From: Niveispirillum irakense DSM 11586
Lineage (GTDB): Bacteria > Pseudomonadota > Alphaproteobacteria > Azospirillales > Azospirillaceae
Assembly: GCF_000429645.1 (NCBI RefSeq)
Contig: NZ_AUCG01000020.1
Coordinates: 310,001 to 374,000 of the forward strand
Direction of reading: 5' to 3'
DNA: 64,000 nt
Shown here: positions 1 to 64,000 of the stretch, in pieces
Layout of the letters: each line of letters opens with the position of its first letter
Numbering within the stretch: position 1 is the first letter of the stretch
Notes under the pieces: generated by a model
Database searches by the model: none
Told to the model about the DNA's origin: nothing
The model's input: the letters and a program-made list of their open reading frames with translations, nothing else
Made by a program: the position numbers and the translations under genes

Positions 1-133
1 GTATGCCCTGTACCGACCGGGTCGCCCCCGGTGAAGACATTCGAGCCGGCCGCTGGCGCGGTCAAGAAAAGACGGAATGCGGAATCCACCTGCCGCTTTC
101 GCCGATTAACAGCTAAGGGGTGGGAGCCTCCAA
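1..133. other. Intergenic leader upstream of cysD
   Basis: I see no convincing gene here. The reading frames crossing it are shadows of cysD. The segment just before the cysD ATG contains a purine-rich stretch (AAGGGGTGGGAG) that can serve as the ribosome binding site. No riboswitch could be assigned with confidence. Confidence 0.5.
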
Positions 134-952
134 ATGAGCAGCCTCGACCAACAGCATCTCGACCATCTCGACCAACTGGAAGCCCAGAGCATCTATATCC
201 TGCGCGAGGCGCGCGTGCGCCTGAAGCGGCTGGGTCTGCTCTGGTCGCTGGGCAAGGACAGCAATGTCCTGATCTGGCTGTGCCGCAAGGCCTTCTTAGG
301 GGAGCTTCCCTTCCCGGTGGCGCACCTGGATACCGGCCTGGAATTCCCGGAATCGTACGAATTCCGTGACCGGTACACCAAGGAATGGGGCCTGAACCTG
401 ATCAAGGATGAGTGCCCGCCGATTGAGATGACGGACCCGACCCTGCCGCCCGGTACCCGTGTCGCCGCGCGCAAGTCGCTGGGTCTGGCCGCTGCGTTGG
501 AAAAGTACCAGTTTGACGGGCTGATCACCGGCATCCGCCGCGATGAACAGGCCACCCGCGCCAAGGAACGCATTTTCAGCCCGCGCGGGCTGGATGGTTC
601 CTGGCAGGCGGCCAATCAGCCGCCGGAATTCTGGGACCAGTTCACCATTGAACGGGCACCCGGCACCCATATGCGCGTGCATCCGCTGCTGGCCTGGACC
701 GAGTTGGACGTTTGGCGCTACATCCAGCGGGAGGAAATCCCCCTGGTGCCGCTCTATTTCGCCAAGGATGGCAAGCGCTTCCGCTCCCTGGGCGAAATCG
801 GCATCACCTTCCCGGTGGACAGCAACGCCAGCACCATCGAGGAAATCATCGAGGAGCTGGAGAATACCCGCACGCCCGAACGCGCCGGCCGGTCCATGGA
901 CCATGAGGCCGAAGACGCCTTCGAACGCCTGCGCACCACCGGTTATCTCTAA
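134..952 (+). CDS. cysD: Sulfate adenylyltransferase subunit 2 (CysD)
   Basis: Small, catalytic subunit of the CysDN ATP sulfurylase, which makes adenosine 5'-phosphosulfate (APS) from ATP and sulfate in the cytoplasm as the first step of sulfate assimilation. The 272-residue protein is a PAPS-reductase/N-type PP-ATPase-fold protein. The PP-loop reads SLGKDSN near residues 38-44, and the family-typical HLDTGLEFPE and GIRRDEQATRAKER segments follow. It is slightly shorter than the enterobacterial protein (about 300 residues). The ATG follows AAGGGGTGGGAG at a sensible distance. The stop is about 25 bp before cysNC, so the two genes are almost certainly one operon. No cysH or cysI is in the window. 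Confidence 0.95.
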   Translation: MSSLDQQHLDHLDQLEAQSIYILREARVRLKRLGLLWSLGKDSNVLIWLCRKAFLGELPFPVAHLDTGLEFPESYEFRDRYTKEWGLNLIKDECPPIEMTDPTLPPGTRVAARKSLGLAAALEKYQFDGLITGIRRDEQATRAKERIFSPRGLDGSWQAANQPPEFWDQFTIERAPGTHMRVHPLLAWTELDVWRYIQREEIPLVPLYFAKDGKRFRSLGEIGITFPVDSNASTIEEIIEELENTRTPERAGRSMDHEAEDAFERLRTTGYL

Positions 953-976
953 GCCTTCGCGGAAAAGAGCAAGATC

Positions 977-2902
977 ATGGCACCCGCCGCTACCCTGGCC
1001 GCCCCGCGCGCCGAAGCCCCGGTCCTGGCCCCTCGCAAGGCTCAGGCCCCCTATCCGATCGTGATTGTCGGCCATGTCGACCATGGCAAATCCACCCTGA
1101 TCGGTCGCCTGCTGCACGATACGGACAGCCTGCCGGAAGGCCGTCTGGCCGAATTGCAGAAGGTTTCCAGCCAGCGCGGGCTGGAACTGGAATGGTCGTT
1201 CCTGCTGGACGCTTTGCAGATCGAACGTGACCAGGGCATCACCCTGGACACCACGCGCATCTGGTTCAAGACGGCCAAGCGCCCCTATGTGATCATTGAT
1301 GCGCCGGGCCACCGCGAATTCCTGCGCAACATGGTGACCGGCGCCTCGGGCGCTGATGCCGCCGTGCTGGTGACGGATGCCGAGCGCGGCGTGTCGGAAC
1401 AGACCCGTCGCCATGCTTATCTGCTGTCGCTGCTGGGCGTCACCAAGGTGATCGTCGCCGTCAACAAGATGGACCTGATGGGCCATGCGGAGGCGGCGTG
1501 GCAGGCGGTGAAGGATGAGGTTTCAGCCTATCTCGCCAAGCTGGGGATGCAGCCGCTGTACGTCATCCCGCTGTCGGCGCGCCATGGCGACAATATCACC
1601 GCGCGCAGCCAGCAGATGGGCTGGTATCAGGGGCCGACCCTGTTGGAAGCGCTGGATCTGCTGACCCCGCCGGCGGGCCGGGCCGATGCCACCTTCCGCA
1701 TGCCGATCCAGGACGTGTATCGTCGTGGTGATCGCCGCATGGCCGTCGGCCGGATCGAGACGGGCCGCATCCGCCTGGGCGACAAGGTGGAAATCGCCCC
1801 CACCGGCCAGCCGGCCACGGTGGCCAGCATCGATACCGGTCGCGGTGACGGCGAACAGTTCGCCCGCGCCGGCCAGTCCGCTGCCATCTCCTTCATTGAA
1901 GATGCGGCCCTGGCGCGTGGCCAGATCATTGCACCCGCCGGCCATATGCCGCATCTGGCGCTGGCGCTGCGGGTGCGCGCCTTCTGGCTGGACAGCGAGC
2001 CGCTGCTGGTCGGTTCCCGCCTGACCCTGCGCCTGACCACGGCGGAACATGCCGTGGTGGTGGAGAAGTTTGAACGCATCGTCGATGTGGAGAACCTCAA
2101 CGATGCCGACACCCAGGAACTGGGCCAGGGCGGCATCGCGGAGATTGTGCTGCGCAGCGCCGCCCCCATCGCCTTCGATCCCCATACCGATCTGCCGATC
2201 ACCGGTCGCGCCGGTCTGGCCCGTGGCACCCGCATCGTCGGTGGTGCCGTGGTGCTGGGGGCGGCGGAGAATGCCGCCAGCGTCAAGGGCCCGGTGACGG
2301 CGGTTGACAGCTCCGTTGATCGTGACGCGTTTGAGGCGCGCAACGGCCATCGTGGCGGTGTGCTGTGGCTGTCCGGCCTGTCCGGTGCCGGCAAGTCCAC
2401 CCTGGCCATGGGCGCACAGCGTCGTCTGTTTGATGATGGCTGGCGCGTGCTTGTGCTGGATGGCGATAATCTGCGCAAGGGCCTGAACAAGGATCTGGGC
2501 TTCAGCCCCGCCGAACGGCTGGAAAATGTCCGCCGCGTGGCCGAGGTGGCCAAGCTGATGGCGGAAAATGGCAGCGTCGTGCTGGTCAGCCTGATCTCCC
2601 CCACCGCGGAGCTGCGGGAGTTGGCGCGGTCCATCGTGGGTGACGGGTTCCATGAAGTGTGGGTGAAGGCCGACGTCAATACCTGCGCCAAGCGCGACCC
2701 CAAGGGCCTGTACGCCGCCGCCCGCGACGGCAAGATCGCCCAGTTCACTGGCGTGTCCGCCCCGTTTGAAGCCCCCGCCAGCCCCGATCTGGTGCTGGAT
2801 ACCGGGGAATTCGACGTGGCGACCACGACCGAACTGCTGATCGCCCATATCCGCCGCAACCTGGCCCTGGACCAGGCCGACGGGCATGCCGTCGGCATCT
2901 GA
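977..2902 (+). CDS. cysNC: Bifunctional sulfate adenylyltransferase subunit 1 / APS kinase (CysNC)
   Basis: Fused CysN GTPase and CysC kinase. The CysN half drives APS synthesis with GTP hydrolysis in complex with CysD, and the CysC half phosphorylates APS to PAPS. The first P-loop, GHVDHGKST, is at residues 32-40, with the EF-Tu-like motifs DAPGH and NKMD downstream. A second P-loop, GLSGAGKST, lies near residue 468 and begins the APS kinase domain, followed by [16 protein letters not shown]. The length of 641 residues fits the known fusion type (NodQ-like). It is co-directional with cysD. Downstream, 2913-2948 holds a perfect palindrome before parA. Confidence 0.95.
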
Positions 2903-2912
2903 TCGGGCCCGA

Positions 2913-2948
2913 ACCCTAATGTTGATGGAAAACCATCAACATTAGGGT
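2913..2948. repeat. Perfect 16-bp inverted repeat with AAAA loop, between cysNC and parA
   Basis: Left arm 2913-2928 (ACCCTAATGTTGATGG) and right arm 2933-2948 are exact reverse complements around the loop AAAA. No T-run follows on either strand, so it is not a textbook intrinsic terminator. It lies directly upstream of parA, where plasmid-type partition loci often keep an operator or a centromere (parS). It is unlike the canonical chromosomal parS TGTTTCACGTGAAACA. Terminator, ParA operator or parS are all possible. Confidence 0.7.
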
Positions 2949-3023
2949 CAAGTTTGATTGACAAATATCCATTCCCTGGCGCAACCCTTACTGCAACGGG
3001 GTAGACGAGCCCAGGGGGTGGAT

Positions 3024-3977
3024 ATGGATGGCGAATTGCTGAAAGCCTATCGGCGCAAGCGCGACCTGTCGCAGGAAGCCTTTGCCGATATGCTGAACCA
3101 GAAATTGGGCCGGTCTTATGACAAGGCCAAGGTCAGCCGGTGGGAGAATGGCAAGGAAGCCGTGCCCGAGCCGGTGGCCATCTTCATGCGGCGCGGCACC
3201 CGCACGCGCGCCCGCATCATCGCCACTGCCAACCAGAAGGGCGGGCAGACCAAAAGCTCCACGGCGCTGAACCTCGCCCATGCCTTCGCCATGATGGGCA
3301 AGCGGGTGTTGCTGGTCGATGCCGATCCGCAGGCTTCCGTCAGTCTGGCGGCGGGGGTTGACCTGGAAGCCTGCATGGCGGCGGGCAAGGTGCTGGGCGC
3401 GGTGCTGGAAGAAAAACTGACCTTGCGCGAGATCATCGTGCAGGCCAACGGGATTGATGTGGTGCCCAGCGATATCACGCTGGCGGAATTTGAGGTTGCG
3501 GCCCTGTCCAAGCCGGGGCCGGAAAAGCGGCTGGCCCGCGCGCTGTCTGACGTCCGTCAGGATTATGATGAAATCATCATTGATACGCCGCCCCATCTGG
3601 GCGTGCTGACGCGCAACGCCCTGGTGGCGGCCACCGATGTGCTGATCCCGGTGGTGCCGGTGCCGCTGGATGTGCCGGGCGTGCCGCTGCTGCTGCGCAC
3701 GATTGAGCAGATCCGTATCTATGAAAATCCGGAACTGAACATATTGGGCATCCTGCCCAACCGGTTTGAGGCGAAGATGCTGGTGCAGCAGGCCACCTTG
3801 CAGCAGCTTCTGTCCACCTATGCCGGGACGATCCGCGTGTTTGAGCCGATCCGCAAAACCACGGCGATGGATCAGGCCATCTATAATGGTGTCATCGCCG
3901 TGCGGGCACTGCCCAAGGACAGTCCGGCGGTTCAAGGTTATCTGCGTTTGGCGGAGGAGATCGGCCATGAAGCTTAA
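3024..3977 (+). CDS. parA: Partition ATPase ParA with N-terminal helix-turn-helix
   Basis: Walker-type ATPase that positions replicon copies before division. Residues 1-55 form an XRE-like helix-turn-helix (DLSQEAFADML, then SRWENGKEAVPEP). The ATPase domain follows, with deviant Walker A NQKGGQTKSST near residue 72, LVDADPQAS (Walker A') and IIIDTPPHLG (Walker B). I chose the ATG at 3024 because AGGGGG precedes it by about six bases. The same frame runs back to 2958, but that extension is unlike ParA. ParA proteins with a fused HTH are typical of plasmids and chromids and often repress their own operon. It overlaps parB by 11 bp. Confidence 0.9.
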   Translation: MDGELLKAYRRKRDLSQEAFADMLNQKLGRSYDKAKVSRWENGKEAVPEPVAIFMRRGTRTRARIIATANQKGGQTKSSTALNLAHAFAMMGKRVLLVDADPQASVSLAAGVDLEACMAAGKVLGAVLEEKLTLREIIVQANGIDVVPSDITLAEFEVAALSKPGPEKRLARALSDVRQDYDEIIIDTPPHLGVLTRNALVAATDVLIPVVPVPLDVPGVPLLLRTIEQIRIYENPELNILGILPNRFEAKMLVQQATLQQLLSTYAGTIRVFEPIRKTTAMDQAIYNGVIAVRALPKDSPAVQGYLRLAEEIGHEA

Positions 3978-4842
3978 AGCCAACCCGAAAAACCCGCTCT
4001 CCCAGGCGGTGAAGATGGCGGCCCCGACCCTGACCGCCCAGGGGGCGAGCGGCCATTTTCAGCGCAGCCCGGATTTCCGCCAGATGTTCGAGGTGGACCT
4101 CGACCGCGTTCATCCGCGCCCCGACCAGCCCCGCCGCCATTTTGATGATGGGGAATTGCAGGCGCTGGCCGCCTCCATCATCGCGCGCGGCGTGTTGCAG
4201 CCCATCCTGGTGCGCAAGCGGGATGGCGACGTGGAGGAGGGGCATTATGAACTGATCGCCGGGGAACGCCGCTGGCGGGCCAGCCGGCTGGCGGGCCGCG
4301 ACCGTATCCGCGCCCTGGTGGTGGATGGCGACCCGGCGGAAATCGCCCTGATCGAGAATATCCAGCGCGTTGACCTGACCTCGCTGGAAGAAGCGCGGGC
4401 GATGCAGGCGCTGATGCAATCCCATGGTTACAGCCAGGGACAGGTGGCGGACCTGCTGGGCCGCAGCCGGGTGCGGGTGAATGAGACGCTGCGCATCCTG
4501 ACCCTGCCGGCCGATATGCTGGCGGCCCTGGAAGGGACGGAAAGCCTGCCCCGCACCCTGCTGTTGCAGATCGCGCGGGAGGAAGACCCCGCCTTGCAGC
4601 GCCGCCTGTGGGATCAGGCCCGCGCCGGTGCTGGGGAAAAGGCCCTGCGCGCCGCCCGACCCAACCGGGATGGTTCGCCCAATCGCAGTGAACAAGCCCA
4701 GGTCCGCGATTATCTGACGCGGTTGACCAAGGTCAGCCAGTCGCTGCCGCCGGTCGGGTCGCTGCGCGCCGCCCTGTCCGATGCCCATCGCGACCGGCTG
4801 CGGGAATTGCGCGACCATCTGAACGCCCTTTTGGGGGATTGA
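3967..4842 (+). CDS. parB: Partition protein ParB
   Basis: Centromere-binding, CTP-dependent clamp partner of ParA. The 291-residue protein has an N-terminal ParB/Sulfiredoxin domain (VDLDRVHPRPDQPRR near residue 40, then the nucleotide-pocket motif GERRWRA near residue 99). A central HTH (SQGQVADLLGRSRVRVNE) and a C-terminal dimerisation region follow. The start ATG at 3967 lies inside the 3' end of parA and is preceded by GGAGGAG, so translation is probably coupled. A longer open frame from 3766 is only an overlap with parA. The cognate parS is not identified, and the palindrome at 2913-2948 is a candidate. Confidence 0.92.
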   Translation: MKLKANPKNPLSQAVKMAAPTLTAQGASGHFQRSPDFRQMFEVDLDRVHPRPDQPRRHFDDGELQALAASIIARGVLQPILVRKRDGDVEEGHYELIAGERRWRASRLAGRDRIRALVVDGDPAEIALIENIQRVDLTSLEEARAMQALMQSHGYSQGQVADLLGRSRVRVNETLRILTLPADMLAALEGTESLPRTLLLQIAREEDPALQRRLWDQARAGAGEKALRAARPNRDGSPNRSEQAQVRDYLTRLTKVSQSLPPVGSLRAALSDAHRDRLRELRDHLNALLGD

Positions 4843-4932
4843 TCAGGCCGAAGGGGGAAGTGGCTCTTTGCCCGCCCCCGTAGCGCTCCCCATATCCTGC
4901 GCTGGTGAATGCCATGGAAGGAGAAGGGGTTG

Positions 4933-5934
4933 ATGCTGTCCCGTCGATCCGTCACCGCGTCGCTGCTGGCTGGAATGGCTTTGTCCCGGCCAGCGCGCGC
5001 GCAGGTGCAGGCCGGTGATGTGGCGGATGTACGGGCGGCCATTGCCGGCCTGTCGCAACTGCACACGCTGCTGATCCAGCAGGGCGATGATGTGGTCTTT
5101 GCCGCGTCCCCGCGTGGTGCGGGGCCGGACCGGGCTGCCAACATCAAATCCTGTTCCAAAAGCGTGCTGGCTTTGGTGCTGGGCGGCGTGATCGGCGAGG
5201 GCAAGGTTACGCTCGATAGCCGGTTGGGCGATATCGCCCCCCGCCTGATCCCGGCGGATGCCACAAAGGGTGTGGCCGATGTGACGATGGCCGATCTTGT
5301 CACCCTGCGGGCCGGTCTGGCCGGCACATCAGGGCCGGATTACGGCGCCTGGGTGGGGTCCGGCAACTGGGTGGCCCATGCCCTGCGCCGGCCCATGGTG
5401 GACCAACCCGGCGGGCGGATGATCTATTCCACCGGCACCACCCATGTGCTGGGGGCAGCATTAGCGGTGGCGACGGGGGATAGCCTGCTGGCCCTGGCCC
5501 GGCGCCATCTGGGCGGCCCGCTGGATATCGACATTCCCGCCTGGACCCGCGATCCGCAGGGCTATTATCTGGGCGGGAACGAGATGGCGATGACGCCGCG
5601 CGCCATGCTGCGCATCGCGATGCTGATGCGTGACCAGGGCCGTTATGGTGGTCGGCAGGTGATGGATGCCGACTGGGTCAAGGCATCGCTGGTGCCCCGC
5701 ACCATCTCCCCCTATTCCGGCCTGCACTATGGCTATGGCTGGTTCCTCAGCGATAGCGGCTATGTCATCGCGCGCGGCTATGGCGGGCAGGTGATCGCCG
5801 CCCATCCGCAACGGGGGCTGGCGGTGGCGATCACGTCCGATCCCCGCCAGCCGGCTTATTCGCACGGCTATTTCGGCGATCTGATGCGTTTGCTGGAGGG
5901 GCCGATCCTGGCCCTGGGGACGGCACCGGCATAA
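4933..5934 (+). CDS. Exported serine hydrolase, class C beta-lactamase / DD-peptidase family
   Basis: Penicillin-binding-protein-like serine hydrolase (333 residues). A signal peptide with an RR pair (LSRRSVTASLLAG) runs to about residue 24, suggesting export and possibly Tat. The Ser-x-x-Lys catalytic motif is SCSK in NIKSCSKSVL near residue 79. The Tyr motif is YSTGTT, and a C-terminal GYGGQ occupies the KTG-like position. The start at 4933 follows AAGGAGAAGGGG. Substrate is unknown: family members include esterases and D-amino-acid amidases as well as beta-lactamases. The 3' end overlaps by about 100 bp the convergent LysR gene. Confidence 0.8.
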   Translation: MLSRRSVTASLLAGMALSRPARAQVQAGDVADVRAAIAGLSQLHTLLIQQGDDVVFAASPRGAGPDRAANIKSCSKSVLALVLGGVIGEGKVTLDSRLGDIAPRLIPADATKGVADVTMADLVTLRAGLAGTSGPDYGAWVGSGNWVAHALRRPMVDQPGGRMIYSTGTTHVLGAALAVATGDSLLALARRHLGGPLDIDIPAWTRDPQGYYLGGNEMAMTPRAMLRIAMLMRDQGRYGGRQVMDADWVKASLVPRTISPYSGLHYGYGWFLSDSGYVIARGYGGQVIAAHPQRGLAVAITSDPRQPAYSHGYFGDLMRLLEGPILALGTAPA

Positions 5935-6808
5935 GGGCCAGATGCGCTAACAAACTGCGGGCCGGTGGTGAAAGGTCCGGCAGATTGCGGACACAGAGCG
6001 AAAGCTGGCGGCTGGTCCAGCCATCGGACAGGCGGCGCAGCGCCAGCCGGTGCCCCCGTGCCTGCCGGCGGGCGGATTGTTCGGGCAGGATGGCGATGCC
6101 GACCCCGGCGGCTACCATGCGGCGGATGCCATCGAAACCGCGCATTACGGTGCGCACCCGCAGCCGTGCGCCCAGACGGTGTGCCTGGAACTGAAGGTGA
6201 TCCTGCAAGGCCCCGCCGGACAGGCCGACAAAGGGTTCGTGCAGCAGATCGGCGAAGGCGACGCGCCGCTGCCCCGCCAGCGGGTGGTCGGGCGGCAGCA
6301 GCAGGACCAGACGATCCGTCGCAAAGGGAAACAGCGTCAGATCACCGCAATCCACCGCATCGGACAGGATGCCGATTTCCACCAGCCCGGCGGCAACGGC
6401 ACGGGCGATTTCGCTGCTCTGCCGTTCCTTCAGGTCCAGGTCGACCCTGGGATTGGCAGCCAGCCAGGGGGCCAGCCGGTCAGGCAGAAATTCCGTCAGC
6501 GCGGCGGTGTTGGCGGCAAGGCGGATGGTCGCGCGTAAACCCTGCGCGTGCTCGCCCAATTCCCCCTGCATCCGGGCCATCTGGCGCAGGATCAGCCGGG
6601 CATGGTGGGCCAGCGCTTCCCCCGCTGCTGTTGCCATCACCCCGCGCCGACCGCGTTCCAGCAGGGTAACGGCGCCCAACCGCTCCATATCGCGCAGCCT
6701 TTCACTGGCGGCGGGCAGGGACAGGCCGGCCTGGGCGGCGCCATGGGTGATGCTGCCGGCATCCAGTACGGCCAGGAACAGGCGAAGGTCGGTCAGATCA
6801 AAGCGCAT
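5831..6808 (-). CDS. LysR-family transcriptional regulator
   Basis: The 325-residue LTTR begins at MRFDLTDLRLFLAV with the winged HTH in residues 1-60 (SITHGAAQAGLSLPAASERL). A periplasmic-binding-protein-like effector domain follows. The start at 6808 is the only one giving a normal LTTR N-terminus, because the open frame upstream to 7216 is antisense to the exporter gene. It is divergent from the TauE/SafE exporter with about 97 bp between the starts, so that exporter is the likely target. The C-terminal 50 or so residues are low-complexity and overlap the convergent hydrolase gene by 104 bp. Confidence 0.88.
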   Translation of the reverse strand: MRFDLTDLRLFLAVLDAGSITHGAAQAGLSLPAASERLRDMERLGAVTLLERGRRGVMATAAGEALAHHARLILRQMARMQGELGEHAQGLRATIRLAANTAALTEFLPDRLAPWLAANPRVDLDLKERQSSEIARAVAAGLVEIGILSDAVDCGDLTLFPFATDRLVLLLPPDHPLAGQRRVAFADLLHEPFVGLSGGALQDHLQFQAHRLGARLRVRTVMRGFDGIRRMVAAGVGIAILPEQSARRQARGHRLALRRLSDGWTSRQLSLCVRNLPDLSPPARSLLAHLALMPVPSPGPGSAPPANASDRRNSRANKPAGGDRT

Positions 6809-6905
6809 GGGCGATGATAGCGCGGGTTCAGCCTCTGGGCCAGCCGAAGCCAGCCTGCGGATCATCCGCATTGTGTCGGCACCTGCCAAGATGGATGGAT
6901 AGGGG

Positions 6906-7658
6906 ATGATGAATGACAATCCGATCCTCACCCTTCTGATCATCACCGCCACCTTCCTGGCCGCCGGCATCGTCAAGGGGGTGACTGGCATGGGCCTGCC
7001 CACCCTGGCCATGGGTGTGCTGGGGGCGCTGTTGTCGCCGCTGGCGGCGGCGGGCCTGCTGCTGGTGCCGTCCTTTGTCACCAATGTCTGGCAGTTGCTG
7101 GCGGGACCGCGTTTTGCCGGGCTGGTGCGAAGGCTGTGGGCTATGATGCTGGCGATCCTGCTGGGCACGCTGATCGGTACGGCCTTCCTGGCGCAGGGGC
7201 GTGGCGATGTCTCCACCCTGGCATTGGGTGCCTTGTTGATCGCCTATGCCGCTTACACGCTTCTGGGTCGGCCCCTGCGGGTGCCAAGCGGGATGGAGCC
7301 GGTTCTGTCCCCCCTGGTCGGGCTGGTGACGGGATTGTTGGCCGGGGCCACGGGTGTGTTTGTCATCCCCGCCGTGCCTTATCTTCAGGCTTTGGGCTTG
7401 GAGAAGGATGATCTGGTGCAGGCCCTGGGTCTGTCCTTCACCGTCTCCACCCTGGCATTGGCGGCGGGACTTGGCCTGCATGGGGCATTTCCGGCCAGTG
7501 ATTTGCTCCTGTCGGGTCTGGCGGTGCTACCGGCATTGGCGGGTATGGCCTTGGGCCAACTTATCCGCCGCCGGATCAGCCCGGCCCGGTTCCGCCGCTG
7601 GTTCCTGGTTTGCCTGTTGCTGCTGGGGGCGGAAATGCTGTCCCGTTCCCTTTGGTGA
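6906..7658 (+). CDS. TauE/SafE (TSUP) family membrane transporter
   Basis: About eight hydrophobic segments over 250 residues and the family-typical AAGIVKGVTGMGLPTLAMG start identify a TSUP-family inner-membrane anion permease. Known members move sulfite, sulfoacetate or other organosulfur anions out of the cell. It starts at ATGATG, with the first ATG taken at 6906. The divergent LysR gene is its probable regulator. The nearness of cysD-cysNC is suggestive of sulfur traffic but does not prove the substrate. Confidence 0.88.
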   Translation: MMNDNPILTLLIITATFLAAGIVKGVTGMGLPTLAMGVLGALLSPLAAAGLLLVPSFVTNVWQLLAGPRFAGLVRRLWAMMLAILLGTLIGTAFLAQGRGDVSTLALGALLIAYAAYTLLGRPLRVPSGMEPVLSPLVGLVTGLLAGATGVFVIPAVPYLQALGLEKDDLVQALGLSFTVSTLALAAGLGLHGAFPASDLLLSGLAVLPALAGMALGQLIRRRISPARFRRWFLVCLLLLGAEMLSRSLW

Positions 7659-7804
7659 CGGGAACAGGCGGCGTGGTTATGCCGCCAGAAGGGCGATTGC
7701 CGGTTTTTCCATTCCCCAAGGGCCTGCTGCGGACGCAAGAGAGACAACACTAATTCCGCCCCAAGCCCTAGCCTGAAAACAATCAGGCGGGGTGGCGCAG
7801 AAAG

Positions 7805-8980
7805 ATGCCCCGATCGTCATTGGAGGGCATGGTTTTGCGATCTTGTGGGGCATCCGTCGCCGGCTTGTCCGATCTTGGCACCTATACGGACTGGTCCGTT
7901 GCCGCGATCCGCCGGTTGCGGGGGCGGGCCGATGCGGTGGCCCTGTTCGACAGTTCCATTGCCGAGCCGACGCGGCTTTTGTCCGGCCTGCTGGAAGGTG
8001 GGCTGGAAGGGCCGCTGGGCAGCAGCTTCGTTTCCGTCTTCGGGTCGGGCAACCCGCTGCTGATTGAAGCGCTGGCCGCCCGTTATCGCTTGTCCCCGGA
8101 CATGCTGCTGACGACGACCGGTGCCATCAATGGGCTGGAACTGCTGCTGAATGTGCTGGTGGCGCCGGGCCAGACGGTACTGGTGGAACGGCCTTGCTTC
8201 GACGTGCTGCCAATCCTGGCGGCCAAGGCCGGGGCGGAGATCCGTTTTGTCGAACGGGTCTATCCTGATTATGACCTCGATCTGGCGGAACTGGAGCAGG
8301 GCTTTGCCGCCGGCGCCCGGCTGTTGCTGCTGACCAACCTGCACAACCCTTCCGGCCATCTGCTGCCGGATGCGCGGCTGCGTCAGATTGCCGATCTGGC
8401 TGCCCGCTATCAGGCTACCGTCATTATTGACGAGGTCTATCGCGGTTTTGCCGATCCCCAGGCCTGTGCGGCGACGCTGGCGCCCAACATCGTCACCGTC
8501 AACAGCCTGACCAAGATTTACGGCCTGTTTGGCCTGAAATGCGGTTGGATCGCGGGCAACCCCGCGCTTGTGGAGCAGGTGCGCCGCCACCATGCCCATC
8601 GTGACCCCGGGGTGGCCAAGCTGACCCATGCGGTCGCCGCCTTGATCCTGCAGAATAGCGGGGATTTTGATGCCCATTGGCAGGCCATCCTGGCCCGCAC
8701 CCGCCCCGTGCTGCTGTCCCATGTGGAAGCGATGCGTGCGGATGGGTTGATGGAGGGCGATGTCCCGCCGGAAGGCTGCATCTATTTCCCCCGTCTGACC
8801 GCACCGCTGAGCGGGACGCGGCTGGTGGAACGGCTGTGGCAGGCGGAAGCTGTGCTGGCCGTACCGGGCGCGCTGTTTGGCGATGAGCGCCATCTGCGTA
8901 TCGGCTTCGGGGCGGATCCGGTGGCGTTGGCGCGCGGGCTGATGCGGCTGCATATGGTGCTGCGCCAGGAACGATCCTGA
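7805..8980 (+). CDS. PLP-dependent class I/II aminotransferase
   Basis: Fold-type I aminotransferase of 391 residues. The PLP-binding lysine is in NSLTKIYGLFGLK, near residue 239. The cofactor-contact motifs LTNLHNPSG (Asn) and VIIDEVYRGF (Asp/Tyr) are also present. No signal peptide, so cytoplasmic. An alternative ATG eight codons in (7829) lies too close to GGAGG to be preferred. It has its own gap of about 146 bp upstream and about 200 bp downstream, so it is probably monocistronic. Substrate specificity cannot be read from the sequence. Confidence 0.88.
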   Translation: MPRSSLEGMVLRSCGASVAGLSDLGTYTDWSVAAIRRLRGRADAVALFDSSIAEPTRLLSGLLEGGLEGPLGSSFVSVFGSGNPLLIEALAARYRLSPDMLLTTTGAINGLELLLNVLVAPGQTVLVERPCFDVLPILAAKAGAEIRFVERVYPDYDLDLAELEQGFAAGARLLLLTNLHNPSGHLLPDARLRQIADLAARYQATVIIDEVYRGFADPQACAATLAPNIVTVNSLTKIYGLFGLKCGWIAGNPALVEQVRRHHAHRDPGVAKLTHAVAALILQNSGDFDAHWQAILARTRPVLLSHVEAMRADGLMEGDVPPEGCIYFPRLTAPLSGTRLVERLWQAEAVLAVPGALFGDERHLRIGFGADPVALARGLMRLHMVLRQERS

Positions 8981-9190
8981 CCCACCCTGCCATGTGGGAC
9001 GCATAAAATTTCCGCCGGGGCCCCCGTCCCGGCATCAAAACGAACCAACGGGGCCGGAAGCGGGCGCAAAGAAACCGTAAAATTTCTCCGGCCCCATGAC
9101 AGCCTTACGGGAATGGAATCCTGACCGGCAAAAGCCGGCGCCGAGGCTTTTGCACAAAAGCAGGAAGAGCTTGTGAAGGGGGACTTGAGG

Positions 9191-12175
9191 ATGATGAAGC
9201 GTACCTATCGTTTGGCCTTGATGGCCGGCATATCAACCTTGGCGCTGAACGGCGCCGCATCGGTTGGCGCCTTGGCGCAGGCCAATGACGAGGTTGTGGA
9301 ACTGGAAGCCATTGTCGTTACCGGTTCGCGTCTGGCGCGTCCGGAACTGACGACATCGCAGCCGGTGGTGACCCTGGATGGTGCCATCCTGGACCAGCGC
9401 GGTTTCCAGAATGTGGCGGAAGCCATCAATGAAATGCCGGCTATCGGTATTTCCGACACGCCGCGCGGCGATCAGGGCGATAACAGCGTCGGTCGCAACT
9501 ATATCAACATGTTCAACCTGGGTTCCCAGCGCACGCTGACCCTGGTGAACGGGCGGCGCTTCGTCTCCTCCAACCCGCTTTCCACCAGCGCCGCCTCTCC
9601 GGGCGCGCAGGTGGACCTGAACAATATCCCCGCCGCGATGATCCAGCGGATCGAGACGGTGCAGGCAACCGGTGCCTCCGTCTATGGTTCCGACGCCATT
9701 GCCGGCGTGGTCAACCTGATCCTCAAGGACAATTTCGAGGGTCTGGATGTGGACGCCCAGTATGGCGTCACCGGTCGGGGCGACCGCCAGACCTACCGGG
9801 TCAGCGCCATCGGCGGCAGCAACTTTGCCAATGGTCGCGGCAACCTGACCGTCGCTTTTGAGCGGTCGGAGGAAAAGGGGCTGGTCTATAATGATCGCCC
9901 GTCGACCCGGCGTGGTATTGCCACGGCTTCCAATCCGGCCAATACCGGCCCCAGTGACGGCATTCCGGCATCCATCACCATCGAAGATCACCGTCTCAGC
10001 GAGTTCAACCGCAATGGCGTGATTTTCACGGCACCGGCACCGCTGCCGCGTTTCGGCCTGACCATTCCCGATCCGGCCAATCCCGGCCAGATGGTGCGCG
10101 CCCAGTTCGACGGCGCCGGCAATATCGTTCCCTACAATACAGGCACTTACTATGCGCCGGCCTTCGCCTCGGGCGGGGACGGTTATGCCATCCGCAATGT
10201 GACCTCGCTGATCTCCCCGGTGGAGCGCAACGTCCTTTACGCCAATGGTCATTATGACCTGACGGAGCGGGTGAAGCTGAGCTTTGAAGGTTCGGCCGCC
10301 TGGGTTGATGCGACGGAACCGGCCAACCAGGGTGAGTTCAACACCACCTTGCAGACCGGCTCTTCCGCGGCCCTGCTGGTGACGACGGAAAATGCCTTCC
10401 TGACCAATCAGGCACGCAGCGTACTGGCGGCGGCCGGTCGTAACAGCTTCTTCCTGTCGCGCGCGCTGGATGATGTGCTGCCCGATGATGCCCAGACGGT
10501 TTCCAAGACCCGCACCCAGCGCGCGGTTGTCGGGCTGGATGGCACGTTCGATGTTGGCGACCGGGAATTCTTCTGGAATGCCAGCGGCGTCTATGGTCAT
10601 ACCGGCGGCCATTACAGCACGGTGAAGGTGAACCAGACCCGTTTCGCCAACGCGGTTGATGCCGTGCGCGACGGTTCCGGCAACATCGTTTGCCGGGTGA
10701 CGCGCGCCAATCCGGGTTCCACCAACCCCGACATCGCTGGCTGTAAGCCGCTGAACCTGTTCGGCTATGGTGCGCCCAGCGATGAGGCGCGCGATTATGT
10801 GAACACGATCTTCCGCCAGGATTACGATCTGGATCAGGCCGTGGGCACGCTGAATGTCGGCGGCGACCTGTTCTCCCTGCCGGGCGGTGCGGTTCGCGCG
10901 GCGATCGGGTTCGAGCATCGTTACGAGAAGTCCGACTTCCGCCCCAACGAGGCATCGCTGCTGGGTGTAGGCCGTGACGTGCCGGTGATCCCGGCCAAGG
11001 GTTCCTACAACACGGATGAATTCTATGGCGAGCTGCTGGTCCCTGTGGTCAGCCGCGACATGGAAATCCCGCTGGTCCGCAGCTTCGAGGTTGAAGGCTC
11101 CGTCCGTTATGTCGATCACTCGCTGACCGGCAAGGACAATGCCTGGAATATCGGTGAGCGCTGGCAGGTCACGTCCGATCTGATGGTCCGCGGCTCCAAC
11201 AGCCGTACCTTCCGTTCGCCCTCGCTGCTGGAACTGTTCCTGCCGCGCTCCACCATCAGCGCGTCGGGCCTGGACCCGTGCGACAGCCGCTATGTCAATG
11301 GTGGCAACAACCCGTCCGCCCGTGGCGCCAACTGCGCCGCGCTCTATCAGCAGATCGGTCTGGCCAGCGGGCAGAGTTTCACCTCGCTGATCTCCAACGT
11401 GCCGCGCGCCGTGACCAATGGTGGCGATCCGGAACTGAAGCCGGAAGTGGCCGATAGCTGGACCGTCGGCACCGTCATCACGCCGGGCTTTGTGCCCAAT
11501 CTGACGCTGACGGCTGACTGGGTGGATATCAAGATCAAGGACGCCATCACGACCTTCGATCTGGATGCCATCTTCTCCACCTGCTATGACGCGCCCAACC
11601 CGGATTCGCTGATCTGCGGTCGCATCACCCGCGATGCCACGGGCCAGGTGGTGGATGCGCAGTTGGGTTACGTCAATGCCGGCTTCACCAATTTCGAAGC
11701 ACTGACCCTGACGGGCGATTACTTCTTCGATCTGGAAGATGTCGGCGTGGAGGCCATTCCCGGCACGATCCGTCTGAACGCCATGGTCCAGTACACCAAC
11801 AAGCTGGAAACCTCGGTGTCCGGTCTGGGCTATGACCTGGATGTGGAGAATGGGGAATATACCAACCCCAAATGGAAGGGCCGCTTCAGCGTTGGTTACG
11901 ATAATGGTGATCTCAGCCTGGTCTGGACCACCAACTATCTCAGCAGCGCGGTCAACAATGTGACCTACACCTACGAGGATCGCGACATCCTGGGCGTGGG
12001 CCGCTATTTCCGCCATGACGTGTCGGGCAGCTACCGGATCAACGAGATGGTGTCGCTGCGCGCAGGTATCAACAACGTGTTTGATACGAACCCGCCTTAT
12101 CCCATCGCCTATCAGGGCCTGTATGATGTGGTGGGCCGCAGCTTCTTCTTCGGCGCCAAGGTCAGCATGTGGTGA
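9191..12175 (+). CDS. TonB-dependent outer-membrane receptor
   Basis: Ligand-gated outer-membrane transporter energised by TonB. The 994-residue protein has a signal peptide ending near ALAQA, then the TonB-box-like EAIVVTGSRL and a plug domain (residues about 50-165). A large beta-barrel ends in the typical aromatic terminus FFFGAKVSMW. The ATG at 9191 follows GGGGGACTTGAGG; an upstream GTG at 9173 is open in frame but less likely. The next three genes follow closely in the same direction (class V aminotransferase, OCD-family enzyme, amidohydrolase), so it probably imports their substrate. The barrel is of the large type frequent in carbohydrate- and peptide-scavenging alphaproteobacteria. 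Confidence 0.92.
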   Translation: MMKRTYRLALMAGISTLALNGAASVGALAQANDEVVELEAIVVTGSRLARPELTTSQPVVTLDGAILDQRGFQNVAEAINEMPAIGISDTPRGDQGDNSVGRNYINMFNLGSQRTLTLVNGRRFVSSNPLSTSAASPGAQVDLNNIPAAMIQRIETVQATGASVYGSDAIAGVVNLILKDNFEGLDVDAQYGVTGRGDRQTYRVSAIGGSNFANGRGNLTVAFERSEEKGLVYNDRPSTRRGIATASNPANTGPSDGIPASITIEDHRLSEFNRNGVIFTAPAPLPRFGLTIPDPANPGQMVRAQFDGAGNIVPYNTGTYYAPAFASGGDGYAIRNVTSLISPVERNVLYANGHYDLTERVKLSFEGSAAWVDATEPANQGEFNTTLQTGSSAALLVTTENAFLTNQARSVLAAAGRNSFFLSRALDDVLPDDAQTVSKTRTQRAVVGLDGTFDVGDREFFWNASGVYGHTGGHYSTVKVNQTRFANAVDAVRDGSGNIVCRVTRANPGSTNPDIAGCKPLNLFGYGAPSDEARDYVNTIFRQDYDLDQAVGTLNVGGDLFSLPGGAVRAAIGFEHRYEKSDFRPNEASLLGVGRDVPVIPAKGSYNTDEFYGELLVPVVSRDMEIPLVRSFEVEGSVRYVDHSLTGKDNAWNIGERWQVTSDLMVRGSNSRTFRSPSLLELFLPRSTISASGLDPCDSRYVNGGNNPSARGANCAALYQQIGLASGQSFTSLISNVPRAVTNGGDPELKPEVADSWTVGTVITPGFVPNLTLTADWVDIKIKDAITTFDLDAIFSTCYDAPNPDSLICGRITRDATGQVVDAQLGYVNAGFTNFEALTLTGDYFFDLEDVGVEAIPGTIRLNAMVQYTNKLETSVSGLGYDLDVENGEYTNPKWKGRFSVGYDNGDLSLVWTTNYLSSAVNNVTYTYEDRDILGVGRYFRHDVSGSYRINEMVSLRAGINNVFDTNPPYPIAYQGLYDVVGRSFFFGAKVSMW

Positions 12176-12221
12176 TGTTAGGGTGAGGGGCCGGTGGTGC
12201 GGTTGTAGGCGGAGACGCCTG

Positions 12222-13502
12222 ATGGCCGCCCTGCCGGCCCCGCATCATTTGTTCCAAGGATTGAGGAGAGCCGCCATTTCCGCCCCCCTTCTTTCCCGTC
12301 GCGGTATCCTGGCCACGGCCCTGGCATTGCCGGCGGCGGCTGACTTGATCCCTTCCGCCCGCGCAGCCGGGGCCGGGCTGCCGGCGCGTGACGAATTTGC
12401 GGTTGGTGACCTGCACCATCTGGATGCGGGCACCATGCATCCGATGTCCAAAGGGGCCAAGGCGGCCATCGGACGCTATCTGGACAGCCGGTCGCTGGAT
12501 GGCACCAATCCCTATGACCGCAAGCTGGATGAGGATGTTCAGGCCCTGTTCGCCCGGCTGATCAATGCCGATCCGGCGGAAGTGGCCTATGTGCAAAGCA
12601 CGACGACGGGTGAAAATCTGGTCGTCCAGGCTCTGGACCTTGCCAACCGCAAGGGGCGTATCGTGGTCGATACGCTGCATTTCTTCGGTTCTTTCTATCT
12701 TTATCAGGAACTGGCCCGCAAAGGGCTGGACATAGTGTGGCTGAAGGACCGGGACGGGCGCATCCCGTTATCGGACTATAAGGCGGCGATCACGCCGGGC
12801 ACCTTGTTCGTGGCGGTGTCATCCACCTCCACCATCAACGGCTATCAGGCGGACCTGAAGCGGATCTGTGAGATGGCGCACGCCGTCGGCGCCTATGTTT
12901 ATGCCGACATCATCCATAGCGCCGGCTGCACGCCCTTTGATGTGAAGGCCAGCGGCGTCGATTTCGCCGCCACCGCCAGCTACAAATGGCTGATGGGGGA
13001 TTTCGGCCTGGGCTTCCTCTATGTCGCTAAGGATGTGCAGCCTAAACTGACCCGTTCTGTCTTCGGCTATTACCAGTTGGACCAGTTCCAGACCCATCTC
13101 TACCCGTTCGATCCGCCGGGGGAGAGCATTGCCGATTATGCGCCCAGCGATGATGCCGGCGGGCTGTTCGCCATCGGCACCCATGCCCATACGGTGGGCG
13201 CGCAGCTTAAACATTCCCTGCAGTATCTGCTGGATCTGGGCATCGACCGGATCGAAGCGGCGCGTCAGCCGCTGATTGAAAAGCTGAAGGGGGAACTGCC
13301 CAAGCGCGGTTACCAGATGCTGACCCCGCCGGACAGCACGTCGCCGCTTGTCGCCTGCGCCTATCAGGATGCGCGCGCATTGTCGGACCGGCTGGCGGCG
13401 CGCAAGGTCAAAATATCGCTGTCGCGCAACCGGTTCCGCCTGTCGGTGGCGGCCTATAACAGCATGGATGATATCGACGCCTTTCTCGATGCTTTGGGGT
13501 GA
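12222..13502 (+). CDS. Tat-exported class V aminotransferase (isopenicillin-N-epimerase-like)
   Basis: A fold-type I PLP enzyme of 426 residues with an export signal: the twin-arginine motif LSRRGILATALAL lies near residues 24-36, followed by Ala-rich sequence and ARAAGA. The PLP lysine is in TASYKWLMGDFG. Other class V motifs are VSSTSTINGY and YADIIHSAG. Class V members act as desulfurases, epimerases, kynureninases or aminotransferases. Tat export of a PLP enzyme is uncommon; PvdN is the best known example. It is 46 bp after the TonB receptor and 3 bp before the OCD-family gene. The reaction is not known. Confidence 0.82.
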   Translation: MAALPAPHHLFQGLRRAAISAPLLSRRGILATALALPAAADLIPSARAAGAGLPARDEFAVGDLHHLDAGTMHPMSKGAKAAIGRYLDSRSLDGTNPYDRKLDEDVQALFARLINADPAEVAYVQSTTTGENLVVQALDLANRKGRIVVDTLHFFGSFYLYQELARKGLDIVWLKDRDGRIPLSDYKAAITPGTLFVAVSSTSTINGYQADLKRICEMAHAVGAYVYADIIHSAGCTPFDVKASGVDFAATASYKWLMGDFGLGFLYVAKDVQPKLTRSVFGYYQLDQFQTHLYPFDPPGESIADYAPSDDAGGLFAIGTHAHTVGAQLKHSLQYLLDLGIDRIEAARQPLIEKLKGELPKRGYQMLTPPDSTSPLVACAYQDARALSDRLAARKVKISLSRNRFRLSVAAYNSMDDIDAFLDALG

Positions 13503-13505
13503 GGG

Positions 13506-14471
13506 ATGGAACGCAGCGACCTGATCGTCATTGATGCCGCCGCCGTAAAGGCGGGGCTGGATTATCCCGGCTGCATCGACATGGTGCGTGAGGCCATGAA
13601 GGCCCTGTCGGCGGGCACCACCCGTCAGCTCAACCGCACCATGATCCATATGGGCGAGGGGCGGACCTTCGCGCAGATGCCGGGGTCGCTGGGCGATGAG
13701 GATATGTTCGGCGCCAAGCTGATCTCCGTCTTTGCCGATCCGGCCCAGCCGGGACGGCGACGCCATCGCGGCCTTGTCGTGCTGTTTGAACCGGAGCAGG
13801 GCCGCCCCGTCTGTGTCGCGGATGCCGAAGAAATCACCCATATCCGCACCGCCGCCGCCACGGCGGTGGCAACCGATGCACTGGCCCGGCCCGATGCGCG
13901 GACGCTGCTGCTGATGGGCACGGGCGGGCAGGCGCGTACCCATCTGCGCGCCCTGCCGCTGGTGCGCGCCTTCGACCGGGTGATGATCTGGGGCCGCGAT
14001 CCGGCCAAGGCGCAGGCCTTGGCGACAGAGGCGAAGGCTGATCTGGGGCTGGCGGCGGAAAGCGTGGATGATCTGCCTGCCGCCGTCGCCGCATCGGATG
14101 TGATCTGCACCCTCACCGGGTCGGCCCAGCCGATCCTGTTTGGTGACTGGCTGCGGCCGGGGGTGCATGTGAACATCGTTGGATCATCGGCCCCCGGCCC
14201 GGTGGAGGTGGATGCAGCCCTGGTGCAGCGCTGCCGCTACATCGCCGATAGCCGCGCGTCCGTGCTGGTGGCAGGGGCGGAATTCCTGCTTGCCAAGGAA
14301 CAGGGGCTGGTCGGCGATGACCATATCGCCGCCGAGATCGGGGAGGTGCTGTTGGGCCGGGTGCCGGGCCGCCGCTCCCCCGAGGATATCACCGCCTACA
14401 AATCGCTGGGCCATGCCGTGCAGGATCTGGCCGCCGCGTCCCATCTTTACCAAAGGGCTTCCCGCCGATGA
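13506..14471 (+). CDS. Ornithine cyclodeaminase / mu-crystallin family protein
   Basis: NAD(P)-binding enzyme of 321 residues. The family's Rossmann motif reads LMGTGGQARTHLRAL near residue 136, and the substrate-side segments RTMIHMGEGRTFAQMPGSLG and FGAKLISVF precede it. Relatives include ornithine cyclodeaminase, ketimine reductases and alanine or opine-type dehydrogenases. No signal peptide, so it should act in the cytoplasm. It sits 3 bp after the exported aminotransferase and overlaps the amidohydrolase start by 4 bp, so it is in the same operon. Reduction or release of an imine made from the imported substrate is a plausible role. Confidence 0.88.
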   Translation: MERSDLIVIDAAAVKAGLDYPGCIDMVREAMKALSAGTTRQLNRTMIHMGEGRTFAQMPGSLGDEDMFGAKLISVFADPAQPGRRRHRGLVVLFEPEQGRPVCVADAEEITHIRTAAATAVATDALARPDARTLLLMGTGGQARTHLRALPLVRAFDRVMIWGRDPAKAQALATEAKADLGLAAESVDDLPAAVAASDVICTLTGSAQPILFGDWLRPGVHVNIVGSSAPGPVEVDAALVQRCRYIADSRASVLVAGAEFLLAKEQGLVGDDHIAAEIGEVLLGRVPGRRSPEDITAYKSLGHAVQDLAAASHLYQRASRR

Positions 14472-16588
14472 CATTCTCCCTGCTGCGCGCCGGCCTGATG
14501 GCCGGCACCATGATCGCCGGTCTGGTGCTGGCCTCTCCCGCCCTTGCCAAGACAGAGCGGATGAGCGTGATTTCCGGCGGGGAGAAGGTCGGCTTCGTGG
14601 AGGCGGAAATTGACGGCGCCAAGGTCGCCATCCGCTATGATGTGAAGAATAATGGTCGCGGGCCCACCATGGCGGAAACGCTGGAACTGGGCCGCGACGG
14701 GCTGCCGAAAAGCTGGGCGCTGGATGGCACCGCCACCTTCGGCAGTGCGGTGGAAGAACGGTTCCGCCTGGATGGCAACACCGCCACCTGGAAAGATTCC
14801 ATGGGGGCCGGCACGGCGGCGTTGAAGGAACCGCATCTCTATATCGGGCAGGCGGCCAGCCCGTGGGCGCTGGGCCTATATGCCCGTGCCTTGTTGAAGG
14901 ACAAGGATGGCCGCATCCCGGCCTTGCCATCGGGGGAACTGGCGCTGGAAAAGGCCGGCACGGTGGACGTGCCGCAGAAGGGCGGCAAGGCGAAGCCCTA
15001 TGATGCCTATCTGATCAAGGGCATCGACCTGGAGCCGGCGATCATCCTGCTGGATAAGGATGGCAGCCTGTTTGCCGAAATTTCCGCCACCGGCGTCACG
15101 GTGCGCGAAGGGTTTGAAGAGGCGGCAGAAACGCTGCGCCAGGCGGCGGAACGGATCGAGGCGCACCGCTATGTCGATCTGCAGAAGAAGCTGGCCCACC
15201 GCTATGATCAGCCGGTGCGCATCCGCAATGTCCGCCTGTATCAGCCGGAAAGCGGTACCCTGTCGGCCCCGGTTTCTGTCGTCAATTTCCGTAACCGCAT
15301 TGCCTCCATCCAGCCGGCGGACAGCCCGGCGACGGAAGGGGAGGTGATTGTTGATGGCGGTGGCGGCACGCTGATGCCCGGCCTGCATGACATGCACGCC
15401 CATGTCAGCCTGCAATCCTCCCTGCTTTATATCGCTGCCGGTGTCACCAGCGTCCGTGACATGGGCAACAGCAACGACTTCCTGCTGAACCTGACGGAAC
15501 GGATCGAACATGGCGAGGTGGTCGGCCCGCGCATTGTCCGCAACGGTTTCCTGGAAGGGCGCAGCCCTTATTCCGCCCGCAACGGCATTGTCGCGGATAG
15601 CGAGGCGGCTGCTGTGGATGCCGTGCGCTGGTACGCCGCCCACGGCTATTGGCAGATCAAGATCTATAATTCCATGAACCCGGCCTGGGTGCCCGCTATT
15701 TCCCGGGAAGCGAAGGCGCTGGGGCTGGGTGTGACCGGCCATATCCCGGCCTTCACCAATGCCGATGCCATGATTGCCGCCGGCTATGATGAGGTCACCC
15801 ATATCAATCAGGTGATGCTGGGCTGGGTGCTGTCACCGGAGGAAGATACGCGCACGCCGCTGCGCCTGACGGCCATGACCCGCACGGCGGGCTTGGACCT
15901 TGGCAGCGAGAAGGTGCAGCGGACCCTGAAGGCGATGAAGGAAAAGGGCATCGCCCATGACCCGACCGCCGTGACGCTGGAACTGTTGATGCTGAGCCGC
16001 AATGGCGTGGCCTGCCCCTGCGTGGCCGATTATATCGACCATCTGCCCATCGGCATGAAGCGCCGCCGCATGCAGTTGATTGCCCCGGTAAAGGGACCGG
16101 AGGATGATGCCGCCTATCAGGGCGGTTTCGCCAAGGTGCTGGAAGTGTTGAAGCTGTTCCACGACAATGGCATCCGGCTGCTGCCCGGCACAGATGATGG
16201 CACCGGCCTTTCCGTCCATCGGGAGTTGGAGCTGTACGCCAAGGCCGGCATCCCCACGGCGGATGTGCTGCGGCTGGCCACCCTGGGGCCGGCGGAATAT
16301 ATGCACCAGGACCAGCAGCTTGGCTCCATTGCCAAGGACAAGCTGGCCGATTTCTTCCTGGTGGATGGCAATCCGCTGGAAGAACTGGGTAGCATCCGCC
16401 GCATCCGGATGGTGGTGAAGGATGGGGCGATCTATTACCCGTCTGAAATCCTGGACGCGGTTGGCATCAAGCCCTTTGCCGAACCGCCCGCTGTGCAGGT
16501 GCCGGCCAACCCTGTCCGCCGCGCCGATGCGGAGCCGCCGGCCCCGCATGACCATTCCCATGAATATGGGGTGCATACGGCCTATTGA
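14468..16588 (+). CDS. Exported amidohydrolase with N-terminal extra domain
   Basis: A 706-residue metal-dependent hydrolase. The signal peptide (MAGTMIAGLVLASPALA) is followed by an extra, mostly beta domain to about residue 250. The TIM-barrel amidohydrolase domain comes next. Metal-binding residues visible are the HxH in HDMHAHVS, a probable carboxylated Lys in QIKIYNS, the His residues in VTGHIP and EVTHINQ, and the Asp in LPGTDDG. Imidazolonepropionase- and prolidase-like enzymes share this layout. The start ATG overlaps the previous stop (ATGA), so it is translationally coupled. Likely cleaves an amide or cyclic amide in the periplasm; the substrate is unknown. Confidence 0.87.
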   Translation: MTFSLLRAGLMAGTMIAGLVLASPALAKTERMSVISGGEKVGFVEAEIDGAKVAIRYDVKNNGRGPTMAETLELGRDGLPKSWALDGTATFGSAVEERFRLDGNTATWKDSMGAGTAALKEPHLYIGQAASPWALGLYARALLKDKDGRIPALPSGELALEKAGTVDVPQKGGKAKPYDAYLIKGIDLEPAIILLDKDGSLFAEISATGVTVREGFEEAAETLRQAAERIEAHRYVDLQKKLAHRYDQPVRIRNVRLYQPESGTLSAPVSVVNFRNRIASIQPADSPATEGEVIVDGGGGTLMPGLHDMHAHVSLQSSLLYIAAGVTSVRDMGNSNDFLLNLTERIEHGEVVGPRIVRNGFLEGRSPYSARNGIVADSEAAAVDAVRWYAAHGYWQIKIYNSMNPAWVPAISREAKALGLGVTGHIPAFTNADAMIAAGYDEVTHINQVMLGWVLSPEEDTRTPLRLTAMTRTAGLDLGSEKVQRTLKAMKEKGIAHDPTAVTLELLMLSRNGVACPCVADYIDHLPIGMKRRRMQLIAPVKGPEDDAAYQGGFAKVLEVLKLFHDNGIRLLPGTDDGTGLSVHRELELYAKAGIPTADVLRLATLGPAEYMHQDQQLGSIAKDKLADFFLVDGNPLEELGSIRRIRMVVKDGAIYYPSEILDAVGIKPFAEPPAVQVPANPVRRADAEPPAPHDHSHEYGVHTAY

Positions 16589-16615
16589 GGAAGCTGTCCG
16601 CCTGGGGTGGCGCGG

Positions 16616-17512
16616 TCAGGCGGGTATCAGCCCGTCGCGCGCGGCCCTGCGCACGGCATCTGTCAAGGCATGCAGGGCGCCTGCATGCAGGCGGGTGGCG
16701 GTCCAATAGAGTTTGACACCTATGGTCTGGCCGGGCGGCAGTTCCACCAGCCGGCCATCCTGGATATGGGAATGGGCCATGGATACAGGCTGCATGCCCC
16801 AGCCCAGACCCGCCAGGGCCAGGTCGAGAAAGCCTTGGGTGGAGGGCACCCAATGGGCGGGTGCTGTCAAGGCGATGCCATACGCGGCCATCGCCCAGCG
16901 CGCCTGCAGCCCGTCGCGCCGGTCAAACCGCAGACAGGGGGCAGTGGCCAGCGTGTCGGCGCTGACCCCATTGCTGAAATACCGCGCCATGAAAGCCGGG
17001 CTGGCGCAGGCGGCATAGCGCAATTCCCCCAGCAGCATGGTTTTGCAGCCTTGCACCGGCTCCGGGTCCGCCGTTACGGCGGCCAGCACTTCCCCGGCGC
17101 GCAACCGGTCGGCTGTATGGCCTTCATCATCCAGGGTCAAATCCAGCAACAGGCCGGTGGCTTCCGCGAAACGGGCGGCGGCGGCGGGAAACCACGTCGC
17201 CAGACTATCGGCATTGACGGCGATTTTCAGCGTGGGGATGGCGCTGGCCCCTAGCCCCTGGGGTGACAGGATGGGCGCCAGATCGGCTTCCAGCAATTCC
17301 ACCTTATCGACATGGGTGCAGAGCGCGCGACCGGTATCGGTGGGGGCGCAGGGCTGGCCGCGCACAACCAGGATTGTGCCCAGCCGTTCCTCCAGCCCGC
17401 GCACCCGTTGGGAAATGGCGGACGGGGTGATGCCCAGCCGGGCAGCGGCACGGTCAAAACTGCCCTCCCGGATCACGGCGGCAAGGGCGGAGAGGGAAGC
17501 GTAATCCAGCAT
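16616..17512 (-). CDS. argP: LysR-family regulator of the ArgP type
   Basis: A 298-residue LTTR with the HTH at residues 17-37 (SFDRAAARLGITPSAISQRV) and the ArgP/LysG-like sequence RGLEERLGTILVVRGQP. It is divergent from a LysE/ArgO-type exporter with 74 bp between the starts, which is the classic ArgP-ArgO or LysG-LysE arrangement. In known systems this regulator senses Arg or Lys and activates the exporter. Identity as ArgP rests on this context and the N-terminal sequence. Confidence 0.85.
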   Translation of the reverse strand: MLDYASLSALAAVIREGSFDRAAARLGITPSAISQRVRGLEERLGTILVVRGQPCAPTDTGRALCTHVDKVELLEADLAPILSPQGLGASAIPTLKIAVNADSLATWFPAAAARFAEATGLLLDLTLDDEGHTADRLRAGEVLAAVTADPEPVQGCKTMLLGELRYAACASPAFMARYFSNGVSADTLATAPCLRFDRRDGLQARWAMAAYGIALTAPAHWVPSTQGFLDLALAGLGWGMQPVSMAHSHIQDGRLVELPPGQTIGVKLYWTATRLHAGALHALTDAVRRAARDGLIPA

Positions 17513-17586
17513 GGATTAAGCATTGCTTCACCAGCCTTAGAAAAACAAGTTTTACTGAAGTTGGGGCGGACGCTACGCCTGCACCC

Positions 17587-18222
17587 ATGATGATCTTCGA
17601 CCCCACCCCCTTCCTCACCGGTTTTGCCCTGTCCGCCGCCCTGATCATCGCCATCGGGGCGCAGAACCTGTTCGTGCTGCGCCAGGGGCTGCGGCGGGAA
17701 CATGTGGGGCCGATTGTCCTGTTCTGTGCGGCGGCTGATGCGCTGTTGATCAGTGCCGGCGTGGCTGGCATCGGCACGATGCTGGGGGCGTTGCCGGTGC
17801 TGACCCTGGCCTTGACCCTGGGCGGGGCGGCCTTTCTGGGCTGGTATGGGGTAAAGGCGCTGCGCCGTGTCACCGTCAGTGATGCGATGATCGTCCAGGC
17901 GGGCGAGGGCCTGACCCTGGGCCGCGCCCTGGCGGCGGCCGTGGGTTTCACCTTGCTGAACCCGCATGTCTATCTGGACACGGTGCTGTTGATGGGCACG
18001 GCGGGGGCGGCGCAGCCGGCAGATGTCCGGCCCTTCTTTGTGGCCGGTGCCATCGCGGCCAGTTTTCTGTGGTTCACATCCCTGGGATATGGCGCCCGGA
18101 TCTTGGCGCCACTGTTCGCCCGGCCTGTCGCGTGGCGGGTGCTGGATGGGCTGGTGGGGGTGACCATGCTGGTGCTGGCCGGTTCCCTGCTGCTGCGCGC
18201 ATTTTTACAGGAACCGGCCTGA
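17587..18222 (+). CDS. argO: LysE/ArgO family basic amino acid exporter
   Basis: Six hydrophobic segments over 211 residues and the signature AIGAQNLFVLRQGLRRE near residues 18-34 identify an inner-membrane amino acid exporter of the LysE superfamily. Family members export Arg, Lys or canavanine when peptide uptake raises their level. The divergent ArgP-type gene is its expected activator. Nearby peptidase and amino acid permease genes give such overflow protection a purpose. A palindromic repeat begins about 50 bp after the stop. Confidence 0.87.
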   Translation: MMIFDPTPFLTGFALSAALIIAIGAQNLFVLRQGLRREHVGPIVLFCAAADALLISAGVAGIGTMLGALPVLTLALTLGGAAFLGWYGVKALRRVTVSDAMIVQAGEGLTLGRALAAAVGFTLLNPHVYLDTVLLMGTAGAAQPADVRPFFVAGAIAASFLWFTSLGYGARILAPLFARPVAWRVLDGLVGVTMLVLAGSLLLRAFLQEPA

Positions 18223-18273
18223 CGGTTTGGTAACGTATTTGATTTTAAGTAGAATCGAAAATGGTTCGCACTC

Positions 18274-18357
18274 CCGTCACCCCGGCGCAGGCCGGGGTCC
18301 AGGGTCACAAGCGCGTTGCTCTACGAAGCTGGACCCCGGCCTGCGCCGGGGTGACGG
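18274..18357 (+). repeat. REP-like palindrome, copy 1 (forward loop)
   Basis: Two 29-bp arms, 18274-18302 and 18329-18357, are exact reverse complements (left arm begins CCGTCACCCCGGCGCAGGCC). The 26-bp loop contains CACAAGCGCGTTGCTCTACG. It lies between convergent genes (argO and the APC permease), so it can also act as a bidirectional terminator. It is the same family as the copies at 30099, 62462 and 63834. Just downstream, 18370-18389 carries an AACCTAACCCTGGCAAACTC flank that resembles the flank of copy 2. Confidence 0.93.
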
Positions 18358-18389
18358 TGTAGGTTGATTCAACCTAACCCTGGCAAACT

Positions 18390-19727
18390 CTATGGGGTGA
18401 TGGCTGCCCGTGTGCGCATCCGCTTCACGATGTAATAGACGGCCCCTACAGCCCCCCAGCAGACCAGCAGGCCATAGGGCCGCCAGTCCGCCTCGAACCC
18501 GGCGATGATCAGCACCAGGGCCGAGGCCGCGCCGGTAAAGGCGATGGCAATCTGATGTTTCTTGGCCAGTTTGAAGCCGGCGCGGTCATACAGGTCGGGG
18601 TGATGGCGGGTTACCCGTGCCGCCGCGATGCAGATGCAGCCATATTTGCACAGGTTGGGGATGTTCACGGCCAGGAACAGGAAGGTCAGTTCCATCGGCA
18701 GCAGCAGGCCGACACAGCCCATGGCAAAGACGGTCAGCAGCGCCATATAGGGCGTCTTCCATTGCGGATGCACCTTGGCCAGCGCCGAGGGCAGCACGCC
18801 CGCCCGCGCCATGGCGAAAAGGGAGCGGCTGAACAGGGTGAACAGCGCATTCAGCGACTTGCCGCAGGCGGCCACCGCCGCCACCACGATCAACGGCTTG
18901 GCGACCGGACCCATGAATTGGGTTGCGGCATCCAGGATCGGCGCATCGCTGCCCGCCAGCCCGTCACCGCCCAGTACACCCAAAGCCACAATGGCGACGG
19001 CCAGATACAGGATGGTGGCGGACCCGATGGACAGGGCAATGCCCAGCGGGATGGTGCGCCGGCTGTTCGACACCTCGTCCCCGGCCTCCGTCGCCGCCTC
19101 GATCCCGAAGAACAGGCCGGCCAGCAGGGGGGCTGCCGTCACCACGGCCAGCCAGCCATGGGGGGCGATGGGGGCAATGCGCGACAGGTCCATTTCCGTC
19201 GTCGCGCCCCAGCCGATAAAGACCAGGAACAGCAGGACCAGCAGCGTCATCAGCACCTTCTGCACCCGCGACGCGATATGCACGCCGAACAGGTTGGACA
19301 GCAGGGCCAGCGCGAACAGCACGAACATGGTCGGCTTGGTCGGCAGCGGGATGATCATGGAAGCATAGCGCACCAGCACCAGCGCCAGCACGACCATGGC
19401 CCCCATATTGGCGACGATGCGCAGCCAGGTGATGAAAAAGCCCAGCGTGGGATGGATGAAGCGTGCCGGCCATTCATAAGACGCGCCCGACACCGCCACG
19501 GTGGAGCCAAGGAAGGCGTAGGAAATGGCGATCAGAAACATCGGCACGCCGGCGATCAGCACCGATATCAGCATGCCGGGGCCGGCCAGGGCCGAGGCCG
19601 GGGCCAGGGCGGAGAAGATGGAAACGCCAACCGCACTGCCCAGGCCCAGCGCCACGACGCCGCCAAGGTCCAGGCTTTTGCGCAGGCCGGCATCGGCCGC
19701 CTCCGGGGTGGGGCTTGGGCTGGTCAT
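18390..19727 (-). CDS. APC-family amino acid permease
   Basis: Inner-membrane amino acid transporter of 445 residues with about 12 hydrophobic segments. The unwound-helix motif VVALGLGSAVGVSIFS of APC-superfamily TM1 is near residue 23. The start at 19727 is fixed by an ATGA overlap with the stop of the upstream S10 peptidase gene, so the two are coupled. This suggests that amino acids released by the exported carboxypeptidase are taken up by this permease. Substrate range is not evident. Confidence 0.9.
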   Translation of the reverse strand: MTSPSPTPEAADAGLRKSLDLGGVVALGLGSAVGVSIFSALAPASALAGPGMLISVLIAGVPMFLIAISYAFLGSTVAVSGASYEWPARFIHPTLGFFITWLRIVANMGAMVVLALVLVRYASMIIPLPTKPTMFVLFALALLSNLFGVHIASRVQKVLMTLLVLLFLVFIGWGATTEMDLSRIAPIAPHGWLAVVTAAPLLAGLFFGIEAATEAGDEVSNSRRTIPLGIALSIGSATILYLAVAIVALGVLGGDGLAGSDAPILDAATQFMGPVAKPLIVVAAVAACGKSLNALFTLFSRSLFAMARAGVLPSALAKVHPQWKTPYMALLTVFAMGCVGLLLPMELTFLFLAVNIPNLCKYGCICIAAARVTRHHPDLYDRAGFKLAKKHQIAIAFTGAASALVLIIAGFEADWRPYGLLVCWGAVGAVYYIVKRMRTRAAITP

Positions 19728-21208
19728 GGTTTGTCCTTGGGCGCGGTCAGGAAATGGCGGACATCCGCCAGGAATTGACGCCAACTGGCATCATCGGAAT
19801 AGGCGACATGGCCCGCCGCATAGCGGGTGAACATCATGCGGTCGGCAGGGCCTGTGGATTGGGCGCGCAGATAATCGGCAGCGCCGATGGTGGTGGTCAG
19901 GTCATAAAGGCCGGTGCCGACAAACAGGCGGAACTCCGGGTCATCGCGCATCGCCGCCTCCACCGGTGCCATGAAGGGCCAGTCGGTGAAGGGGGAGGGG
20001 GCGCCGCCATAATCCCATTCCCCCGTGGGCCGGACCAGCACGCGGTAATCCGCGGCATCGGGCACTTTCAGCCTGTCGGCCAGATAGGTTTGGATGGCCT
20101 TGCCATAGAGGTTGGAAACGGGCGTGAAGGCATCCGGTCCCACCGTCGGCCCGGCATCGGCGGGACGCGGCGCGGTATAGCGCGCATCGTAACGGCCGAT
20201 CACCTTGCCTTCCGCCCGCAGCAACTCCACCCGGAACCGCTCCTTGCTGATGCGCAGGTCATGGGCGCGGTAGAAATCAGCGGAAATGCCGGTAAGGGCC
20301 TCCAGCCGATCGGCGATGCGGGCTTTTTCCGCCTCGCCCAGGTCACGGCCTTGAACCAGGGCGGCCAGATAGTCGGTCTTGGCGAAACTTGCCGCTTCAT
20401 CCGCGATCCTGTCCGGGTCGCAAGCGCGGGGTGTTGCCTTGCCGTGATAGCAGGCGATGGCGGCCAGCGTCGGCAGGGAGACGGTGTATGAGAGGATATT
20501 GTCCGGTCGCTGCGCGGTTTCCACCATGTTCAGTGCCTGACCCAGCAGCATCACACCCTTCAGGCGGATGGCGGGCTGGCCCTGGCGCAGCGGGTCCACC
20601 ATGGCGGCAGCGCGGATGGTGCCATAGCTCTCACCCAGCAGATAGGCCGGTGCATCGGCCCGGCCATTATTCACCAGCCAGGCCCGCACCAATTGGGCAT
20701 TGGCTTCTGCGTCACCAGCAGCGGAACTATAAAATGCCGGATCGGCCCCGTCCTGGATGCGGGAAAAACCGGTGCCCGGCGGGTCGATGAAGACCAGATC
20801 GGCAATATCCAGCAGCAGCGCGTCATTCGCCACCAGAGCGCCGGCATCCGGCACCGGGGCCGTGGGGTCTTGCGGCACGGTCACCCGCATCGGGCCGAAC
20901 GCGCCCATATGCAGCAGGGAGGAAGCAGAACCCGGCCCGCCATTGAAGATGAACAGGACCGGCCTGTCCTTGGGCGCCTTCGCCCGCAGACGGTAGGCGA
21001 TATAGCCCGCCGTGGCATCCGGCTTCCCCGGCTGGTGGCCGACGGGTACGGTGCCCACCTCTGCCATGATCGACAAGCTTTTGCCGCCGGCCGTCAGGTG
21101 ATGTGTGCTGGTGACGGGTTGGGAAAGTTCCGCCCCGGCGGGGGCCGTCAGGGCAAGGGCGATCCCTGTGGCGATCCCCGCCAGCATGCCTTGCATCCGC
21201 CTTGCCAC
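19724..21208 (-). CDS. Exported serine carboxypeptidase, family S10 (first paralogue)
   Basis: Carboxypeptidase Y-like protease of about 494 residues with a signal peptide (MLAGIATGIALALTAPAGA). S10 landmarks are FNGGPGSASS (oxyanion), FIDPPGTGFS, the nucleophile Ser in LGESYGT, the catalytic Asp in GLYDLTT and the catalytic His in AAGHVAY. The start is uncertain: I use the GTG at 21208 because GGAGGG precedes it by about six bases. An ATG at 21196 and a frame opening at 21244 are alternatives. It overlaps the APC permease gene by 4 bp. A second S10 gene is divergent from it. Confidence 0.9.
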   Translation of the reverse strand: MARRMQGMLAGIATGIALALTAPAGAELSQPVTSTHHLTAGGKSLSIMAEVGTVPVGHQPGKPDATAGYIAYRLRAKAPKDRPVLFIFNGGPGSASSLLHMGAFGPMRVTVPQDPTAPVPDAGALVANDALLLDIADLVFIDPPGTGFSRIQDGADPAFYSSAAGDAEANAQLVRAWLVNNGRADAPAYLLGESYGTIRAAAMVDPLRQGQPAIRLKGVMLLGQALNMVETAQRPDNILSYTVSLPTLAAIACYHGKATPRACDPDRIADEAASFAKTDYLAALVQGRDLGEAEKARIADRLEALTGISADFYRAHDLRISKERFRVELLRAEGKVIGRYDARYTAPRPADAGPTVGPDAFTPVSNLYGKAIQTYLADRLKVPDAADYRVLVRPTGEWDYGGAPSPFTDWPFMAPVEAAMRDDPEFRLFVGTGLYDLTTTIGAADYLRAQSTGPADRMMFTRYAAGHVAYSDDASWRQFLADVRHFLTAPKDKP

Positions 21209-21395
21209 CGCCACCCTCCATCCCGATCCAGCAGGCGGCACCATAGGGCAGTTCGCAGGGATAATTGTTGCCGCTTTCCGGCAGTTCGTGAAGTTTTTAT
21301 GCCAGTTCGCCGGTCAGGCCCGACAGGAAGGGAAAGAATGTCCAACGGTCTCATTCTATCCTTATCGAGATCGGACAGAGCAGGGGCATTGGAAC

Positions 21396-22886
21396 ATGCG
21401 GGCAAGGATCGCGGGTCTGGCGTTACTGACGGGTCTGGCCTTTGTGCTGCCGGCAGGGGCCGCGGAGCCGACCATGGCGCCCGTGCCAGAGGTGGCAGGC
21501 CCCCTCCTGGGGCCGGTGATCAGCCAACATCGGCTGGAATTACCCGGCGCGCCCCTTGCCTATGAGGCACGCTTTGCCGAACGGGAATTGGCAGATGCGG
21601 CGGGCAAGCCGCTGGCCACCCTGTCGGCCACCGCCTATCTGCGCCAGCCGCTGGACCTGGCGCGACCCGTTCTGTTCGCTTTCAATGGGGGTCCGGGTGC
21701 CTCTTCCTCCCCCCTGCATTTTGGCGCGTTCGGCCCCCGGCTGATTGAACGGGCCGCCGATGGCAGCCGCACCCTGGTGGATAATCCCCACACCCCCCTG
21801 GTGGATGCCGATTTGGTCTTTATCGACCCGGTGGGCACGGGTTTCAGCCGCGTGCTGCCCGGTGGCGACGGCCAACCCTTCTGGTCGGTGGATGGCGATG
21901 CGCGGGCGGTGTTGGACCTGATCCGCGACTGGCTGCGGGAGAATGGCCGCACCGCGTCCCCGGTCTATATCGCCGGGGAGAGCTATGGCGGCTTCCGGCT
22001 GGCGACCCTGGCCAAGGATGCGGGGGATTTGAACCTTGCCGGGCTGATCCTGATCTCCCCCCTGCTGGATGCCAGCGCGTCGGAAGAGGCGGTGGGCAAT
22101 GACCTGCCGCATATTTTCCGCCTGCCCAGTTACGCGGTGGCCGCGTGGCGGCATGGCAAGGGGAAGGCCAGAAGCGGTGATGTAGTGGCTGTGTTCAACG
22201 AGGCCGCCGCCTTCGCTCAGTCCGATTATGCGCTGGCTTTGTTGCAGGGAACGCGCCTGCCGGCGGCGGATCGGCAACGCATTGCCCGCCGGGTGGCGGA
22301 TTTGACCGGGCTGGATGTGGCAACGGTGCTTGAACAGAATCTGCGTGTGCCAACCGACCTGTTCGTGGATCGGCTGCTGGCCGACAAGGGTTTGCGCGTG
22401 GGCCGGCTGGATGCACGGGTGACGGCACCGCTGCCCAAGCAGGAGGTTGCGGGCCGCCCGGCGGCTGCCAATGACCCGTCGCTGGGCTTGGGGCGCAGCA
22501 ATGTCATCATCTCCGCTCCGGCGACCCGCTATTTCCAGCAGGAACTGGGGCTGCCGGCGGGCCGGGATTATGTATCGCTGACCCTGGATGTGAATTTCCG
22601 CTGGGATTTCCGCCCCGCCGGTCAGGGTACGCAATATTACGTCAACCCCACGGCCAATATCGCGGCCTTGCTGCGCGACAAGCCGGGGCTGCGGCTGTTG
22701 CTGGTGGGCGGCTATTATGATCTGGCGGTGCCGGTGTTGGCGGCGCGCTATGCCATTGACCATGCTGGCATCCCGCCCGATCGCTTCACGGAAGCGCTGT
22801 TCGATGCCGGGCACAGCCCGTTCGAGGGGGAAAGCAACCGCGCCCGGATGAAGGCCATGCTGCAGGGCTTCATCCGGGGGCAGTGA
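21396..22886 (+). CDS. Exported serine carboxypeptidase, family S10 (second paralogue)
   Basis: 496-residue S10 peptidase with signal peptide MRARIAGLALLTGLAFVLPA. Motifs are FNGGPGASSSP, FIDPVGTGFSRV, AGESYGG (nucleophile Ser), GGYYDLAVP (Asp) and DAGHSPF (His). It is divergent from the first paralogue, with about 190 bp between starts that should hold both promoters. The sequences differ clearly outside the motifs, so they are old paralogues rather than a recent duplication. Bacterial S10 enzymes release C-terminal amino acids from peptides, probably here in the periplasm. Confidence 0.9.
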   Translation: MRARIAGLALLTGLAFVLPAGAAEPTMAPVPEVAGPLLGPVISQHRLELPGAPLAYEARFAERELADAAGKPLATLSATAYLRQPLDLARPVLFAFNGGPGASSSPLHFGAFGPRLIERAADGSRTLVDNPHTPLVDADLVFIDPVGTGFSRVLPGGDGQPFWSVDGDARAVLDLIRDWLRENGRTASPVYIAGESYGGFRLATLAKDAGDLNLAGLILISPLLDASASEEAVGNDLPHIFRLPSYAVAAWRHGKGKARSGDVVAVFNEAAAFAQSDYALALLQGTRLPAADRQRIARRVADLTGLDVATVLEQNLRVPTDLFVDRLLADKGLRVGRLDARVTAPLPKQEVAGRPAAANDPSLGLGRSNVIISAPATRYFQQELGLPAGRDYVSLTLDVNFRWDFRPAGQGTQYYVNPTANIAALLRDKPGLRLLLVGGYYDLAVPVLAARYAIDHAGIPPDRFTEALFDAGHSPFEGESNRARMKAMLQGFIRGQ

Positions 22887-22901
22887 GGCGGCATATCCGG
22901 T

Positions 22902-23102
22902 TCAGAACGCGGTGCCGCGCGGCAGGCCCAGCCGCCGCAGGATCATGGCGGCAGGGCAAAAGCCGGTGATCCCGGCCTGAAGCATATTCACGCCGACAAA
23001 CAGGGTGAGCAGCAGCCACATATCGCTGACCAGCCAGGCCAGCGCGATGCTGAGCAGCACCATGAAACCGGCAAACGACAGAACGGCCTTATCGACATTC
23101 AT
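22902..23102 (-). CDS. DUF2892 (YgaP-like) small membrane protein
   Basis: 66-residue protein with two hydrophobic segments (residues about 8-24 and 28-45) and the DUF2892 features NVDKAVLSFAG and ITGFCPAAMILRRLG. This domain is the membrane part of YgaP, where it is fused to a rhodanese. Here it is a separate gene at the 3' end of the SQR-trxC operon, with the rhodanese encoded separately across the divergent promoter. The conserved Cys in GFCP could carry sulfane sulfur, which is inference. About 32 bp separate it from trxC. Confidence 0.88.
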   Translation of the reverse strand: MNVDKAVLSFAGFMVLLSIALAWLVSDMWLLLTLFVGVNMLQAGITGFCPAAMILRRLGLPRGTAF

Positions 23103-23134
23103 TTCTCAAGACTCCTTCGATCGCAGGAAGCCTG

Positions 23135-23590
23135 TCACCGGGCGGGTGACAGGTGGGACAGGACCCAGGCGGCGATGTGTTCTGCCGCCATCAGGCCGGA
23201 CTGGCGGGCCAGGATTTGCCCGGCTTGGAACAGGATGAGGGTGGGGATTCCCTGTACGCCCAGGCGGGCGGACATTTCCGGCTCCCCATCCACATTCAGC
23301 TTCAGCAGCCGGACCTGGGGTTCCAGCAAAGCGGCGGCGCGGTCAAACTGCGGTGCCATCTGGCGGCAGGGGCCGCACCAGGGCGCCCACAGGTCCAGCA
23401 GGACGGGCAGGTCACCCCGCGTCAGGTGCTTTTCCAGGGCTGCCGCCGTCACCTCCACCGGCTTTCCGGTGAACAGGGGCTTGTGGCAGGCGCCGCAATT
23501 GGCGCCCTTGGCCGGCCGGTCCACTGGGACGCGGTTGATCGCCAGACAGGCGGGACAGACCAGATGGCGGGTGGCGGGATTATCCATCAT
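23135..23590 (-). CDS. trxC: Thioredoxin 2 (TrxC type)
   Basis: 151-residue thioredoxin with the TrxC N-terminal zinc-ribbon (CPACLAINR and CGACHKPLF, four Cys). The thioredoxin fold follows with the active site WAPWCGPC and cis-Pro GIPTL. It reduces disulfides or persulfides in the cytoplasm. The start overlaps the stop of the upstream flavoprotein gene by 4 bp (ATGA), so the two are coupled. In this setting a role in releasing sulfide or sulfur from persulfidated partners is likely. Confidence 0.93.
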   Translation of the reverse strand: MMDNPATRHLVCPACLAINRVPVDRPAKGANCGACHKPLFTGKPVEVTAAALEKHLTRGDLPVLLDLWAPWCGPCRQMAPQFDRAAALLEPQVRLLKLNVDGEPEMSARLGVQGIPTLILFQAGQILARQSGLMAAEHIAAWVLSHLSPAR

Positions 23591-24861
23591 CCCTCCTTCA
23601 CCTTTTTGATGTTGAGCCGTTCCATCAGGAAATGTTCGTAGAAAGGTTCCGCCGTGCCGCGCCGGACCTTGTGCAGGAAATATTTCTCGAACCCGATCTT
23701 GGCGTAATGCACCCAGCCGCCCTTGGCCGACCAGTTGACATTACGCGGCGGAATTTGCGGCTTCGCGACGAAGGCGACACCGCCATCGCCGAAATCAGCC
23801 AGACAGACGGCGTTCAGTGTGGGCACATGCTTGGGCTGCCCGTCGCGCAGCAGGGCGCCGATATTCAGCGCTGTCGCCGTGGCCATGGATTCGATCATGA
23901 ACCCGGTTTTGGGCACACCCACCGGCACCGGCGTCGGCCCGATGGGCGGCAGGGCCACACAGACACCGATGGCGAAGATATTGGGGAAGGCGGGGTTCTG
24001 CTGATATTTGTTGGTCAGGACAAAGCCGCGCGGATTGGTCAGCCCCTCAATCCCCCGGATGGCCGGCACGCCCCGGAAGGCGGGCAGCAGCATGGAAAAG
24101 GCAAAGGGAAGATCGTGCGTGCGGGCGATCTGGCCGCCCTCGGCCATTTCCTCCACCAGCATCTGGTCGGGCCGCACCTCCTTCACCCGGGCATTGGTGA
24201 CCCATTTGATGTGGCGCTGGCGCAGCTCACTTTCCATCATGCCCTTGGTGTCGCCCACCCCATCCAGCCCCAGATGGCCGATATAGGGTTCAGGGGTGAC
24301 CAGGGTCATCGGCACCCGGTCGCGGATGCCGCGCTTGCGCAGTTCCGTATCCAGCACGAAAGCGAATTCATAGGCCGGGCCAAAGCAGGACGCGCCTTGG
24401 GCGGCGCCGATGATCACCGGGCCGGGATCGGCGCACAGTTTCTCAAACGCCGTGAAGGCGTGGGCGGCATGGGCCGTCTGGCAGATGGATTGGGTATGGG
24501 CATCGGGGCCAAGGCCCGGCACCTCGTCAAAGGCCAGGTCCGGCCCGGTGGCGATGACCAGATAATCATAGGCAAGGTCGGTTCCGTCGCCCAATGTGAT
24601 CCGGTTTTCCGTGGGATATACCCGCTCGGCCCCGGCATCAATGAAACGGATATCTTTGCGCGCCATGATGGGGGCCAGATCCACCTCCACATCCGCCTTT
24701 TCCCGCCACCCTACGGCCAGCCAGGGGTTGGAAGGGACAAACTGGAAGATCCGGCCCTGGCCGATAACGGTCAGCCGGTCACCGGGGCGGAGTTGGGGCA
24801 GCAGTTCATAAGCCATCATGGTCCCGCCAAGCCCGGCACCCAGAACGACAATCTCGGCCAT
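23587..24861 (-). CDS. sqr: Sulfide:quinone oxidoreductase-type FAD flavoprotein
   Basis: 424-residue pyridine-nucleotide-disulfide-fold flavoprotein. The FAD site is VVLGAGLGGTMMAYEL at the N-terminus, and DYLVIATGPDL follows. SQR hallmarks are a Cys in GASCFGPAYEF and a second in NAVCLADFGDGG, which fit the redox Cys pair that passes sulfur to form polysulfide or persulfide. The C-terminal helices (NWSAKGGWVHYAKIGFEKYF) suit membrane attachment. It is first in an operon with trxC and the DUF2892 gene and divergent from a rhodanese. Two palindromic operators lie between them (24935-24958 and 25029-25052). Confidence 0.85.
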   Translation of the reverse strand: MAEIVVLGAGLGGTMMAYELLPQLRPGDRLTVIGQGRIFQFVPSNPWLAVGWREKADVEVDLAPIMARKDIRFIDAGAERVYPTENRITLGDGTDLAYDYLVIATGPDLAFDEVPGLGPDAHTQSICQTAHAAHAFTAFEKLCADPGPVIIGAAQGASCFGPAYEFAFVLDTELRKRGIRDRVPMTLVTPEPYIGHLGLDGVGDTKGMMESELRQRHIKWVTNARVKEVRPDQMLVEEMAEGGQIARTHDLPFAFSMLLPAFRGVPAIRGIEGLTNPRGFVLTNKYQQNPAFPNIFAIGVCVALPPIGPTPVPVGVPKTGFMIESMATATALNIGALLRDGQPKHVPTLNAVCLADFGDGGVAFVAKPQIPPRNVNWSAKGGWVHYAKIGFEKYFLHKVRRGTAEPFYEHFLMERLNIKKVKEG

Positions 24862-24934
24862 TTCTCAAAACCTCCCTTTTGATCCGGGAACGCGCGTCCC
24901 GATGCCATTTCTTCCCTATGATATGCACATAATG

Positions 24935-24958
24935 ATATCTTCTAAAATATGAAGATAT
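24935..24958. promoter_or_regulatory. Candidate BigR/SqrR operator 1 (ATA-N2-TTC-N8-GAA-N2-TAT)
   Basis: ATATCTTC and GAAGATAT are perfect inverted half-sites separated by eight AT-rich bases. The site lies 74 bp upstream of the SQR start on its promoter side. A second site with the same TTC-N8-GAA spacing lies in the same intergenic region. Two equal sites between divergent sulfur genes, with an ArsR-family persulfide sensor encoded 5 kb away, suggest its operators. Confidence 0.65.
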
Positions 24959-25028
24959 ATCGCAACTGAGCCGAGAGACATGCGGTCGCTTCATGCCTCA
25001 TTCGGTTGACGGCGGAAGGGTTCCCGAT

Positions 25029-25052
25029 ATACCTTCATATATCTGAATATTT
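25029..25052. promoter_or_regulatory. Candidate BigR/SqrR operator 2 (ATA-N2-TTC-N8-GAA)
   Basis: ATACCTTC and GAATATTT flank eight AT-rich bases with the same TTC-N8-GAA geometry as the site at 24935. It ends 19 bp before the rhodanese ATG, where bound repressor would cover the promoter. The outer half-site is less perfect than in site 1. Confidence 0.55.
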
Positions 25053-25071
25053 GTTTTTAAGGGATCGGCTC

Positions 25072-25419
25072 ATGATCAAGGAACATTCCCCCGCCACGGT
25101 CCAGCAATTGCTGCAAGCGCGCGAGATCCTGCTGGTGGATGTGCGGGAGCCGCAGGAATTTGCGTCTGCGCGCATCCATGGGGCGGTGCTGTTCCCGCTT
25201 TCCAGTTTCGATCCTGGCGCCCTGCCGCCGCCGGACAAGGTGCGGGTGATCTTCCATTGCGGGTCGGGCAAACGGTCGGCCATGGCGGTGGCGAAATGCC
25301 AGCAGGCCGGCATCAATCATCATGAGCATATGACGGGCGGCATCCAGGGCTGGATGGCAGCGCGCCTGCCCACCATCACGCTGGACCCGGCCAGCGGCGG
25401 CGTCATCGACCGCCGGTAA
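25072..25419 (+). CDS. Rhodanese-like sulfurtransferase
   Basis: 115-residue single-domain rhodanese. The substrate-side motif is LVDVREPQEF, and the active-site loop with catalytic Cys is FHCGSGKRS near residue 65. It moves sulfane sulfur from persulfide donors in the cytoplasm. The ATG at 25072 is chosen because upstream codons in frame cross the operator region. It is the first gene of the rhodanese-RND-ArsR set, 17 bp before the adaptor gene. Confidence 0.9.
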   Translation: MIKEHSPATVQQLLQAREILLVDVREPQEFASARIHGAVLFPLSSFDPGALPPPDKVRVIFHCGSGKRSAMAVAKCQQAGINHHEHMTGGIQGWMAARLPTITLDPASGGVIDRR

Positions 25420-25436
25420 GATCAAGGAAAGCCGCC

Positions 25437-26438
25437 ATGCGCAAGCGCCTGCTGTTCCCGTTTTTGCTCCTCACCCTTGTGGCCGGCCCTGCGCTGGCGG
25501 CGGGGGAGAATTTCACCGTCGCGGTGCAGAACCTGCCGGACGAGAAATCCGTCTATGCCACGGTGGAAAGTGTGAATGTCGTGCCAGCGCGTGTGCGCAC
25601 CGGCGGCACCATCACCGGCCTGTCGGTGCGGGAAGGGGACGCCGTGACGGCAGGTCAGGTGATCGCCACCATCGGGGATGAGAAGCTGGCCTTACAGCAA
25701 GGCGCGCTGCAAGCCCAGATCGCCGCCGCCACTGCACAACTGGATCAGGCCCAGGCCGACCTGAAGCGGGGGGAGGAACTGTCCAAAAATGGCTTTATCA
25801 CCCGCCAGCGCCTGGAGGAATTGCGCACCGCCGCCAATGTGGCCGCCAACAACCTGAAGGCCCGCACGGCGGAGCGCGCCGTTATCGGCCAGCAGATGAA
25901 TGAAGGCGCGGTGCTGGCCCCCACAGGTGGCCGGGTGTTGAGCGTGCCGGTGACGCTGGGCACGGTGGTGATGCCGGGGGAGGCGGTGGCAACCATCGCG
26001 GAGCGCGATTATGTGCTGCGCCTGTCCCTGCCGGAACGCCATGCTACCAGCCTGAAACAGGGTGACCCCGTGCGGCTGGATGCCGGTGACAAGGCCCAGG
26101 CCGATGGCAAGGACGGGGCGGGCACCATCACCCTGGTCTATCCCCGCATCAGTGATGGTCGGGTGGAAGCCGATGCCCGGATGGAAGGGCTGGGCGATTA
26201 TCATGTCGGCCAGCGGGTGCGTGTCTGGGTGCCGACCGGCGCCCGCCCGACGATCATCGTGCCGGCCCGCTATCTGACCACCCGCTTCGGGATGGACTAT
26301 GCCCATCTGCGGCAAGCTGATGGCAGCGTAGCGGACGTGCCGGTGCAGCGGGGCCAGAAGCGGCCACTGCCCGGCCTGCCGGAAGGGATCGAAATCCTGT
26401 CCGGCCTCACCCAAGGCGATATCATGGTGCAGCCATGA
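25437..26438 (+). CDS. RND efflux periplasmic adaptor (membrane fusion protein)
   Basis: 333-residue adaptor with signal peptide (LLFPFLLLTLVAGPALA). A lipoyl half-motif (VRTGGTITGLSVREGDAV) is followed by an alpha-hairpin with coiled-coil character (residues about 85-140), the second lipoyl half and beta-barrel domains. It links an RND pump to an outer-membrane channel, and no channel gene is in the window. The stop overlaps the permease start (ATGA). Confidence 0.92.
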   Translation: MRKRLLFPFLLLTLVAGPALAAGENFTVAVQNLPDEKSVYATVESVNVVPARVRTGGTITGLSVREGDAVTAGQVIATIGDEKLALQQGALQAQIAAATAQLDQAQADLKRGEELSKNGFITRQRLEELRTAANVAANNLKARTAERAVIGQQMNEGAVLAPTGGRVLSVPVTLGTVVMPGEAVATIAERDYVLRLSLPERHATSLKQGDPVRLDAGDKAQADGKDGAGTITLVYPRISDGRVEADARMEGLGDYHVGQRVRVWVPTGARPTIIVPARYLTTRFGMDYAHLRQADGSVADVPVQRGQKRPLPGLPEGIEILSGLTQGDIMVQP

Positions 26439-29400
26439 AGTTGGGACTTTCCGGTCATCTGACGCGGGCCACCATCCGGTCGCCGCTGACGCCTTTGTTC
26501 CTGCTGGCCTCCCTGGTTGCCGGCCTGATTGCCCTGGCCGTGATCCCGCGGGAGGAGGAGCCGCAGATCAGCGTGCCCATGGTCGATATCATGGTCGCCG
26601 CCGATGGGCTGAAGGCGCCGGACGCGGTGGAACTGGTGACCAAGCCGCTGGAAGCCATCGTCAAGGGTATCAATGGCGTGGATCACGTCTATAGCCAGAC
26701 GGAGGATGACCGCGTCATGGTGACGGCGCGGTTCAAGGTCGGTACGAATGAGGATGATGCCATCCTGCGCGTGCATGCCAAGATCCGTGCCCATATGGGG
26801 GAAATTCCCGTCGGCATTCCGGAGCCCTCCATTATCGGGCGCGGCATCAATGATGTTGCCATCGTCACGCTGACCTTGTCGGCGGAACCGGGGATGCAGG
26901 ACCGCTGGCATGACCGCGACCTGGGCAAGCTGGCGGAGAAGCTGCGCACGGAGCTGATCAAGGTACCCGATATTGGCCCGACATATCTTTCAGGCCGGGT
27001 GAATGAACAGGTGCGGGTGGAGCCCGACCCGGAAAAGCTGGCCCTTTACGGCATTACGCTGGAGCAGTTGACCGCCAAGCTGACGGGCGCCAACCGGTCT
27101 TTCCTGGCTGGGCGGCTGCTGGATAGTGGGCAGAGTGTGACGATTGCGGCGGGGCAGACGCTGGAAGGCGTGCCCGATATCGGCCTGCTGCTGCTGACCA
27201 GCCGTGACAACCGCCCGGTCTATGTGCGGGATGTCGCCAAGGTCGTGCTGGATAGCGCCCCGCTGGATCAGTCCGCCTGGACCCAGGTGCGCGATGACAA
27301 GGGCGCCTGGACGCGCAGCCCCGCCGTCACCATCGCCCTGGCCAAACGTGCCGGGGCCAATGCCGTGGTGGTGGCCGATGCCATCCTGGAGCGGGTGGAC
27401 AGTCTGCGCGGACGGTTGATCCCCGACGGGGTGCGGGTGGAGGTGACGCGCAATTACGGCCAGACCGCATCGGAAAAGGCCGATGAACTGCTGTTCCATC
27501 TGGGGCTGGCCACCTTGTCCATCGTGGCGCTGATCTGGTTTGCCATTGGCCGGCGGGAGGCGCTGGTGACGCTGGTCGTCATCCCCGTCACCATCCTGAT
27601 GACCCTCTTCGCCGCCCATCTGATGGGCTATACGATCAACCGGGTCAGCCTGTTCGCCCTGATCTTCGCCATCGGCATCCTGGTCGATGATGCCATTGTG
27701 GTGGTGGAGAATATCGCCCGCCATTGGGCCATGAAGGATGGGCGCGACCGGTTGACCGCCGCCGTGGAGGCGGTGGCGGAGGTGGGCAACCCCACCATCG
27801 TTGCCACTCTGACCGTGATTGCGGCCTTGCTGCCCATGCTGTTCGTGTCGGGCATGATGGGCCCCTATATGGCCCCCATCCCGGTCAACGCGTCGGCGGC
27901 CATGCTGTTCAGCTTCTTCGCCGCCATGGTGCTGGCCCCCTGGCTGATGCTGAAACTGACGGGCAAGGGCGGGGCTGGCGCTGGGCATGGGGAGGCGCAT
28001 GATGGCGGGCCGCTGGGCCGGCTTTACCGCCGGGTGGCGACACAGCTGCTCTCTTCCCGCCGTCATGCCGGGCGCTTCCTGGCGGTTGTGGGGCTGGCGA
28101 CGGTCGCAGCATTGGGGCTGTTTGCCAGCAAAAGCGTGACCGTGAAGCTGCTGCCTTTCGACAATAAATCTGAATTGTCGATCCAGGTGAACCTGCCGCG
28201 CGGGTCCAGCCTGGAACAGACACAGCGCCTGCTGTTCCAGGCCGCGGATATTGCCGGCACACTGCCGGAACTGCACTCCGCCCAGATTTATGCCGGCACG
28301 GCGGCCCCGTTCAATTTCAACGGGCTGGTGCGACACAGCTTCCTGCGTGCCAGCCCGGAACTGGGCGAGGTGCAGATCAATCTGGCACCCAAGGAGGAGC
28401 GCGACCGCGCCAGCCACGATATCGCCCTGGATTTGCGCGCCCGGCTGCTGGCGGGCCTGGCGCTGCCGGAAGGCACCAGCCTGAAGGTGGTGGAGGTGCC
28501 GCCCGGCCCGCCGGTGATGGCAACCCTGCTGGCGGAAATCTACGGTCCCGATGCCGCCACACGGCGTGCCGTGGCGGGGGAGGTGCGCAAGCTGTTCGCC
28601 ACCATTCCCTTCATCACCGATATTGATGACAGCTATGGCACGCCCCAGCCGCGCCTGCGCATCGCCATCGACCAGGAACGCTTGGAATATTACGGGGTGG
28701 AGCAGGCGGCTGTTTATGATGCGCTGGCTGGCATCCTGGGCACCAGCCGGCTAGGCTATTCCCATCGCGGGGAGGAACGCTATCCGCTGGATATCGCCAT
28801 CGCCCTGCCCAAGGAAGACCGGGCCTGGACAGCGCGGCTGGCCGCCACGCCGGTGCCGGCCAACGCCATCCCCGGATCAAACCGGGTGGTGGAGTTGGGT
28901 GAACTTGTCCACGTGACGCGGGAGGAGGGCACCCCCGTCCTGTTCCGCCGCGACGGCTATTTCGCCGACATGGTGACGGCGGAACTGGCGGGCCGGTATG
29001 AGGCGCCGATCTATGGCATGGGGGCGGTGGCCGATGCCATCGACGCCCATGATTGGGGTGGGTTGCCCAAACCCACCATCGCGCTGGCCGGCCAGCCGGC
29101 GGATGAAAGCACGCCCACCCTGTTGTGGGACGGGGAATGGGAGGTCACCTATGTCACGTTCCGCGACATGGGGGCCGCCTTCGGCGTGGCGATCTTGGGC
29201 ATCTATGTGCTGGTGGTGGCGCAGTTCCGCAGTTTCAAGCTGCCACTGGTGATCCTGACCCCCATTCCGCTGACGCTGCTGGGCATCATGCTGGGCCATT
29301 GGCTGATGGGGGCGGCCTTCACCGCCACTTCCATGATCGGCTTCATCGCGCTGGCCGGCATCATCGTGCGCAATTCCATCCTGCTGGTGGATTTCATCCG

Positions 29401-29644
29401 CCACGGGGCGGGCAAGGGCCATACGCTGCGGGAAGTTCTGCTGGAAGCCGGGGCGGTACGCTTCAAGCCGATCCTGCTGACGGCGCTGGCCGCCATGATC
29501 GGGGCCGCGACCATCCTGACCGATCCGATCTTCCAGGGGCTGGCCGTGTCCCTGCTGTTCGGGCTGGCATCTTCCACCCTGCTGACGGTGCTGGTGATCC
29601 CGGCCCTTTACGTGGTGCTGCGTGATGCGGATACGGTGGTATGA
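26435..29644 (+). CDS. RND-family efflux permease
   Basis: 1069-residue inner-membrane proton-driven pump with 12 membrane segments and two large periplasmic loops. The TM4 motif GILVDDAIVVVENIARHW contains the Asp-Asp proton relay of the HAE-1 (AcrB-like) group. The heavy-metal (HME) charge pattern is not seen. The N-terminal segment (ATIRSPLTPLFLLASLVAGL) is like that of the short-signature RND pumps of alphaproteobacteria. It lies in an operon with the adaptor, between a rhodanese and a BigR-type repressor, so induction by sulfide or persulfide stress is expected. The substrate is unknown. Confidence 0.92.
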   Translation: MKLGLSGHLTRATIRSPLTPLFLLASLVAGLIALAVIPREEEPQISVPMVDIMVAADGLKAPDAVELVTKPLEAIVKGINGVDHVYSQTEDDRVMVTARFKVGTNEDDAILRVHAKIRAHMGEIPVGIPEPSIIGRGINDVAIVTLTLSAEPGMQDRWHDRDLGKLAEKLRTELIKVPDIGPTYLSGRVNEQVRVEPDPEKLALYGITLEQLTAKLTGANRSFLAGRLLDSGQSVTIAAGQTLEGVPDIGLLLLTSRDNRPVYVRDVAKVVLDSAPLDQSAWTQVRDDKGAWTRSPAVTIALAKRAGANAVVVADAILERVDSLRGRLIPDGVRVEVTRNYGQTASEKADELLFHLGLATLSIVALIWFAIGRREALVTLVVIPVTILMTLFAAHLMGYTINRVSLFALIFAIGILVDDAIVVVENIARHWAMKDGRDRLTAAVEAVAEVGNPTIVATLTVIAALLPMLFVSGMMGPYMAPIPVNASAAMLFSFFAAMVLAPWLMLKLTGKGGAGAGHGEAHDGGPLGRLYRRVATQLLSSRRHAGRFLAVVGLATVAALGLFASKSVTVKLLPFDNKSELSIQVNLPRGSSLEQTQRLLFQAADIAGTLPELHSAQIYAGTAAPFNFNGLVRHSFLRASPELGEVQINLAPKEERDRASHDIALDLRARLLAGLALPEGTSLKVVEVPPGPPVMATLLAEIYGPDAATRRAVAGEVRKLFATIPFITDIDDSYGTPQPRLRIAIDQERLEYYGVEQAAVYDALAGILGTSRLGYSHRGEERYPLDIAIALPKEDRAWTARLAATPVPANAIPGSNRVVELGELVHVTREEGTPVLFRRDGYFADMVTAELAGRYEAPIYGMGAVADAIDAHDWGGLPKPTIALAGQPADESTPTLLWDGEWEVTYVTFRDMGAAFGVAILGIYVLVVAQFRSFKLPLVILTPIPLTLLGIMLGHWLMGAAFTATSMIGFIALAGIIVRNSILLVDFIRHGAGKGHTLREVLLEAGAVRFKPILLTALAAMIGAATILTDPIFQGLAVSLLFGLASSTLLTVLVIPALYVVLRDADTVV

Positions 29645-29654
29645 TTTTGCGCCA

Positions 29655-29678
29655 TGGCGGGGTCAGCGGGCCCCGCCA
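29655..29678 (+). terminator. Hairpin after the RND permease gene
   Basis: TGGCGGGG (29655-29662) and CCCCGCCA (29671-29678) form a perfect 8-bp stem with an 8-nt loop directly after the permease stop and before the ArsR gene. No clear T-run follows, so it may attenuate rather than end transcription. Confidence 0.45.
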
Positions 29679-29719
29679 TTGACGTTGCCCCCTCCGGCTT
29701 TTATCTCAAGGGCATGAAT

Positions 29720-30037
29720 ATGGAAGAGATGCAGGCCAACGCCGACCGTGCCGTGGATCTGTTAAAGTCGCTGGGAAACCGCAGCCGGCTGATGATCCTG
29801 TGCCAGTTGCTGGAAGGCGAACGTTCCGTCGGCGACCTGGCCCAGCGCATCGCCCTGCGCGACACCGCCGTATCCCAGCAACTGGCCTTGCTGCGCAAGG
29901 ACGGGCTGGTAAGGGCCCGCCGCGATGGCCAGACCATCTATTACGCCCTTTCCAGCCCGGAAGCGGAAAAGGTGATCATGACGCTCTACGGCATTTACTG
30001 TGCCGATCCGGGGGCGGGGGATTGCGCTACTGCATGA
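29720..30037 (+). CDS. bigR: ArsR-family persulfide-sensing repressor (BigR/SqrR type)
   Basis: 105-residue winged-helix repressor. The core is LKSLGNRSRLMILCQLL, and the recognition helix is in DTAVSQQLALLRKDGLV. Cys28 (in LMILCQL) and Cys94 (in YGIYCAD) are 66 residues apart. As I recall it, this matches the sensing pair of SqrR (Cys41/Cys107), which forms a tetrasulfide bridge with persulfides and leaves DNA. A third Cys is at 102. The start at 29720 is preferred because AAGGG lies about seven bases upstream; frames open from 29654 and 29714. Likely targets are the two TTC-N8-GAA palindromes at 24935 and 25029. Confidence 0.87.
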   Translation: MEEMQANADRAVDLLKSLGNRSRLMILCQLLEGERSVGDLAQRIALRDTAVSQQLALLRKDGLVRARRDGQTIYYALSSPEAEKVIMTLYGIYCADPGAGDCATA

Positions 30038-30098
30038 AGACAGGTGGGTGGGCTTAGAGTTTGTCAGGTTTAACTGGAATCGGACATTGTCCTCACTT

Positions 30099-30182
30099 CC
30101 GTCACCCCGGCGAAGGCCGGGGTCCAGTTTCGTAAAGCAAAGAGCTTGTGATTCTGGACCCCGGCCTTCGCCGGGGTGACGG
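30099..30182 (-). repeat. REP-like palindrome, copy 2 (reverse loop) with outer arms
   Basis: Perfect 29-bp arms at 30099-30127 and 30154-30182 (arm centre GGCGAAGGCC). The loop reverse-complemented reads like that of copy 1 (TCACAAGCTCTTTGCTTTACG), so this copy is inverted relative to it. Outside it, AGAGTTTGTCAGGTTTA at 30056-30072 and AACCTAAGCCTGACAAAC at 30196-30213 are near-complementary. The whole element is therefore about 158 bp. It sits between convergent genes. Confidence 0.93.
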
Positions 30183-30224
30183 TGGAGGTTGATCCAACCT
30201 AAGCCTGACAAACACCAGCCCCCC

Positions 30225-31943
30225 TTACAGCTTGCAGGCTGCATCCTTCGTGCCCGCTACCCTTTCCCAGCGATAGGCCGGGGCTTCTTCTCCGCGCGGC
30301 AGATAGGTTATGGTCTGTTCCTGGCCGTTGCGGCGGACACGCAGCACCATGGGTAAGGACGGGTCGGCGCGCAGCAGTTTCAGGGCCGTCATGGACAGGA
30401 TCGTATCATCCTCCTGCACGCCGGCCTTGGCGGCGGCTGTGCCGGGGCGCAGGTTCTTCACCACGCCCAGGCGCATCTCGTCAAACCCCAGCTCAAACGC
30501 TTGGGTGACGGTGGGAACGGCTTGATAGCAGGGCGCGAAGCTGGCCTTCGGCATCACCAGAGGCTGTCCTGCCACCATGGCATCGAAGGCGGCCTTGGCA
30601 TCGGGGCCTAGCTCCCGCACCACCATTTCCACCCATTGCGCGTTGCCAATCTTCTCACCCGCGCGCTGGCGGCGCAGCACTTCCAGCACCAGATCATCCA
30701 GGGAGCGTTTGCCGCCGGATGCGGCGCGCATCTGCGTGTCCACCTGGATCAGATAGAGAAAGCCGCGCCCATAGGGGATTTTCTGGGCGCGCGCATCGCT
30801 CCAGTATTTTTCCCCTGCCGCCTTGTTGGACAGGGTGCGATAGGGATTGCCATAATAGGACAGGGCATGGGCATTGATCACCGACAGGAACTTGTCATGG
30901 TCGATGATGCCGGCGCGCAGGGCCAGGATGGCGGCGTAATATTCCGCCGTGCCTTCGGTGTACCAGGAGGTTTCGGCATGATCCTCCTCCCCATTCAGCT
31001 TCGGCCAATTATGCGCCATCTCGTGCGCCAGCAGCATGTCCGGCCCTTCGGCGATGGTGTTGCCATCGCTGCCATAGCCGAACATGAAGGATTTGGCCAA
31101 GGCGGTGCCGCCGCCCGCCGGATAGGGGTTGGCGCGCATGAAGATGCGGTAGGGCGCACCCTCATCCTCAAAAAAGCGCGACATGTAATGATAAAGTTTC
31201 TCTGTCTTGACGGCCAGCGCCTCCGGGTCAAAGGGCGGCTGGCTTAACCAGTAGAAACCGTAATCGCCCTTGCCATCCGCGGGCAGGCTTTTCACCGGCC
31301 CGGCGGCATAGAAGGAGAAGGCCAGCATATCGGCCGGACCCACGGTTTCCTGCGCCCCTTCGCCCAGGCTCCAGATCCCGCGCGATCCGGCGGGCATGCT
31401 GGACAAATCCCATTTCAGGGCGATGCGGTAGGGTTCCTTGCGGGTCGGCAAGGCGTAGAAATAAACACCAGCCCCGATCACGCCGCCAGCCTCGGCGCGC
31501 AGGTCGAACAGGGGGCCGTTGCGGGTTTCCGCATTCACGGGCCGGGGCGGCCCGGCATAGCGGACGGTGACATCCCCCACCGTATCCCGCTCTACGGTCC
31601 ATTGCCGGTAGACACCGGTCGGCGTCGGCTCCTCCTCCACTGCCGTCAGGATCAAGGCGCCCTTGTCGTCCTGCGCGGTGATGGCGGCGGTGTCATAGCG
31701 GGCGGTGGGGGTGGAAACCAGGGTCAGCGGCATGCGCAGCAATGCCTCTCCTGCCTTCACCGCCGGCTGGCCGATGCGCAGGGTCACACCCATCCGGTCC
31801 ACAATGCCGCCGCTGGCGTGCGGGGCCAGCACCACATCCAGGGGCGGCAGGCTGTCAGGACCGGACGCCCTGGCTGCGATGGTGGCCGTTCCCGCCAGCA
31901 GGGCTGCAAGCAGGGTGGTTCGGGCAAGGCGTGTGACTGACAT
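30225..31943 (-). CDS. Exported M61-like metallopeptidase with C-terminal PDZ domain
   Basis: 572-residue protein with signal peptide (RTTLLAALLAGTATIAARA). The gluzincin zinc motif is HEMAH with His307, Glu308 and His311, and the third ligand region is TEGTAEYY. A C-terminal PDZ-like segment (LGVVKNLRPGTAAAKAGVQEDD) follows. This order is that of family M61 (glycyl aminopeptidase-like) enzymes. Activity in the periplasm is expected. Nothing around it suggests a specific substrate, and it ends 12 bp from repeat copy 2. Confidence 0.82.
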   Translation of the reverse strand: MSVTRLARTTLLAALLAGTATIAARASGPDSLPPLDVVLAPHASGGIVDRMGVTLRIGQPAVKAGEALLRMPLTLVSTPTARYDTAAITAQDDKGALILTAVEEEPTPTGVYRQWTVERDTVGDVTVRYAGPPRPVNAETRNGPLFDLRAEAGGVIGAGVYFYALPTRKEPYRIALKWDLSSMPAGSRGIWSLGEGAQETVGPADMLAFSFYAAGPVKSLPADGKGDYGFYWLSQPPFDPEALAVKTEKLYHYMSRFFEDEGAPYRIFMRANPYPAGGGTALAKSFMFGYGSDGNTIAEGPDMLLAHEMAHNWPKLNGEEDHAETSWYTEGTAEYYAAILALRAGIIDHDKFLSVINAHALSYYGNPYRTLSNKAAGEKYWSDARAQKIPYGRGFLYLIQVDTQMRAASGGKRSLDDLVLEVLRRQRAGEKIGNAQWVEMVVRELGPDAKAAFDAMVAGQPLVMPKASFAPCYQAVPTVTQAFELGFDEMRLGVVKNLRPGTAAAKAGVQEDDTILSMTALKLLRADPSLPMVLRVRRNGQEQTITYLPRGEEAPAYRWERVAGTKDAACKL

Positions 31944-32075
31944 CCGGTCCTCCGTATCCGACGGTGACGACCAGTCTAAGGTGCAGGCGGGGGATAATTC
32001 TTGCCGTTCCTTCCGCTGCCAAGGCCCTGGATCGGGAAACTTATGCGCCGCGTCGCGATATGGCGGGTGGTCGCA

Positions 32076-33554
32076 TCAGCGACCAGTAATGCGTGCCACG
32101 GTGCGGGTGGTGCTGAACCCTTCCTTCAGTTCCGCCAGCAGCACCCGGCCGCCATAGGATTGCACCAGATCAGCACCCACCACCTGATCAATGCGGTAAT
32201 CCGCCCCCTTCACCAGCACATCCGGGCGCACGGTTTCAATCAGGCTCAGGGGCGTGTCCTCGGTGAAAGGTACGACCAGATCAACCAGTTGCAGCGAGGC
32301 CAGCACGGCGGCGCGGGCGCCTTCTGTCTGCACGGGCCGGGCATCGCCCTTCAGGCGGCGGACGGAGGCATCATCGTTCATGCCAACGATCAACCGGTCG
32401 CACCCCGCCCGTGCCTGACGCAGCAGTGAGAGGTGGCCCGGATGCAGCAGGTCGAAACAGCCATTGGTGAAGCCCACCTTCAATCCGCGTTCCCGCCATT
32501 GGTTGGCCAGGATGCGGGCTTCCCGCGCGTCGGCGATCTTGGCGTCGATATCGCCCGCCTCCTGCTGGCGCAGCGCCAGCGCCACCTCTGCCGCGGTCAC
32601 CTGGGCCGTGCCCAGCTTGCCGACCACGATGCCGGCGGCGGCGTTGGCCAACCGTGCCGCATCGGCCAAGCCGGCCCCCCGCGCCAGGGCACAGGCCAGC
32701 ATGGCAGCGGCGGTGTCGCCAGCGCCCGACACGTCGAACACTTCGCGCGCCATGGTCGGCAGATGCACCGCCTCTGTCGCGGTGACAACCGACATGCCCT
32801 GTTCGCTCCGGGTCACGATAATGGCGCCAAAGCCAAACTTGCTCAGCAGCAGGCGTGCGGCATCCACCACCTGCGCGTCATCCTCACACGGATTGTCGCT
32901 GACCTGACGCAGTTCCCCCAGATTGGGGGTCAGTATGTCGGCACTGCGGTAGCGGCCATAATCGCGGCCCTTGGGGTCCACGATCACCCGTCGCCCGGCG
33001 GCATGGGCGGCCTGGATCATCCGGGCGGGCATGTCGCCGGCCAACACACCCTTGGCATAATCGGACAGCAGCAGGATATCGGCATCGGGCAGGGCGGCTG
33101 CCAGGGCCGCCAGCAGGTCGGCCTGCTCCGTCGCTGTCGGCGGGCTGGTGATCTCCTCATCCAGGCGCAGCATCTGCTGCTGCCGGGCAACGATGCGGGT
33201 TTTCACCGTGGTCGGGCCTGCCGCGCGGGTGAAAAGATGCCCCTGGCCACCCGGCAGGCTGGCTACAAGCTCCCGTACCCGTTCCCCGGCTGCGTCCTTT
33301 CCCACCAGCCCCAGCAGGGTGATGCCCGCCCCCAGCGCCGTTGCATTGGCGGCGACATTGCCGGCCCCGCCCAGCATTTCCCGCCGATGGTCATATTTCA
33401 GCACGGGCACCGGCGCTTCCGGCGAAATCCGGTCAATATCGCCATAGATAAACCGATCCAGCATGATATCGCCGACAATGACCAGCCGGGCGCCGGCCAG
33501 GGTGGCGATGATATCGACCAAGGACACATCAGACTGGGGAAGGGGTCCGGTCAT
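32076..33554 (-). CDS. hldE: Bifunctional heptose-7-phosphate kinase / heptose-1-phosphate adenylyltransferase
   Basis: Makes ADP-heptose for the lipopolysaccharide inner core in the cytoplasm. The N-terminal PfkB-type kinase domain has GDIMLDRFIYGDIDRISPEAP and FDVSGAGDTAAAML. The C-terminal nucleotidyltransferase has FTNGCFDLLHPGHLSLL. At 492 residues from the chosen start it matches the usual HldE length. Upstream in-frame starts to 33623 add only a non-conserved tail. The other ADP-heptose genes (gmhA, gmhB, hldD) are not in this window. Confidence 0.94.
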   Translation of the reverse strand: MTGPLPQSDVSLVDIIATLAGARLVIVGDIMLDRFIYGDIDRISPEAPVPVLKYDHRREMLGGAGNVAANATALGAGITLLGLVGKDAAGERVRELVASLPGGQGHLFTRAAGPTTVKTRIVARQQQMLRLDEEITSPPTATEQADLLAALAAALPDADILLLSDYAKGVLAGDMPARMIQAAHAAGRRVIVDPKGRDYGRYRSADILTPNLGELRQVSDNPCEDDAQVVDAARLLLSKFGFGAIIVTRSEQGMSVVTATEAVHLPTMAREVFDVSGAGDTAAAMLACALARGAGLADAARLANAAAGIVVGKLGTAQVTAAEVALALRQQEAGDIDAKIADAREARILANQWRERGLKVGFTNGCFDLLHPGHLSLLRQARAGCDRLIVGMNDDASVRRLKGDARPVQTEGARAAVLASLQLVDLVVPFTEDTPLSLIETVRPDVLVKGADYRIDQVVGADLVQSYGGRVLLAELKEGFSTTRTVARITGR

Positions 33555-33858
33555 GCGCGCAACGGGCCTTTCAGCGATAGGAGGCAGGGGAGAGATCATT
33601 CGGCACGGAAAAGGCCAAATCACCCTCCAGGCTGGTCATGGTGCTGGTATAGCTGGCAGCACACAGGCGTGAAAGACCGGCATGTATCGGAATACTGATG
33701 CTGAGCCCGATAAAGCGGCACCGTCTGTAACAATCATAAAGCCCGCCCCTTTACATCCAATATCCCCCTGATGGTACCAGGGGGTAGTGACCGGACGGAA
33801 GAGGGCGGGCGAGGGCACTATCTTCTATTTTGGGTGCTGCGGGGCGACCCTCAGTGGA
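33555..33858. other. Intergenic gap with a hairpin after the epimerase gene
   Basis: No gene is supported in this 304-bp gap. At 33765-33785, CCCCCTG and CAGGGGG form a 7-bp stem around ATGGTAC. It lies downstream of the epimerase stop on the minus strand and is a candidate terminator. The rest should carry the hldE promoter; I see no clear boxes. Confidence 0.4.
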
Positions 33859-35016
33859 TCATTTCGCATCCGCCGGCAGGTTGGTCAGCAGGCGATAGGT
33901 CATGACATTGCGATAAGTCTGTCCCGGTTCAAGACGGGCGCTGGGGAAACCCTTCTGGTTAGGGGCATCGGGAAAGTTCTGCGGCTCCAGCACGATGGCG
34001 TCGCCCATGCGATAGATTTTCTTTGCCTTGCCGTGGGTGGTGGCATCCATGAAATTGCCGGAATAGAACTGAAGGCCGGGCTGGTTGGACCACAGCTCAA
34101 ACCCGCGGCCCGAACCGGGCGCCACAACCCGCACCATTAATTGCATGTCCTTGGGCGGGGTCCGGGTGATGACCCAGTTATGATCGTACCCCCGGCCAAA
34201 ACGGATCTGTTCGTCCGACGCATTGCGCACGCGCGCGCCAATCGGCTGCGGCGTGCGGAAATCAAATACCGTGCCGGCAACGGAGCGGAACTCGCCCGTG
34301 GGGATGGAGCCGGCATCGGTAGGCAGATAGGTTTCAGCCGGGATGGTCAGCACATGGCCCATCGCACCTTCGACCGCGCCCTCACCCATCAGGTTCCAGT
34401 AAGCATGGTTGGTGATATTGACGATGGTCGCTTTATCCGTGACAGCGCGGTAATCAATGGTCAGTTCGTTGGTTTCGCTCAGCGAATAGGTGGCATCGAC
34501 TGTCATGGTGCCGGGATAGCCCTGGTCGCCATCGCGGCTGACATAGCGCAGCGTAACGGAGGCGGTATCGCCTTCTTTCACTGACTGTACATCCCACAGC
34601 ACCGTATCAAAGCCCACGGTGCCACCATGCAGGGCGTTCTTCCCATCGTTGATCGTCGTCTGGTAGGTCTGCCCATCCAGGGTGAAGCGGCCGGCGGCGA
34701 TACGGTTGGCAAAGCGGCCCACCGTGCTGCCCATGAACTGCCGCTTATCGAGATAGCCCTGAAGATTGTCATAGCCCAGCGCAACATCGGCGGCTTTGCC
34801 GTCGCGATCCGGCATGATCAGGGATTGCAGGCCCGCGCCATAGGCAATGACAGTCGCCGAAACCCCCTTTCCGTTGCTCAAGGTGACGGCGGTCACCTCG
34901 CGCCCGTCGGGCAGCTTCCCGAAGGTCGATTTACGCGCGGTTGCCGCGTCAGCGCTGCCGGCCATCAGGCAGGCTGTAATTGCGGTGGATAAAAGCAGGG
35001 CGTATTTTTTGAACAT
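33859..35016 (-). CDS. Exported aldose 1-epimerase (galactose mutarotase)
   Basis: Interconverts alpha and beta anomers of galactose or glucose. The 385-residue protein has signal peptide MFKKYALLLSTAITACLMAG then the epimerase domain, with GRFANRIAAGRF, NALHGGTVGFD and the catalytic His in ITNHAYWNLMG. PGLQFYSGN and the downstream Glu region follow. The start at 35016 is fixed by GGGAGGAAAACC directly upstream. Export, rather than the usual cytoplasmic location, matches the exported alpha-galactosidases encoded about 6-13 kb away. Confidence 0.9.
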   Translation of the reverse strand: MFKKYALLLSTAITACLMAGSADAATARKSTFGKLPDGREVTAVTLSNGKGVSATVIAYGAGLQSLIMPDRDGKAADVALGYDNLQGYLDKRQFMGSTVGRFANRIAAGRFTLDGQTYQTTINDGKNALHGGTVGFDTVLWDVQSVKEGDTASVTLRYVSRDGDQGYPGTMTVDATYSLSETNELTIDYRAVTDKATIVNITNHAYWNLMGEGAVEGAMGHVLTIPAETYLPTDAGSIPTGEFRSVAGTVFDFRTPQPIGARVRNASDEQIRFGRGYDHNWVITRTPPKDMQLMVRVVAPGSGRGFELWSNQPGLQFYSGNFMDATTHGKAKKIYRMGDAIVLEPQNFPDAPNQKGFPSARLEPGQTYRNVMTYRLLTNLPADAK

Positions 35017-35489
35017 GGTTTTCCTCCCAATCAGCCGCGATTTATCTTGGTCTACCGGCGACGGCAGCCGGGATTGACCACTGAAAGAACCCCGCATCAC
35101 GCCATGCCGGACCAAATGGTGACGGTGGGCGGGCGTTTAGATAGGCAGATTTCGGTGTCGGGATGGTTCGTGGGGAAAGTGGTGGGAAACCGCAACTTCC
35201 AACCCATAGAGGCTGAATTGTCATAGCTCCGGTGCGATGACCTTGTGCGATCCGACCACTTGGAATTATCACCCACGCTGATGATCCCTTTGATCAGGCA
35301 GACCCCTGCCAATCCAACGATGGGTAGAGATAAGGCCGATATCCGAGAAAGGGAAGCCTATTTGTAAGACAAATAAGATCAAGCCAGCCGGCATAATAGG
35401 CGGGCCGGTTGAGCCTCTGGGGGCTAGGGGCGGGGAGAAGAACCGCTTAGGGGCAGTCTGGGGCTGCGGCTGCCGCAGCCCCAGTCGTT
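35017..35489. other. 473-bp gap between aldose epimerase and rfbD
   Basis: No convincing gene. It holds the epimerase promoter region. A 7-bp inverted repeat TATTTGT-AAG-ACAAATA lies at 35359-35375 (possible operator). A strong hairpin sits directly after rfbD (35458-35484). Small open frames here have no recognisable features. Confidence 0.5.
35458..35484 (-). terminator. Strong hairpin after the rfb operon
   Basis: CTGGGGCTGCGG (35458-35469) and CCGCAGCCCCAG (35473-35484) are perfect 12-bp arms with a 3-nt loop, beginning six bases after the rfbD stop. A T-run follows only on the plus strand, so on the minus strand it would act mainly through its stable stem. Confidence 0.65.
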
Positions 35490-36356
35490 TTATGCTGTCA
35501 GCGTTGCGACAACGGTCTTCAGCGAGGCGCGCCAATCCGGGAGCGAAGCGCCCGGCAGTGCCAGGAAACGCCCGCAATCCAGCACGGAATAAGCCGGTCG
35601 TTTAGCGGGTGTGGGATAGTCGGCGGTTGTGATCGGCTCCACCTGGGGACGGGGGCGGCCATGGGCAGCGGCCTCGTCAAAGATGGCCTCAGCGAAGCCG
35701 TGCCAGCTTGTCGCTTCCGATCCGCCAAAATGCATCACGCCAGTGGCGCTGCCATTGGCGATGAAAGGCTCCAGAAAGGCAATGGCGGCGGCGATATCGG
35801 CTGCTGCCGTGGGGCGCCCCACCTGATCGGCCACCACGCGGAGCTGGGGGCGGTCGGCCCCCAGACGCAGCATGGTTTTGACGAAATTGGCCCCATCGGC
35901 GCTGAATACCCAGGAGGTGCGTAGCGTGACATGCTTGCCGCCAGCGGCAGCAACCGCCTTTTCCCCCGCCAGTTTGGACGCGCCATAGACGCCCTGCGGC
36001 GCTGTAGGCTGGTCTTCCCGATAAGGGCTGGTGCCAGCGCCGTCAAAAACATAGTCGGTGGAGACATGCACAAAGGGAACGCCCGCTTCTGCCGCAGCGC
36101 GGGCGATGATGCTCGGCCCCGTCTCATTTACCGCATATGCGTTTTCAATGTCGGATTCAGCCTTGTCCACGGCTGTATAAGCGGCGGCATTGATGACGAA
36201 ATCCGGCTTGTGCGTGGCGAAGGCAGCAGCAATGGCGGCAGGGTCGCGGATATCCGCCTCGCTTGAGCCCAAGGCCACAACCGCCCGCCCGCCCCAGTCA
36301 CGGCGCAGCAGCGCCGTTGCCAACTGGCCATTCCGACCGAAGATCAGGACGGTCAT
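35490..36356 (-). CDS. rfbD: dTDP-4-dehydrorhamnose reductase (RfbD)
   Basis: Last step of dTDP-L-rhamnose synthesis (NADPH reduction). 288-residue extended SDR protein with an N-terminal nucleotide motif ([11 protein letters not shown]), the conserved [14 protein letters not shown] and the catalytic YGASKLAGE. The start overlaps the rfbA stop by 4 bp (ATGA). It is the promoter-distal gene of the rfbCBAD operon and is followed by a strong hairpin. Confidence 0.95.
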
Positions 36357-37243
36357 GGGGTGTCGCGCCCTTCGCCAAGCACTTTCAGCAGATAGTGACC
36401 ATATTCGTTCTTCATCAGCGGCTTTGCCAGCGCCTCCAACTGCGCCTCGTCGATCAGGCGCTTGCGATAGGCGATCTCTTCCGGACAGGCGATCTTCAGG
36501 CCCTGGCGCCGCTCAACCGTCTGCACGAAATGCGTCGCGTCGACCAGGCTGTCGTGGGTGCCAGTATCCAGCCAGGCATAACCCCGGCCCATCCGCTCCA
36601 CATTCAGGCGGCCCTGCTGGAGGTAGACATTGTTCACATCGGTGATTTCAAGCTCGCCCCGGGGGCTCGGCTTGATATTCGCCGCAATATCCAGCACGTC
36701 GTTATCGTAAAAATAGAGCCCGGTAACAGCATAGTTGGACTTGGGCTGCTTGGGCTTTTCCTCAATCGTCAGCGCGCGGCCGCCGGCATCGAAGCTGACC
36801 ACGCCATAGCGTTCCGGATCATTGACATGATAGGCGAAAACGCTGGCGCCGCTTTGGCGCTGATCAGCGCTGGCCAACAGTTCGTCCATCCCGTGGCCAT
36901 AGAAGATGTTATCGCCCAGAATCAGGGCACTGTCGTCGTTGCCGATAAAATCCCGACCGATGATGAAGGCCTGGGCCAGCCCGTCGGGGCTGGGCTGCAC
37001 GGCATAGGTGAAGCAGACACCCCATTGGCTGCCATCGCCCAGCAGCTCCTGGAACTGGGGCATATCCTTCGGGGTGGCGATGATCAGGATATCCGTGATG
37101 CCGGCCATCATCAGGACGGACAACGGATAATAGATCATCGGCTTGTCATAGACCGGCAGCAACTGCTTGGAGACGCCACGGGTGATGGGATAGAGCCTTG
37201 TACCGGAACCGCCGGCCAGGATAATGCCCTTACGCTTCTTCAT
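36353..37243 (-). CDS. rfbA: Glucose-1-phosphate thymidylyltransferase (RfbA)
   Basis: Makes dTDP-glucose from dTTP and glucose 1-phosphate. 296 residues with the signature [20 protein letters not shown] at residue 8 and [11 protein letters not shown], then [10 protein letters not shown] and [10 protein letters not shown]. The start at 37243 (MKKRKGI) is chosen because it gives the standard N-terminus and is preceded by AAAGGTG. The gene starts 5 bp from the rfbB stop. Confidence 0.95.
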
Positions 37244-37248
37244 GGCGC

Positions 37249-38310
37249 TCACACCTTTCCCAGACGCTGGCCGGCAACGGCACGCAGCCGCCCCCACCAC
37301 CATTCATTTTCCAGATACCACTGAACTGTCTTCTCAATGCCGCTGTCGAACGTCTCCTGCGGCGACCAGCCCAGGTCGCGGCGGATCTTCGAGGCATCGA
37401 TGGCATAACGGTGATCGTGGCCCGGACGGTCGGTAACGAAGCTGATCAACTCCCGGCGCGAACGTCCCGGCTCCGGCCGATACTTATCCACCAGATCGCA
37501 GATGCGCTCCACGACCTCCAGGTTGGTCTTCTCATTATTGCCGCCAATATTGTAGCGGCCACCATTCTCGGCCTTGATCATCACTTCTGCCAGCGCGCGG
37601 GCATGGTCTTCCACATGCAGCCAGTCGCGCACATTCTGGCCGTCGCCATAGACAGGCAGCTTCTTCCATTCCAGCGCATTCAGGATGATCAGCGGGATCA
37701 GCTTTTCGGGGAAGTGATAAGGCCCGTAATTGTTGGAGCAGTTGGTCAATACGACAGGCAGGCCATAGGTATGGTGCCAGGCATCGACCAAATGGTCCGA
37801 CGCCGCCTTGGAGGCGGAATAGGGGGACCGCGGCGCATAGGCGGTTTCTTCGGTGAAGAAACCTTCAGCCCCAAGACTGCCGAACACCTCGTCTGTTGAG
37901 ACATGGTGGAAGCGGAAATGGGCGGCAGCGTCCTTGTCCAGCCCGGACCAATAAGCGCGGGCAGCGGCCAGCAGCACGGAGGTGCCGACAATATTGGTCT
38001 GGATGAACGCGTCCGGTCCATCAATCGACCGGTCGACATGGGACTCGGCGGCCAGATGGATGATGGTGTCCGGCTTATGCGTTGTCAGCACGCGGTCGAT
38101 CTCCGCCCGGTCGCGGATATCCACCTTTTCGAAATGATAGAGTGGGCTGTCAGCCACCGGATTCAGATTATCCTGATTGGCGGCATAGGTGAGTGAATCG
38201 ACATTCACAACCGCGATGCCGCGATCCAGAATCAGATGGCGCACGAGGGCCGAACCAATGAAACCGGCGCCGCCGGTGACCAGCACCAGCTTAGGATTAC
38301 GGGTGGTCAT
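37249..38310 (-). CDS. rfbB: dTDP-glucose 4,6-dehydratase (RfbB)
   Basis: Converts dTDP-glucose to dTDP-4-keto-6-deoxyglucose with bound NAD. 353 residues with the Rossmann motif [15 protein letters not shown], the [10 protein letters not shown] region, [10 protein letters not shown] and the catalytic [12 protein letters not shown]. It lies 3 bp from the rfbC stop in the same operon. Confidence 0.96.
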
Positions 38311-38313
38311 GTC

Positions 38314-38874
38314 TCACCAATGAAAAAGGGCGGGGAGGTCGCGCAGACGCGGCAACTTGGTGTCCTTGGCGGACAGCTTCACCTGATCAGGGCCGAAGGG
38401 CCAGTCAATGCCAAGGTCGGGATCGTTCCACAGAATACCGCCATCATCGGCGGGGCTGTAATAATCGGTGACTTTGTAAAGGAATTCCGTATCCGGCTGC
38501 AGGGTGCAGAAACCATGGGCAAATCCCACCGGTACCCAGAATTGGGCGCCATTTTCCGCAGAAAGCTCGACCTTTAAATGCTGGCCAAAAGTGGGGGAGC
38601 CAGTACGGATATCCACGATCACATCCAGCACAGCGCCGCGCACGACGCGGACCAGCTTGCCCTGGGCGGATGGGTGGCGTTGAAAATGCAAGCCACGCAA
38701 CGTCCCGACGTCGGCGGAAAGGGAGTGATTATCCTGGACAAAATCCACATCAACGCCGGTGGCCTCGGCAAAACGGCGGCGATTGAAGGTTTCGCTGAAA
38801 TAGCCGCGATGATCGCCGTGACGGGCTGGCACCAGCAAGCGTGGCCCAGCGATTGGGAATTCTTTAACTTCCAT
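38314..38874 (-). CDS. rfbC: dTDP-4-dehydrorhamnose 3,5-epimerase (RfbC)
   Basis: Double epimerase in dTDP-L-rhamnose synthesis, a cupin of 186 residues. The family landmarks are DHRGYFSETFNRRRF, TLRGLHFQRHPSAQGKL (catalytic His) and VPVGFAHGFCTL. It is the first gene of the rfbCBAD operon. The 142-bp gap to the upstream glycosyltransferase should hold the promoter. Confidence 0.95.
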   Translation of the reverse strand: MEVKEFPIAGPRLLVPARHGDHRGYFSETFNRRRFAEATGVDVDFVQDNHSLSADVGTLRGLHFQRHPSAQGKLVRVVRGAVLDVIVDIRTGSPTFGQHLKVELSAENGAQFWVPVGFAHGFCTLQPDTEFLYKVTDYYSPADDGGILWNDPDLGIDWPFGPDQVKLSAKDTKLPRLRDLPALFHW

Positions 38875-39016
38875 TTACTTCCATCTCTCCGGCGGCTCAA
38901 ATGCCATCATACCATTGATCACCCCGGCGGCGTTTATGCCCCACTCACCTGTCTCCGGCAACCCGTCTCATAAGGCGTATAAAACCATATGGGGGCGTTC
39001 GTATCGTTGGTGTTGT

Positions 39017-40054
39017 CTATTTCCCCCTCCGGATATCCTTGAAGTCGATATGGCCGAATTGGAAGGCGATGCGAAGCACCATCCCCACCCGGTCCGCCTG
39101 TCCGCGTCGCAACCTGTTGAGGATGGTAATCATCATTCCCAGCCATACCGTTGGCAAAGCGTATGGGAAATGTCGTCTGGTGATGCGTAAGCGATTGCGA
39201 AGATTATAAAAATCGGCGAGCAGGCTGACGGCGTGGCGCTTGCCACCCGTACTGCCGCCTTCCTTATGATAAATCATTGAATCCGGACAATAGCCGATAT
39301 CAAAAAGATGACGGCCAGATCGGCAGTAATCGATCTCCTCAAAGTAAAGAAAAAAACTTTCATCCATGAGGCCAACCTGTTCCAGCCAGGCGCGTCGGAT
39401 GAAAAGGGCGGCGCCGAATACGTAATCAAGGGGACGGTTTGCATGGTGATCACGGCTTTCCGCCGGTTTTCCATATCCGTGATGGTCGCATAGCCCCGTC
39501 CACCGATGATAGGTGCCGCCGCCCGCCGCCTGAATAATGCCAGGTCTGTCATGGTAGAGTAACGTGCTGCCGATGATCCCTTGTGTGGGATGCAGGTCAG
39601 CATGGTGCAATAGATGGCCTAGGGAATCCGGCGCCACCTCCGTGTCGTTGTTCAACACCCAGACGAAGCGCATGGCCGGGTCGCGCAGCGCCAGCCGCAT
39701 GCCGACATTGTTTCCCCCCGCATAGCCATGATTGCCGCTGTTCGCGATCAGATAGGCCTTGAAGCCCTCGTCAACCCGCGTATTGGGAACATCCTTTTCG
39801 GCCAGTTTCCGCCATTGGCTGCCGAATCGGCTTTGCAAGCCTGCAGCGAGAATATCCAGCGCCCCATCGCTGGATGCGTTGTCGCAAACGGCCAGGCGCC
39901 AAGTCTCCTTTTGCAGCCGGATGATGGAATCGATGCAGGCAAGCGTGTCTGCGGCATTGTTCCAGTTCAACACGACGATCCAGCAGGTCGTGTTATCAGG
40001 GCTGGCGGAAACGGAGGCCGGATTGGTGCCTGTCATTCTGCGTCCGAAAAGCAT
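39017..40054 (-). CDS. Family 2 glycosyltransferase (rhamnosyltransferase-like)
   Basis: Cytoplasmic or membrane-associated GT-A transferase of about 345 residues. It has WIVVLNWNNAADTLACIDS, the acceptor-fold ANSGNHGYAGGNN, the DXD-like NNDTEVAPD and FLYFEEIDYCRSGR. This profile is the same as in rhamnosyltransferases of the WcaA/RfbF type. Its position just upstream of the dTDP-rhamnose genes makes rhamnose a reasonable donor, which is inference. The ATG at 40054 is used; GTG at 40057 and ATG at 40036 are alternatives. Confidence 0.85.
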   Translation of the reverse strand: MLFGRRMTGTNPASVSASPDNTTCWIVVLNWNNAADTLACIDSIIRLQKETWRLAVCDNASSDGALDILAAGLQSRFGSQWRKLAEKDVPNTRVDEGFKAYLIANSGNHGYAGGNNVGMRLALRDPAMRFVWVLNNDTEVAPDSLGHLLHHADLHPTQGIIGSTLLYHDRPGIIQAAGGGTYHRWTGLCDHHGYGKPAESRDHHANRPLDYVFGAALFIRRAWLEQVGLMDESFFLYFEEIDYCRSGRHLFDIGYCPDSMIYHKEGGSTGGKRHAVSLLADFYNLRNRLRITRRHFPYALPTVWLGMMITILNRLRRGQADRVGMVLRIAFQFGHIDFKDIRRGK

Positions 40055-40121
40055 CACCGGCTGAGAGGGCCGTTCATGCCCTCATAGGCGCAGCGAAGGC
40101 CAGGGGTCAATCATTCAGGCT

Positions 40122-40147
40122 TATGGCCCCTGTTGACCGGGGCCATA
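40122..40147 (-). terminator. Hairpin after the GH36-like glycosidase gene
   Basis: TATGGCCCC (40122-40130) and GGGGCCATA (40139-40147) form a perfect 9-bp stem with an 8-nt loop, beginning about 11 bases after the glycosidase stop on the minus strand. No strong T-run follows. Confidence 0.5.
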
Positions 40148-40158
40148 CCCTTTCACTT

Positions 40159-42279
40159 TCAGGTGGGAATGGCTTCGATCAGCAGGAAATCCTGGAAAGC
40201 GGCTTCCACCCGGTTATGCGCTGCCGTGGCCGTACCCAGGGGCCTGTCATTCCAATAATCATGCAGGCGATAGGTCTTGCCGGGCGTCAGGCCACGCAAT
40301 TCCACCGCCCCCTTCCAGTCAGCAGCATAGAAGGCATAGAACAGGCGGCCTTCCTTTTCCACGGCATGGGCCTCCGGCTTGTCAAAGCCGATATCGTATA
40401 GTTCCCCGCGATATGTGCCCTTGGGCAGCATCTTGTCCTGATAGATATCGGTCCAGCGCCGCCATTGCCGTTCCCGTTCCGGCGTCAGGGCGAATTTGGC
40501 GGCGGGTTCGGTTGCCACCGGCGGCCAGGTGAATTTGGTGGCGATGACGGCGCCGATCCCGATGGAAGAAGCGAAATCCTCGCCCTTGTCGGCCAGTTCG
40601 ACATGGTCGCCGCAATAGGCGGCACTTTCGCCCATCAGGGCCTTCACGCTCTTGCCTTTCAGGCGCACCTGCCAGGAGGAAAGCGGGTCCGACCCGACGG
40701 CCTGGTTCATATAAGGCATGTTGTGAAAGGCATAGGAGGTGCCGCAGGGGCAGATCTCCACCACGGCATCGGGATTGATCGCTATCGCCGTGTCGTAGAT
40801 CGCCTTCCAGTAATCCTGCAGCTTCTCCACTGATTCCCAGGGATGGGCATGGTTATGGGCGGGGTTGTAGCAGGGGGCGACACCGTTCAGGTGCTGGCCG
40901 TCAATCTTCAACCCTTCATAGCCCCAATCCTGCATGATCTTGCGCACCAGCGCCTTGCCATTCTCCACCGTCTTTTCATAAGCGGGGCAGAGATAGAAGC
41001 TGTTCCACCAGGTCACATCCTGGACAGCCCCATCCTTGTCCAGCAGCAGCATGTCGGTATGGTCATGCAGCAGGTCGGTGCCGGGGTCGACGGCCAGCGG
41101 CGCCAGCCACAGTTTGGGCCGCATCCCCGCCGCCTTGATACGCTGGACCAGCCCTTTCATGTCGGCATCGCCATTGGGGAATTTCTTGGGGTCCAGGTAC
41201 CAGTCCCCTTCCGCCGTCTGCCAGCCATCATCAATGACGGCCCATTTCAGGCCCAGTTCTCTGGCCTTGGGCAGGGCCCCGACAATATCCTCCATCGTCA
41301 CATCGCGTTCATACCCCCAGGCGCACCAGATCGGCTCATAGGCGCTGTCGGGCACGGGGGCCTGGCCCATGCCGCGCAGGGCCATGATTTCCCGATAGGT
41401 GCGCAAGGTGGCGTAATGGTCGCGCTGGTGGATAGCGATGAAAGTCTCAATCGTCTTCAGGCGGCCACCGGGCGCCAGGATCAGCGGTTCCTTCTCCGCA
41501 TAGTCGAACCCTACCGCCATGTGCGCGCCATCCTCACCCACAGTCAGGGGCAGGGAGACCAGCTTGGGTGTCGCTTCCAGATGCCCGACCGCAAGCCCGC
41601 CGTCACGGCGCCAGACATCCAGCACCGGTGTGCCGCCGCCATAGTCGGAACTGTTCATGCCCATGAAATTGCGTTGGTTGAAACCGGGTTTGGCCGGCTG
41701 CAACCAATCACGCCGATCAGCGAAGGAGGCACCGTTGAAGGACCAATAGTCCGCGCCATGGGTGGGGTCGGGCTTCAACAGATGGGCGCCATTGACCCAG
41801 CCGGCGACGGCCAGCGGTGCATCGCCCAGATTGGCATATTCCACCTGCAGGATGGCCAGCGCCGGGTGACTGTCAAGCTGGGTGACGGTCAGCGTCTTTT
41901 CCAGCTTGCCGTCTGATACACCCCGCAGGCTGTGCCGCATGCCGCCGCCCTGGGGCCCCCGCAGCGGCATTGTTTTCATATCGACATAGCGGAACCGGTC
42001 CAGGCGGCTGCCATCGGCCAGCAGTAGATATTCCCCGGTATCGAAATCGGTCAGCGCCCGCTCTCCCCCCAGGCGGGAGATGATGCGGCTACGCATGTCA
42101 TGATCAAACTCGATCCGCAGCCGGCCATTATCCAGCGTCGCGGCGGGACGATTGCCGGTGGCCGCAGCCCCGGATAGCGGGACGGAAAGGGCCAGCAGGG
42201 AACTGGACCCCATGATCAACGCATGGCGCCGGCTGATACCCCGATGTTCGATGCCCGTCTGCCGTGACCGTTCGTTCAT
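40159..42279 (-). CDS. Tat-exported GH36-like alpha-galactosidase
   Basis: Clan GH-D glycosidase of 706 residues. The Tat signal ISRRHALIMGSSSLLALSVP is near residue 15. A beta-rich N-terminal domain leads to the (beta/alpha)8 barrel with LKWAVIDDGWQTAEGDW. The nucleophile Asp is probably that in YEGLKIDGQHLNG. GH36 enzymes cleave alpha-galactosides and some cleave alpha-GalNAc. The start at 42279 gives the Tat signal; the open frame upstream to 42633 is antisense to the divergent amidohydrolase. Placement next to AgaR-controlled genes suggests a galactosaminide substrate. Confidence 0.85.
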   Translation of the reverse strand: MNERSRQTGIEHRGISRRHALIMGSSSLLALSVPLSGAAATGNRPAATLDNGRLRIEFDHDMRSRIISRLGGERALTDFDTGEYLLLADGSRLDRFRYVDMKTMPLRGPQGGGMRHSLRGVSDGKLEKTLTVTQLDSHPALAILQVEYANLGDAPLAVAGWVNGAHLLKPDPTHGADYWSFNGASFADRRDWLQPAKPGFNQRNFMGMNSSDYGGGTPVLDVWRRDGGLAVGHLEATPKLVSLPLTVGEDGAHMAVGFDYAEKEPLILAPGGRLKTIETFIAIHQRDHYATLRTYREIMALRGMGQAPVPDSAYEPIWCAWGYERDVTMEDIVGALPKARELGLKWAVIDDGWQTAEGDWYLDPKKFPNGDADMKGLVQRIKAAGMRPKLWLAPLAVDPGTDLLHDHTDMLLLDKDGAVQDVTWWNSFYLCPAYEKTVENGKALVRKIMQDWGYEGLKIDGQHLNGVAPCYNPAHNHAHPWESVEKLQDYWKAIYDTAIAINPDAVVEICPCGTSYAFHNMPYMNQAVGSDPLSSWQVRLKGKSVKALMGESAAYCGDHVELADKGEDFASSIGIGAVIATKFTWPPVATEPAAKFALTPERERQWRRWTDIYQDKMLPKGTYRGELYDIGFDKPEAHAVEKEGRLFYAFYAADWKGAVELRGLTPGKTYRLHDYWNDRPLGTATAAHNRVEAAFQDFLLIEAIPT

Positions 42280-42409
42280 TTTTTTAACCCGTTTGTGTCT
42301 GTTCGATTGGATGGCGACAGAAGCCTTGCATTTTTGAATCACCATGGCAACAAAAGGAAAGATAAGATCGCGCAGTTGGTTTCGATATCTTGCTTCTGGG
42401 AGAGGCTTC

Positions 42410-43516
42410 ATGGGTATGAAAACGAAAGATCGCCGTCTGCACCGTCTGGCGGCGCTGCTGCTTGCCGGGATGTGGGCGACCTGGGCGCCCCCGGTGTCAG
42501 CCGCTGAAAATCCATACGCGGTTGAGGATTTTCGCCATGTGCCAAAATTTGACGCCCATATCCATGCCAATACGGCCGATGCCGCTTTCCTGGAATTGGC
42601 GCGGGCAGAGAATTTCGAGCTGCTGACCATCAATGTCGATTACCCGGATTTTCCCCCCATCGACGATCAAGCCCGGTTCGGGCGCGACCTGGCGCGACAG
42701 GAGCCGGCGCGCTTTCATCATGCCACCACCTTCTCCATGCAGGGCTGGGGAACGGCCGGCTGGGCTGCCGGGGTGGAAAAGCGGCTGCGCGATGCCGTTG
42801 CCCAGGGCGCCGTGGCAGTGAAAATCTGGAAAAATGTCGGCATGGAAGCGCGGGACGGGCAGGGGCATCTGGTGATGATTGATGATCCCGGTTTCGACCC
42901 GGTGGTGGCGGCCATCCGCAGCCTGGGCGTGGTGCTGATCGGCCATCAGGGGGAACCGCATAATTGCTGGCAGCCGCTCGACAAGATGACGACGGCGAAT
43001 GACCGCGCCTATTTCGAGGCGCATCCCCAATATCACATGTATCTGCACCCCGATCAGCCCTCATACGAGGATCAGATGGCGGCGCGGGATGGTTTCCTGG
43101 ATCGAAACCCGAAACTGGATTTTGTCGGCGCGCATCTGGCAAGCCTGGAATGGAGCATCGATCATCTGGCGGCTTTCCTGGACCGCTATCCCGATGCCCA
43201 TGTCGATATGGCGGCCCGGATGACCCAGATCCAATATCAGTCGCTGCGTGAGCCGGAAAAGGTGCGCGCCTTCTTCATTAAGTATCAGGATCGCATCCTT
43301 TATGGCAGCGACCTGACGCTGAACCCCGGCACCGATCCCGCCGCTTTCAAAAAGGAAGCCCTGGATTTCTGGAAATCGGACTGGATTTATATGGCAACGG
43401 CTGAAAGCCAGCGCATCCAGGACCTTGACGCCAATGTGCCGGGCCTGGCCCTGCCACGCCCGGTGATTAGCAAAATCTGGAACGATAATGCGCGCCGCGT
43501 TTTCCTGCGGCGTTGA
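42410..43516 (+). CDS. Exported amidohydrolase-2 family metal hydrolase
   Basis: 368 residues with a signal peptide (LAALLLAGMWATWAPPVSA) and a TIM-barrel amidohydrolase domain. Metal-site residues are the HxH in FDAHIHAN, His in LIGHQGEPHN, His in VGAHLASLEW and Asp in ILYGSDLTLN. The last four motifs resemble the 2-pyrone/aminocarboxymuconate-semialdehyde branch. It is divergent from the GH36-like gene and convergent with agaR. It is exported, so it is not a NagA/AgaA-type cytoplasmic deacetylase. Its substrate is unknown. Confidence 0.82.
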   Translation: MGMKTKDRRLHRLAALLLAGMWATWAPPVSAAENPYAVEDFRHVPKFDAHIHANTADAAFLELARAENFELLTINVDYPDFPPIDDQARFGRDLARQEPARFHHATTFSMQGWGTAGWAAGVEKRLRDAVAQGAVAVKIWKNVGMEARDGQGHLVMIDDPGFDPVVAAIRSLGVVLIGHQGEPHNCWQPLDKMTTANDRAYFEAHPQYHMYLHPDQPSYEDQMAARDGFLDRNPKLDFVGAHLASLEWSIDHLAAFLDRYPDAHVDMAARMTQIQYQSLREPEKVRAFFIKYQDRILYGSDLTLNPGTDPAAFKKEALDFWKSDWIYMATAESQRIQDLDANVPGLALPRPVISKIWNDNARRVFLRR

Positions 43517-43525
43517 GTGTAAGGC

Positions 43526-43552
43526 GATGGCGGGGAGGGCATCCCCGCCATC
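43526..43552. terminator. Bidirectional hairpin between the amidohydrolase and agaR
   Basis: GATGGCGGGGA (43526-43536) and TCCCCGCCATC (43542-43552) are perfect 11-bp arms with a 5-nt loop. It sits in the 43-bp gap between two convergent genes and can serve both. Confidence 0.65.
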
Positions 43553-43559
43553 GGCCCTG

Positions 43560-44351
43560 TCAGGGCGCAACCCTCACTTCACAGGACAGCCCGCCCTGTT
43601 TGATGTAATCCGGCGCGCCCTTATCGGTGATCAGCAGGTCGATTTCCTCCACCCCGATGATCCGGTGCAGGCACATGCGGCCGAACTTTGAACTGTCGGT
43701 CACGGCGATGATCTGATTGGCAACGGTGGCCATCTTCCGGTTCAGCCGCGCCTCATTCTCGTAATGGGTGGTGATGCCCTTCTCCAGATGGAAACCATCG
43801 ACACCCAGAAACAGCTTGTCGACCAGCAATTCCTCAATCGCGGCTTCGGTCTGGGCGCCGTAGAAAGCCATGTTCTTACGCCGCAGCGCCCCGCCCAGCA
43901 TCACGATCTGGATGTTCTGCTTGGTGGCCAGCGCCGATAACACGCCGAAATCATTGGTGACGACGGTCAAATCCTCGATATCGGGCAGGTGATGCGCGAT
44001 CTGGATTGTGGTGGTGCCACTATCCAGCAGGATGCTGTCCCCCGGCTTCACAAGGCTGGCTGCCAGCTTGCCAATGGCCTCCTTTTCCGTGCGGTTGAAG
44101 CCCAGCTTGGTATCCACCGCCGGCTCTGCCGCCATAGGCACAGGGGAAATGGCGGTGCCCACCACATCGGCCGAAATCGCCCCCCCGTAAGCGCGCGTGG
44201 CGACCCCGCGATCTGCCAGATAATGCAGATCCTTGCGGATCGTCTGGGCGGACACGCCGAACATCTCTGACAGCATCGTCACCTGAACGCTGCCCTGTTC
44301 CTTCACCATGGCGGTGATCCGCCGCCGGCGGTCGCTGGTGTCGCGCATCAT
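43560..44351 (-). CDS. agaR: DeoR-family repressor, AgaR type
   Basis: 263-residue repressor with the DeoR HTH at residues 8-55 (VQVTMLSEMFGVSAQTIRKD, then LHYLADRG). The C-terminal sugar-phosphate-sensing domain has DSGTTTIQIAHHL and VLGVDGF-type sequence near LFLGVDGFH. It is divergent from the TonB receptor gene. The identity as AgaR is supported by operators fitting the E. coli AgaR consensus in its own promoter region and upstream of agaZ (see separate entries). The start at 44351 is likely; a GTG at 44387 is also in frame. Confidence 0.87.
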   Translation of the reverse strand: MMRDTSDRRRRITAMVKEQGSVQVTMLSEMFGVSAQTIRKDLHYLADRGVATRAYGGAISADVVGTAISPVPMAAEPAVDTKLGFNRTEKEAIGKLAASLVKPGDSILLDSGTTTIQIAHHLPDIEDLTVVTNDFGVLSALATKQNIQIVMLGGALRRKNMAFYGAQTEAAIEELLVDKLFLGVDGFHLEKGITTHYENEARLNRKMATVANQIIAVTDSSKFGRMCLHRIIGVEEIDLLITDKGAPDYIKQGGLSCEVRVAP

Positions 44352-44411
44352 GCCTCCCTCGCGGCCGGACTTGGCGCCCGCCCGCACTTTCCACTTCTAT
44401 AATCTTATCCT

Positions 44412-44425
44412 GCAACAAGACGAAA
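44412..44425 (-). promoter_or_regulatory. Candidate AgaR operator, agaR promoter
   Basis: The minus strand reads TTTCGTCTTGTTGC, which fits 12 of 14 positions of the core TTTCRTTTYRTTTY of the E. coli AgaR consensus as I remember it. It lies 61-74 bp before the agaR start. This would let the repressor control itself. Confidence 0.55.
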
Positions 44426-44486
44426 CTTTCAATGCCCGTTTCGGCACGCCACCGGCCAGTGTTTCATAAAAACTTCGCTTTGCACA

Positions 44487-44500
44487 TTTCGTTTGATTTC
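44487..44500 (+). promoter_or_regulatory. Candidate AgaR operator, TonB receptor promoter
   Basis: TTTCGTTTGATTTC matches 13 of 14 positions of the core TTTCRTTTYRTTTY. It lies in the agaR-receptor divergent region, about 115 bp before the receptor start. Confidence 0.65.
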
Positions 44501-44547
44501 GGTCTTTGCGCAATTCGCAAGTTATGTTACGCAATCAGAACAGCGGG

Positions 44548-44561
44548 ACGGCAAAACGAAA
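44548..44561 (-). promoter_or_regulatory. Weaker AgaR-like site near the TonB receptor start
   Basis: On the minus strand TTTCGTTTTGCCGT matches 11 of 14 core positions. It lies about 54 bp upstream of the receptor ATG. Treat it as secondary to the site at 44487. Confidence 0.35.
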
Positions 44562-44614
44562 CATGCGTGCCCCCCGGAAAGATGCGATAACAGAATAGGA
44601 ACAGGGGAAAGAAC

Positions 44615-47341
44615 ATGGCAGTGATACGTAATCGCCGTGCCCGGCTGCTGCTGGGGGCTACATTCTTTTGTGTGGTTCCAGCGATGCCAGCAATATCCCA
44701 GGAAGCGCCACCAGCCGGCGATGCTTATCTGGATGAAATCATCGTCACGGGTGTCCGCGCCAGTCTGGCCCGTTCCATCGACGCAAAGCGGGATGCCGCA
44801 ACCGTCATCGACAGTATTTCGGCAGAAGAGCTGGGCAAGTTTCCCGACCGCAATGTGGCGGACAGTCTGGGCAATGTGCCCGGCATTTCCGTGCGCCGTA
44901 CCCGCGGTGCGGAGGGGCAGAATGTCTCCATCCGGGGGCTGGGCCAGGGCTTTTCCATCGTCACCCTGAATGAGCGCATCCTGCCGACCGATGGCGCCGG
45001 CCGTGAATTCGCTTTCGATGTGCTGCCCTCGGAGATGATCTCCGGCGCAGATGTCTACAAAGGTGTGCAAGCCTCCTTGATGGAAGGCGGTATTGGCGGC
45101 GCGATCAATCTACGCTCTGCCCGACCCTTCGATTACAAGGAATTTACAGCCTTCGGCTCTATCGAAGGCGAATATAATGATCTCTCCGATAAATACGGCA
45201 AGAAGGTCACCGGCGTTGTCGCCGATACTTTCGCCAATGATACGATTGGCGCTCTGGTTTCGGTATCCTGGTCCAAGCGAAAGATCCGCACCGATAATCT
45301 GCGCGAATATCATATCACCGCCGAGCATGAGACGGATAATGGGGTCGATTTCAACGGCAATGGCGCCATTGATGAAGACAGCCCCGGCTATGTCTATCCT
45401 GATTTCTACAGCCCCGGCACGGTGATCGGCACGCGGCAGCGGTTGGGCATCACCGGCGCGCTGCAATTCCAACCGGCTGACAATTTCGAACTGACCATCG
45501 ATGGTCTTTACAGCAATTACGACACGCCGACCCGTAACTACGCCCAGTCCAACTTCATCGAAGCCAGCCGTTTCCGGCCGGGATCGATCAAGGTCGATCA
45601 GAATAATGTCGTCACTGATTTCATCATCGATGATCTGGTGGCTGAAGCGGTGAGTTATGAGGAGCCGCGCAGCGTCGATACGATGTTGTTTGGCGCCAAT
45701 GCCGTGTGGAACGCCACCGATGCGCTGGATATTGTTTTTGATGGCTATTGGGGCAAGGCATCGCGCAATGGTGCGGGTAAAGAGCGTTTCTTCGTGGCTG
45801 GCGTCACCGATGCCAGCGGCGCCTTCACCGCGCGCGATGGCGCGATGCCGGATTTCCTGATCACCCTGCCCGATGGGCGGCCTTTGTCGGAAGCCGGCAA
45901 TGATGATTACCGCGCCCATTATCTGGGCATCACCGGCCAGGATGTCGATGACCGTGTCTATGGTACCAAGCTGGACACGATCTACAGCTTCACCGATGGC
46001 ATCCTCGACGAGCTGAAGGTCGGTATCAGCTATAATGACCGCAACAAGCGTTATGACCAATATGGCAATGCCGCCACGGAATGCAGCTTCTGCGGCTATC
46101 CCTTCACCTTCGGGGAAATCGGGGCCGATCTGGTGCGACCGCTGCCCGTGGGCGATTTGCTAAAAGGGCAGAAGGGCAATTTCCCGCGCCACTTTGCCAG
46201 CTTCGACAATCAGGCCTATCTGGAGGCCCTGCGCCGGGCGGAAAATAATCCCGCCATCATCAACCCGAACACGGGTGAGCCCTATCCCGTGGGCTATGCC
46301 GACCAACTGGTTGCGCGGCTGCCGGGCGAATCCTTTGATATCAGTGAGAAGACGTACGCCGCCTATAGCCAGCTCGACCTGCAGAGCGGCCCGTGGAGCG
46401 GTAATCTCGGCCTGCGCCTGATCCATACCAAGGTCCGTTCCAACGGGGCCATCGACCAGATCATCTCCATCACCAAACAGCCCAACCAGACGGCCAATTA
46501 CGATGTCGTCCGGTCGGAAGCGACGCCCGTATCAGGCGGCGGCAAATATACCAAGCTGCTGCCGTCGCTGAACATCGCCTATGACATTCAAGATGATCTG
46601 CGGCTGCGGTTCGCGGCGGCCCAGGTAATGTCCCGCCCTTCCATGGACCAGCTTTCGCCCGCCAGCAGCGACAATGCGGAAACCGGTGATTTCACCAAAT
46701 ATAATTACGGCAATCCCGACCTGAAGCCGACCGAGGCCAACCAGGCCGACATCTCGCTGGAATGGTATTTCGCGCCCAATTCCATGCTGGCCGGTGCCTT
46801 GTTCTACAAGGATATCAAGAACTTCATCACCACCGGTATCGACCAGGAAGTGATCGCCGGCCAGACCTTCAGCGTCGTCACCGTGGATAATGGTGACAGC
46901 GGCAAGGTCAAGGGTCTGGAACTGACCGCGCAATATCTGCATGACAGCGGCTTTGGCTTTGCCGGCAATGTCACGGCTACGAAAAGCTCCGCCCGGTTTG
47001 GCGAGATCAGCGGCAAGCTGGAAGATGTGACCCCGCTGTCGGTCAACCTGTCGGTTCTGTATGAGAGGGGGCCGATCAGCGCCAAGGTCACCTATTCCTA
47101 CGACAAGGGCCGCACGGTGCAGCTTGACGGCTTTGTTGAGGGCCTGTCGGTGCATGGCGATTCTTACGAGGATCTGTCCTTCAGCACATCTTACGATCTG
47201 ACCGACCGGGTGGAGGTCTTCGTGGAAGGCTCCAACCTGCTGGATGAGACGGTGCGGCAGTTCAATACCCACCGCAATGTCCCGGCCTTCTACGAAGAAA
47301 ATGGCCGTTCCTTCTTCTTCGGCATGCGCGCCCGGTACTGA
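44615..47341 (+). CDS. TonB-dependent receptor of the GalNAc/galactoside locus
   Basis: 908-residue outer-membrane transporter. The signal peptide (FFCVVPAMPAISQ) is followed by a TonB-box-like DEIIVTGVRASL and a plug domain with the ISAEELGKFPDRNVADSL pattern of carbohydrate-type receptors. The beta-barrel ends in SFFFGMRARY. It is the first gene of the plus-strand catabolic set and is divergent from agaR, with AgaR-like sites in front. It is expected to import oligosaccharides or amino sugars released outside. Confidence 0.92.
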   Translation: MAVIRNRRARLLLGATFFCVVPAMPAISQEAPPAGDAYLDEIIVTGVRASLARSIDAKRDAATVIDSISAEELGKFPDRNVADSLGNVPGISVRRTRGAEGQNVSIRGLGQGFSIVTLNERILPTDGAGREFAFDVLPSEMISGADVYKGVQASLMEGGIGGAINLRSARPFDYKEFTAFGSIEGEYNDLSDKYGKKVTGVVADTFANDTIGALVSVSWSKRKIRTDNLREYHITAEHETDNGVDFNGNGAIDEDSPGYVYPDFYSPGTVIGTRQRLGITGALQFQPADNFELTIDGLYSNYDTPTRNYAQSNFIEASRFRPGSIKVDQNNVVTDFIIDDLVAEAVSYEEPRSVDTMLFGANAVWNATDALDIVFDGYWGKASRNGAGKERFFVAGVTDASGAFTARDGAMPDFLITLPDGRPLSEAGNDDYRAHYLGITGQDVDDRVYGTKLDTIYSFTDGILDELKVGISYNDRNKRYDQYGNAATECSFCGYPFTFGEIGADLVRPLPVGDLLKGQKGNFPRHFASFDNQAYLEALRRAENNPAIINPNTGEPYPVGYADQLVARLPGESFDISEKTYAAYSQLDLQSGPWSGNLGLRLIHTKVRSNGAIDQIISITKQPNQTANYDVVRSEATPVSGGGKYTKLLPSLNIAYDIQDDLRLRFAAAQVMSRPSMDQLSPASSDNAETGDFTKYNYGNPDLKPTEANQADISLEWYFAPNSMLAGALFYKDIKNFITTGIDQEVIAGQTFSVVTVDNGDSGKVKGLELTAQYLHDSGFGFAGNVTATKSSARFGEISGKLEDVTPLSVNLSVLYERGPISAKVTYSYDKGRTVQLDGFVEGLSVHGDSYEDLSFSTSYDLTDRVEVFVEGSNLLDETVRQFNTHRNVPAFYEENGRSFFFGMRARY

Positions 47342-47405
47342 CCTTGGGCGCCCTCCCGGGGCCGCTCATCTGCGGTCCCGACCCTTATGACAAGGCAGGC
47401 CCGGA

Positions 47406-48710
47406 ATGATCTATCCCCTTTCCCGTCTTCTTCTCCTGATTGGGCTGATGCTGGCGGTGGCACTGCCGGCATCGGCCCAGAATGAGCGGGGCCTGTCGCC
47501 CGCCGCCCAGGCGGCGCTGGCCCGGCAGGCCCCCATTGATAATGGTCTGGCCCGCACGCCCCCCATGGGCTGGAGCAGTTGGAACAATTTCGGCGTTGAG
47601 ATCGACGAGGCGCTGGTGATCGCCACCATCGACGCCATGATCGCCAACGGCATGCGCGATGCTGGCTATATCTATGTGAATATTGATGATGGCTGGCAGA
47701 AGCATAAGGGGCCGCGCAATCAGTATCCGCTGGATTATGACCCGGTGAAATTCCCGCGCGGCATCCGCTATCTGGCGGATTATGCCCATGAGCGGGGGAT
47801 GAAGCTGGGGCTTTATTCCGGGCCGGGCCAGACCACCTGCGCCGGCTATACTGGCAGCGAGGGGCACGAGGCGGAGGATGCCGCCCTGTTCGCGTCCTGG
47901 GGCGTGGATCATTTGAAATATGATGGCTGCTGCTCGCACAAGGATGCCTCAGCCGACACGATGATCGGCCTTTATGGTGCCATGTCCAAGGCCCTGATCG
48001 CGACTGGCCGGCCGGTGGTTTATCACCCCTGCCATTGCGGCTGGGCGCGGATCTGGGAATGGGCTGGCGCTATCGGTGCCAACCATTGGCGCATTGGTCA
48101 GGATATCTCTGACGATTACAATTATCCCGGCCATCGCGAGGGCTATTATTTCGATGTGCTGGACATGCTGGATCGTGGCGTTGGCTTGGCCGCCCATGCC
48201 AAGCCCGGCCAGTGGAACGACTTCGACATGCTGATCGTCGGTCTGGACGGGCGCAGCAAGGAACTGGTCGGCGCCGGAGCATCGAATGTTGAATATCGCA
48301 GCCATTTCAGCCTCTGGGCCATGCTGGCCTCGCCGCTGCTGACCGGCACCGATATCCGCGAACTGGACGCCTTCACCCTGGCCACCCTGACCAACCGCGA
48401 CGTCATCGCCATCAACCAGGACCGGCTGGGCATCCAGGCCGCCAAGGTGCGCGATGATGGCGATGTGGAGATTTTCGTCAAACCGCTGGCCGATGGCGGG
48501 CAGGCGGTGGCGATCCTGAACCGGGGTGGGGAAGTGGCGACGGTCTCGGCTGACCTTGCCGCCCTGCTGCCACCGGGGCAGCGCCTGACCCGCGTGCGCG
48601 ACCTGTGGCGCCAGCGCGACCTGGGGACCGAGGCGGGCCGGTTGAGCCTGGAAGTGATCCCGCATGACACCGTGCTGCTGAAGATCAACATGATGGAGGC
48701 GGCACGATGA
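47406..48710 (+). CDS. Exported GH27 alpha-galactosidase / alpha-N-acetylgalactosaminidase
   Basis: 434 residues with signal peptide (LLLLIGLMLAVALPASA) and the GH27 signature TPPMGWSSWNNF near residue 50. IYVNIDDGWQ, GLYSGPGQTTCAG, the nucleophile Asp in DHLKYDGCC and the acid/base Asp region in WRIGQDISDD complete the active site. GH27 includes both alpha-galactosidases and alpha-GalNAc-ases; the neighbours agaS and agaZ favour an alpha-GalNAc or mixed specificity, which is inference. It is 65 bp after the receptor and overlaps the transporter gene by 4 bp. Confidence 0.9.
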   Translation: MIYPLSRLLLLIGLMLAVALPASAQNERGLSPAAQAALARQAPIDNGLARTPPMGWSSWNNFGVEIDEALVIATIDAMIANGMRDAGYIYVNIDDGWQKHKGPRNQYPLDYDPVKFPRGIRYLADYAHERGMKLGLYSGPGQTTCAGYTGSEGHEAEDAALFASWGVDHLKYDGCCSHKDASADTMIGLYGAMSKALIATGRPVVYHPCHCGWARIWEWAGAIGANHWRIGQDISDDYNYPGHREGYYFDVLDMLDRGVGLAAHAKPGQWNDFDMLIVGLDGRSKELVGAGASNVEYRSHFSLWAMLASPLLTGTDIRELDAFTLATLTNRDVIAINQDRLGIQAAKVRDDGDVEIFVKPLADGGQAVAILNRGGEVATVSADLAALLPPGQRLTRVRDLWRQRDLGTEAGRLSLEVIPHDTVLLKINMMEAAR

Positions 48711-49621
48711 GCGTAAGCGACCTGCAAAGCCGGTCCCGCGTGGCGCCCTGGCTGCTTTACGCCCTGGCCACCATGGTCCTATGGGGGTTCTGGGGGGCCT
48801 TTACCGGCCTGTCGGCGGAGCGGGGCTTCCCGGATACGCTGGTCTATTGCGTCTGGTCGCTGACCATGATCGTGCCGGCCCTGATTGTGCTGGCCCGGTC
48901 GGGTTGGAAGCTGGATCGCGGAGTGAAGGCGCTGTCCTATGGCATGATCATCGGGCTGTTGGGGGCCGGCGGACAGATGATCCTGTTCTATGCGCTGACC
49001 ATTGGCCCGGCCTATCTGATTTTCCCGATCATCTCGCTGTCACCCGTCATCACCATTGCGCTCTCTTTCACTTTATTGCGGGAACGGACCAACCGGTTGG
49101 GTGTCATCGGTATCGTTCTGGCCCTCATCGCTCTGCCCCTGTTTGATTTCGCACCCCAGGGCGAGGGTGAGGCGGGCACGGCACTCTGGTTCCTGCTGTC
49201 GCTGGTGATCATGCTGTGCTGGGGATTGCAGGCCTTCTTCATGAAGCTGGCCAATCACAGCATGCGGGCGGAAAGCATCTTCTTTTACATGATGCTGGCC
49301 GGGCTGCTGCTGGCGCCGGTGGCCTGGATGATGACGGATTTCAGCCAGCCGGTGAATTGGGGCCTGGATGGGCCGTGGCTCGCCGGCCTGATCCAGATGT
49401 TGAACGCGGTGGGCGCGCTGTGTCTCGTCTTTGCCTTCCGCCATGGCAAGGCCATCGTGGTGTCGCCCTTGACCAATGCCGGCGCGCCGCTGATGACGGC
49501 GATCCTCGCCCTGATCCTGGTCGGCACTCTGCCAGGTCCGCTGAAGCTGGTGGCTTTGGTCCTCGCTGCCCTTGCCGCCCTGTTGCTGGCGCTGACCCCT
49601 GAAGAGGGGGAAAAGCGCTGA
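48707..49621 (+). CDS. DMT-superfamily (EamA-like) transporter
   Basis: 304-residue inner-membrane protein with ten hydrophobic segments in two repeats (EamA-like). It starts with an ATGA overlap on the GH27 gene, so it is co-translated. In GalNAc loci of other bacteria the inner-membrane step is a PTS or a GalNAc permease. None of those is present here, so this protein is the candidate sugar or amino-sugar transporter. Family members also carry other metabolites, and direction is not certain. Confidence 0.85.
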   Translation: MSVSDLQSRSRVAPWLLYALATMVLWGFWGAFTGLSAERGFPDTLVYCVWSLTMIVPALIVLARSGWKLDRGVKALSYGMIIGLLGAGGQMILFYALTIGPAYLIFPIISLSPVITIALSFTLLRERTNRLGVIGIVLALIALPLFDFAPQGEGEAGTALWFLLSLVIMLCWGLQAFFMKLANHSMRAESIFFYMMLAGLLLAPVAWMMTDFSQPVNWGLDGPWLAGLIQMLNAVGALCLVFAFRHGKAIVVSPLTNAGAPLMTAILALILVGTLPGPLKLVALVLAALAALLLALTPEEGEKR

Positions 49622-49780
49622 TACGACAACCGCTTGCGGTTATCGGGGCCGATCACCGCAGGCCGGTTGTCCTCCTGACGCTTGCCCTATGGCGTGCCGA
49701 TGCTGGCCGCCATGCCTTCTCTGCGCCTCCGAAATGATAGTTTCACTTTCACTATCTTTCGATATTGCGCGCAAACGAAG

Positions 49781-49794
49781 TTTCGTTTTATATC
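49781..49794 (+). promoter_or_regulatory. Candidate AgaR operator upstream of agaZ
   Basis: TTTCGTTTTATATC matches 13 of 14 positions of the core TTTCRTTTYRTTTY. It lies 46-59 bp before the agaZ ATG, in the 218-bp gap after the transporter. Further T-rich TTTC repeats lie just upstream at 49741-49761. This shows a separate AgaR-controlled promoter for the intracellular genes. Confidence 0.65.
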
Positions 49795-49839
49795 GTTTCA
49801 GTCGGCGCGCCTTTCGCGCCTTGCCGACCGGAGGAATTC

Positions 49840-51135
49840 ATGAAAGCGGTTATCGACCTGATCGCGCGACACAAAGCCGGAAGCCCGGTCGGGATCTATT
49901 CGGTCTGTTCGGCGCATCCGCTGGTTATTGAGGCGACCTTCATCCAGGCCCTGCGGGCTGGGGATGCTTTCGCCCTGATCGAGGCGACATCCAACCAGGT
50001 CAACCAGGATGGCGGCTATACCGGCATGCGTCCGGCCGACTTCCGGGATTTCGTTTACGCAATCGCCGACAAGGTGGGTTTCGATCGCACCCGTATCTTG
50101 CTGGGGGGCGACCATCTGGGCCCCAATGTCTGGCAGAATCTGCCGCCTGATGTTGCGATGGAGAAGGCGGATCTGCTGATCGCGCAATATGTGGCAGCCG
50201 GCTTCCGCAAGATCCATCTGGATTGCTCCATGTCCTGCGCTGGCGACCCGGTGCCCCTGTCCGATGCGACCATCGCCACCCGCGCGGCGCGGCTGGCCCT
50301 GGTGGCGGAGAAGGCCTATCAGGACGTGGGCGGGGAGGCGCCGGTCTATGTCATTGGCACCGAAGTGCCGGTGCCGGGCGGTGCGGCGGAGGATCTGGGT
50401 GAGCTGGCCGTGACGACGCCGGAAGCGGCGCGTGCCACCATTGAAACGCACCGCGCCATTTTCCAGGAGCACGGCCTGGTGACCGCCTGGGAGCGGGTGG
50501 TTGCGGCCGTGGTGCAGCCCGGCGTGGAATTCGACCATCATCAGGTGGTCGATTATGTGCCGGCCAAGGCACAGGCGCTTTCCCATGCCATCGATGCCTA
50601 CGGGCATATGGTTTATGAGGCGCACTCCACCGACTATCAGACGCCGGAGGCTCTGGCAGCGCTGGTCCGCGACCATTTTGCCATCCTGAAGGTGGGGCCG
50701 GGTGTCACCTTCGCATTGCGTGAAGCGCTTTGGGCGCTGGATGCGATTGAGCGGGAATGGGTGCCGGAAGATCGGTCTGGCTTCCGTGATGCTGCCATGG
50801 CGACGATGCGGGAGAACCCGAAACATTGGGCCAAATACTATCACGCCGAAGGGCGCGGCCTGGACTATGATCTCCAATATAGTCTCAGCGACCGCATCCG
50901 CTATTACTGGCCGGAAGGGGCGGTGCGGGACGCGCAGGAAAAGCTGTTCGCCAACCTGATTGCCTCGCCGCCGCCCTTGTCGCTGGTCAGCCAATATATG
51001 CCGGCCGCCTATGCCGCCATCCGCGCCGGGCAGTGCGATCTTGATCCCGCCCACCTTGTCATTGAACAGATCATTGCCGTGCTGGCCAGCTATAGCGCCG
51101 CCTGCCGCCCCGTGAAGGAAGTCCATCATGCGTGA
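49840..51135 (+). CDS. kbaZ: Tagatose-bisphosphate aldolase non-catalytic subunit family protein (AgaZ/KbaZ/GatZ)
   Basis: 431-residue family protein with VGIYSVCSAHPLVIEA, EATSNQVNQDGGYTGM and LLGGDHLGPNVWQNLP near the N-terminus, and PGVEFDHHQVVDY and LKVGPGVTFALREAL later. In known GalNAc and galactitol pathways it works at the tagatose-phosphate level, either with a catalytic aldolase subunit (KbaY/GatY) or, in some loci, as an epimerase. No kbaY is in the window. The start at 49840 follows GGAGGAATTC. The 3' end overlaps agaS by 8 bp. Confidence 0.9.
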   Translation: MKAVIDLIARHKAGSPVGIYSVCSAHPLVIEATFIQALRAGDAFALIEATSNQVNQDGGYTGMRPADFRDFVYAIADKVGFDRTRILLGGDHLGPNVWQNLPPDVAMEKADLLIAQYVAAGFRKIHLDCSMSCAGDPVPLSDATIATRAARLALVAEKAYQDVGGEAPVYVIGTEVPVPGGAAEDLGELAVTTPEAARATIETHRAIFQEHGLVTAWERVVAAVVQPGVEFDHHQVVDYVPAKAQALSHAIDAYGHMVYEAHSTDYQTPEALAALVRDHFAILKVGPGVTFALREALWALDAIEREWVPEDRSGFRDAAMATMRENPKHWAKYYHAEGRGLDYDLQYSLSDRIRYYWPEGAVRDAQEKLFANLIASPPPLSLVSQYMPAAYAAIRAGQCDLDPAHLVIEQIIAVLASYSAACRPVKEVHHA

Positions 51136-52288
51136 ACTCGGGCTTGATGAAGCGGCCCTGAAGACGGCCGGCGCCTATTGGACGGCGCGGGAAATTGCCC
51201 AGCAGCCGGACAGCCTGATGCGTGTCCAGGCCGTGCTGATGGCGCAGGTGGCGGCGCTGGAGGCTTTCCTGGCGCCCGTCGTGACCCGGCGGGAAGGGCG
51301 GATCATCCTGGCTGGTGCCGGCACTTCCGCCTTTATCGGGGAATGTCTCGCCCCATATCTGTCCGCCCGTCTGGCAGCACGGGTGGAGGCGATTGCCACG
51401 ACCGATATTGTTTCTGCGCCCACCTATTATCTTCAGCCCGACATACCCACCCTCATGGTGTCGTTTGGTCGTTCGGGGAACAGCCCGGAAAGTGTGGCAG
51501 CGGTTGATATTGCCGACAATCTGGTCAGCGATATCCGCCATCTGGTCATCACCTGCAATGGGGAGGGGGAATTGGCGCGGCGCTGCACCGCCGACAATGC
51601 GCGCTTCCATGCCATCTTGCTGCCGCCGGAAACGCATGACCGCAGTTTCGCCATGACTTCCAGCTTCACCGGCATGATGTATGCCGCCCTGGCCGCCTTC
51701 ACCGGCCCGGCCAGCATGGCGGGGCGGGCAGGGGCGATTGCCGCCGCGACGCGGGCGGTGATCGAGAGTGGCAATGATCTTGCCCGTGACCTCGCCGGCG
51801 CCGGATTTCAGCGGCTGGTCTATCTCGGCTCCCACGGGTTCCAGGGGCTGGCGCGGGAAGCGGCACTGAAGCTGCTGGAACTCACCGATGGTGCCATTCC
51901 CGCCTGTTTCGACAGCCCGATGGGCTTCCGGCATGGGCCGAAAACCATTGTCACCGACCGTACGCTGATCGCCATCTTCCTCTCGAACGATCCCTATACA
52001 AGGCGCTACGATCTGGACCTGCTGGAGGAATTGGCGCGGGATAACAAGATGGGGGCCTTGCTGGCCATTTCGGCGCAGCCGCTGGACGTACCGGCCGGTG
52101 TGCGCAGCCTGATCGTGCCGGGGATGGCGCAGGCCGCCGATATCGACCTGATGATCCCCTTCATCGCCGGGCCGCAGATGCTGGCCTTCCACCAGTCGCT
52201 GGCCCTTGGCCGCACGCCTGACAACCCGAACCCGTCGGGCACCGTCAACCGGGTGGTGCAGGGCGTTCGCATCCATCAGGCGCCATGA
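51128..52288 (+). CDS. agaS: SIS-domain sugar isomerase/deaminase (AgaS)
   Basis: 386 residues with two sugar-isomerase (SIS) domains: AGAGTSAFIGECLAPYL and SFGRSGNSPES in the first, SHGFQGLAREAALKLLELTDG in the second. AgaS converts galactosamine 6-phosphate to tagatose 6-phosphate plus ammonia. It overlaps agaZ by 8 bp and the kinase gene by 4 bp. The order agaZ-agaS-kinase resembles reconstructed proteobacterial GalNAc loci. Confidence 0.9.
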   Translation: MRELGLDEAALKTAGAYWTAREIAQQPDSLMRVQAVLMAQVAALEAFLAPVVTRREGRIILAGAGTSAFIGECLAPYLSARLAARVEAIATTDIVSAPTYYLQPDIPTLMVSFGRSGNSPESVAAVDIADNLVSDIRHLVITCNGEGELARRCTADNARFHAILLPPETHDRSFAMTSSFTGMMYAALAAFTGPASMAGRAGAIAAATRAVIESGNDLARDLAGAGFQRLVYLGSHGFQGLAREAALKLLELTDGAIPACFDSPMGFRHGPKTIVTDRTLIAIFLSNDPYTRRYDLDLLEELARDNKMGALLAISAQPLDVPAGVRSLIVPGMAQAADIDLMIPFIAGPQMLAFHQSLALGRTPDNPNPSGTVNRVVQGVRIHQAP

Positions 52289-53250
52289 TGGAGACGGGGC
52301 GCTATTTCCTGGGTGTTGATGGCGGTGGCACCAAAACCGCTTTCGTCCTGGTCGATCAGGCAGGGGCGGTGGCCGCCAGCCATGAGGAGAGCAACGCCTA
52401 TCACCTGCAGATCGGGCTGGACGGGCTGCGCGATGTGCTGGCAGCCGGGGTCCGGGCGCTGCTGGCCAAGGTGGGCATCGGTGCCGGTGCCATCCGTCAT
52501 GCCTTTTTCGGCCTGCCGGCCTATGGCGAGGATAGCCGCATCCAACCGCTGATTGATGCGCTACCGGAACAGATATTGGGGCATCGCCGATATCATTGCG
52601 GTAACGATATGGTCTGCGGCTGGGCGGGTTCTCTGGGCGGCGAGGATGGGATCAACATCGTCGCCGGCACCGGCTCCATCGGCTATGGCGAGCGAGAGGG
52701 GCGGGCGGCGCGGGCCGGTGGCTGGGGGGAGTTGTTCAGCGATGAAGGCTCCGCCCATTGGATTGCCGTGCAGGGGCTGAACCTGTTCAGCCGGATGAGC
52801 GACGGGCGCCGGCCCAAGGGGCCCTTGCACGCGATGATGATGGATCTGTTCGCCCTGTCGAGTGAACTGGATCTGTCCGGCCGGATCATGGCGGGTGATG
52901 CTGCCAGCCGCGACCATGTCGCGTCGCTCTCCCGTCTGGTGTCACGGGCGGCGGAACAGGGGGATGATCAGGCCGCTGCCATCCTGGTTGCCGCCGCCCA
53001 GGAACTGGTCGCCATTGTCGAGGCGGTGCGGGTTTCATTGGGGTATAGGGCCGGGCAGCCGGTGCCGGTCTCCTATTCCGGCGGCGTGTTCCGTGCCGGT
53101 GACGGCATCCTGGTGCCGTTCCGCGCGGCGCTGGCGCAGACAGGCGTGGATTATGTCCTGTCCCCCCCGCGCTTTACGCCGATGCTGGGGGCGGCAATCC
53201 AGGCGGCGCGATTGGCGGGCTATCCGCTCCGACCGTGCGCCGTGCCATGA
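52285..53250 (+). CDS. agaK: BadF/BadG-type amino sugar kinase (AgaK-like)
   Basis: 321-residue ASKHA-fold kinase. The phosphate loop is GVDGGGTKTAFVLVDQ at residue 9, and the second phosphate motif is VAGTGSIGYGE near residue 129. A GWGELFSDEGSAHWI segment follows, typical of N-acetylglucosamine/GalNAc kinases. It should make the sugar 6-phosphate used by agaS. It starts by an ATGA-type overlap on agaS and ends the cluster. Whether it phosphorylates GalNAc or galactosamine cannot be read from the sequence. Confidence 0.83.
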   Translation: MMETGRYFLGVDGGGTKTAFVLVDQAGAVAASHEESNAYHLQIGLDGLRDVLAAGVRALLAKVGIGAGAIRHAFFGLPAYGEDSRIQPLIDALPEQILGHRRYHCGNDMVCGWAGSLGGEDGINIVAGTGSIGYGEREGRAARAGGWGELFSDEGSAHWIAVQGLNLFSRMSDGRRPKGPLHAMMMDLFALSSELDLSGRIMAGDAASRDHVASLSRLVSRAAEQGDDQAAAILVAAAQELVAIVEAVRVSLGYRAGQPVPVSYSGGVFRAGDGILVPFRAALAQTGVDYVLSPPRFTPMLGAAIQAARLAGYPLRPCAVP

Positions 53251-53270
53251 TCCATAGGCGTGCAACAGCT

Positions 53271-53714
53271 TTACGGGCGTAAGTGATCGAAATAACTGAC
53301 GGCTTGGTCCGCCGTCAGTTCCTGTTTCAAATCCCAATGTTCCTGGATCAAGCCGTCCTGCCAGCGGAAAATATCCATCACAGCGGCCCGGATATCGGGT
53401 CCCACACGCACATCCAGCATCACGATGGAAATGTCACCCTGACCAATGGTGCTGACGGGGATTGCGGTGAACTGCGGGCGGGTGAACATGGGTTCCAGCA
53501 CGGCGATGGCGGCTTCCCGCCCCTGTGCCATGCCATTGCTATGCTGGATGTAATCAACCGCCACATAGCGCTCGAAGGCCGCGCGCACCTGCTTCTGCCG
53601 GTAAAACAGGGTGCAGAAATCCTCCAGCCCCGATGGGCCGGCGGCCTGCGCCCCGCCGGCCGCCGCCAGGGGCAGAAGGCCGGCCAGGGAGAGGAACTGT
53701 TTACGGTCCAGCAT
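53271..53714 (-). CDS. Exported SnoaL-like (NTF2-fold) protein
   Basis: 147 residues with a signal peptide (LSLAGLLPLAAAGGAQA) and a SnoaL-like cone-fold domain (AFERYVAVDYIQHSNGMAQG and AAVMDIFRWQDGLIQEHWD). Such proteins act as small isomerases or cyclases or have no known activity. It is the last gene of the minus-strand set behind the GMC oxidoreductase. The 4-bp gap between them suggests co-transcription. Confidence 0.82.
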   Translation of the reverse strand: MLDRKQFLSLAGLLPLAAAGGAQAAGPSGLEDFCTLFYRQKQVRAAFERYVAVDYIQHSNGMAQGREAAIAVLEPMFTRPQFTAIPVSTIGQGDISIVMLDVRVGPDIRAAVMDIFRWQDGLIQEHWDLKQELTADQAVSYFDHLRP

Positions 53715-53718
53715 GGCC

Positions 53719-55404
53719 TCAGATCCGGCCCTGCTTCAGCATGGTCACCGCCGTATCACAGGCCCTGGCCGTCATGGCCATATAGGTCAGCGACGGGTTC
53801 TGGCAGGCCGATGACGCCATGGCCGCGCCATCGGTGACGAACACATTGGGCACGTCATGTAACTGGTTCCAGCGGTTGGTGACCGACGTGCGCGGGTCAT
53901 ACCCCATCATCGCCCCGCCCATTTCATGGATGGCGCTGCCGCCGATGCCGGGCTGGTTCAAGGACAGGATGACCTTGCCACCGGCGGCCGTCAGCATGGC
54001 GCTGGCCTCCTTCCCGGCATCGGTCAGGGCCTTGCGCTCATTCTCCCCATGGGTGAAATCGATCTGCAGCAGCGGGGCGCCGAATGGATCGACCTTCACC
54101 GGGTCCAGGCGCAGGCGGTTGGTTTCGCGTGGCAGGCTTTCGGCGAAACTGACCAAGACCATGCGCCAGGGGCCGACATGGCGCAGATTGTCTTTAAAGG
54201 CTTCGCCGATGCCGGCTTCGCGCTTGCCGCGCGTCCAGGTGCTGCGCAGCGCACCGCCCTGGAAAGAATAGCCGCGCACGAAATCCGCTTCCGGCTGGTC
54301 GCCCAGATTGCGGAAACGCGGGATGATCACGCCCGTAGGTCGGTTGCCATAGGTGGTCCGATCCTGGAATGTATCGAACAGGGCGATGGCCCCCACGGTG
54401 CTGGCATGGTCCATGATGTGGGTGCCCAGCCGGCCGCTGCTGTTGCCCAACCCGTTGGGGAAGGCCTCGGAGCGGGAGCGCAGCAGCACATGGTTGCTGT
54501 TGAAGGCCCCGGCATTCATGAAAATGATGCGGGCGGTATAGCGGCGGCGTTCACCGGTTTTCACATTCAACACCGACACGCCGCGCGCCCGCTTGGCCTT
54601 GGCGTCGTAATCGACGGTTTCCACCACCGTATCGGTGATCAGGGTCAGGTTGCCGGTGGCCTGGGCGGCGGGCAGGGTGGAGCTTTGCGTGCTGAAATAG
54701 GCACCATAGGAACAGCCGCGCGGGCAGAGCATCCGGTTCTGACAGGCGCTGCGGCCTTCTTTGTCCTGGGTCAGGTTGGCGGTGCGGCCGATGGTCAGCC
54801 GCCGGTCCGGCCATTGCGCCTCAATCACCCCTTTGGCGTGCTTTTCCAGCACATTCAAGGCCATGGGCGGCTGATAGATACCATCGGGCAGGGAGGACAG
54901 ACCTTCATTCTGCCCCGACACGCCGATGAATTTTTCCACATGATCGTACCAGGGCTTCAGGTCGGCATAGCGGATGGGCCAGTCAACGCCGTGGCCGTCC
55001 TTCTTGTTGGCGCCGAAATCATGGTCGCTCATCCGATAGGATTGGCGGCCCCAGGTCAGCGACCTGCCGCCCAACTGATAGCTGCGCCACCAGTTGAACT
55101 GGGTGCCATCAGCCACAGAATAGGGGTTCTCGCGGTCATTGACGAAATGGTTCTGGGTATATTCGGTAAAATGCCGGTTCTTGGATTGAACCGCGAAGTC
55201 CTTTTCAAAAAGCTGCGGGTCGCCTTCACCCCGGAACGGCATCTCCCACGGCGCCTTCATTTCGGTGACGTAATCCGTGCCATGCTCAATGTGCCGGCCG
55301 CGTTCGACCATCAGAACCTTCAGGCCCTTTTCGGTCAGTTCCTTTGCCGCCCAGCCGCCGGTGATGCCGGAGCCGACGACGATCGCGTCGAAATCTGTGT
55401 TCAT
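53719..55404 (-). CDS. GMC oxidoreductase, FAD-glucose/gluconate dehydrogenase catalytic subunit-like
   Basis: 561 residues with an N-terminal FAD motif (AIVVGSGITGGWAAKEL) and GMC C-terminal sequences (GAAMASSACQNPSLTYMAMT). Cys221, Cys227 and Cys231 (CQNRMLCPRGC) have the C-x5-C-x3-C spacing of the three ligands of the 3Fe-4S cluster in bacterial FAD-glucose dehydrogenase, as I recall it. It has no signal peptide and may be exported together with the Tat-signal partner encoded upstream. Its start overlaps that gene's stop by 4 bp. Confidence 0.9.
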   Translation of the reverse strand: MNTDFDAIVVGSGITGGWAAKELTEKGLKVLMVERGRHIEHGTDYVTEMKAPWEMPFRGEGDPQLFEKDFAVQSKNRHFTEYTQNHFVNDRENPYSVADGTQFNWWRSYQLGGRSLTWGRQSYRMSDHDFGANKKDGHGVDWPIRYADLKPWYDHVEKFIGVSGQNEGLSSLPDGIYQPPMALNVLEKHAKGVIEAQWPDRRLTIGRTANLTQDKEGRSACQNRMLCPRGCSYGAYFSTQSSTLPAAQATGNLTLITDTVVETVDYDAKAKRARGVSVLNVKTGERRRYTARIIFMNAGAFNSNHVLLRSRSEAFPNGLGNSSGRLGTHIMDHASTVGAIALFDTFQDRTTYGNRPTGVIIPRFRNLGDQPEADFVRGYSFQGGALRSTWTRGKREAGIGEAFKDNLRHVGPWRMVLVSFAESLPRETNRLRLDPVKVDPFGAPLLQIDFTHGENERKALTDAGKEASAMLTAAGGKVILSLNQPGIGGSAIHEMGGAMMGYDPRTSVTNRWNQLHDVPNVFVTDGAAMASSACQNPSLTYMAMTARACDTAVTMLKQGRI

Positions 55405-56024
55405 CCGAAATCCACCGCTGTCCAATCGTTCGACCAAGCCCGGTCATTGGGGCCGACGGGTACGTCCGGGTCGAAGCGACCCGGCACCAGTTCAAAGAAC
55501 AGTTCCTGGCTGCCCCCGATTTCCGACGTGTAATAGCCGGTGACGATCAGGCCTTTCAGGGTGCGCCAGGGCGATTTCTCACCCCCCTTGGCATAGGCGG
55601 CCGCATCCAGATCGGCTAGGGCCTTGGCCTGGGCCGCCGGTTTGGCGGAAGAGAATACGCCCCCCACCCGGCGGTCTAGCTCAAACTCCAGCCAGACCAG
55701 CCAGTTGGCCTCCGGCGGGGGCCGGCCGCCAGGGAACTGGTCATGCGAGGGGGGGCGGCCTGTGCCGGACAGGCCATGGTCAAGCGCCATAACGACAAAG
55801 GCAGGCACCCCGGCTTTCACTGCGCCGGGTGTCTGCGTATCGGGAATGGTCAGGTCGCACACCCGGTCCAGCATTTGCTGCGTCCGTGGGAATATACGCG
55901 GCGGGGTCGCTTGGGCGACCTGCGCCCAGACCTGGGCCGGTGTCAGCGCCGCGCCGGCCAGCGCCAGCCCGGCGCGCAGCAGATGGCGGCGACTGGCAGT
56001 AGGGGGACTATCGATGTTTGGCAT
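55401..56024 (-). CDS. Tat-exported gluconate 2-dehydrogenase subunit 3 family protein
   Basis: 207 residues with the twin-arginine signal ASRRHLLRAGLALAGAA near residue 10. The subunit 3 domain has TQQMLDRVCDLTIPDTQTPG, near residue 48. In FAD sugar dehydrogenases this gamma subunit chaperones and exports the GMC subunit. The two genes overlap by 4 bp. No cytochrome c subunit, which usually completes the complex, is encoded here. The ATG at 56024 follows a poor ribosome site; a GTG two codons before is possible. Confidence 0.87.
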   Translation of the reverse strand: MPNIDSPPTASRRHLLRAGLALAGAALTPAQVWAQVAQATPPRIFPRTQQMLDRVCDLTIPDTQTPGAVKAGVPAFVVMALDHGLSGTGRPPSHDQFPGGRPPPEANWLVWLEFELDRRVGGVFSSAKPAAQAKALADLDAAAYAKGGEKSPWRTLKGLIVTGYYTSEIGGSQELFFELVPGRFDPDVPVGPNDRAWSNDWTAVDFG

Positions 56025-56052
56025 CTGCACTATCCCTTGTGATCTGACGGTG

Positions 56053-57624
56053 TCAGAAAAGGCCCAACTTGCCGCCGCCGGCGACAAAGTCACGGTAGGC
56101 GTCCCTGCGGGCCGGCTCCAGCGGGTCCAGTGGCCCCGTCTTATCGCCCAGGCCCATGATCTTGCCGCTGGACAGGCGCGGCCATACCGGCAGCGACGAG
56201 CCCTTGGCATTGGGATCGCCATCGCGCACGAAATTCACCCAATAGCCCATCATGCTGGCGGCAATCGCCCGGTCGGCCGCCGGAATGGCGCGGCCGGATT
56301 TATCCAGCGTGCCGAACATATAAGCCAGTTCCACGCTGTGGAAGCTGCCGAACCGTTCTGCCGGCGTGCCGGTCTGGGTGTGGTTGAACAGATAGGCGTG
56401 AACAGGGGCCGCATCTGCTGGCCGTGCCTGCGCCCAGGCCAGCATGGAGGCTATGGCCTGCTCGCGCAGCAGCCGCTTTACGGCAACCGACGCCGTCGCA
56501 TCGTCCGACGCCGTGTAGAAGGGGCGGAATTGGATAGCCTTGTCGCCAAAACGGCGAACCAGCAGATCGTCCAACTGCGCCACGCTGGCCAATGACCAGT
56601 CGCGCCCGGTGCTGCTTTCATCGGCGGTCAGTCCGGTCAGCACGGGCACATCCAGCCGCTGTTTTGCCGGGTCCGGCAGGATGGAAGGTTCCGTGATCGG
56701 GGCGAAGCGCAGGCCGGGTGGTCCCAGTGACGGGTCTTTGCCGGCTTTGGCCACAGCATCCGCCGGCAGGTCGCGCAGGGCCTCAATGCTCTCAACACCA
56801 GCAGCATTCAGCAGTTTTTCGCCCATGGCCTCCGCCGCGGCATGGGGCAGGATGGGGATGCCCATGCCGGAACCGCTCTGCGCGATCGCCTGCCCGAACA
56901 GGCCGGCGGCCGACGGGGAGGCCAGCAGGGCATGGACAGAGGCAGCCCCCGCGGACTGGCCGGCCACGGTCACCCGTGTCGGGTCGCCCCCGAACCGGGC
57001 GATATTCTCTTTCACCCAGCGCAGCGCGGCGATCTGGTCCATCAGCCCGTAATTACCGGATGAACCTGCTTCCTGCGACAGGGCAGGGTGGGCCATGAAG
57101 CCGAAGACACCGAGGCGATAATTCAACGAGACAACGATAATGCCCTGGTGGGCCAAGGCCGTGCCATCATAAAGCGGCACAGCGCCGGAGCCACCGACAA
57201 AGGCCCCGCCATGAATCCAGACCAGGACCGGCAAACTTCCGGCCGTCGCAGCCCCCGCCGGCCGCCAGACATTTACAAACAGGCAGTTCTCGCTCGCCGT
57301 GCCGGTGGGGAAATATTCAGCCGTCCAGGGAGAACCACCGGGGGGATTGTGTGGCGGTTCCTGCAGACAATCAGCGCCGAAATCCGTAGCCTGCCGCACG
57401 GCTGTCCAGGCGGGCACCGGCTGGGGGGGCCGCCAGCGGTTGGCCCCGCCCGTATCGCCAGCATAAGGAATGCCCAGGAAGGCATCTACCCCACCGGCGG
57501 ATTTACCGGCGACCGGGCCGGCATTCGTGTCGACCAGCGGTGCCGCCGCCTGCACCGTAGCCACACCGGCCAGCAGTGACAACAGGCAGGCAGCCCTTGT
57601 CAGTAAACGGAATTGTCGGCCCAT
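56053..57624 (-). CDS. Exported carboxylesterase type B
   Basis: 523 residues with signal peptide (LLTRAACLLSLLAGVATVQA) and the type B esterase fold. Motifs are FLGIPYAGDT, VWIHGGAFVGGSG (oxyanion hole), the nucleophile Ser in VAGQSAGAAS and the His in FHSVELAYMF. It hydrolyses esters in the periplasm. The start at 57624 follows GGGGAG at about seven bases; 57639 is an alternative. It lies between a TonB receptor and the dehydrogenase genes in one minus-strand set. Confidence 0.9.
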   Translation of the reverse strand: MGRQFRLLTRAACLLSLLAGVATVQAAAPLVDTNAGPVAGKSAGGVDAFLGIPYAGDTGGANRWRPPQPVPAWTAVRQATDFGADCLQEPPHNPPGGSPWTAEYFPTGTASENCLFVNVWRPAGAATAGSLPVLVWIHGGAFVGGSGAVPLYDGTALAHQGIIVVSLNYRLGVFGFMAHPALSQEAGSSGNYGLMDQIAALRWVKENIARFGGDPTRVTVAGQSAGAASVHALLASPSAAGLFGQAIAQSGSGMGIPILPHAAAEAMGEKLLNAAGVESIEALRDLPADAVAKAGKDPSLGPPGLRFAPITEPSILPDPAKQRLDVPVLTGLTADESSTGRDWSLASVAQLDDLLVRRFGDKAIQFRPFYTASDDATASVAVKRLLREQAIASMLAWAQARPADAAPVHAYLFNHTQTGTPAERFGSFHSVELAYMFGTLDKSGRAIPAADRAIAASMMGYWVNFVRDGDPNAKGSSLPVWPRLSSGKIMGLGDKTGPLDPLEPARRDAYRDFVAGGGKLGLF

Positions 57625-57708
57625 CCCAGCGCTCCCCATTCTGAAACCATGTCCTTGATGACAGTCGGCGCCGGCAAAGCAGGTGCCGACTGTCATAAGG
57701 GCTTTGCA

Positions 57709-59982
57709 TCAGAAGCGGTAGGTGCCCTGGATGCCGAAAGTGCGCGGCGCGACATAGATGGTGTTATAGATCAGCGAACCACCGGCGGCGTTGAAATTGG
57801 CAAAGGCCAGCGGTTGCTTGTCTTCCAGGTTGCGCACATAGGCCTGGACGGAATAATCACCATCGGCGGAATTATATTCCAGCGACAGATCGGTCATAAT
57901 GTAACCCTTCTGCCGCATCCCGGCCCAATTCACCACCGACAGGTAATGGGCGGATTTGTAGCGGCTGAAGGCGCCGGCCACGATGTTGGAGCCATCGCCG
58001 ATTTCAAATGTGTGGTTGTAACCAACCGACATCGTCCATTTCGGGGCCTGCGGCGGGCGATTGCCGGCCAGATCGAATGGCTGGATGCCGGGTGTTGCCG
58101 GGTCGCTGTCATTGATGGCATTGCCATCGACGCCCATCAGCGAGGCGGTGAATTCCTGCACCTTGGCATCCAGATAATTGATGGTGAAGGACAGCTCATC
58201 CACCGGGCTCAACAGCAACCTTGTGTCGGTTTCAATACCCCAGACGCGCGACTTGCCGGCATTCAGGGTGCGTGCGCCGACATTATTATCGACGAAGACC
58301 TGGATCTGCTGATCCTTGTAATCATAATAGAAGGCAGAGGCGTTGAACTGCACGCGACCGTTATTGAAGCGGTTCTTGGTGCCGACCTCATAGGCGGTCA
58401 GCTTCTCCGGATCATAGTCACCGACACTGTCAAAACCACCGCTCTTATAGCCGGTGCTGGCCTTGGCATAGACCAAGCTGTCAGGCAGCGGCTTCCAGTC
58501 GATGCCGATATTGCCGGTCACCTGATCGGAGGAGGAGCTTGGTGTCAGGATGGTGGCACCGGGTGAGCCGAAGGCAGGCGGGGTCGGGCCCTCGCCACGG
58601 CCGAAACGTGCACCGTAATTGTAGAAGGTTGCGCTCTTGGCATCGTCCGTATAACGCAGGCCACCCGTGACTGACAGTTCCGGCCCCATCAGCGGCACCG
58701 TCACCTGACCGAAGGCAGCCTTGGAGGTGGAGAGCACGTCCGGACGGTAGAAATAATTCAGATAGGCCTTGGGCAGTTCCAGATAAAGCCCGCGGGAAAG
58801 GTCCACCTTCTCCCGGAAATAGAAACCGCCGACCTGATAGAACAAGCCACTGTCCAGCGTCTTGGACAGGCGGATTTCGTGGCTCTGTGTTTCGGAATTC
58901 AGCTTGTTGTTGCGGTAGGTGAAGGTGGCCGGCAGATAGCCGTTCAGCGGCAGGGCGCTGTCCGTCTTATTATCGCGGTAGCCACCCAGATAGGCCAGGG
59001 TGCCGAGATCGAAATCCACTTCGATCCGGCCGCGCAAGGCGAACTGCTCGCTATTGAAATTGCCCAGATCACCCAGCGGGAAATTGCGCGTATTGATCCC
59101 GCTGAAGGTCAGGTTGGAGGGGATGCCGTTATTTTCCAGCGCCGGGGTGGAGGGGATGGCATCCACAATGCCAGACGCATAGGCGGGGTTGGTCAGCACG
59201 CCATTCTGGGCGACCAGGACACCGTATTGCGAGGGCGGCAACTGGTCGACATTGACATATTCACCCGCAATATAGGTGCGGATATTTTCCGTCGGCTCCC
59301 AGGCGAGCGACAGGCGTGCGGCATCGACATTCTGGTCTTCGCCCCGGCCGACCGCACCATGCTTGCGATAGCCGTCATGGGACGTGTGCATCCCGGCCAG
59401 ACGCACGGCCACCGTGTCGCCCAGGGGAACGTTGACTGCCCCTTCGGCCTTCTTGGCGTTAAAATTGCCATAGCCCACGGTGGCAAAACCGGTGGTCCGG
59501 CCCAGTACCGGCTTGGCAGCAATGATGTTGATGGCGCCTGCCGTGGCATTGCGGCCATAAAGCGTGCCCTGCGGTCCGCGCAGCACCTCAATCCGTTCCA
59601 GATCGAAGAAGCTGGCATTCAGCGCTACCGGACGGTTGATATATTCGCCATCAATACCGATGGTCAGGGCCGGGTCGGACGCCTCGGAAACATCCTGGCT
59701 GGATACGCCGCGCACGCTGATCTTGGTGAAGATCGTGTCGCTGGTGATGTTCAGGTCCGGCGCCAGTCGGGTCAGCCCGTTCACGTCTGTCACGCCGGAT
59801 TTGAGCAGATCATCGGCGCTGAAGGCGCGCAGCGCAATCGGCGTGTCCTGCAGGTTCGTGGCGCGCTTGGTTGCGGTCACGACAATTTCTTCCAGCGTGA
59901 AATCCCCCTCGGCCGCCTGGGCAGAGGTCGCAAAAAGGGCAGCCGCGCCTGCGGCCAGCAGGAGCTTCGAACGGGTACGCAT
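57709..59982 (-). CDS. TonB-dependent receptor of the esterase/dehydrogenase set
   Basis: 757 residues with signal peptide (LLLAAGAAALFATSAQA) and a TonB-box-like LEEIVVTATKRATNLQDTPI. The plug has RGVSSQDVSEASDPALTIG and GPQGTLYGRNATAGAINII, and the barrel ends in PRTFGIQGTYRF. It resembles receptors of the sphingomonad type that import aromatic or terpenoid-like compounds. The start follows AAGGGAGGACATCA. It is divergent from the TetR gene, which has paired operators in the gap. Confidence 0.92.
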   Translation of the reverse strand: MRTRSKLLLAAGAAALFATSAQAAEGDFTLEEIVVTATKRATNLQDTPIALRAFSADDLLKSGVTDVNGLTRLAPDLNITSDTIFTKISVRGVSSQDVSEASDPALTIGIDGEYINRPVALNASFFDLERIEVLRGPQGTLYGRNATAGAINIIAAKPVLGRTTGFATVGYGNFNAKKAEGAVNVPLGDTVAVRLAGMHTSHDGYRKHGAVGRGEDQNVDAARLSLAWEPTENIRTYIAGEYVNVDQLPPSQYGVLVAQNGVLTNPAYASGIVDAIPSTPALENNGIPSNLTFSGINTRNFPLGDLGNFNSEQFALRGRIEVDFDLGTLAYLGGYRDNKTDSALPLNGYLPATFTYRNNKLNSETQSHEIRLSKTLDSGLFYQVGGFYFREKVDLSRGLYLELPKAYLNYFYRPDVLSTSKAAFGQVTVPLMGPELSVTGGLRYTDDAKSATFYNYGARFGRGEGPTPPAFGSPGATILTPSSSSDQVTGNIGIDWKPLPDSLVYAKASTGYKSGGFDSVGDYDPEKLTAYEVGTKNRFNNGRVQFNASAFYYDYKDQQIQVFVDNNVGARTLNAGKSRVWGIETDTRLLLSPVDELSFTINYLDAKVQEFTASLMGVDGNAINDSDPATPGIQPFDLAGNRPPQAPKWTMSVGYNHTFEIGDGSNIVAGAFSRYKSAHYLSVVNWAGMRQKGYIMTDLSLEYNSADGDYSVQAYVRNLEDKQPLAFANFNAAGGSLIYNTIYVAPRTFGIQGTYRF

Positions 59983-60038
59983 TGATGTCCTCCCTTGAGA
60001 GCCCGCTTGGTTAGGGCCTGGGCTCTTTTTCTAAAACT

Positions 60039-60052
60039 AGAACCCTAATTCT
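60039..60052 (-). promoter_or_regulatory. TetR operator candidate at the receptor promoter
   Basis: On the minus strand AGAATTAGGGTTCT, with AGAA and TTCT as inverted ends. With the next six bases the 20-mer agrees at 17 of 20 positions with the site at 60165. It lies 57-70 bp upstream of the receptor start. Confidence 0.6.
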
Positions 60053-60164
60053 GAAATCATTTAAACCCCGGATCGTTCGGGCGTCAAGCCGTTCTCTCAC
60101 GCTGTGGTTACGATGGTAATTTGGACTGGCCTGAGAAGACAGGGGCTCCTAGAATGAAGCCAAT

Positions 60165-60178
60165 AGAATCAGGGTTTT
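60165..60178 (+). promoter_or_regulatory. TetR operator candidate at the tetR promoter
   Basis: AGAATCAGGGTTTT is the direct partner of the site at 60039, lying in opposite orientation. It is 30 bp before the tetR start, fitting autorepression. Confidence 0.6.
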
Positions 60179-60207
60179 AATTTTTTAAGGGCGTGAAGGT
60201 GTCGATC

Positions 60208-60873
60208 ATGGATGAGGTGTCGGAGAGCGAGCCGCTGTTGAATCCCGCCGGGCGTGAACCCAAACAGGGGCGCAGCCGCGCCTCTTTTGAGCGGATGCTG
60301 GCCGCCGCCACCGATCTGTTGATGGAACATGGCAATGATGATTTCGCCCTGACCGACGTGGCGAAGCGGGGAAAGGTCTCCATCGGCTCCATCTATTGCC
60401 GATTCGACAGCAAGGACGATCTGATCCAGGTGGTGCAGCATCGGTTCATTGACCGGATGATCATCGAACAGTCGGAAATGGTGGAGCGGATGACGGCAAA
60501 GGCCGGCGACCTGGACAGCCTGGTCCGCGCCTTTGTGGATGAGTTGGCGGAGTTCCTGAAGCGCAATGCCCCGGTAATGCGGCCGATGATGCAGCGCGCC
60601 GCCAACGACCCGGTGGTCAGTGCGCTGGGGCAGCGCGGCTATCAGGATCTGGCCGACAAGGTGCAAATAGCCCTGCTGGCGCGGCGGGAGGAGATTGGCC
60701 ACACGCTGCCGGAACTGGCCATCGATACCATCCTGCGCGTGGCCTATTCCACCTTCGCCCGCCATCTGGGTTTCGGTATGACCGGCGGCAATTACAACAA
60801 GGCCGACTGGAAGAACCTGAAAACGGAGGTGGGGGTGATGTGTTCGACATATCTGCGCAACGCCCATCGATGA
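60208..60873 (+). CDS. TetR-family regulator
   Basis: 221 residues with an N-terminal TetR HTH (FERMLAAATDLLMEHGNDDF, then ALTDVAKRGKVSIGSIYCRF, residues about 25-70) and a helical ligand domain. The ATG at 60208 is preferred to the GTG at 60193. It is divergent from the TonB receptor set and just upstream of an MFS exporter. Three similar sites, 60039, 60165 and 60906, mark the transcription units it probably represses. Its ligand is likely the compound handled by those genes. Confidence 0.87.
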   Translation: MDEVSESEPLLNPAGREPKQGRSRASFERMLAAATDLLMEHGNDDFALTDVAKRGKVSIGSIYCRFDSKDDLIQVVQHRFIDRMIIEQSEMVERMTAKAGDLDSLVRAFVDELAEFLKRNAPVMRPMMQRAANDPVVSALGQRGYQDLADKVQIALLARREEIGHTLPELAIDTILRVAYSTFARHLGFGMTGGNYNKADWKNLKTEVGVMCSTYLRNAHR

Positions 60874-60905
60874 GACGTTGACGGCGCGCCTTTCCGTTTA
60901 TAAAT

Positions 60906-60919
60906 AGAATTATCATTCT
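60906..60919. promoter_or_regulatory. Third TetR-like site upstream of the MFS gene
   Basis: AGAATTATCATTCT keeps the AGAA-N6-TTCT frame of the other two sites and the flanking AGAATTA, but not the GGG centre. It lies about 48 bp before the MFS start. A resemblance to a Fur box was weighed and judged poorer. Confidence 0.4.
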
Positions 60920-60966
60920 TATTCGGTCGATGCGGGCCGAATCTCCAAACGGAAAGGTCTGCCACC

Positions 60967-62433
60967 ATGGCATCCGGTGCTGCCCCCGCCAGCGGGCGGG
61001 CCGCCAGCTTGCACGCCGTCGACCATGCCGCCGCCATGACGCCGCAACGGCGCAAACAGGCGCTGGTGGTGGTTGCCGGCGCCTTCATGATGGATCTGAT
61101 CGACCTGACCATCGTCAATGTCGCCTTGCCCTCCATCCAGCGCGATCTGGGGGCGGATACGGCGGCGATGCAATGGATGGTGGCGGGTTACGCGGTTGCC
61201 TTTGCCGTGCTGCTGATCACCGGCGGCCGGCTGGGAGATACCAAGGGCTATCGCCGGCTGTTCATGCTGGGCATGGCTGGGTTCACTGCCACCTCGCTTC
61301 TCTGTGGGCTGGCGACCAGCCCTGAAATGCTGGTGCTGGCGCGGCTTGCCCAGGGGGCGACGGCGGCCATGATGCTGCCGCAGGTGATGTCACTGATCCA
61401 GGTGATGTATCCGCCGGCCGAACGTATCGGTGCGCTGGCCGTGTTTGGCGTGTTGGGCGGGATTGCGGCCGTGCTGGGGCCAGTGATCGGCGGTTTTCTG
61501 ATTGAAGCCAACCTGTTCGGCCTGGGCTGGCGACCGATTTTCCTGATCAACGGGCCACTGGGTGTGGTGGGGCTGATCGCCGCCTGGCGCCTGCTGCCGC
61601 CGGGTCGGTCGGCCTATGGCGGTGCGGTCGATATGGTAGGCACCGGTCTGATCGCCGCCACCCTGCTGGCCCTGCTGCTGCCGCTGCTGCAGGGGCGGGA
61701 GGCGGGCTGGCCGCTCTGGTGTCTGGCACTGCTGGTGGCAGCGCCGCTGCTGGCCTGGGCCTTTATCGCCCATATCCGCCGGCAGGCCCCGCATGGAAAG
61801 GCGCTGGTGGACCCGGTGCTGTTCGCCAACCGCGGGTTCAGCGTCGGGCTGTGTTTGTCGCTCTGTTTTCAGGCGACGACGGCGGGGCTGCTGTTCATCC
61901 TGACGCTGACGCTGCAATATGGGCTGGGCTGCACGCCGCTGGAAACCGCCCTGGTTCATGTGCCTTATGCGTTGGGGGCCTCGGTGGCCATTGGCTTTGT
62001 CGCAAGGCGGGCGCTGCCGCGCATTGGCTTGCGGCTGATCCTGATTGGTGTGGCGCTGATGCTGGCCGGGTTGGGCCTGCTGGCAGCCCTGGTGGCCGGC
62101 GATGGTGGGCTTGTGCCGCTGGGGGCGGCCCTGCTGCTGACTGGTACGGGCATGGGTATGGTGGGCGGGCCGCTGGGGCCGGTCACCTTGTCGGATGTGG
62201 ATGTCGCCCATGCCGGTTCGGCGTCGGGCAGCATGAAGGCGGTGCAGCAGTTGGGGGCCGCCGGTGGGGCGGCGTTGATCGGCGGCGTGTTCTTCATGCT
62301 GGCGGGCGATCTGGCGAATGGCGCGGCGAGGGTCGCCTTTCTGCTGACCATGCCGTTGCTTGCCGGGTTGCTGCTGCTGGTGGCGTTCCTGGTGACGCGC
62401 CTGCCGCGCGATCTGCGGATTTTTCGGAAGTGA
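60967..62433 (+). CDS. MFS drug/metabolite exporter, DHA2 type
   Basis: 488 residues with about 14 membrane segments. Motif A is GGRLGDTKGYRRLF, and motif C is GVLGGIAAVLGPVIGG, which marks antiporters. The N-terminal part has DLIDLTIVNVALPSIQRDLG. It follows the TetR gene by 93 bp, with an operator-like site between. An export role against the compound sensed by the regulator is likely. Confidence 0.9.
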   Translation: MASGAAPASGRAASLHAVDHAAAMTPQRRKQALVVVAGAFMMDLIDLTIVNVALPSIQRDLGADTAAMQWMVAGYAVAFAVLLITGGRLGDTKGYRRLFMLGMAGFTATSLLCGLATSPEMLVLARLAQGATAAMMLPQVMSLIQVMYPPAERIGALAVFGVLGGIAAVLGPVIGGFLIEANLFGLGWRPIFLINGPLGVVGLIAAWRLLPPGRSAYGGAVDMVGTGLIAATLLALLLPLLQGREAGWPLWCLALLVAAPLLAWAFIAHIRRQAPHGKALVDPVLFANRGFSVGLCLSLCFQATTAGLLFILTLTLQYGLGCTPLETALVHVPYALGASVAIGFVARRALPRIGLRLILIGVALMLAGLGLLAALVAGDGGLVPLGAALLLTGTGMGMVGGPLGPVTLSDVDVAHAGSASGSMKAVQQLGAAGGAALIGGVFFMLAGDLANGAARVAFLLTMPLLAGLLLLVAFLVTRLPRDLRIFRK

Positions 62434-62461
62434 GGGGGGGCGGTCGGTTTGGCCTCCGTTT

Positions 62462-62544
62462 CCGTCACCCCGGCGAAGGCCGGGGTCCAGTTCGTAAAGC
62501 GATGCGCTGTGGCCTCTGGACCCCGGCCTTCGCCGGGGTGACGG
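62462..62544 (-). repeat. REP-like palindrome, copy 3 (reverse loop)
   Basis: Perfect 29-bp arms at 62462-62490 and 62516-62544, arm centre GGCGAAGGCC as in copy 2. The 25-bp loop reverse-complemented (GGCCACAGCGCATCGCTTTA) matches the forward loops of copies 1 and 4. An outer AACACCCTGACAAAG at 62571-62585 resembles the flank of copy 2. It sits between co-directional genes. Confidence 0.93.
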
Positions 62545-62622
62545 AGAGAAGGGCATTGTTTGGCAGAATCAACACCCTGACAAAGAACAACCCAACACCA
62601 AAAAAACCAACGGGAGGACAGT

Positions 62623-63774
62623 ATGAGCGAACCTATTCTGCGTCTGGGTATGATCGGCGGCGGGCCGGGCAGTTTCATCGGCCCTGTCCATCGAATGGCG
62701 GCGGAGCTGGATGGCCGCATCCGGCTGGTGGCGGGGGCCTTCAGCAGCGATGCCGAACGATCCCGCCAGGCCGGGGCCGGTTATGGCATCGACCCTGCCA
62801 GGGCCTATCCCAGCCATCAGGCGATGATTGAAGCGGAGCGTCAGCGGGCGGATGGGATTGATCTGGTCGCCATCGTCACGCCTAACCATCTGCATGTACC
62901 GGCCAGCCTGGACGCCTTGCGCGCCGGCCTGCATGTGATGTGCGACAAGCCAGCCGCCCTGTCGCTGGCGGAAATGCAGGGGCTGGCCGGGGTGGTGGCC
63001 GATGCAAAGGGGCTTTATGCGCTGACCCACACCTATACCGGCTATCCGCTGGTGCGCGAAGCGCGGGCCCTGGTGGCATCGGGCCGCCTGGGCCGCCTGC
63101 GCAAGGTGGTGGTGGAGTACAGCCAGGGCTGGCTGTCCACCGCGCTGGAGGAAACGGGCAGCAAGCAGGCCGGCTGGCGCACCGATCCCGCCTTGTCCGG
63201 GGTGGGTGGCTGTATCGGTGATATCGGCGTCCATGCCTTCAATCTGGCCGAATATGTCTCCGGGGCCCCGGTGCGGGAACTGTGTGCGGACCTGTCCATC
63301 ATGGTGCCGGGGCGGCGGCTGGATGATGATTGCAATATCCTGCTGCGTTTCGAGGATGGCACGGCACAGGGTGTTCCCGGTGTGCTGCACGCCTCCCAGA
63401 TTGCCGCGGGCGACCGCAACGGGTTGCGCCTGCGGGTGTTCGGCACAGAGGCCGGGCTGGACTGGTCGCAGGAGGTGCCCAACACCCTGACCATCAACGG
63501 CCTGGATGGCCGCACAGAGGTTATGCATACCGGGGCCGGCAATCTGGGCCCGGCGGCGCGCGGCGCCACCCGCCTGCCCACCGGCCATCCGGAGGGCTAT
63601 ATCGAGGCTTTCGCCAATCTCTACCGCGATTTCGCCGCCGCCATCCGCGCGGGCGCGATGCCGGCCGATGGCAGCCTGCCGGGGGTGGAGGCGGGCCTGC
63701 GCGGCATGGCCTTCATCGAGACCGCCGTGGCCAACAGCCAGGCGCGGGCGGGGTGGAGTCGGCTGAGGGTTTAG
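62623..63774 (+). CDS. Gfo/Idh/MocA family oxidoreductase
   Basis: 383-residue NAD(P)-dependent enzyme with the Rossmann motif LGMIGGGPGSFIGPVHR. The family EKP-type motif appears as CDKPAALS near residue 106, and GGCIGDIGVHAFNLAEY carries the catalytic-region His. Family members oxidise sugars, inositols or sugar acids. No export signal. It lies between repeat copies 3 and 4 and has no evident partner in the window. Confidence 0.9.
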   Translation: MSEPILRLGMIGGGPGSFIGPVHRMAAELDGRIRLVAGAFSSDAERSRQAGAGYGIDPARAYPSHQAMIEAERQRADGIDLVAIVTPNHLHVPASLDALRAGLHVMCDKPAALSLAEMQGLAGVVADAKGLYALTHTYTGYPLVREARALVASGRLGRLRKVVVEYSQGWLSTALEETGSKQAGWRTDPALSGVGGCIGDIGVHAFNLAEYVSGAPVRELCADLSIMVPGRRLDDDCNILLRFEDGTAQGVPGVLHASQIAAGDRNGLRLRVFGTEAGLDWSQEVPNTLTINGLDGRTEVMHTGAGNLGPAARGATRLPTGHPEGYIEAFANLYRDFAAAIRAGAMPADGSLPGVEAGLRGMAFIETAVANSQARAGWSRLRV

Positions 63775-63833
63775 GGGCAAGGGGAGTCAATGCCGACGGC
63801 GTTGATTATCCTCACTATTCCCGCATCCTCCTA

Positions 63834-63918
63834 CCGTCACCCCGGCGTAGGCCGGGGTCCAGGGGCCACAGGCGCTTTGCTCTATGATACTGGACCCCGG
63901 CCTACGCCGGGGTGACGG
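63834..63918 (+). repeat. REP-like palindrome, copy 4 (forward loop)
   Basis: Perfect 29-bp arms at 63834-63862 and 63890-63918, arm centre GGCGTAGGCC. The 27-bp loop contains CCACAGGCGCTTTGCTCTAT, close to the loop of copy 1 in the same orientation. It lies in the gap after the oxidoreductase. Confidence 0.93.
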
Positions 63919-64000
63919 TGGGTGAGGCGCCAAACAGGTCGCCCTTTCGCCCCACGCAATGCACGAAATTTATACGGCAAAACTACCCCACCACCCGGAG

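Follow-up and report, generated by a model that had tools for sequence, protein, structure and literature searches.

A recurrent proteobacterial gene cluster with a putatively Tat-exported class V PLP enzyme and a probable role in periplasmic peptide breakdown

A gene cluster of Niveispirillum irakense DSM 11586, at positions 7805-22886 of the window (the whole stretch of DNA that was analysed, 64,000 nucleotides), probably serves the breakdown of peptides in the periplasm with the participation of an exported class V PLP enzyme. The first-pass annotation had proposed an operon of four genes at 9191-16588, encoding a TonB-dependent receptor, an exported class V enzyme, an ornithine cyclodeaminase-like protein and an exported amidohydrolase. 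All four genes lie there on one strand with intact frames, and their junctions (a 46 bp gap, a 3 bp gap and a 4-bp overlap) are as claimed. As a unit, however, this segment is too small: the wider one additionally carries a class I aminotransferase, an amino-acid permease and two S10 genes, and the set that recurs in relatives comprises seven families or more, among which the S10 carboxypeptidases are the steadiest partner. The genes are the following.

7805-8980, forward strand: class I/II aminotransferase (PF00155, 116.9 bits); no signal peptide by eye
9191-12175, forward strand: TonB-dependent outer-membrane receptor (PF00593 and PF07715 above cut-off); intact frame
12222-13502, forward strand: class V PLP enzyme with a Tat-type signal (PF00266, 113.2 bits); intact frame
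13506-14471, forward strand: OCD/mu-crystallin family protein, imine-reductase-like (PF02423, 219.4 bits); no signal peptide by eye
14468-16588, forward strand: metal-dependent amidohydrolase (PF01979, 71.4 bits, cut-off 25); signal-peptide-like N-terminus by eye
16616-17512, reverse strand: ArgP/LysG regulator, probable bystander (TIGR03298, 380.5 bits)
17587-18222, forward strand: LysE-type exporter, probable bystander (PF01810, 107.1 bits)
18390-19727, reverse strand: APC-family amino-acid permease (PF13520, 121.5 bits); frame checked
19724-21196, reverse strand: S10 serine carboxypeptidase a (PF00450, 45.9 bits, cut-off 21.9); signal-peptide-like N-terminus by eye
21396-22886, forward strand: S10 serine carboxypeptidase b (PF00450, 60.6 bits, cut-off 21.9); signal-peptide-like N-terminus by eye

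The motif GGCGGAG precedes the class V start at 12222, and the start of the permease gene overlaps the stop of S10a by 4 bp. No clear sign of foreign composition was seen when the GC content of the cluster (64.2%) was compared with that of the remaining window (62.8%). The ArgP and LysE genes were rejected as members of the system, as were a TauE-type permease gene and an upstream LysR gene, since none of them has a homologue of at least 70 bits in any of 80 loci of relatives.

These 80 loci were the best of 210, and partner families were counted in the 68 that have at least 19 kb. The conserved linkage that had been predicted for the class V gene is borne out at the level of families: S10 genes were found in 66 of the 68 loci (two or more in 62), the aminotransferase in 56, the permease in 54, the amidohydrolase in 52, the receptor in 49 and the OCD-family gene in 40, and 63 loci hold at least three of these six families. 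The 68 loci show 31 different arrangements. Receptor, OCD-family and amidohydrolase genes are jointly present in 23, the contiguous four-gene run of the window occurs in none, and one locus (L042) has none of the six families. A survey of 240 genomes of the class detected the class V family (E ≤ 1e-60) in three, all of which carry S10, and S10 in 19; the locus is patchily distributed and probably horizontally spread. In genome G000 (5.45 Mb), both S10 genes detected lie at the locus, and these two and the single OCD-family gene found lie no more than 10 kb from the class V gene, which indicates that the clustering exceeds what chance would give.

The claim that the class V enzyme is exported by the Tat pathway agrees with a conserved sequence motif. 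Its N-terminus contains SRRGIL and a hydrophobic stretch, and a strict automatic rule recognised a Tat signal in 71 of 88 members of the family and in none of 15 more distant homologues. Because 14 of the 17 members that failed the rule still have the RR pair when the list is read by eye, twin arginines are present in the N-terminal segment of 85 of the 88 proteins; L061 and L077 each have a second class V copy without them, and L096 lacks them too. Export is predicted from this motif. The model of the enzyme (pLDDT 87.0) has the fold of SufS and CsdA (Z about 40-41). K255, D229, H153, R404 and R406 are invariant in an alignment of 41 sequences, and all of these except R404 fall, in a profile alignment read by eye, on active-site positions of SufS; K255 corresponds to the PLP-binding lysine and R406 to the carboxylate-binding arginine of SufS. 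Unlike SufS and CsdA, the enzyme has a Tat-type leader and lacks the catalytic cysteine loop: the SufS segment is unmatched, its GHHC loop falling in an insertion relative to the profile, and no cysteine is invariant in the alignment, the near-invariant C216 lying elsewhere. The assignment as a cysteine desulfurase was rejected for lack of this loop, and the curated desulfurase models score far under their cut-offs (SufS 87.9 against 475.1, NifS 65.3 against 530.75). The cystine lyase C-DES (1n31) is a fold match of almost equal rank (Z 40.4, rmsd 2.5, 360 aligned positions), although its identity to the enzyme is only 19%; it is a cyanobacterial protein that is not known to be exported, and presumably it likewise lacks the desulfurase cysteine. 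C-S lyases of this type are defined by beta-elimination to pyruvate and ammonia, whereas the likeness seen here is one of fold. A SufS-like fold predicts no particular reaction, and a lyase or deaminase step by the class V enzyme is doubtful when taken by itself.

As an unlikely alternative, the enzyme could act in the periplasm as a racemase, a transaminase or a tailoring enzyme like PvdN, altering the free amino-acid head of an imported peptide so that peptidases or permease accept it, while a RidA protein clears a side product. The retained R406 is in keeping with such an activity, and so are PvdN and PtaA, Tat-exported PLP enzymes whose substrate, according to PMC6206403, is a glutamate head that has its alpha-amino and alpha-carboxyl groups free. 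In the same source, both belong to pyoverdine tailoring and are exported in the folded state, so that the earlier remark on the rarity of periplasmic PLP chemistry is fair, yet has these precedents. The class V enzyme resembles them in its Tat-type signal and in a weak match to the PvdN model, but scores 26.3 on this equivalog against a cut-off of 650, and its neighbours are peptidases and a permease. On inspection, neither siderophore biosynthesis genes among the recurring families nor a pyoverdine cluster around the gene were noticed, and a transaminase would depend on a periplasmic amino acceptor. The 50 fold matches listed for the class V model do not include PvdN, which is no argument against kinship.

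Breakdown of peptides is suggested by the hydrolases. Both S10 proteins, assigned to the family by the scores given above, carry the nucleophile motif GESYG, which in S10b aligns with that of carboxypeptidase Y, and carboxypeptidase activity is predicted for the two. The amidohydrolase belongs to its superfamily according to PF01979. Its model (pLDDT 88.5) combines a barrel with an N-terminal domain (about 28-213) that is mostly beta, and the 50 fold matches listed for the whole model are amidohydrolase-type proteins. H310, H312, K398, H425, H445 and D576 are invariant among 29 sequences, and we take them to be the metal ligands (pattern HxH, Lys, His, His, Asp). The best folds listed, an Xaa-Pro dipeptidase (2qs8) and the Caulobacter Lys/Arg carboxypeptidase Cc2672 (3mtw), share barrel and ligand pattern at 19-20% identity but lack the extra N-terminal domain, and the Xaa-Pro dipeptidase equivalog NF051886 gives 86.7, under its cut-off of 500. 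These folds, together with the peptidases that recur nearby, favour the peptide-like substrate among the options of the first reading and speak against its cyclic amide or opine. A cyclic amide, hydantoin or opine pathway would fit the amidohydrolase superfamily and the imine-reductase-like protein; it is nevertheless highly improbable, given nearest folds that are peptidases and amide hydrolases, the S10 genes as steadiest partner and a score of 21.6 bits on the allantoinase model, whose cut-off is 357.85.

The function suggested by the name ornithine cyclodeaminase was not supported for the OCD-family protein. Its closest solved relatives by sequence are a delta1-pyrroline-2-carboxylate reductase and a ketimine reductase, matched over nearly the full length (6t3e, E 1.2e-44; 4bv8, E 2.3e-40), and the top model is that of pyrroline-2-carboxylate reductase (NF004793), although the score of 227.2 stays under the equivalog cut-off of 322. 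No cyclodeaminase model reaches its cut-off either, and the assignment as an ornithine cyclodeaminase was rejected (203.9 against 417, 171.3 against 408, 124.5 against 438, 116 against 350 and 95.4 against 337). S228 is invariant in 18 sequences and may lie where cyclodeaminases have their catalytic aspartate, just behind the VG motif.

For the remaining proteins, the nearest solved structures are 5oqt and 6f34 for the permease and 8fft (E 4.4e-29), which is GntC in agreement with an NCBIfam match, for the aminotransferase. A basic-amino-acid theme that could be read from GntC, the Lys/Arg carboxypeptidase, the permease's hits to cationic carriers and ArgP/LysE consists of distant matches and is not claimed. 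The TonB-dependent receptor could also belong to a locus that imports and processes a metallophore, or a modified peptide with antimicrobial action, for purposes other than nutrition, and the Tat-exported PLP enzymes of pyoverdine maturation offer a precedent (PMC6206403). This reading is very unlikely: the receptor has 17 NCBIfam matches, siderophore and B12 models included, and stays under every curated cut-off among them, whereas an Lrp/AsnC-type regulator in 44 of the 68 loci, an M61-type peptidase in 35 and the permease in 54 point to amino-acid nutrition.

Proteins of the Rid family are imine and enamine deaminases, and they occur in 20 of the 68 loci. Six of the 50 amidohydrolase copies are fused to RidA, and the two fusions that were scanned reach 79.9 and 80.8 bits on PF01042 (cut-off 27.3). 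By this domain the proteins resemble known RidA deaminases in the loci of relatives and in the fusions; they differ in the signal-like leader that several of them have by eye (those of L048, L051 and L077 have none), in the fusion itself and in being missing from the cluster of the window. Genome G000 encodes six RidA proteins outside the cluster, one of which has a signal-like N-terminus, and the species of the window may use a RidA encoded elsewhere. RidA adjoins the amidohydrolase in seven loci besides the six fusions and the class V gene in five, and for this reason the amidohydrolase may be the source of the imine. Taken further, dehydropeptidase action of this enzyme would make aminoacrylate, to be destroyed by the fused or adjoining RidA, and the food would be peptides of dehydro-amino acids. 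The fusions, the adjacency and the dipeptidases and carboxypeptidases among the nearest folds agree with this explanation, which is still quite unlikely, as nothing in the loci points to a dehydro-peptide substrate and RidA adjoins the class V gene instead in four of five Nitrospirillum loci and in L077.

The preferred reading is peptide uptake followed by periplasmic breakdown in which a reactive imine or enamine arises; as a full proposal, read loosely, it is evenly poised. Linkage, signal-like leaders, folds, conserved catalytic positions and the RidA links and fusions of relatives were observed; export itself, the substrate, the reaction of the class V enzyme and the order of steps are inferred. 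A peptide would cross the outer membrane through the TonB-dependent receptor and would be trimmed in the periplasm by the two S10 carboxypeptidases and the metal amidohydrolase. The class V enzyme, loaded with PLP and folded in the cytoplasm before its export by Tat, would carry out elimination or deamination-type chemistry on a released amino acid or on the free amino-acid head, giving an enamine or imine that an exported RidA would convert into a keto acid and ammonia. Free amino acids would be imported by the permease, and the cytoplasmic class I aminotransferase and the OCD-family reductase would perform the final steps. The specific form has the amino acids of imported peptides dismantled before the inner membrane, as nutrition, by two exported proteins: a PLP lyase or deaminase that leaves by Tat, and a RidA that is fused in some lineages to an exported metallopeptidase. 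It is offered tentatively.

No published account of this gene set was found by literature searches among the matches listed, and the retrieved passages of PMC12911857 name no PLP enzyme. If the proposal is true, alpha-, beta- and gammaproteobacteria would have in common a peptide-uptake system with PLP chemistry and imine detoxification outside the inner membrane, and the S10 carboxypeptidases, the exported amidohydrolase family and the leader-bearing RidA proteins would gain a common, testable function. The role of periplasmic PLP enzymes would be widened from the siderophore tailoring of PvdN and PtaA to nutrition, with a carbon-nitrogen chemistry of amino acids that is usually cytoplasmic moved to the periplasm.

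The four genes that the first-pass annotation had described as one operon were borne out in their coordinates, single strand, intact frames and junctions (46 bp between receptor and class V gene, 3 bp between class V and ornithine cyclodeaminase/mu-crystallin [OCD] family genes, and a 4-bp overlap of the latter with the amidohydrolase gene), and all four products pass the Pfam cut-off. The unit extends beyond this run, since an aminotransferase, a permease and two S10 genes also lie around it:

7805-8980, class I/II aminotransferase, flanking the four-gene run
9191-12175, TonB-dependent receptor, same strand as the next three genes
12222-13502, class V PLP enzyme
13506-14471, OCD-family protein
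14468-16588, amidohydrolase
16616-18222, ArgP/LysG regulator and LysE-type exporter, between amidohydrolase and permease
18390-19727, minus strand, APC-family permease
19724-21196, minus strand, S10 serine carboxypeptidase (S10a)
21396-22886, plus strand, second S10 gene (S10b), divergent to S10a

The permease start and the S10a stop overlap by 4 bp. Family searches of the 5.45-Mb genome found only these two S10 genes and no OCD-family gene other than 13506-14471.

Conservation of the set was examined by scanning species genomes once for the class V protein, which gave 210 relatives; the best 80, which include members of Sphingomonas, Novosphingobium, Caulobacter, Phenylobacterium, Hyphomonas, Nitrospirillum, Dyella, Duganella and Roseateles, were kept with at most 10 kb per side. 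Of these, 68 loci span 19 kb or more and were used for partner counts: S10 was found in 66 (at least two copies in 62), the aminotransferase in 56, the permease in 54, the amidohydrolase in 52, the receptor in 49 and the OCD family in 40. These counts are lower bounds because 33 hits, 19 of them to the amidohydrolase, are truncated by the locus end in 31 of the 68 loci. At least three of the six partner families occurred in 63 loci, at least four in 54 and at least five in 49; a single locus, L042, had none. Receptor, OCD family and amidohydrolase were found together in 23/68 loci, and the contiguous four-gene run of the window in 0/68; the 68 loci display 31 distinct gene arrangements. The ArgP and LysE genes were treated as bystanders because none of the 80 loci holds a homologue of at least 70 bits. 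A serine-hydrolase-like protein recognised by eye (4909-5934), whose N-terminus LSRRSVTASLLAGMA is also Tat-signal-like, had one weak homologue among the 80 loci. Clustering of open frames, backed by tblastn, revealed further partners, among them an Lrp/AsnC-type regulator (44/68 loci) and an M61-type peptidase (35/68; the single member scanned was marginal, 22.4 against a cut-off of 22). The latter occurs one to three times per cluster in many relatives (e.g. L043, L047 and L048), and none was noticed in the window's own cluster. Roseateles and Duganella loci (L042, L061 and L077) carry a YheO-like PAS + HTH_22 regulator, checked with Pfam in L061 and assigned to the other two by ORF cluster; DauR, which represses the D-arginine regulon, is a regulator of this type.

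Tat-type export of the class V enzyme is predicted from its leader, in which SRRGIL precedes a hydrophobic stretch. An automatic criterion required RR and, starting no more than a few residues later, a 12-residue stretch free of D, E, K, R, Q, N and H with mean hydropathy ≥1.2; it was passed by 71 of 88 family members and by none of 15 more distant homologues. RR is still present in 14 of the 17 members that fail, and is missing in L096 and in the second class V copies of L061 (16887-18113) and L077 (7250-8371). These second copies, which lie beside copies having the leader, are possibly a cytoplasmic counterpart. The structural model (mean pLDDT 87.0; residues 1-50 below 50) matched best the SufS/CsdA desulfurases (Foldseek E 3.1e-27; Z ~40-41, rmsd 2.4-2.9), with the cystine lyase C-DES (1n31) almost level (Z 40.4, rmsd 2.5, 360 aligned). 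In a profile alignment read by eye, K255 (the PLP lysine), D229, H153 and R406, invariant in 41 homologues, align with SufS active-site positions, whereas the SufS catalytic-cysteine segment has no counterpart. Together, these features argue against a cysteine desulfurase and make it very likely that the protein is an active PLP enzyme that can bind the carboxylate of an amino acid.

In the amidohydrolase, six residues that we take to be the metal ligands of the superfamily are invariant in 29 sequences, and the model has an extra, mainly beta N-terminal domain of ~185 residues. Among the fold matches listed, Xaa-Pro dipeptidase, the Caulobacter Lys/Arg carboxypeptidase Cc2672 and related prolidases are nearest, and ochratoxin-degrading amide hydrolases rank lower. 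For the OCD-family protein, the closest matches are pyrroline-2-carboxylate and ketimine reductases, and no equivalog cut-off was reached; its S228, invariant in 18 sequences, stands where we presume cyclodeaminases to have an aspartate.

The best clue to the chemistry of the locus is its link to RidA, described as an enamine/imine deaminase that clears 2-aminoacrylate, which PLP enzymes form as a product or an intermediate (PMC12172467, PMC5829821). Rid-family proteins occur in 20/68 loci (22/80 overall), RidA in 18/68 and the YjgF type in 4/68. RidA adjoins the amidohydrolase in seven loci (L043, L047, L048, L051, L060, L093 and L097), follows the class V gene by ~130 bp in 4/5 Nitrospirillum loci (L049, L050, L052 and L053); in L077, RidA and the second class V copy are 27 bp apart. 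In 6/50 amidohydrolase copies (L054, L075, L076, L086, L089 and L095), RidA is fused in one frame to the C-terminus, as in L086 (5735-8278, minus strand); Pfam found both domains in the two fusions scanned (PF01042 79.9 and 80.8 bits, cut-off 27.3). The L054 and L076 fusions end in an additional hydrophobic, membrane-anchor-like tail. Several Rid proteins, including those of L043, L047, L049, L060, L093 and L097, have a signal-like N-terminus, and the RidA of L048, L051 and L077 do not. RidA is absent from the window's cluster; the same genome encodes six elsewhere, one of which (L108, C12:37704-38051), far from the cluster, has a signal-peptide-like N-terminus. Because of this linkage and fusion, a reactive imine or enamine would be expected in the periplasm, and either enzyme, class V or amidohydrolase, may be its source.

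The class V family (E ≤1e-60) is rare within the class: in an even sample of 240 genomes it was present in three, all of which carry S10, itself found in 19. Full-length-type matches occurred in 5/35 genomes searched of the window's own taxonomic family and in 1/11 of its genus, and such a patchy distribution is suggestive of horizontal transfer. Sphingomonas copies share ~59-71% identity with the amidohydrolase, OCD-family protein, permease and S10a of the window, against ~30-56% for those of Nitrospirillum; S10b is nearer the Nitrospirillum copies (58-65%).

In a full-text literature search, mostly outside subscription journals, none of the papers listed describes this gene set. The nearest precedents are PvdN and PtaA, two PLP enzymes that Tat exports with their cofactor bound and that act in the periplasm on the pyoverdine glutamate head (PMC6206403). 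The class V family resembles PvdN in being a PLP enzyme with a Tat signal, here a motif only, but scores 26.3 against the PvdN cut-off of 650 and by this measure is not PvdN. The earlier observation is confirmed, and its interpretation, stepwise processing of an imported cyclic amide, opine or modified peptide, is supported in part: judged from sequence, this is most likely a peptide-utilisation locus that would combine periplasmic peptidases with an exported PLP enzyme.
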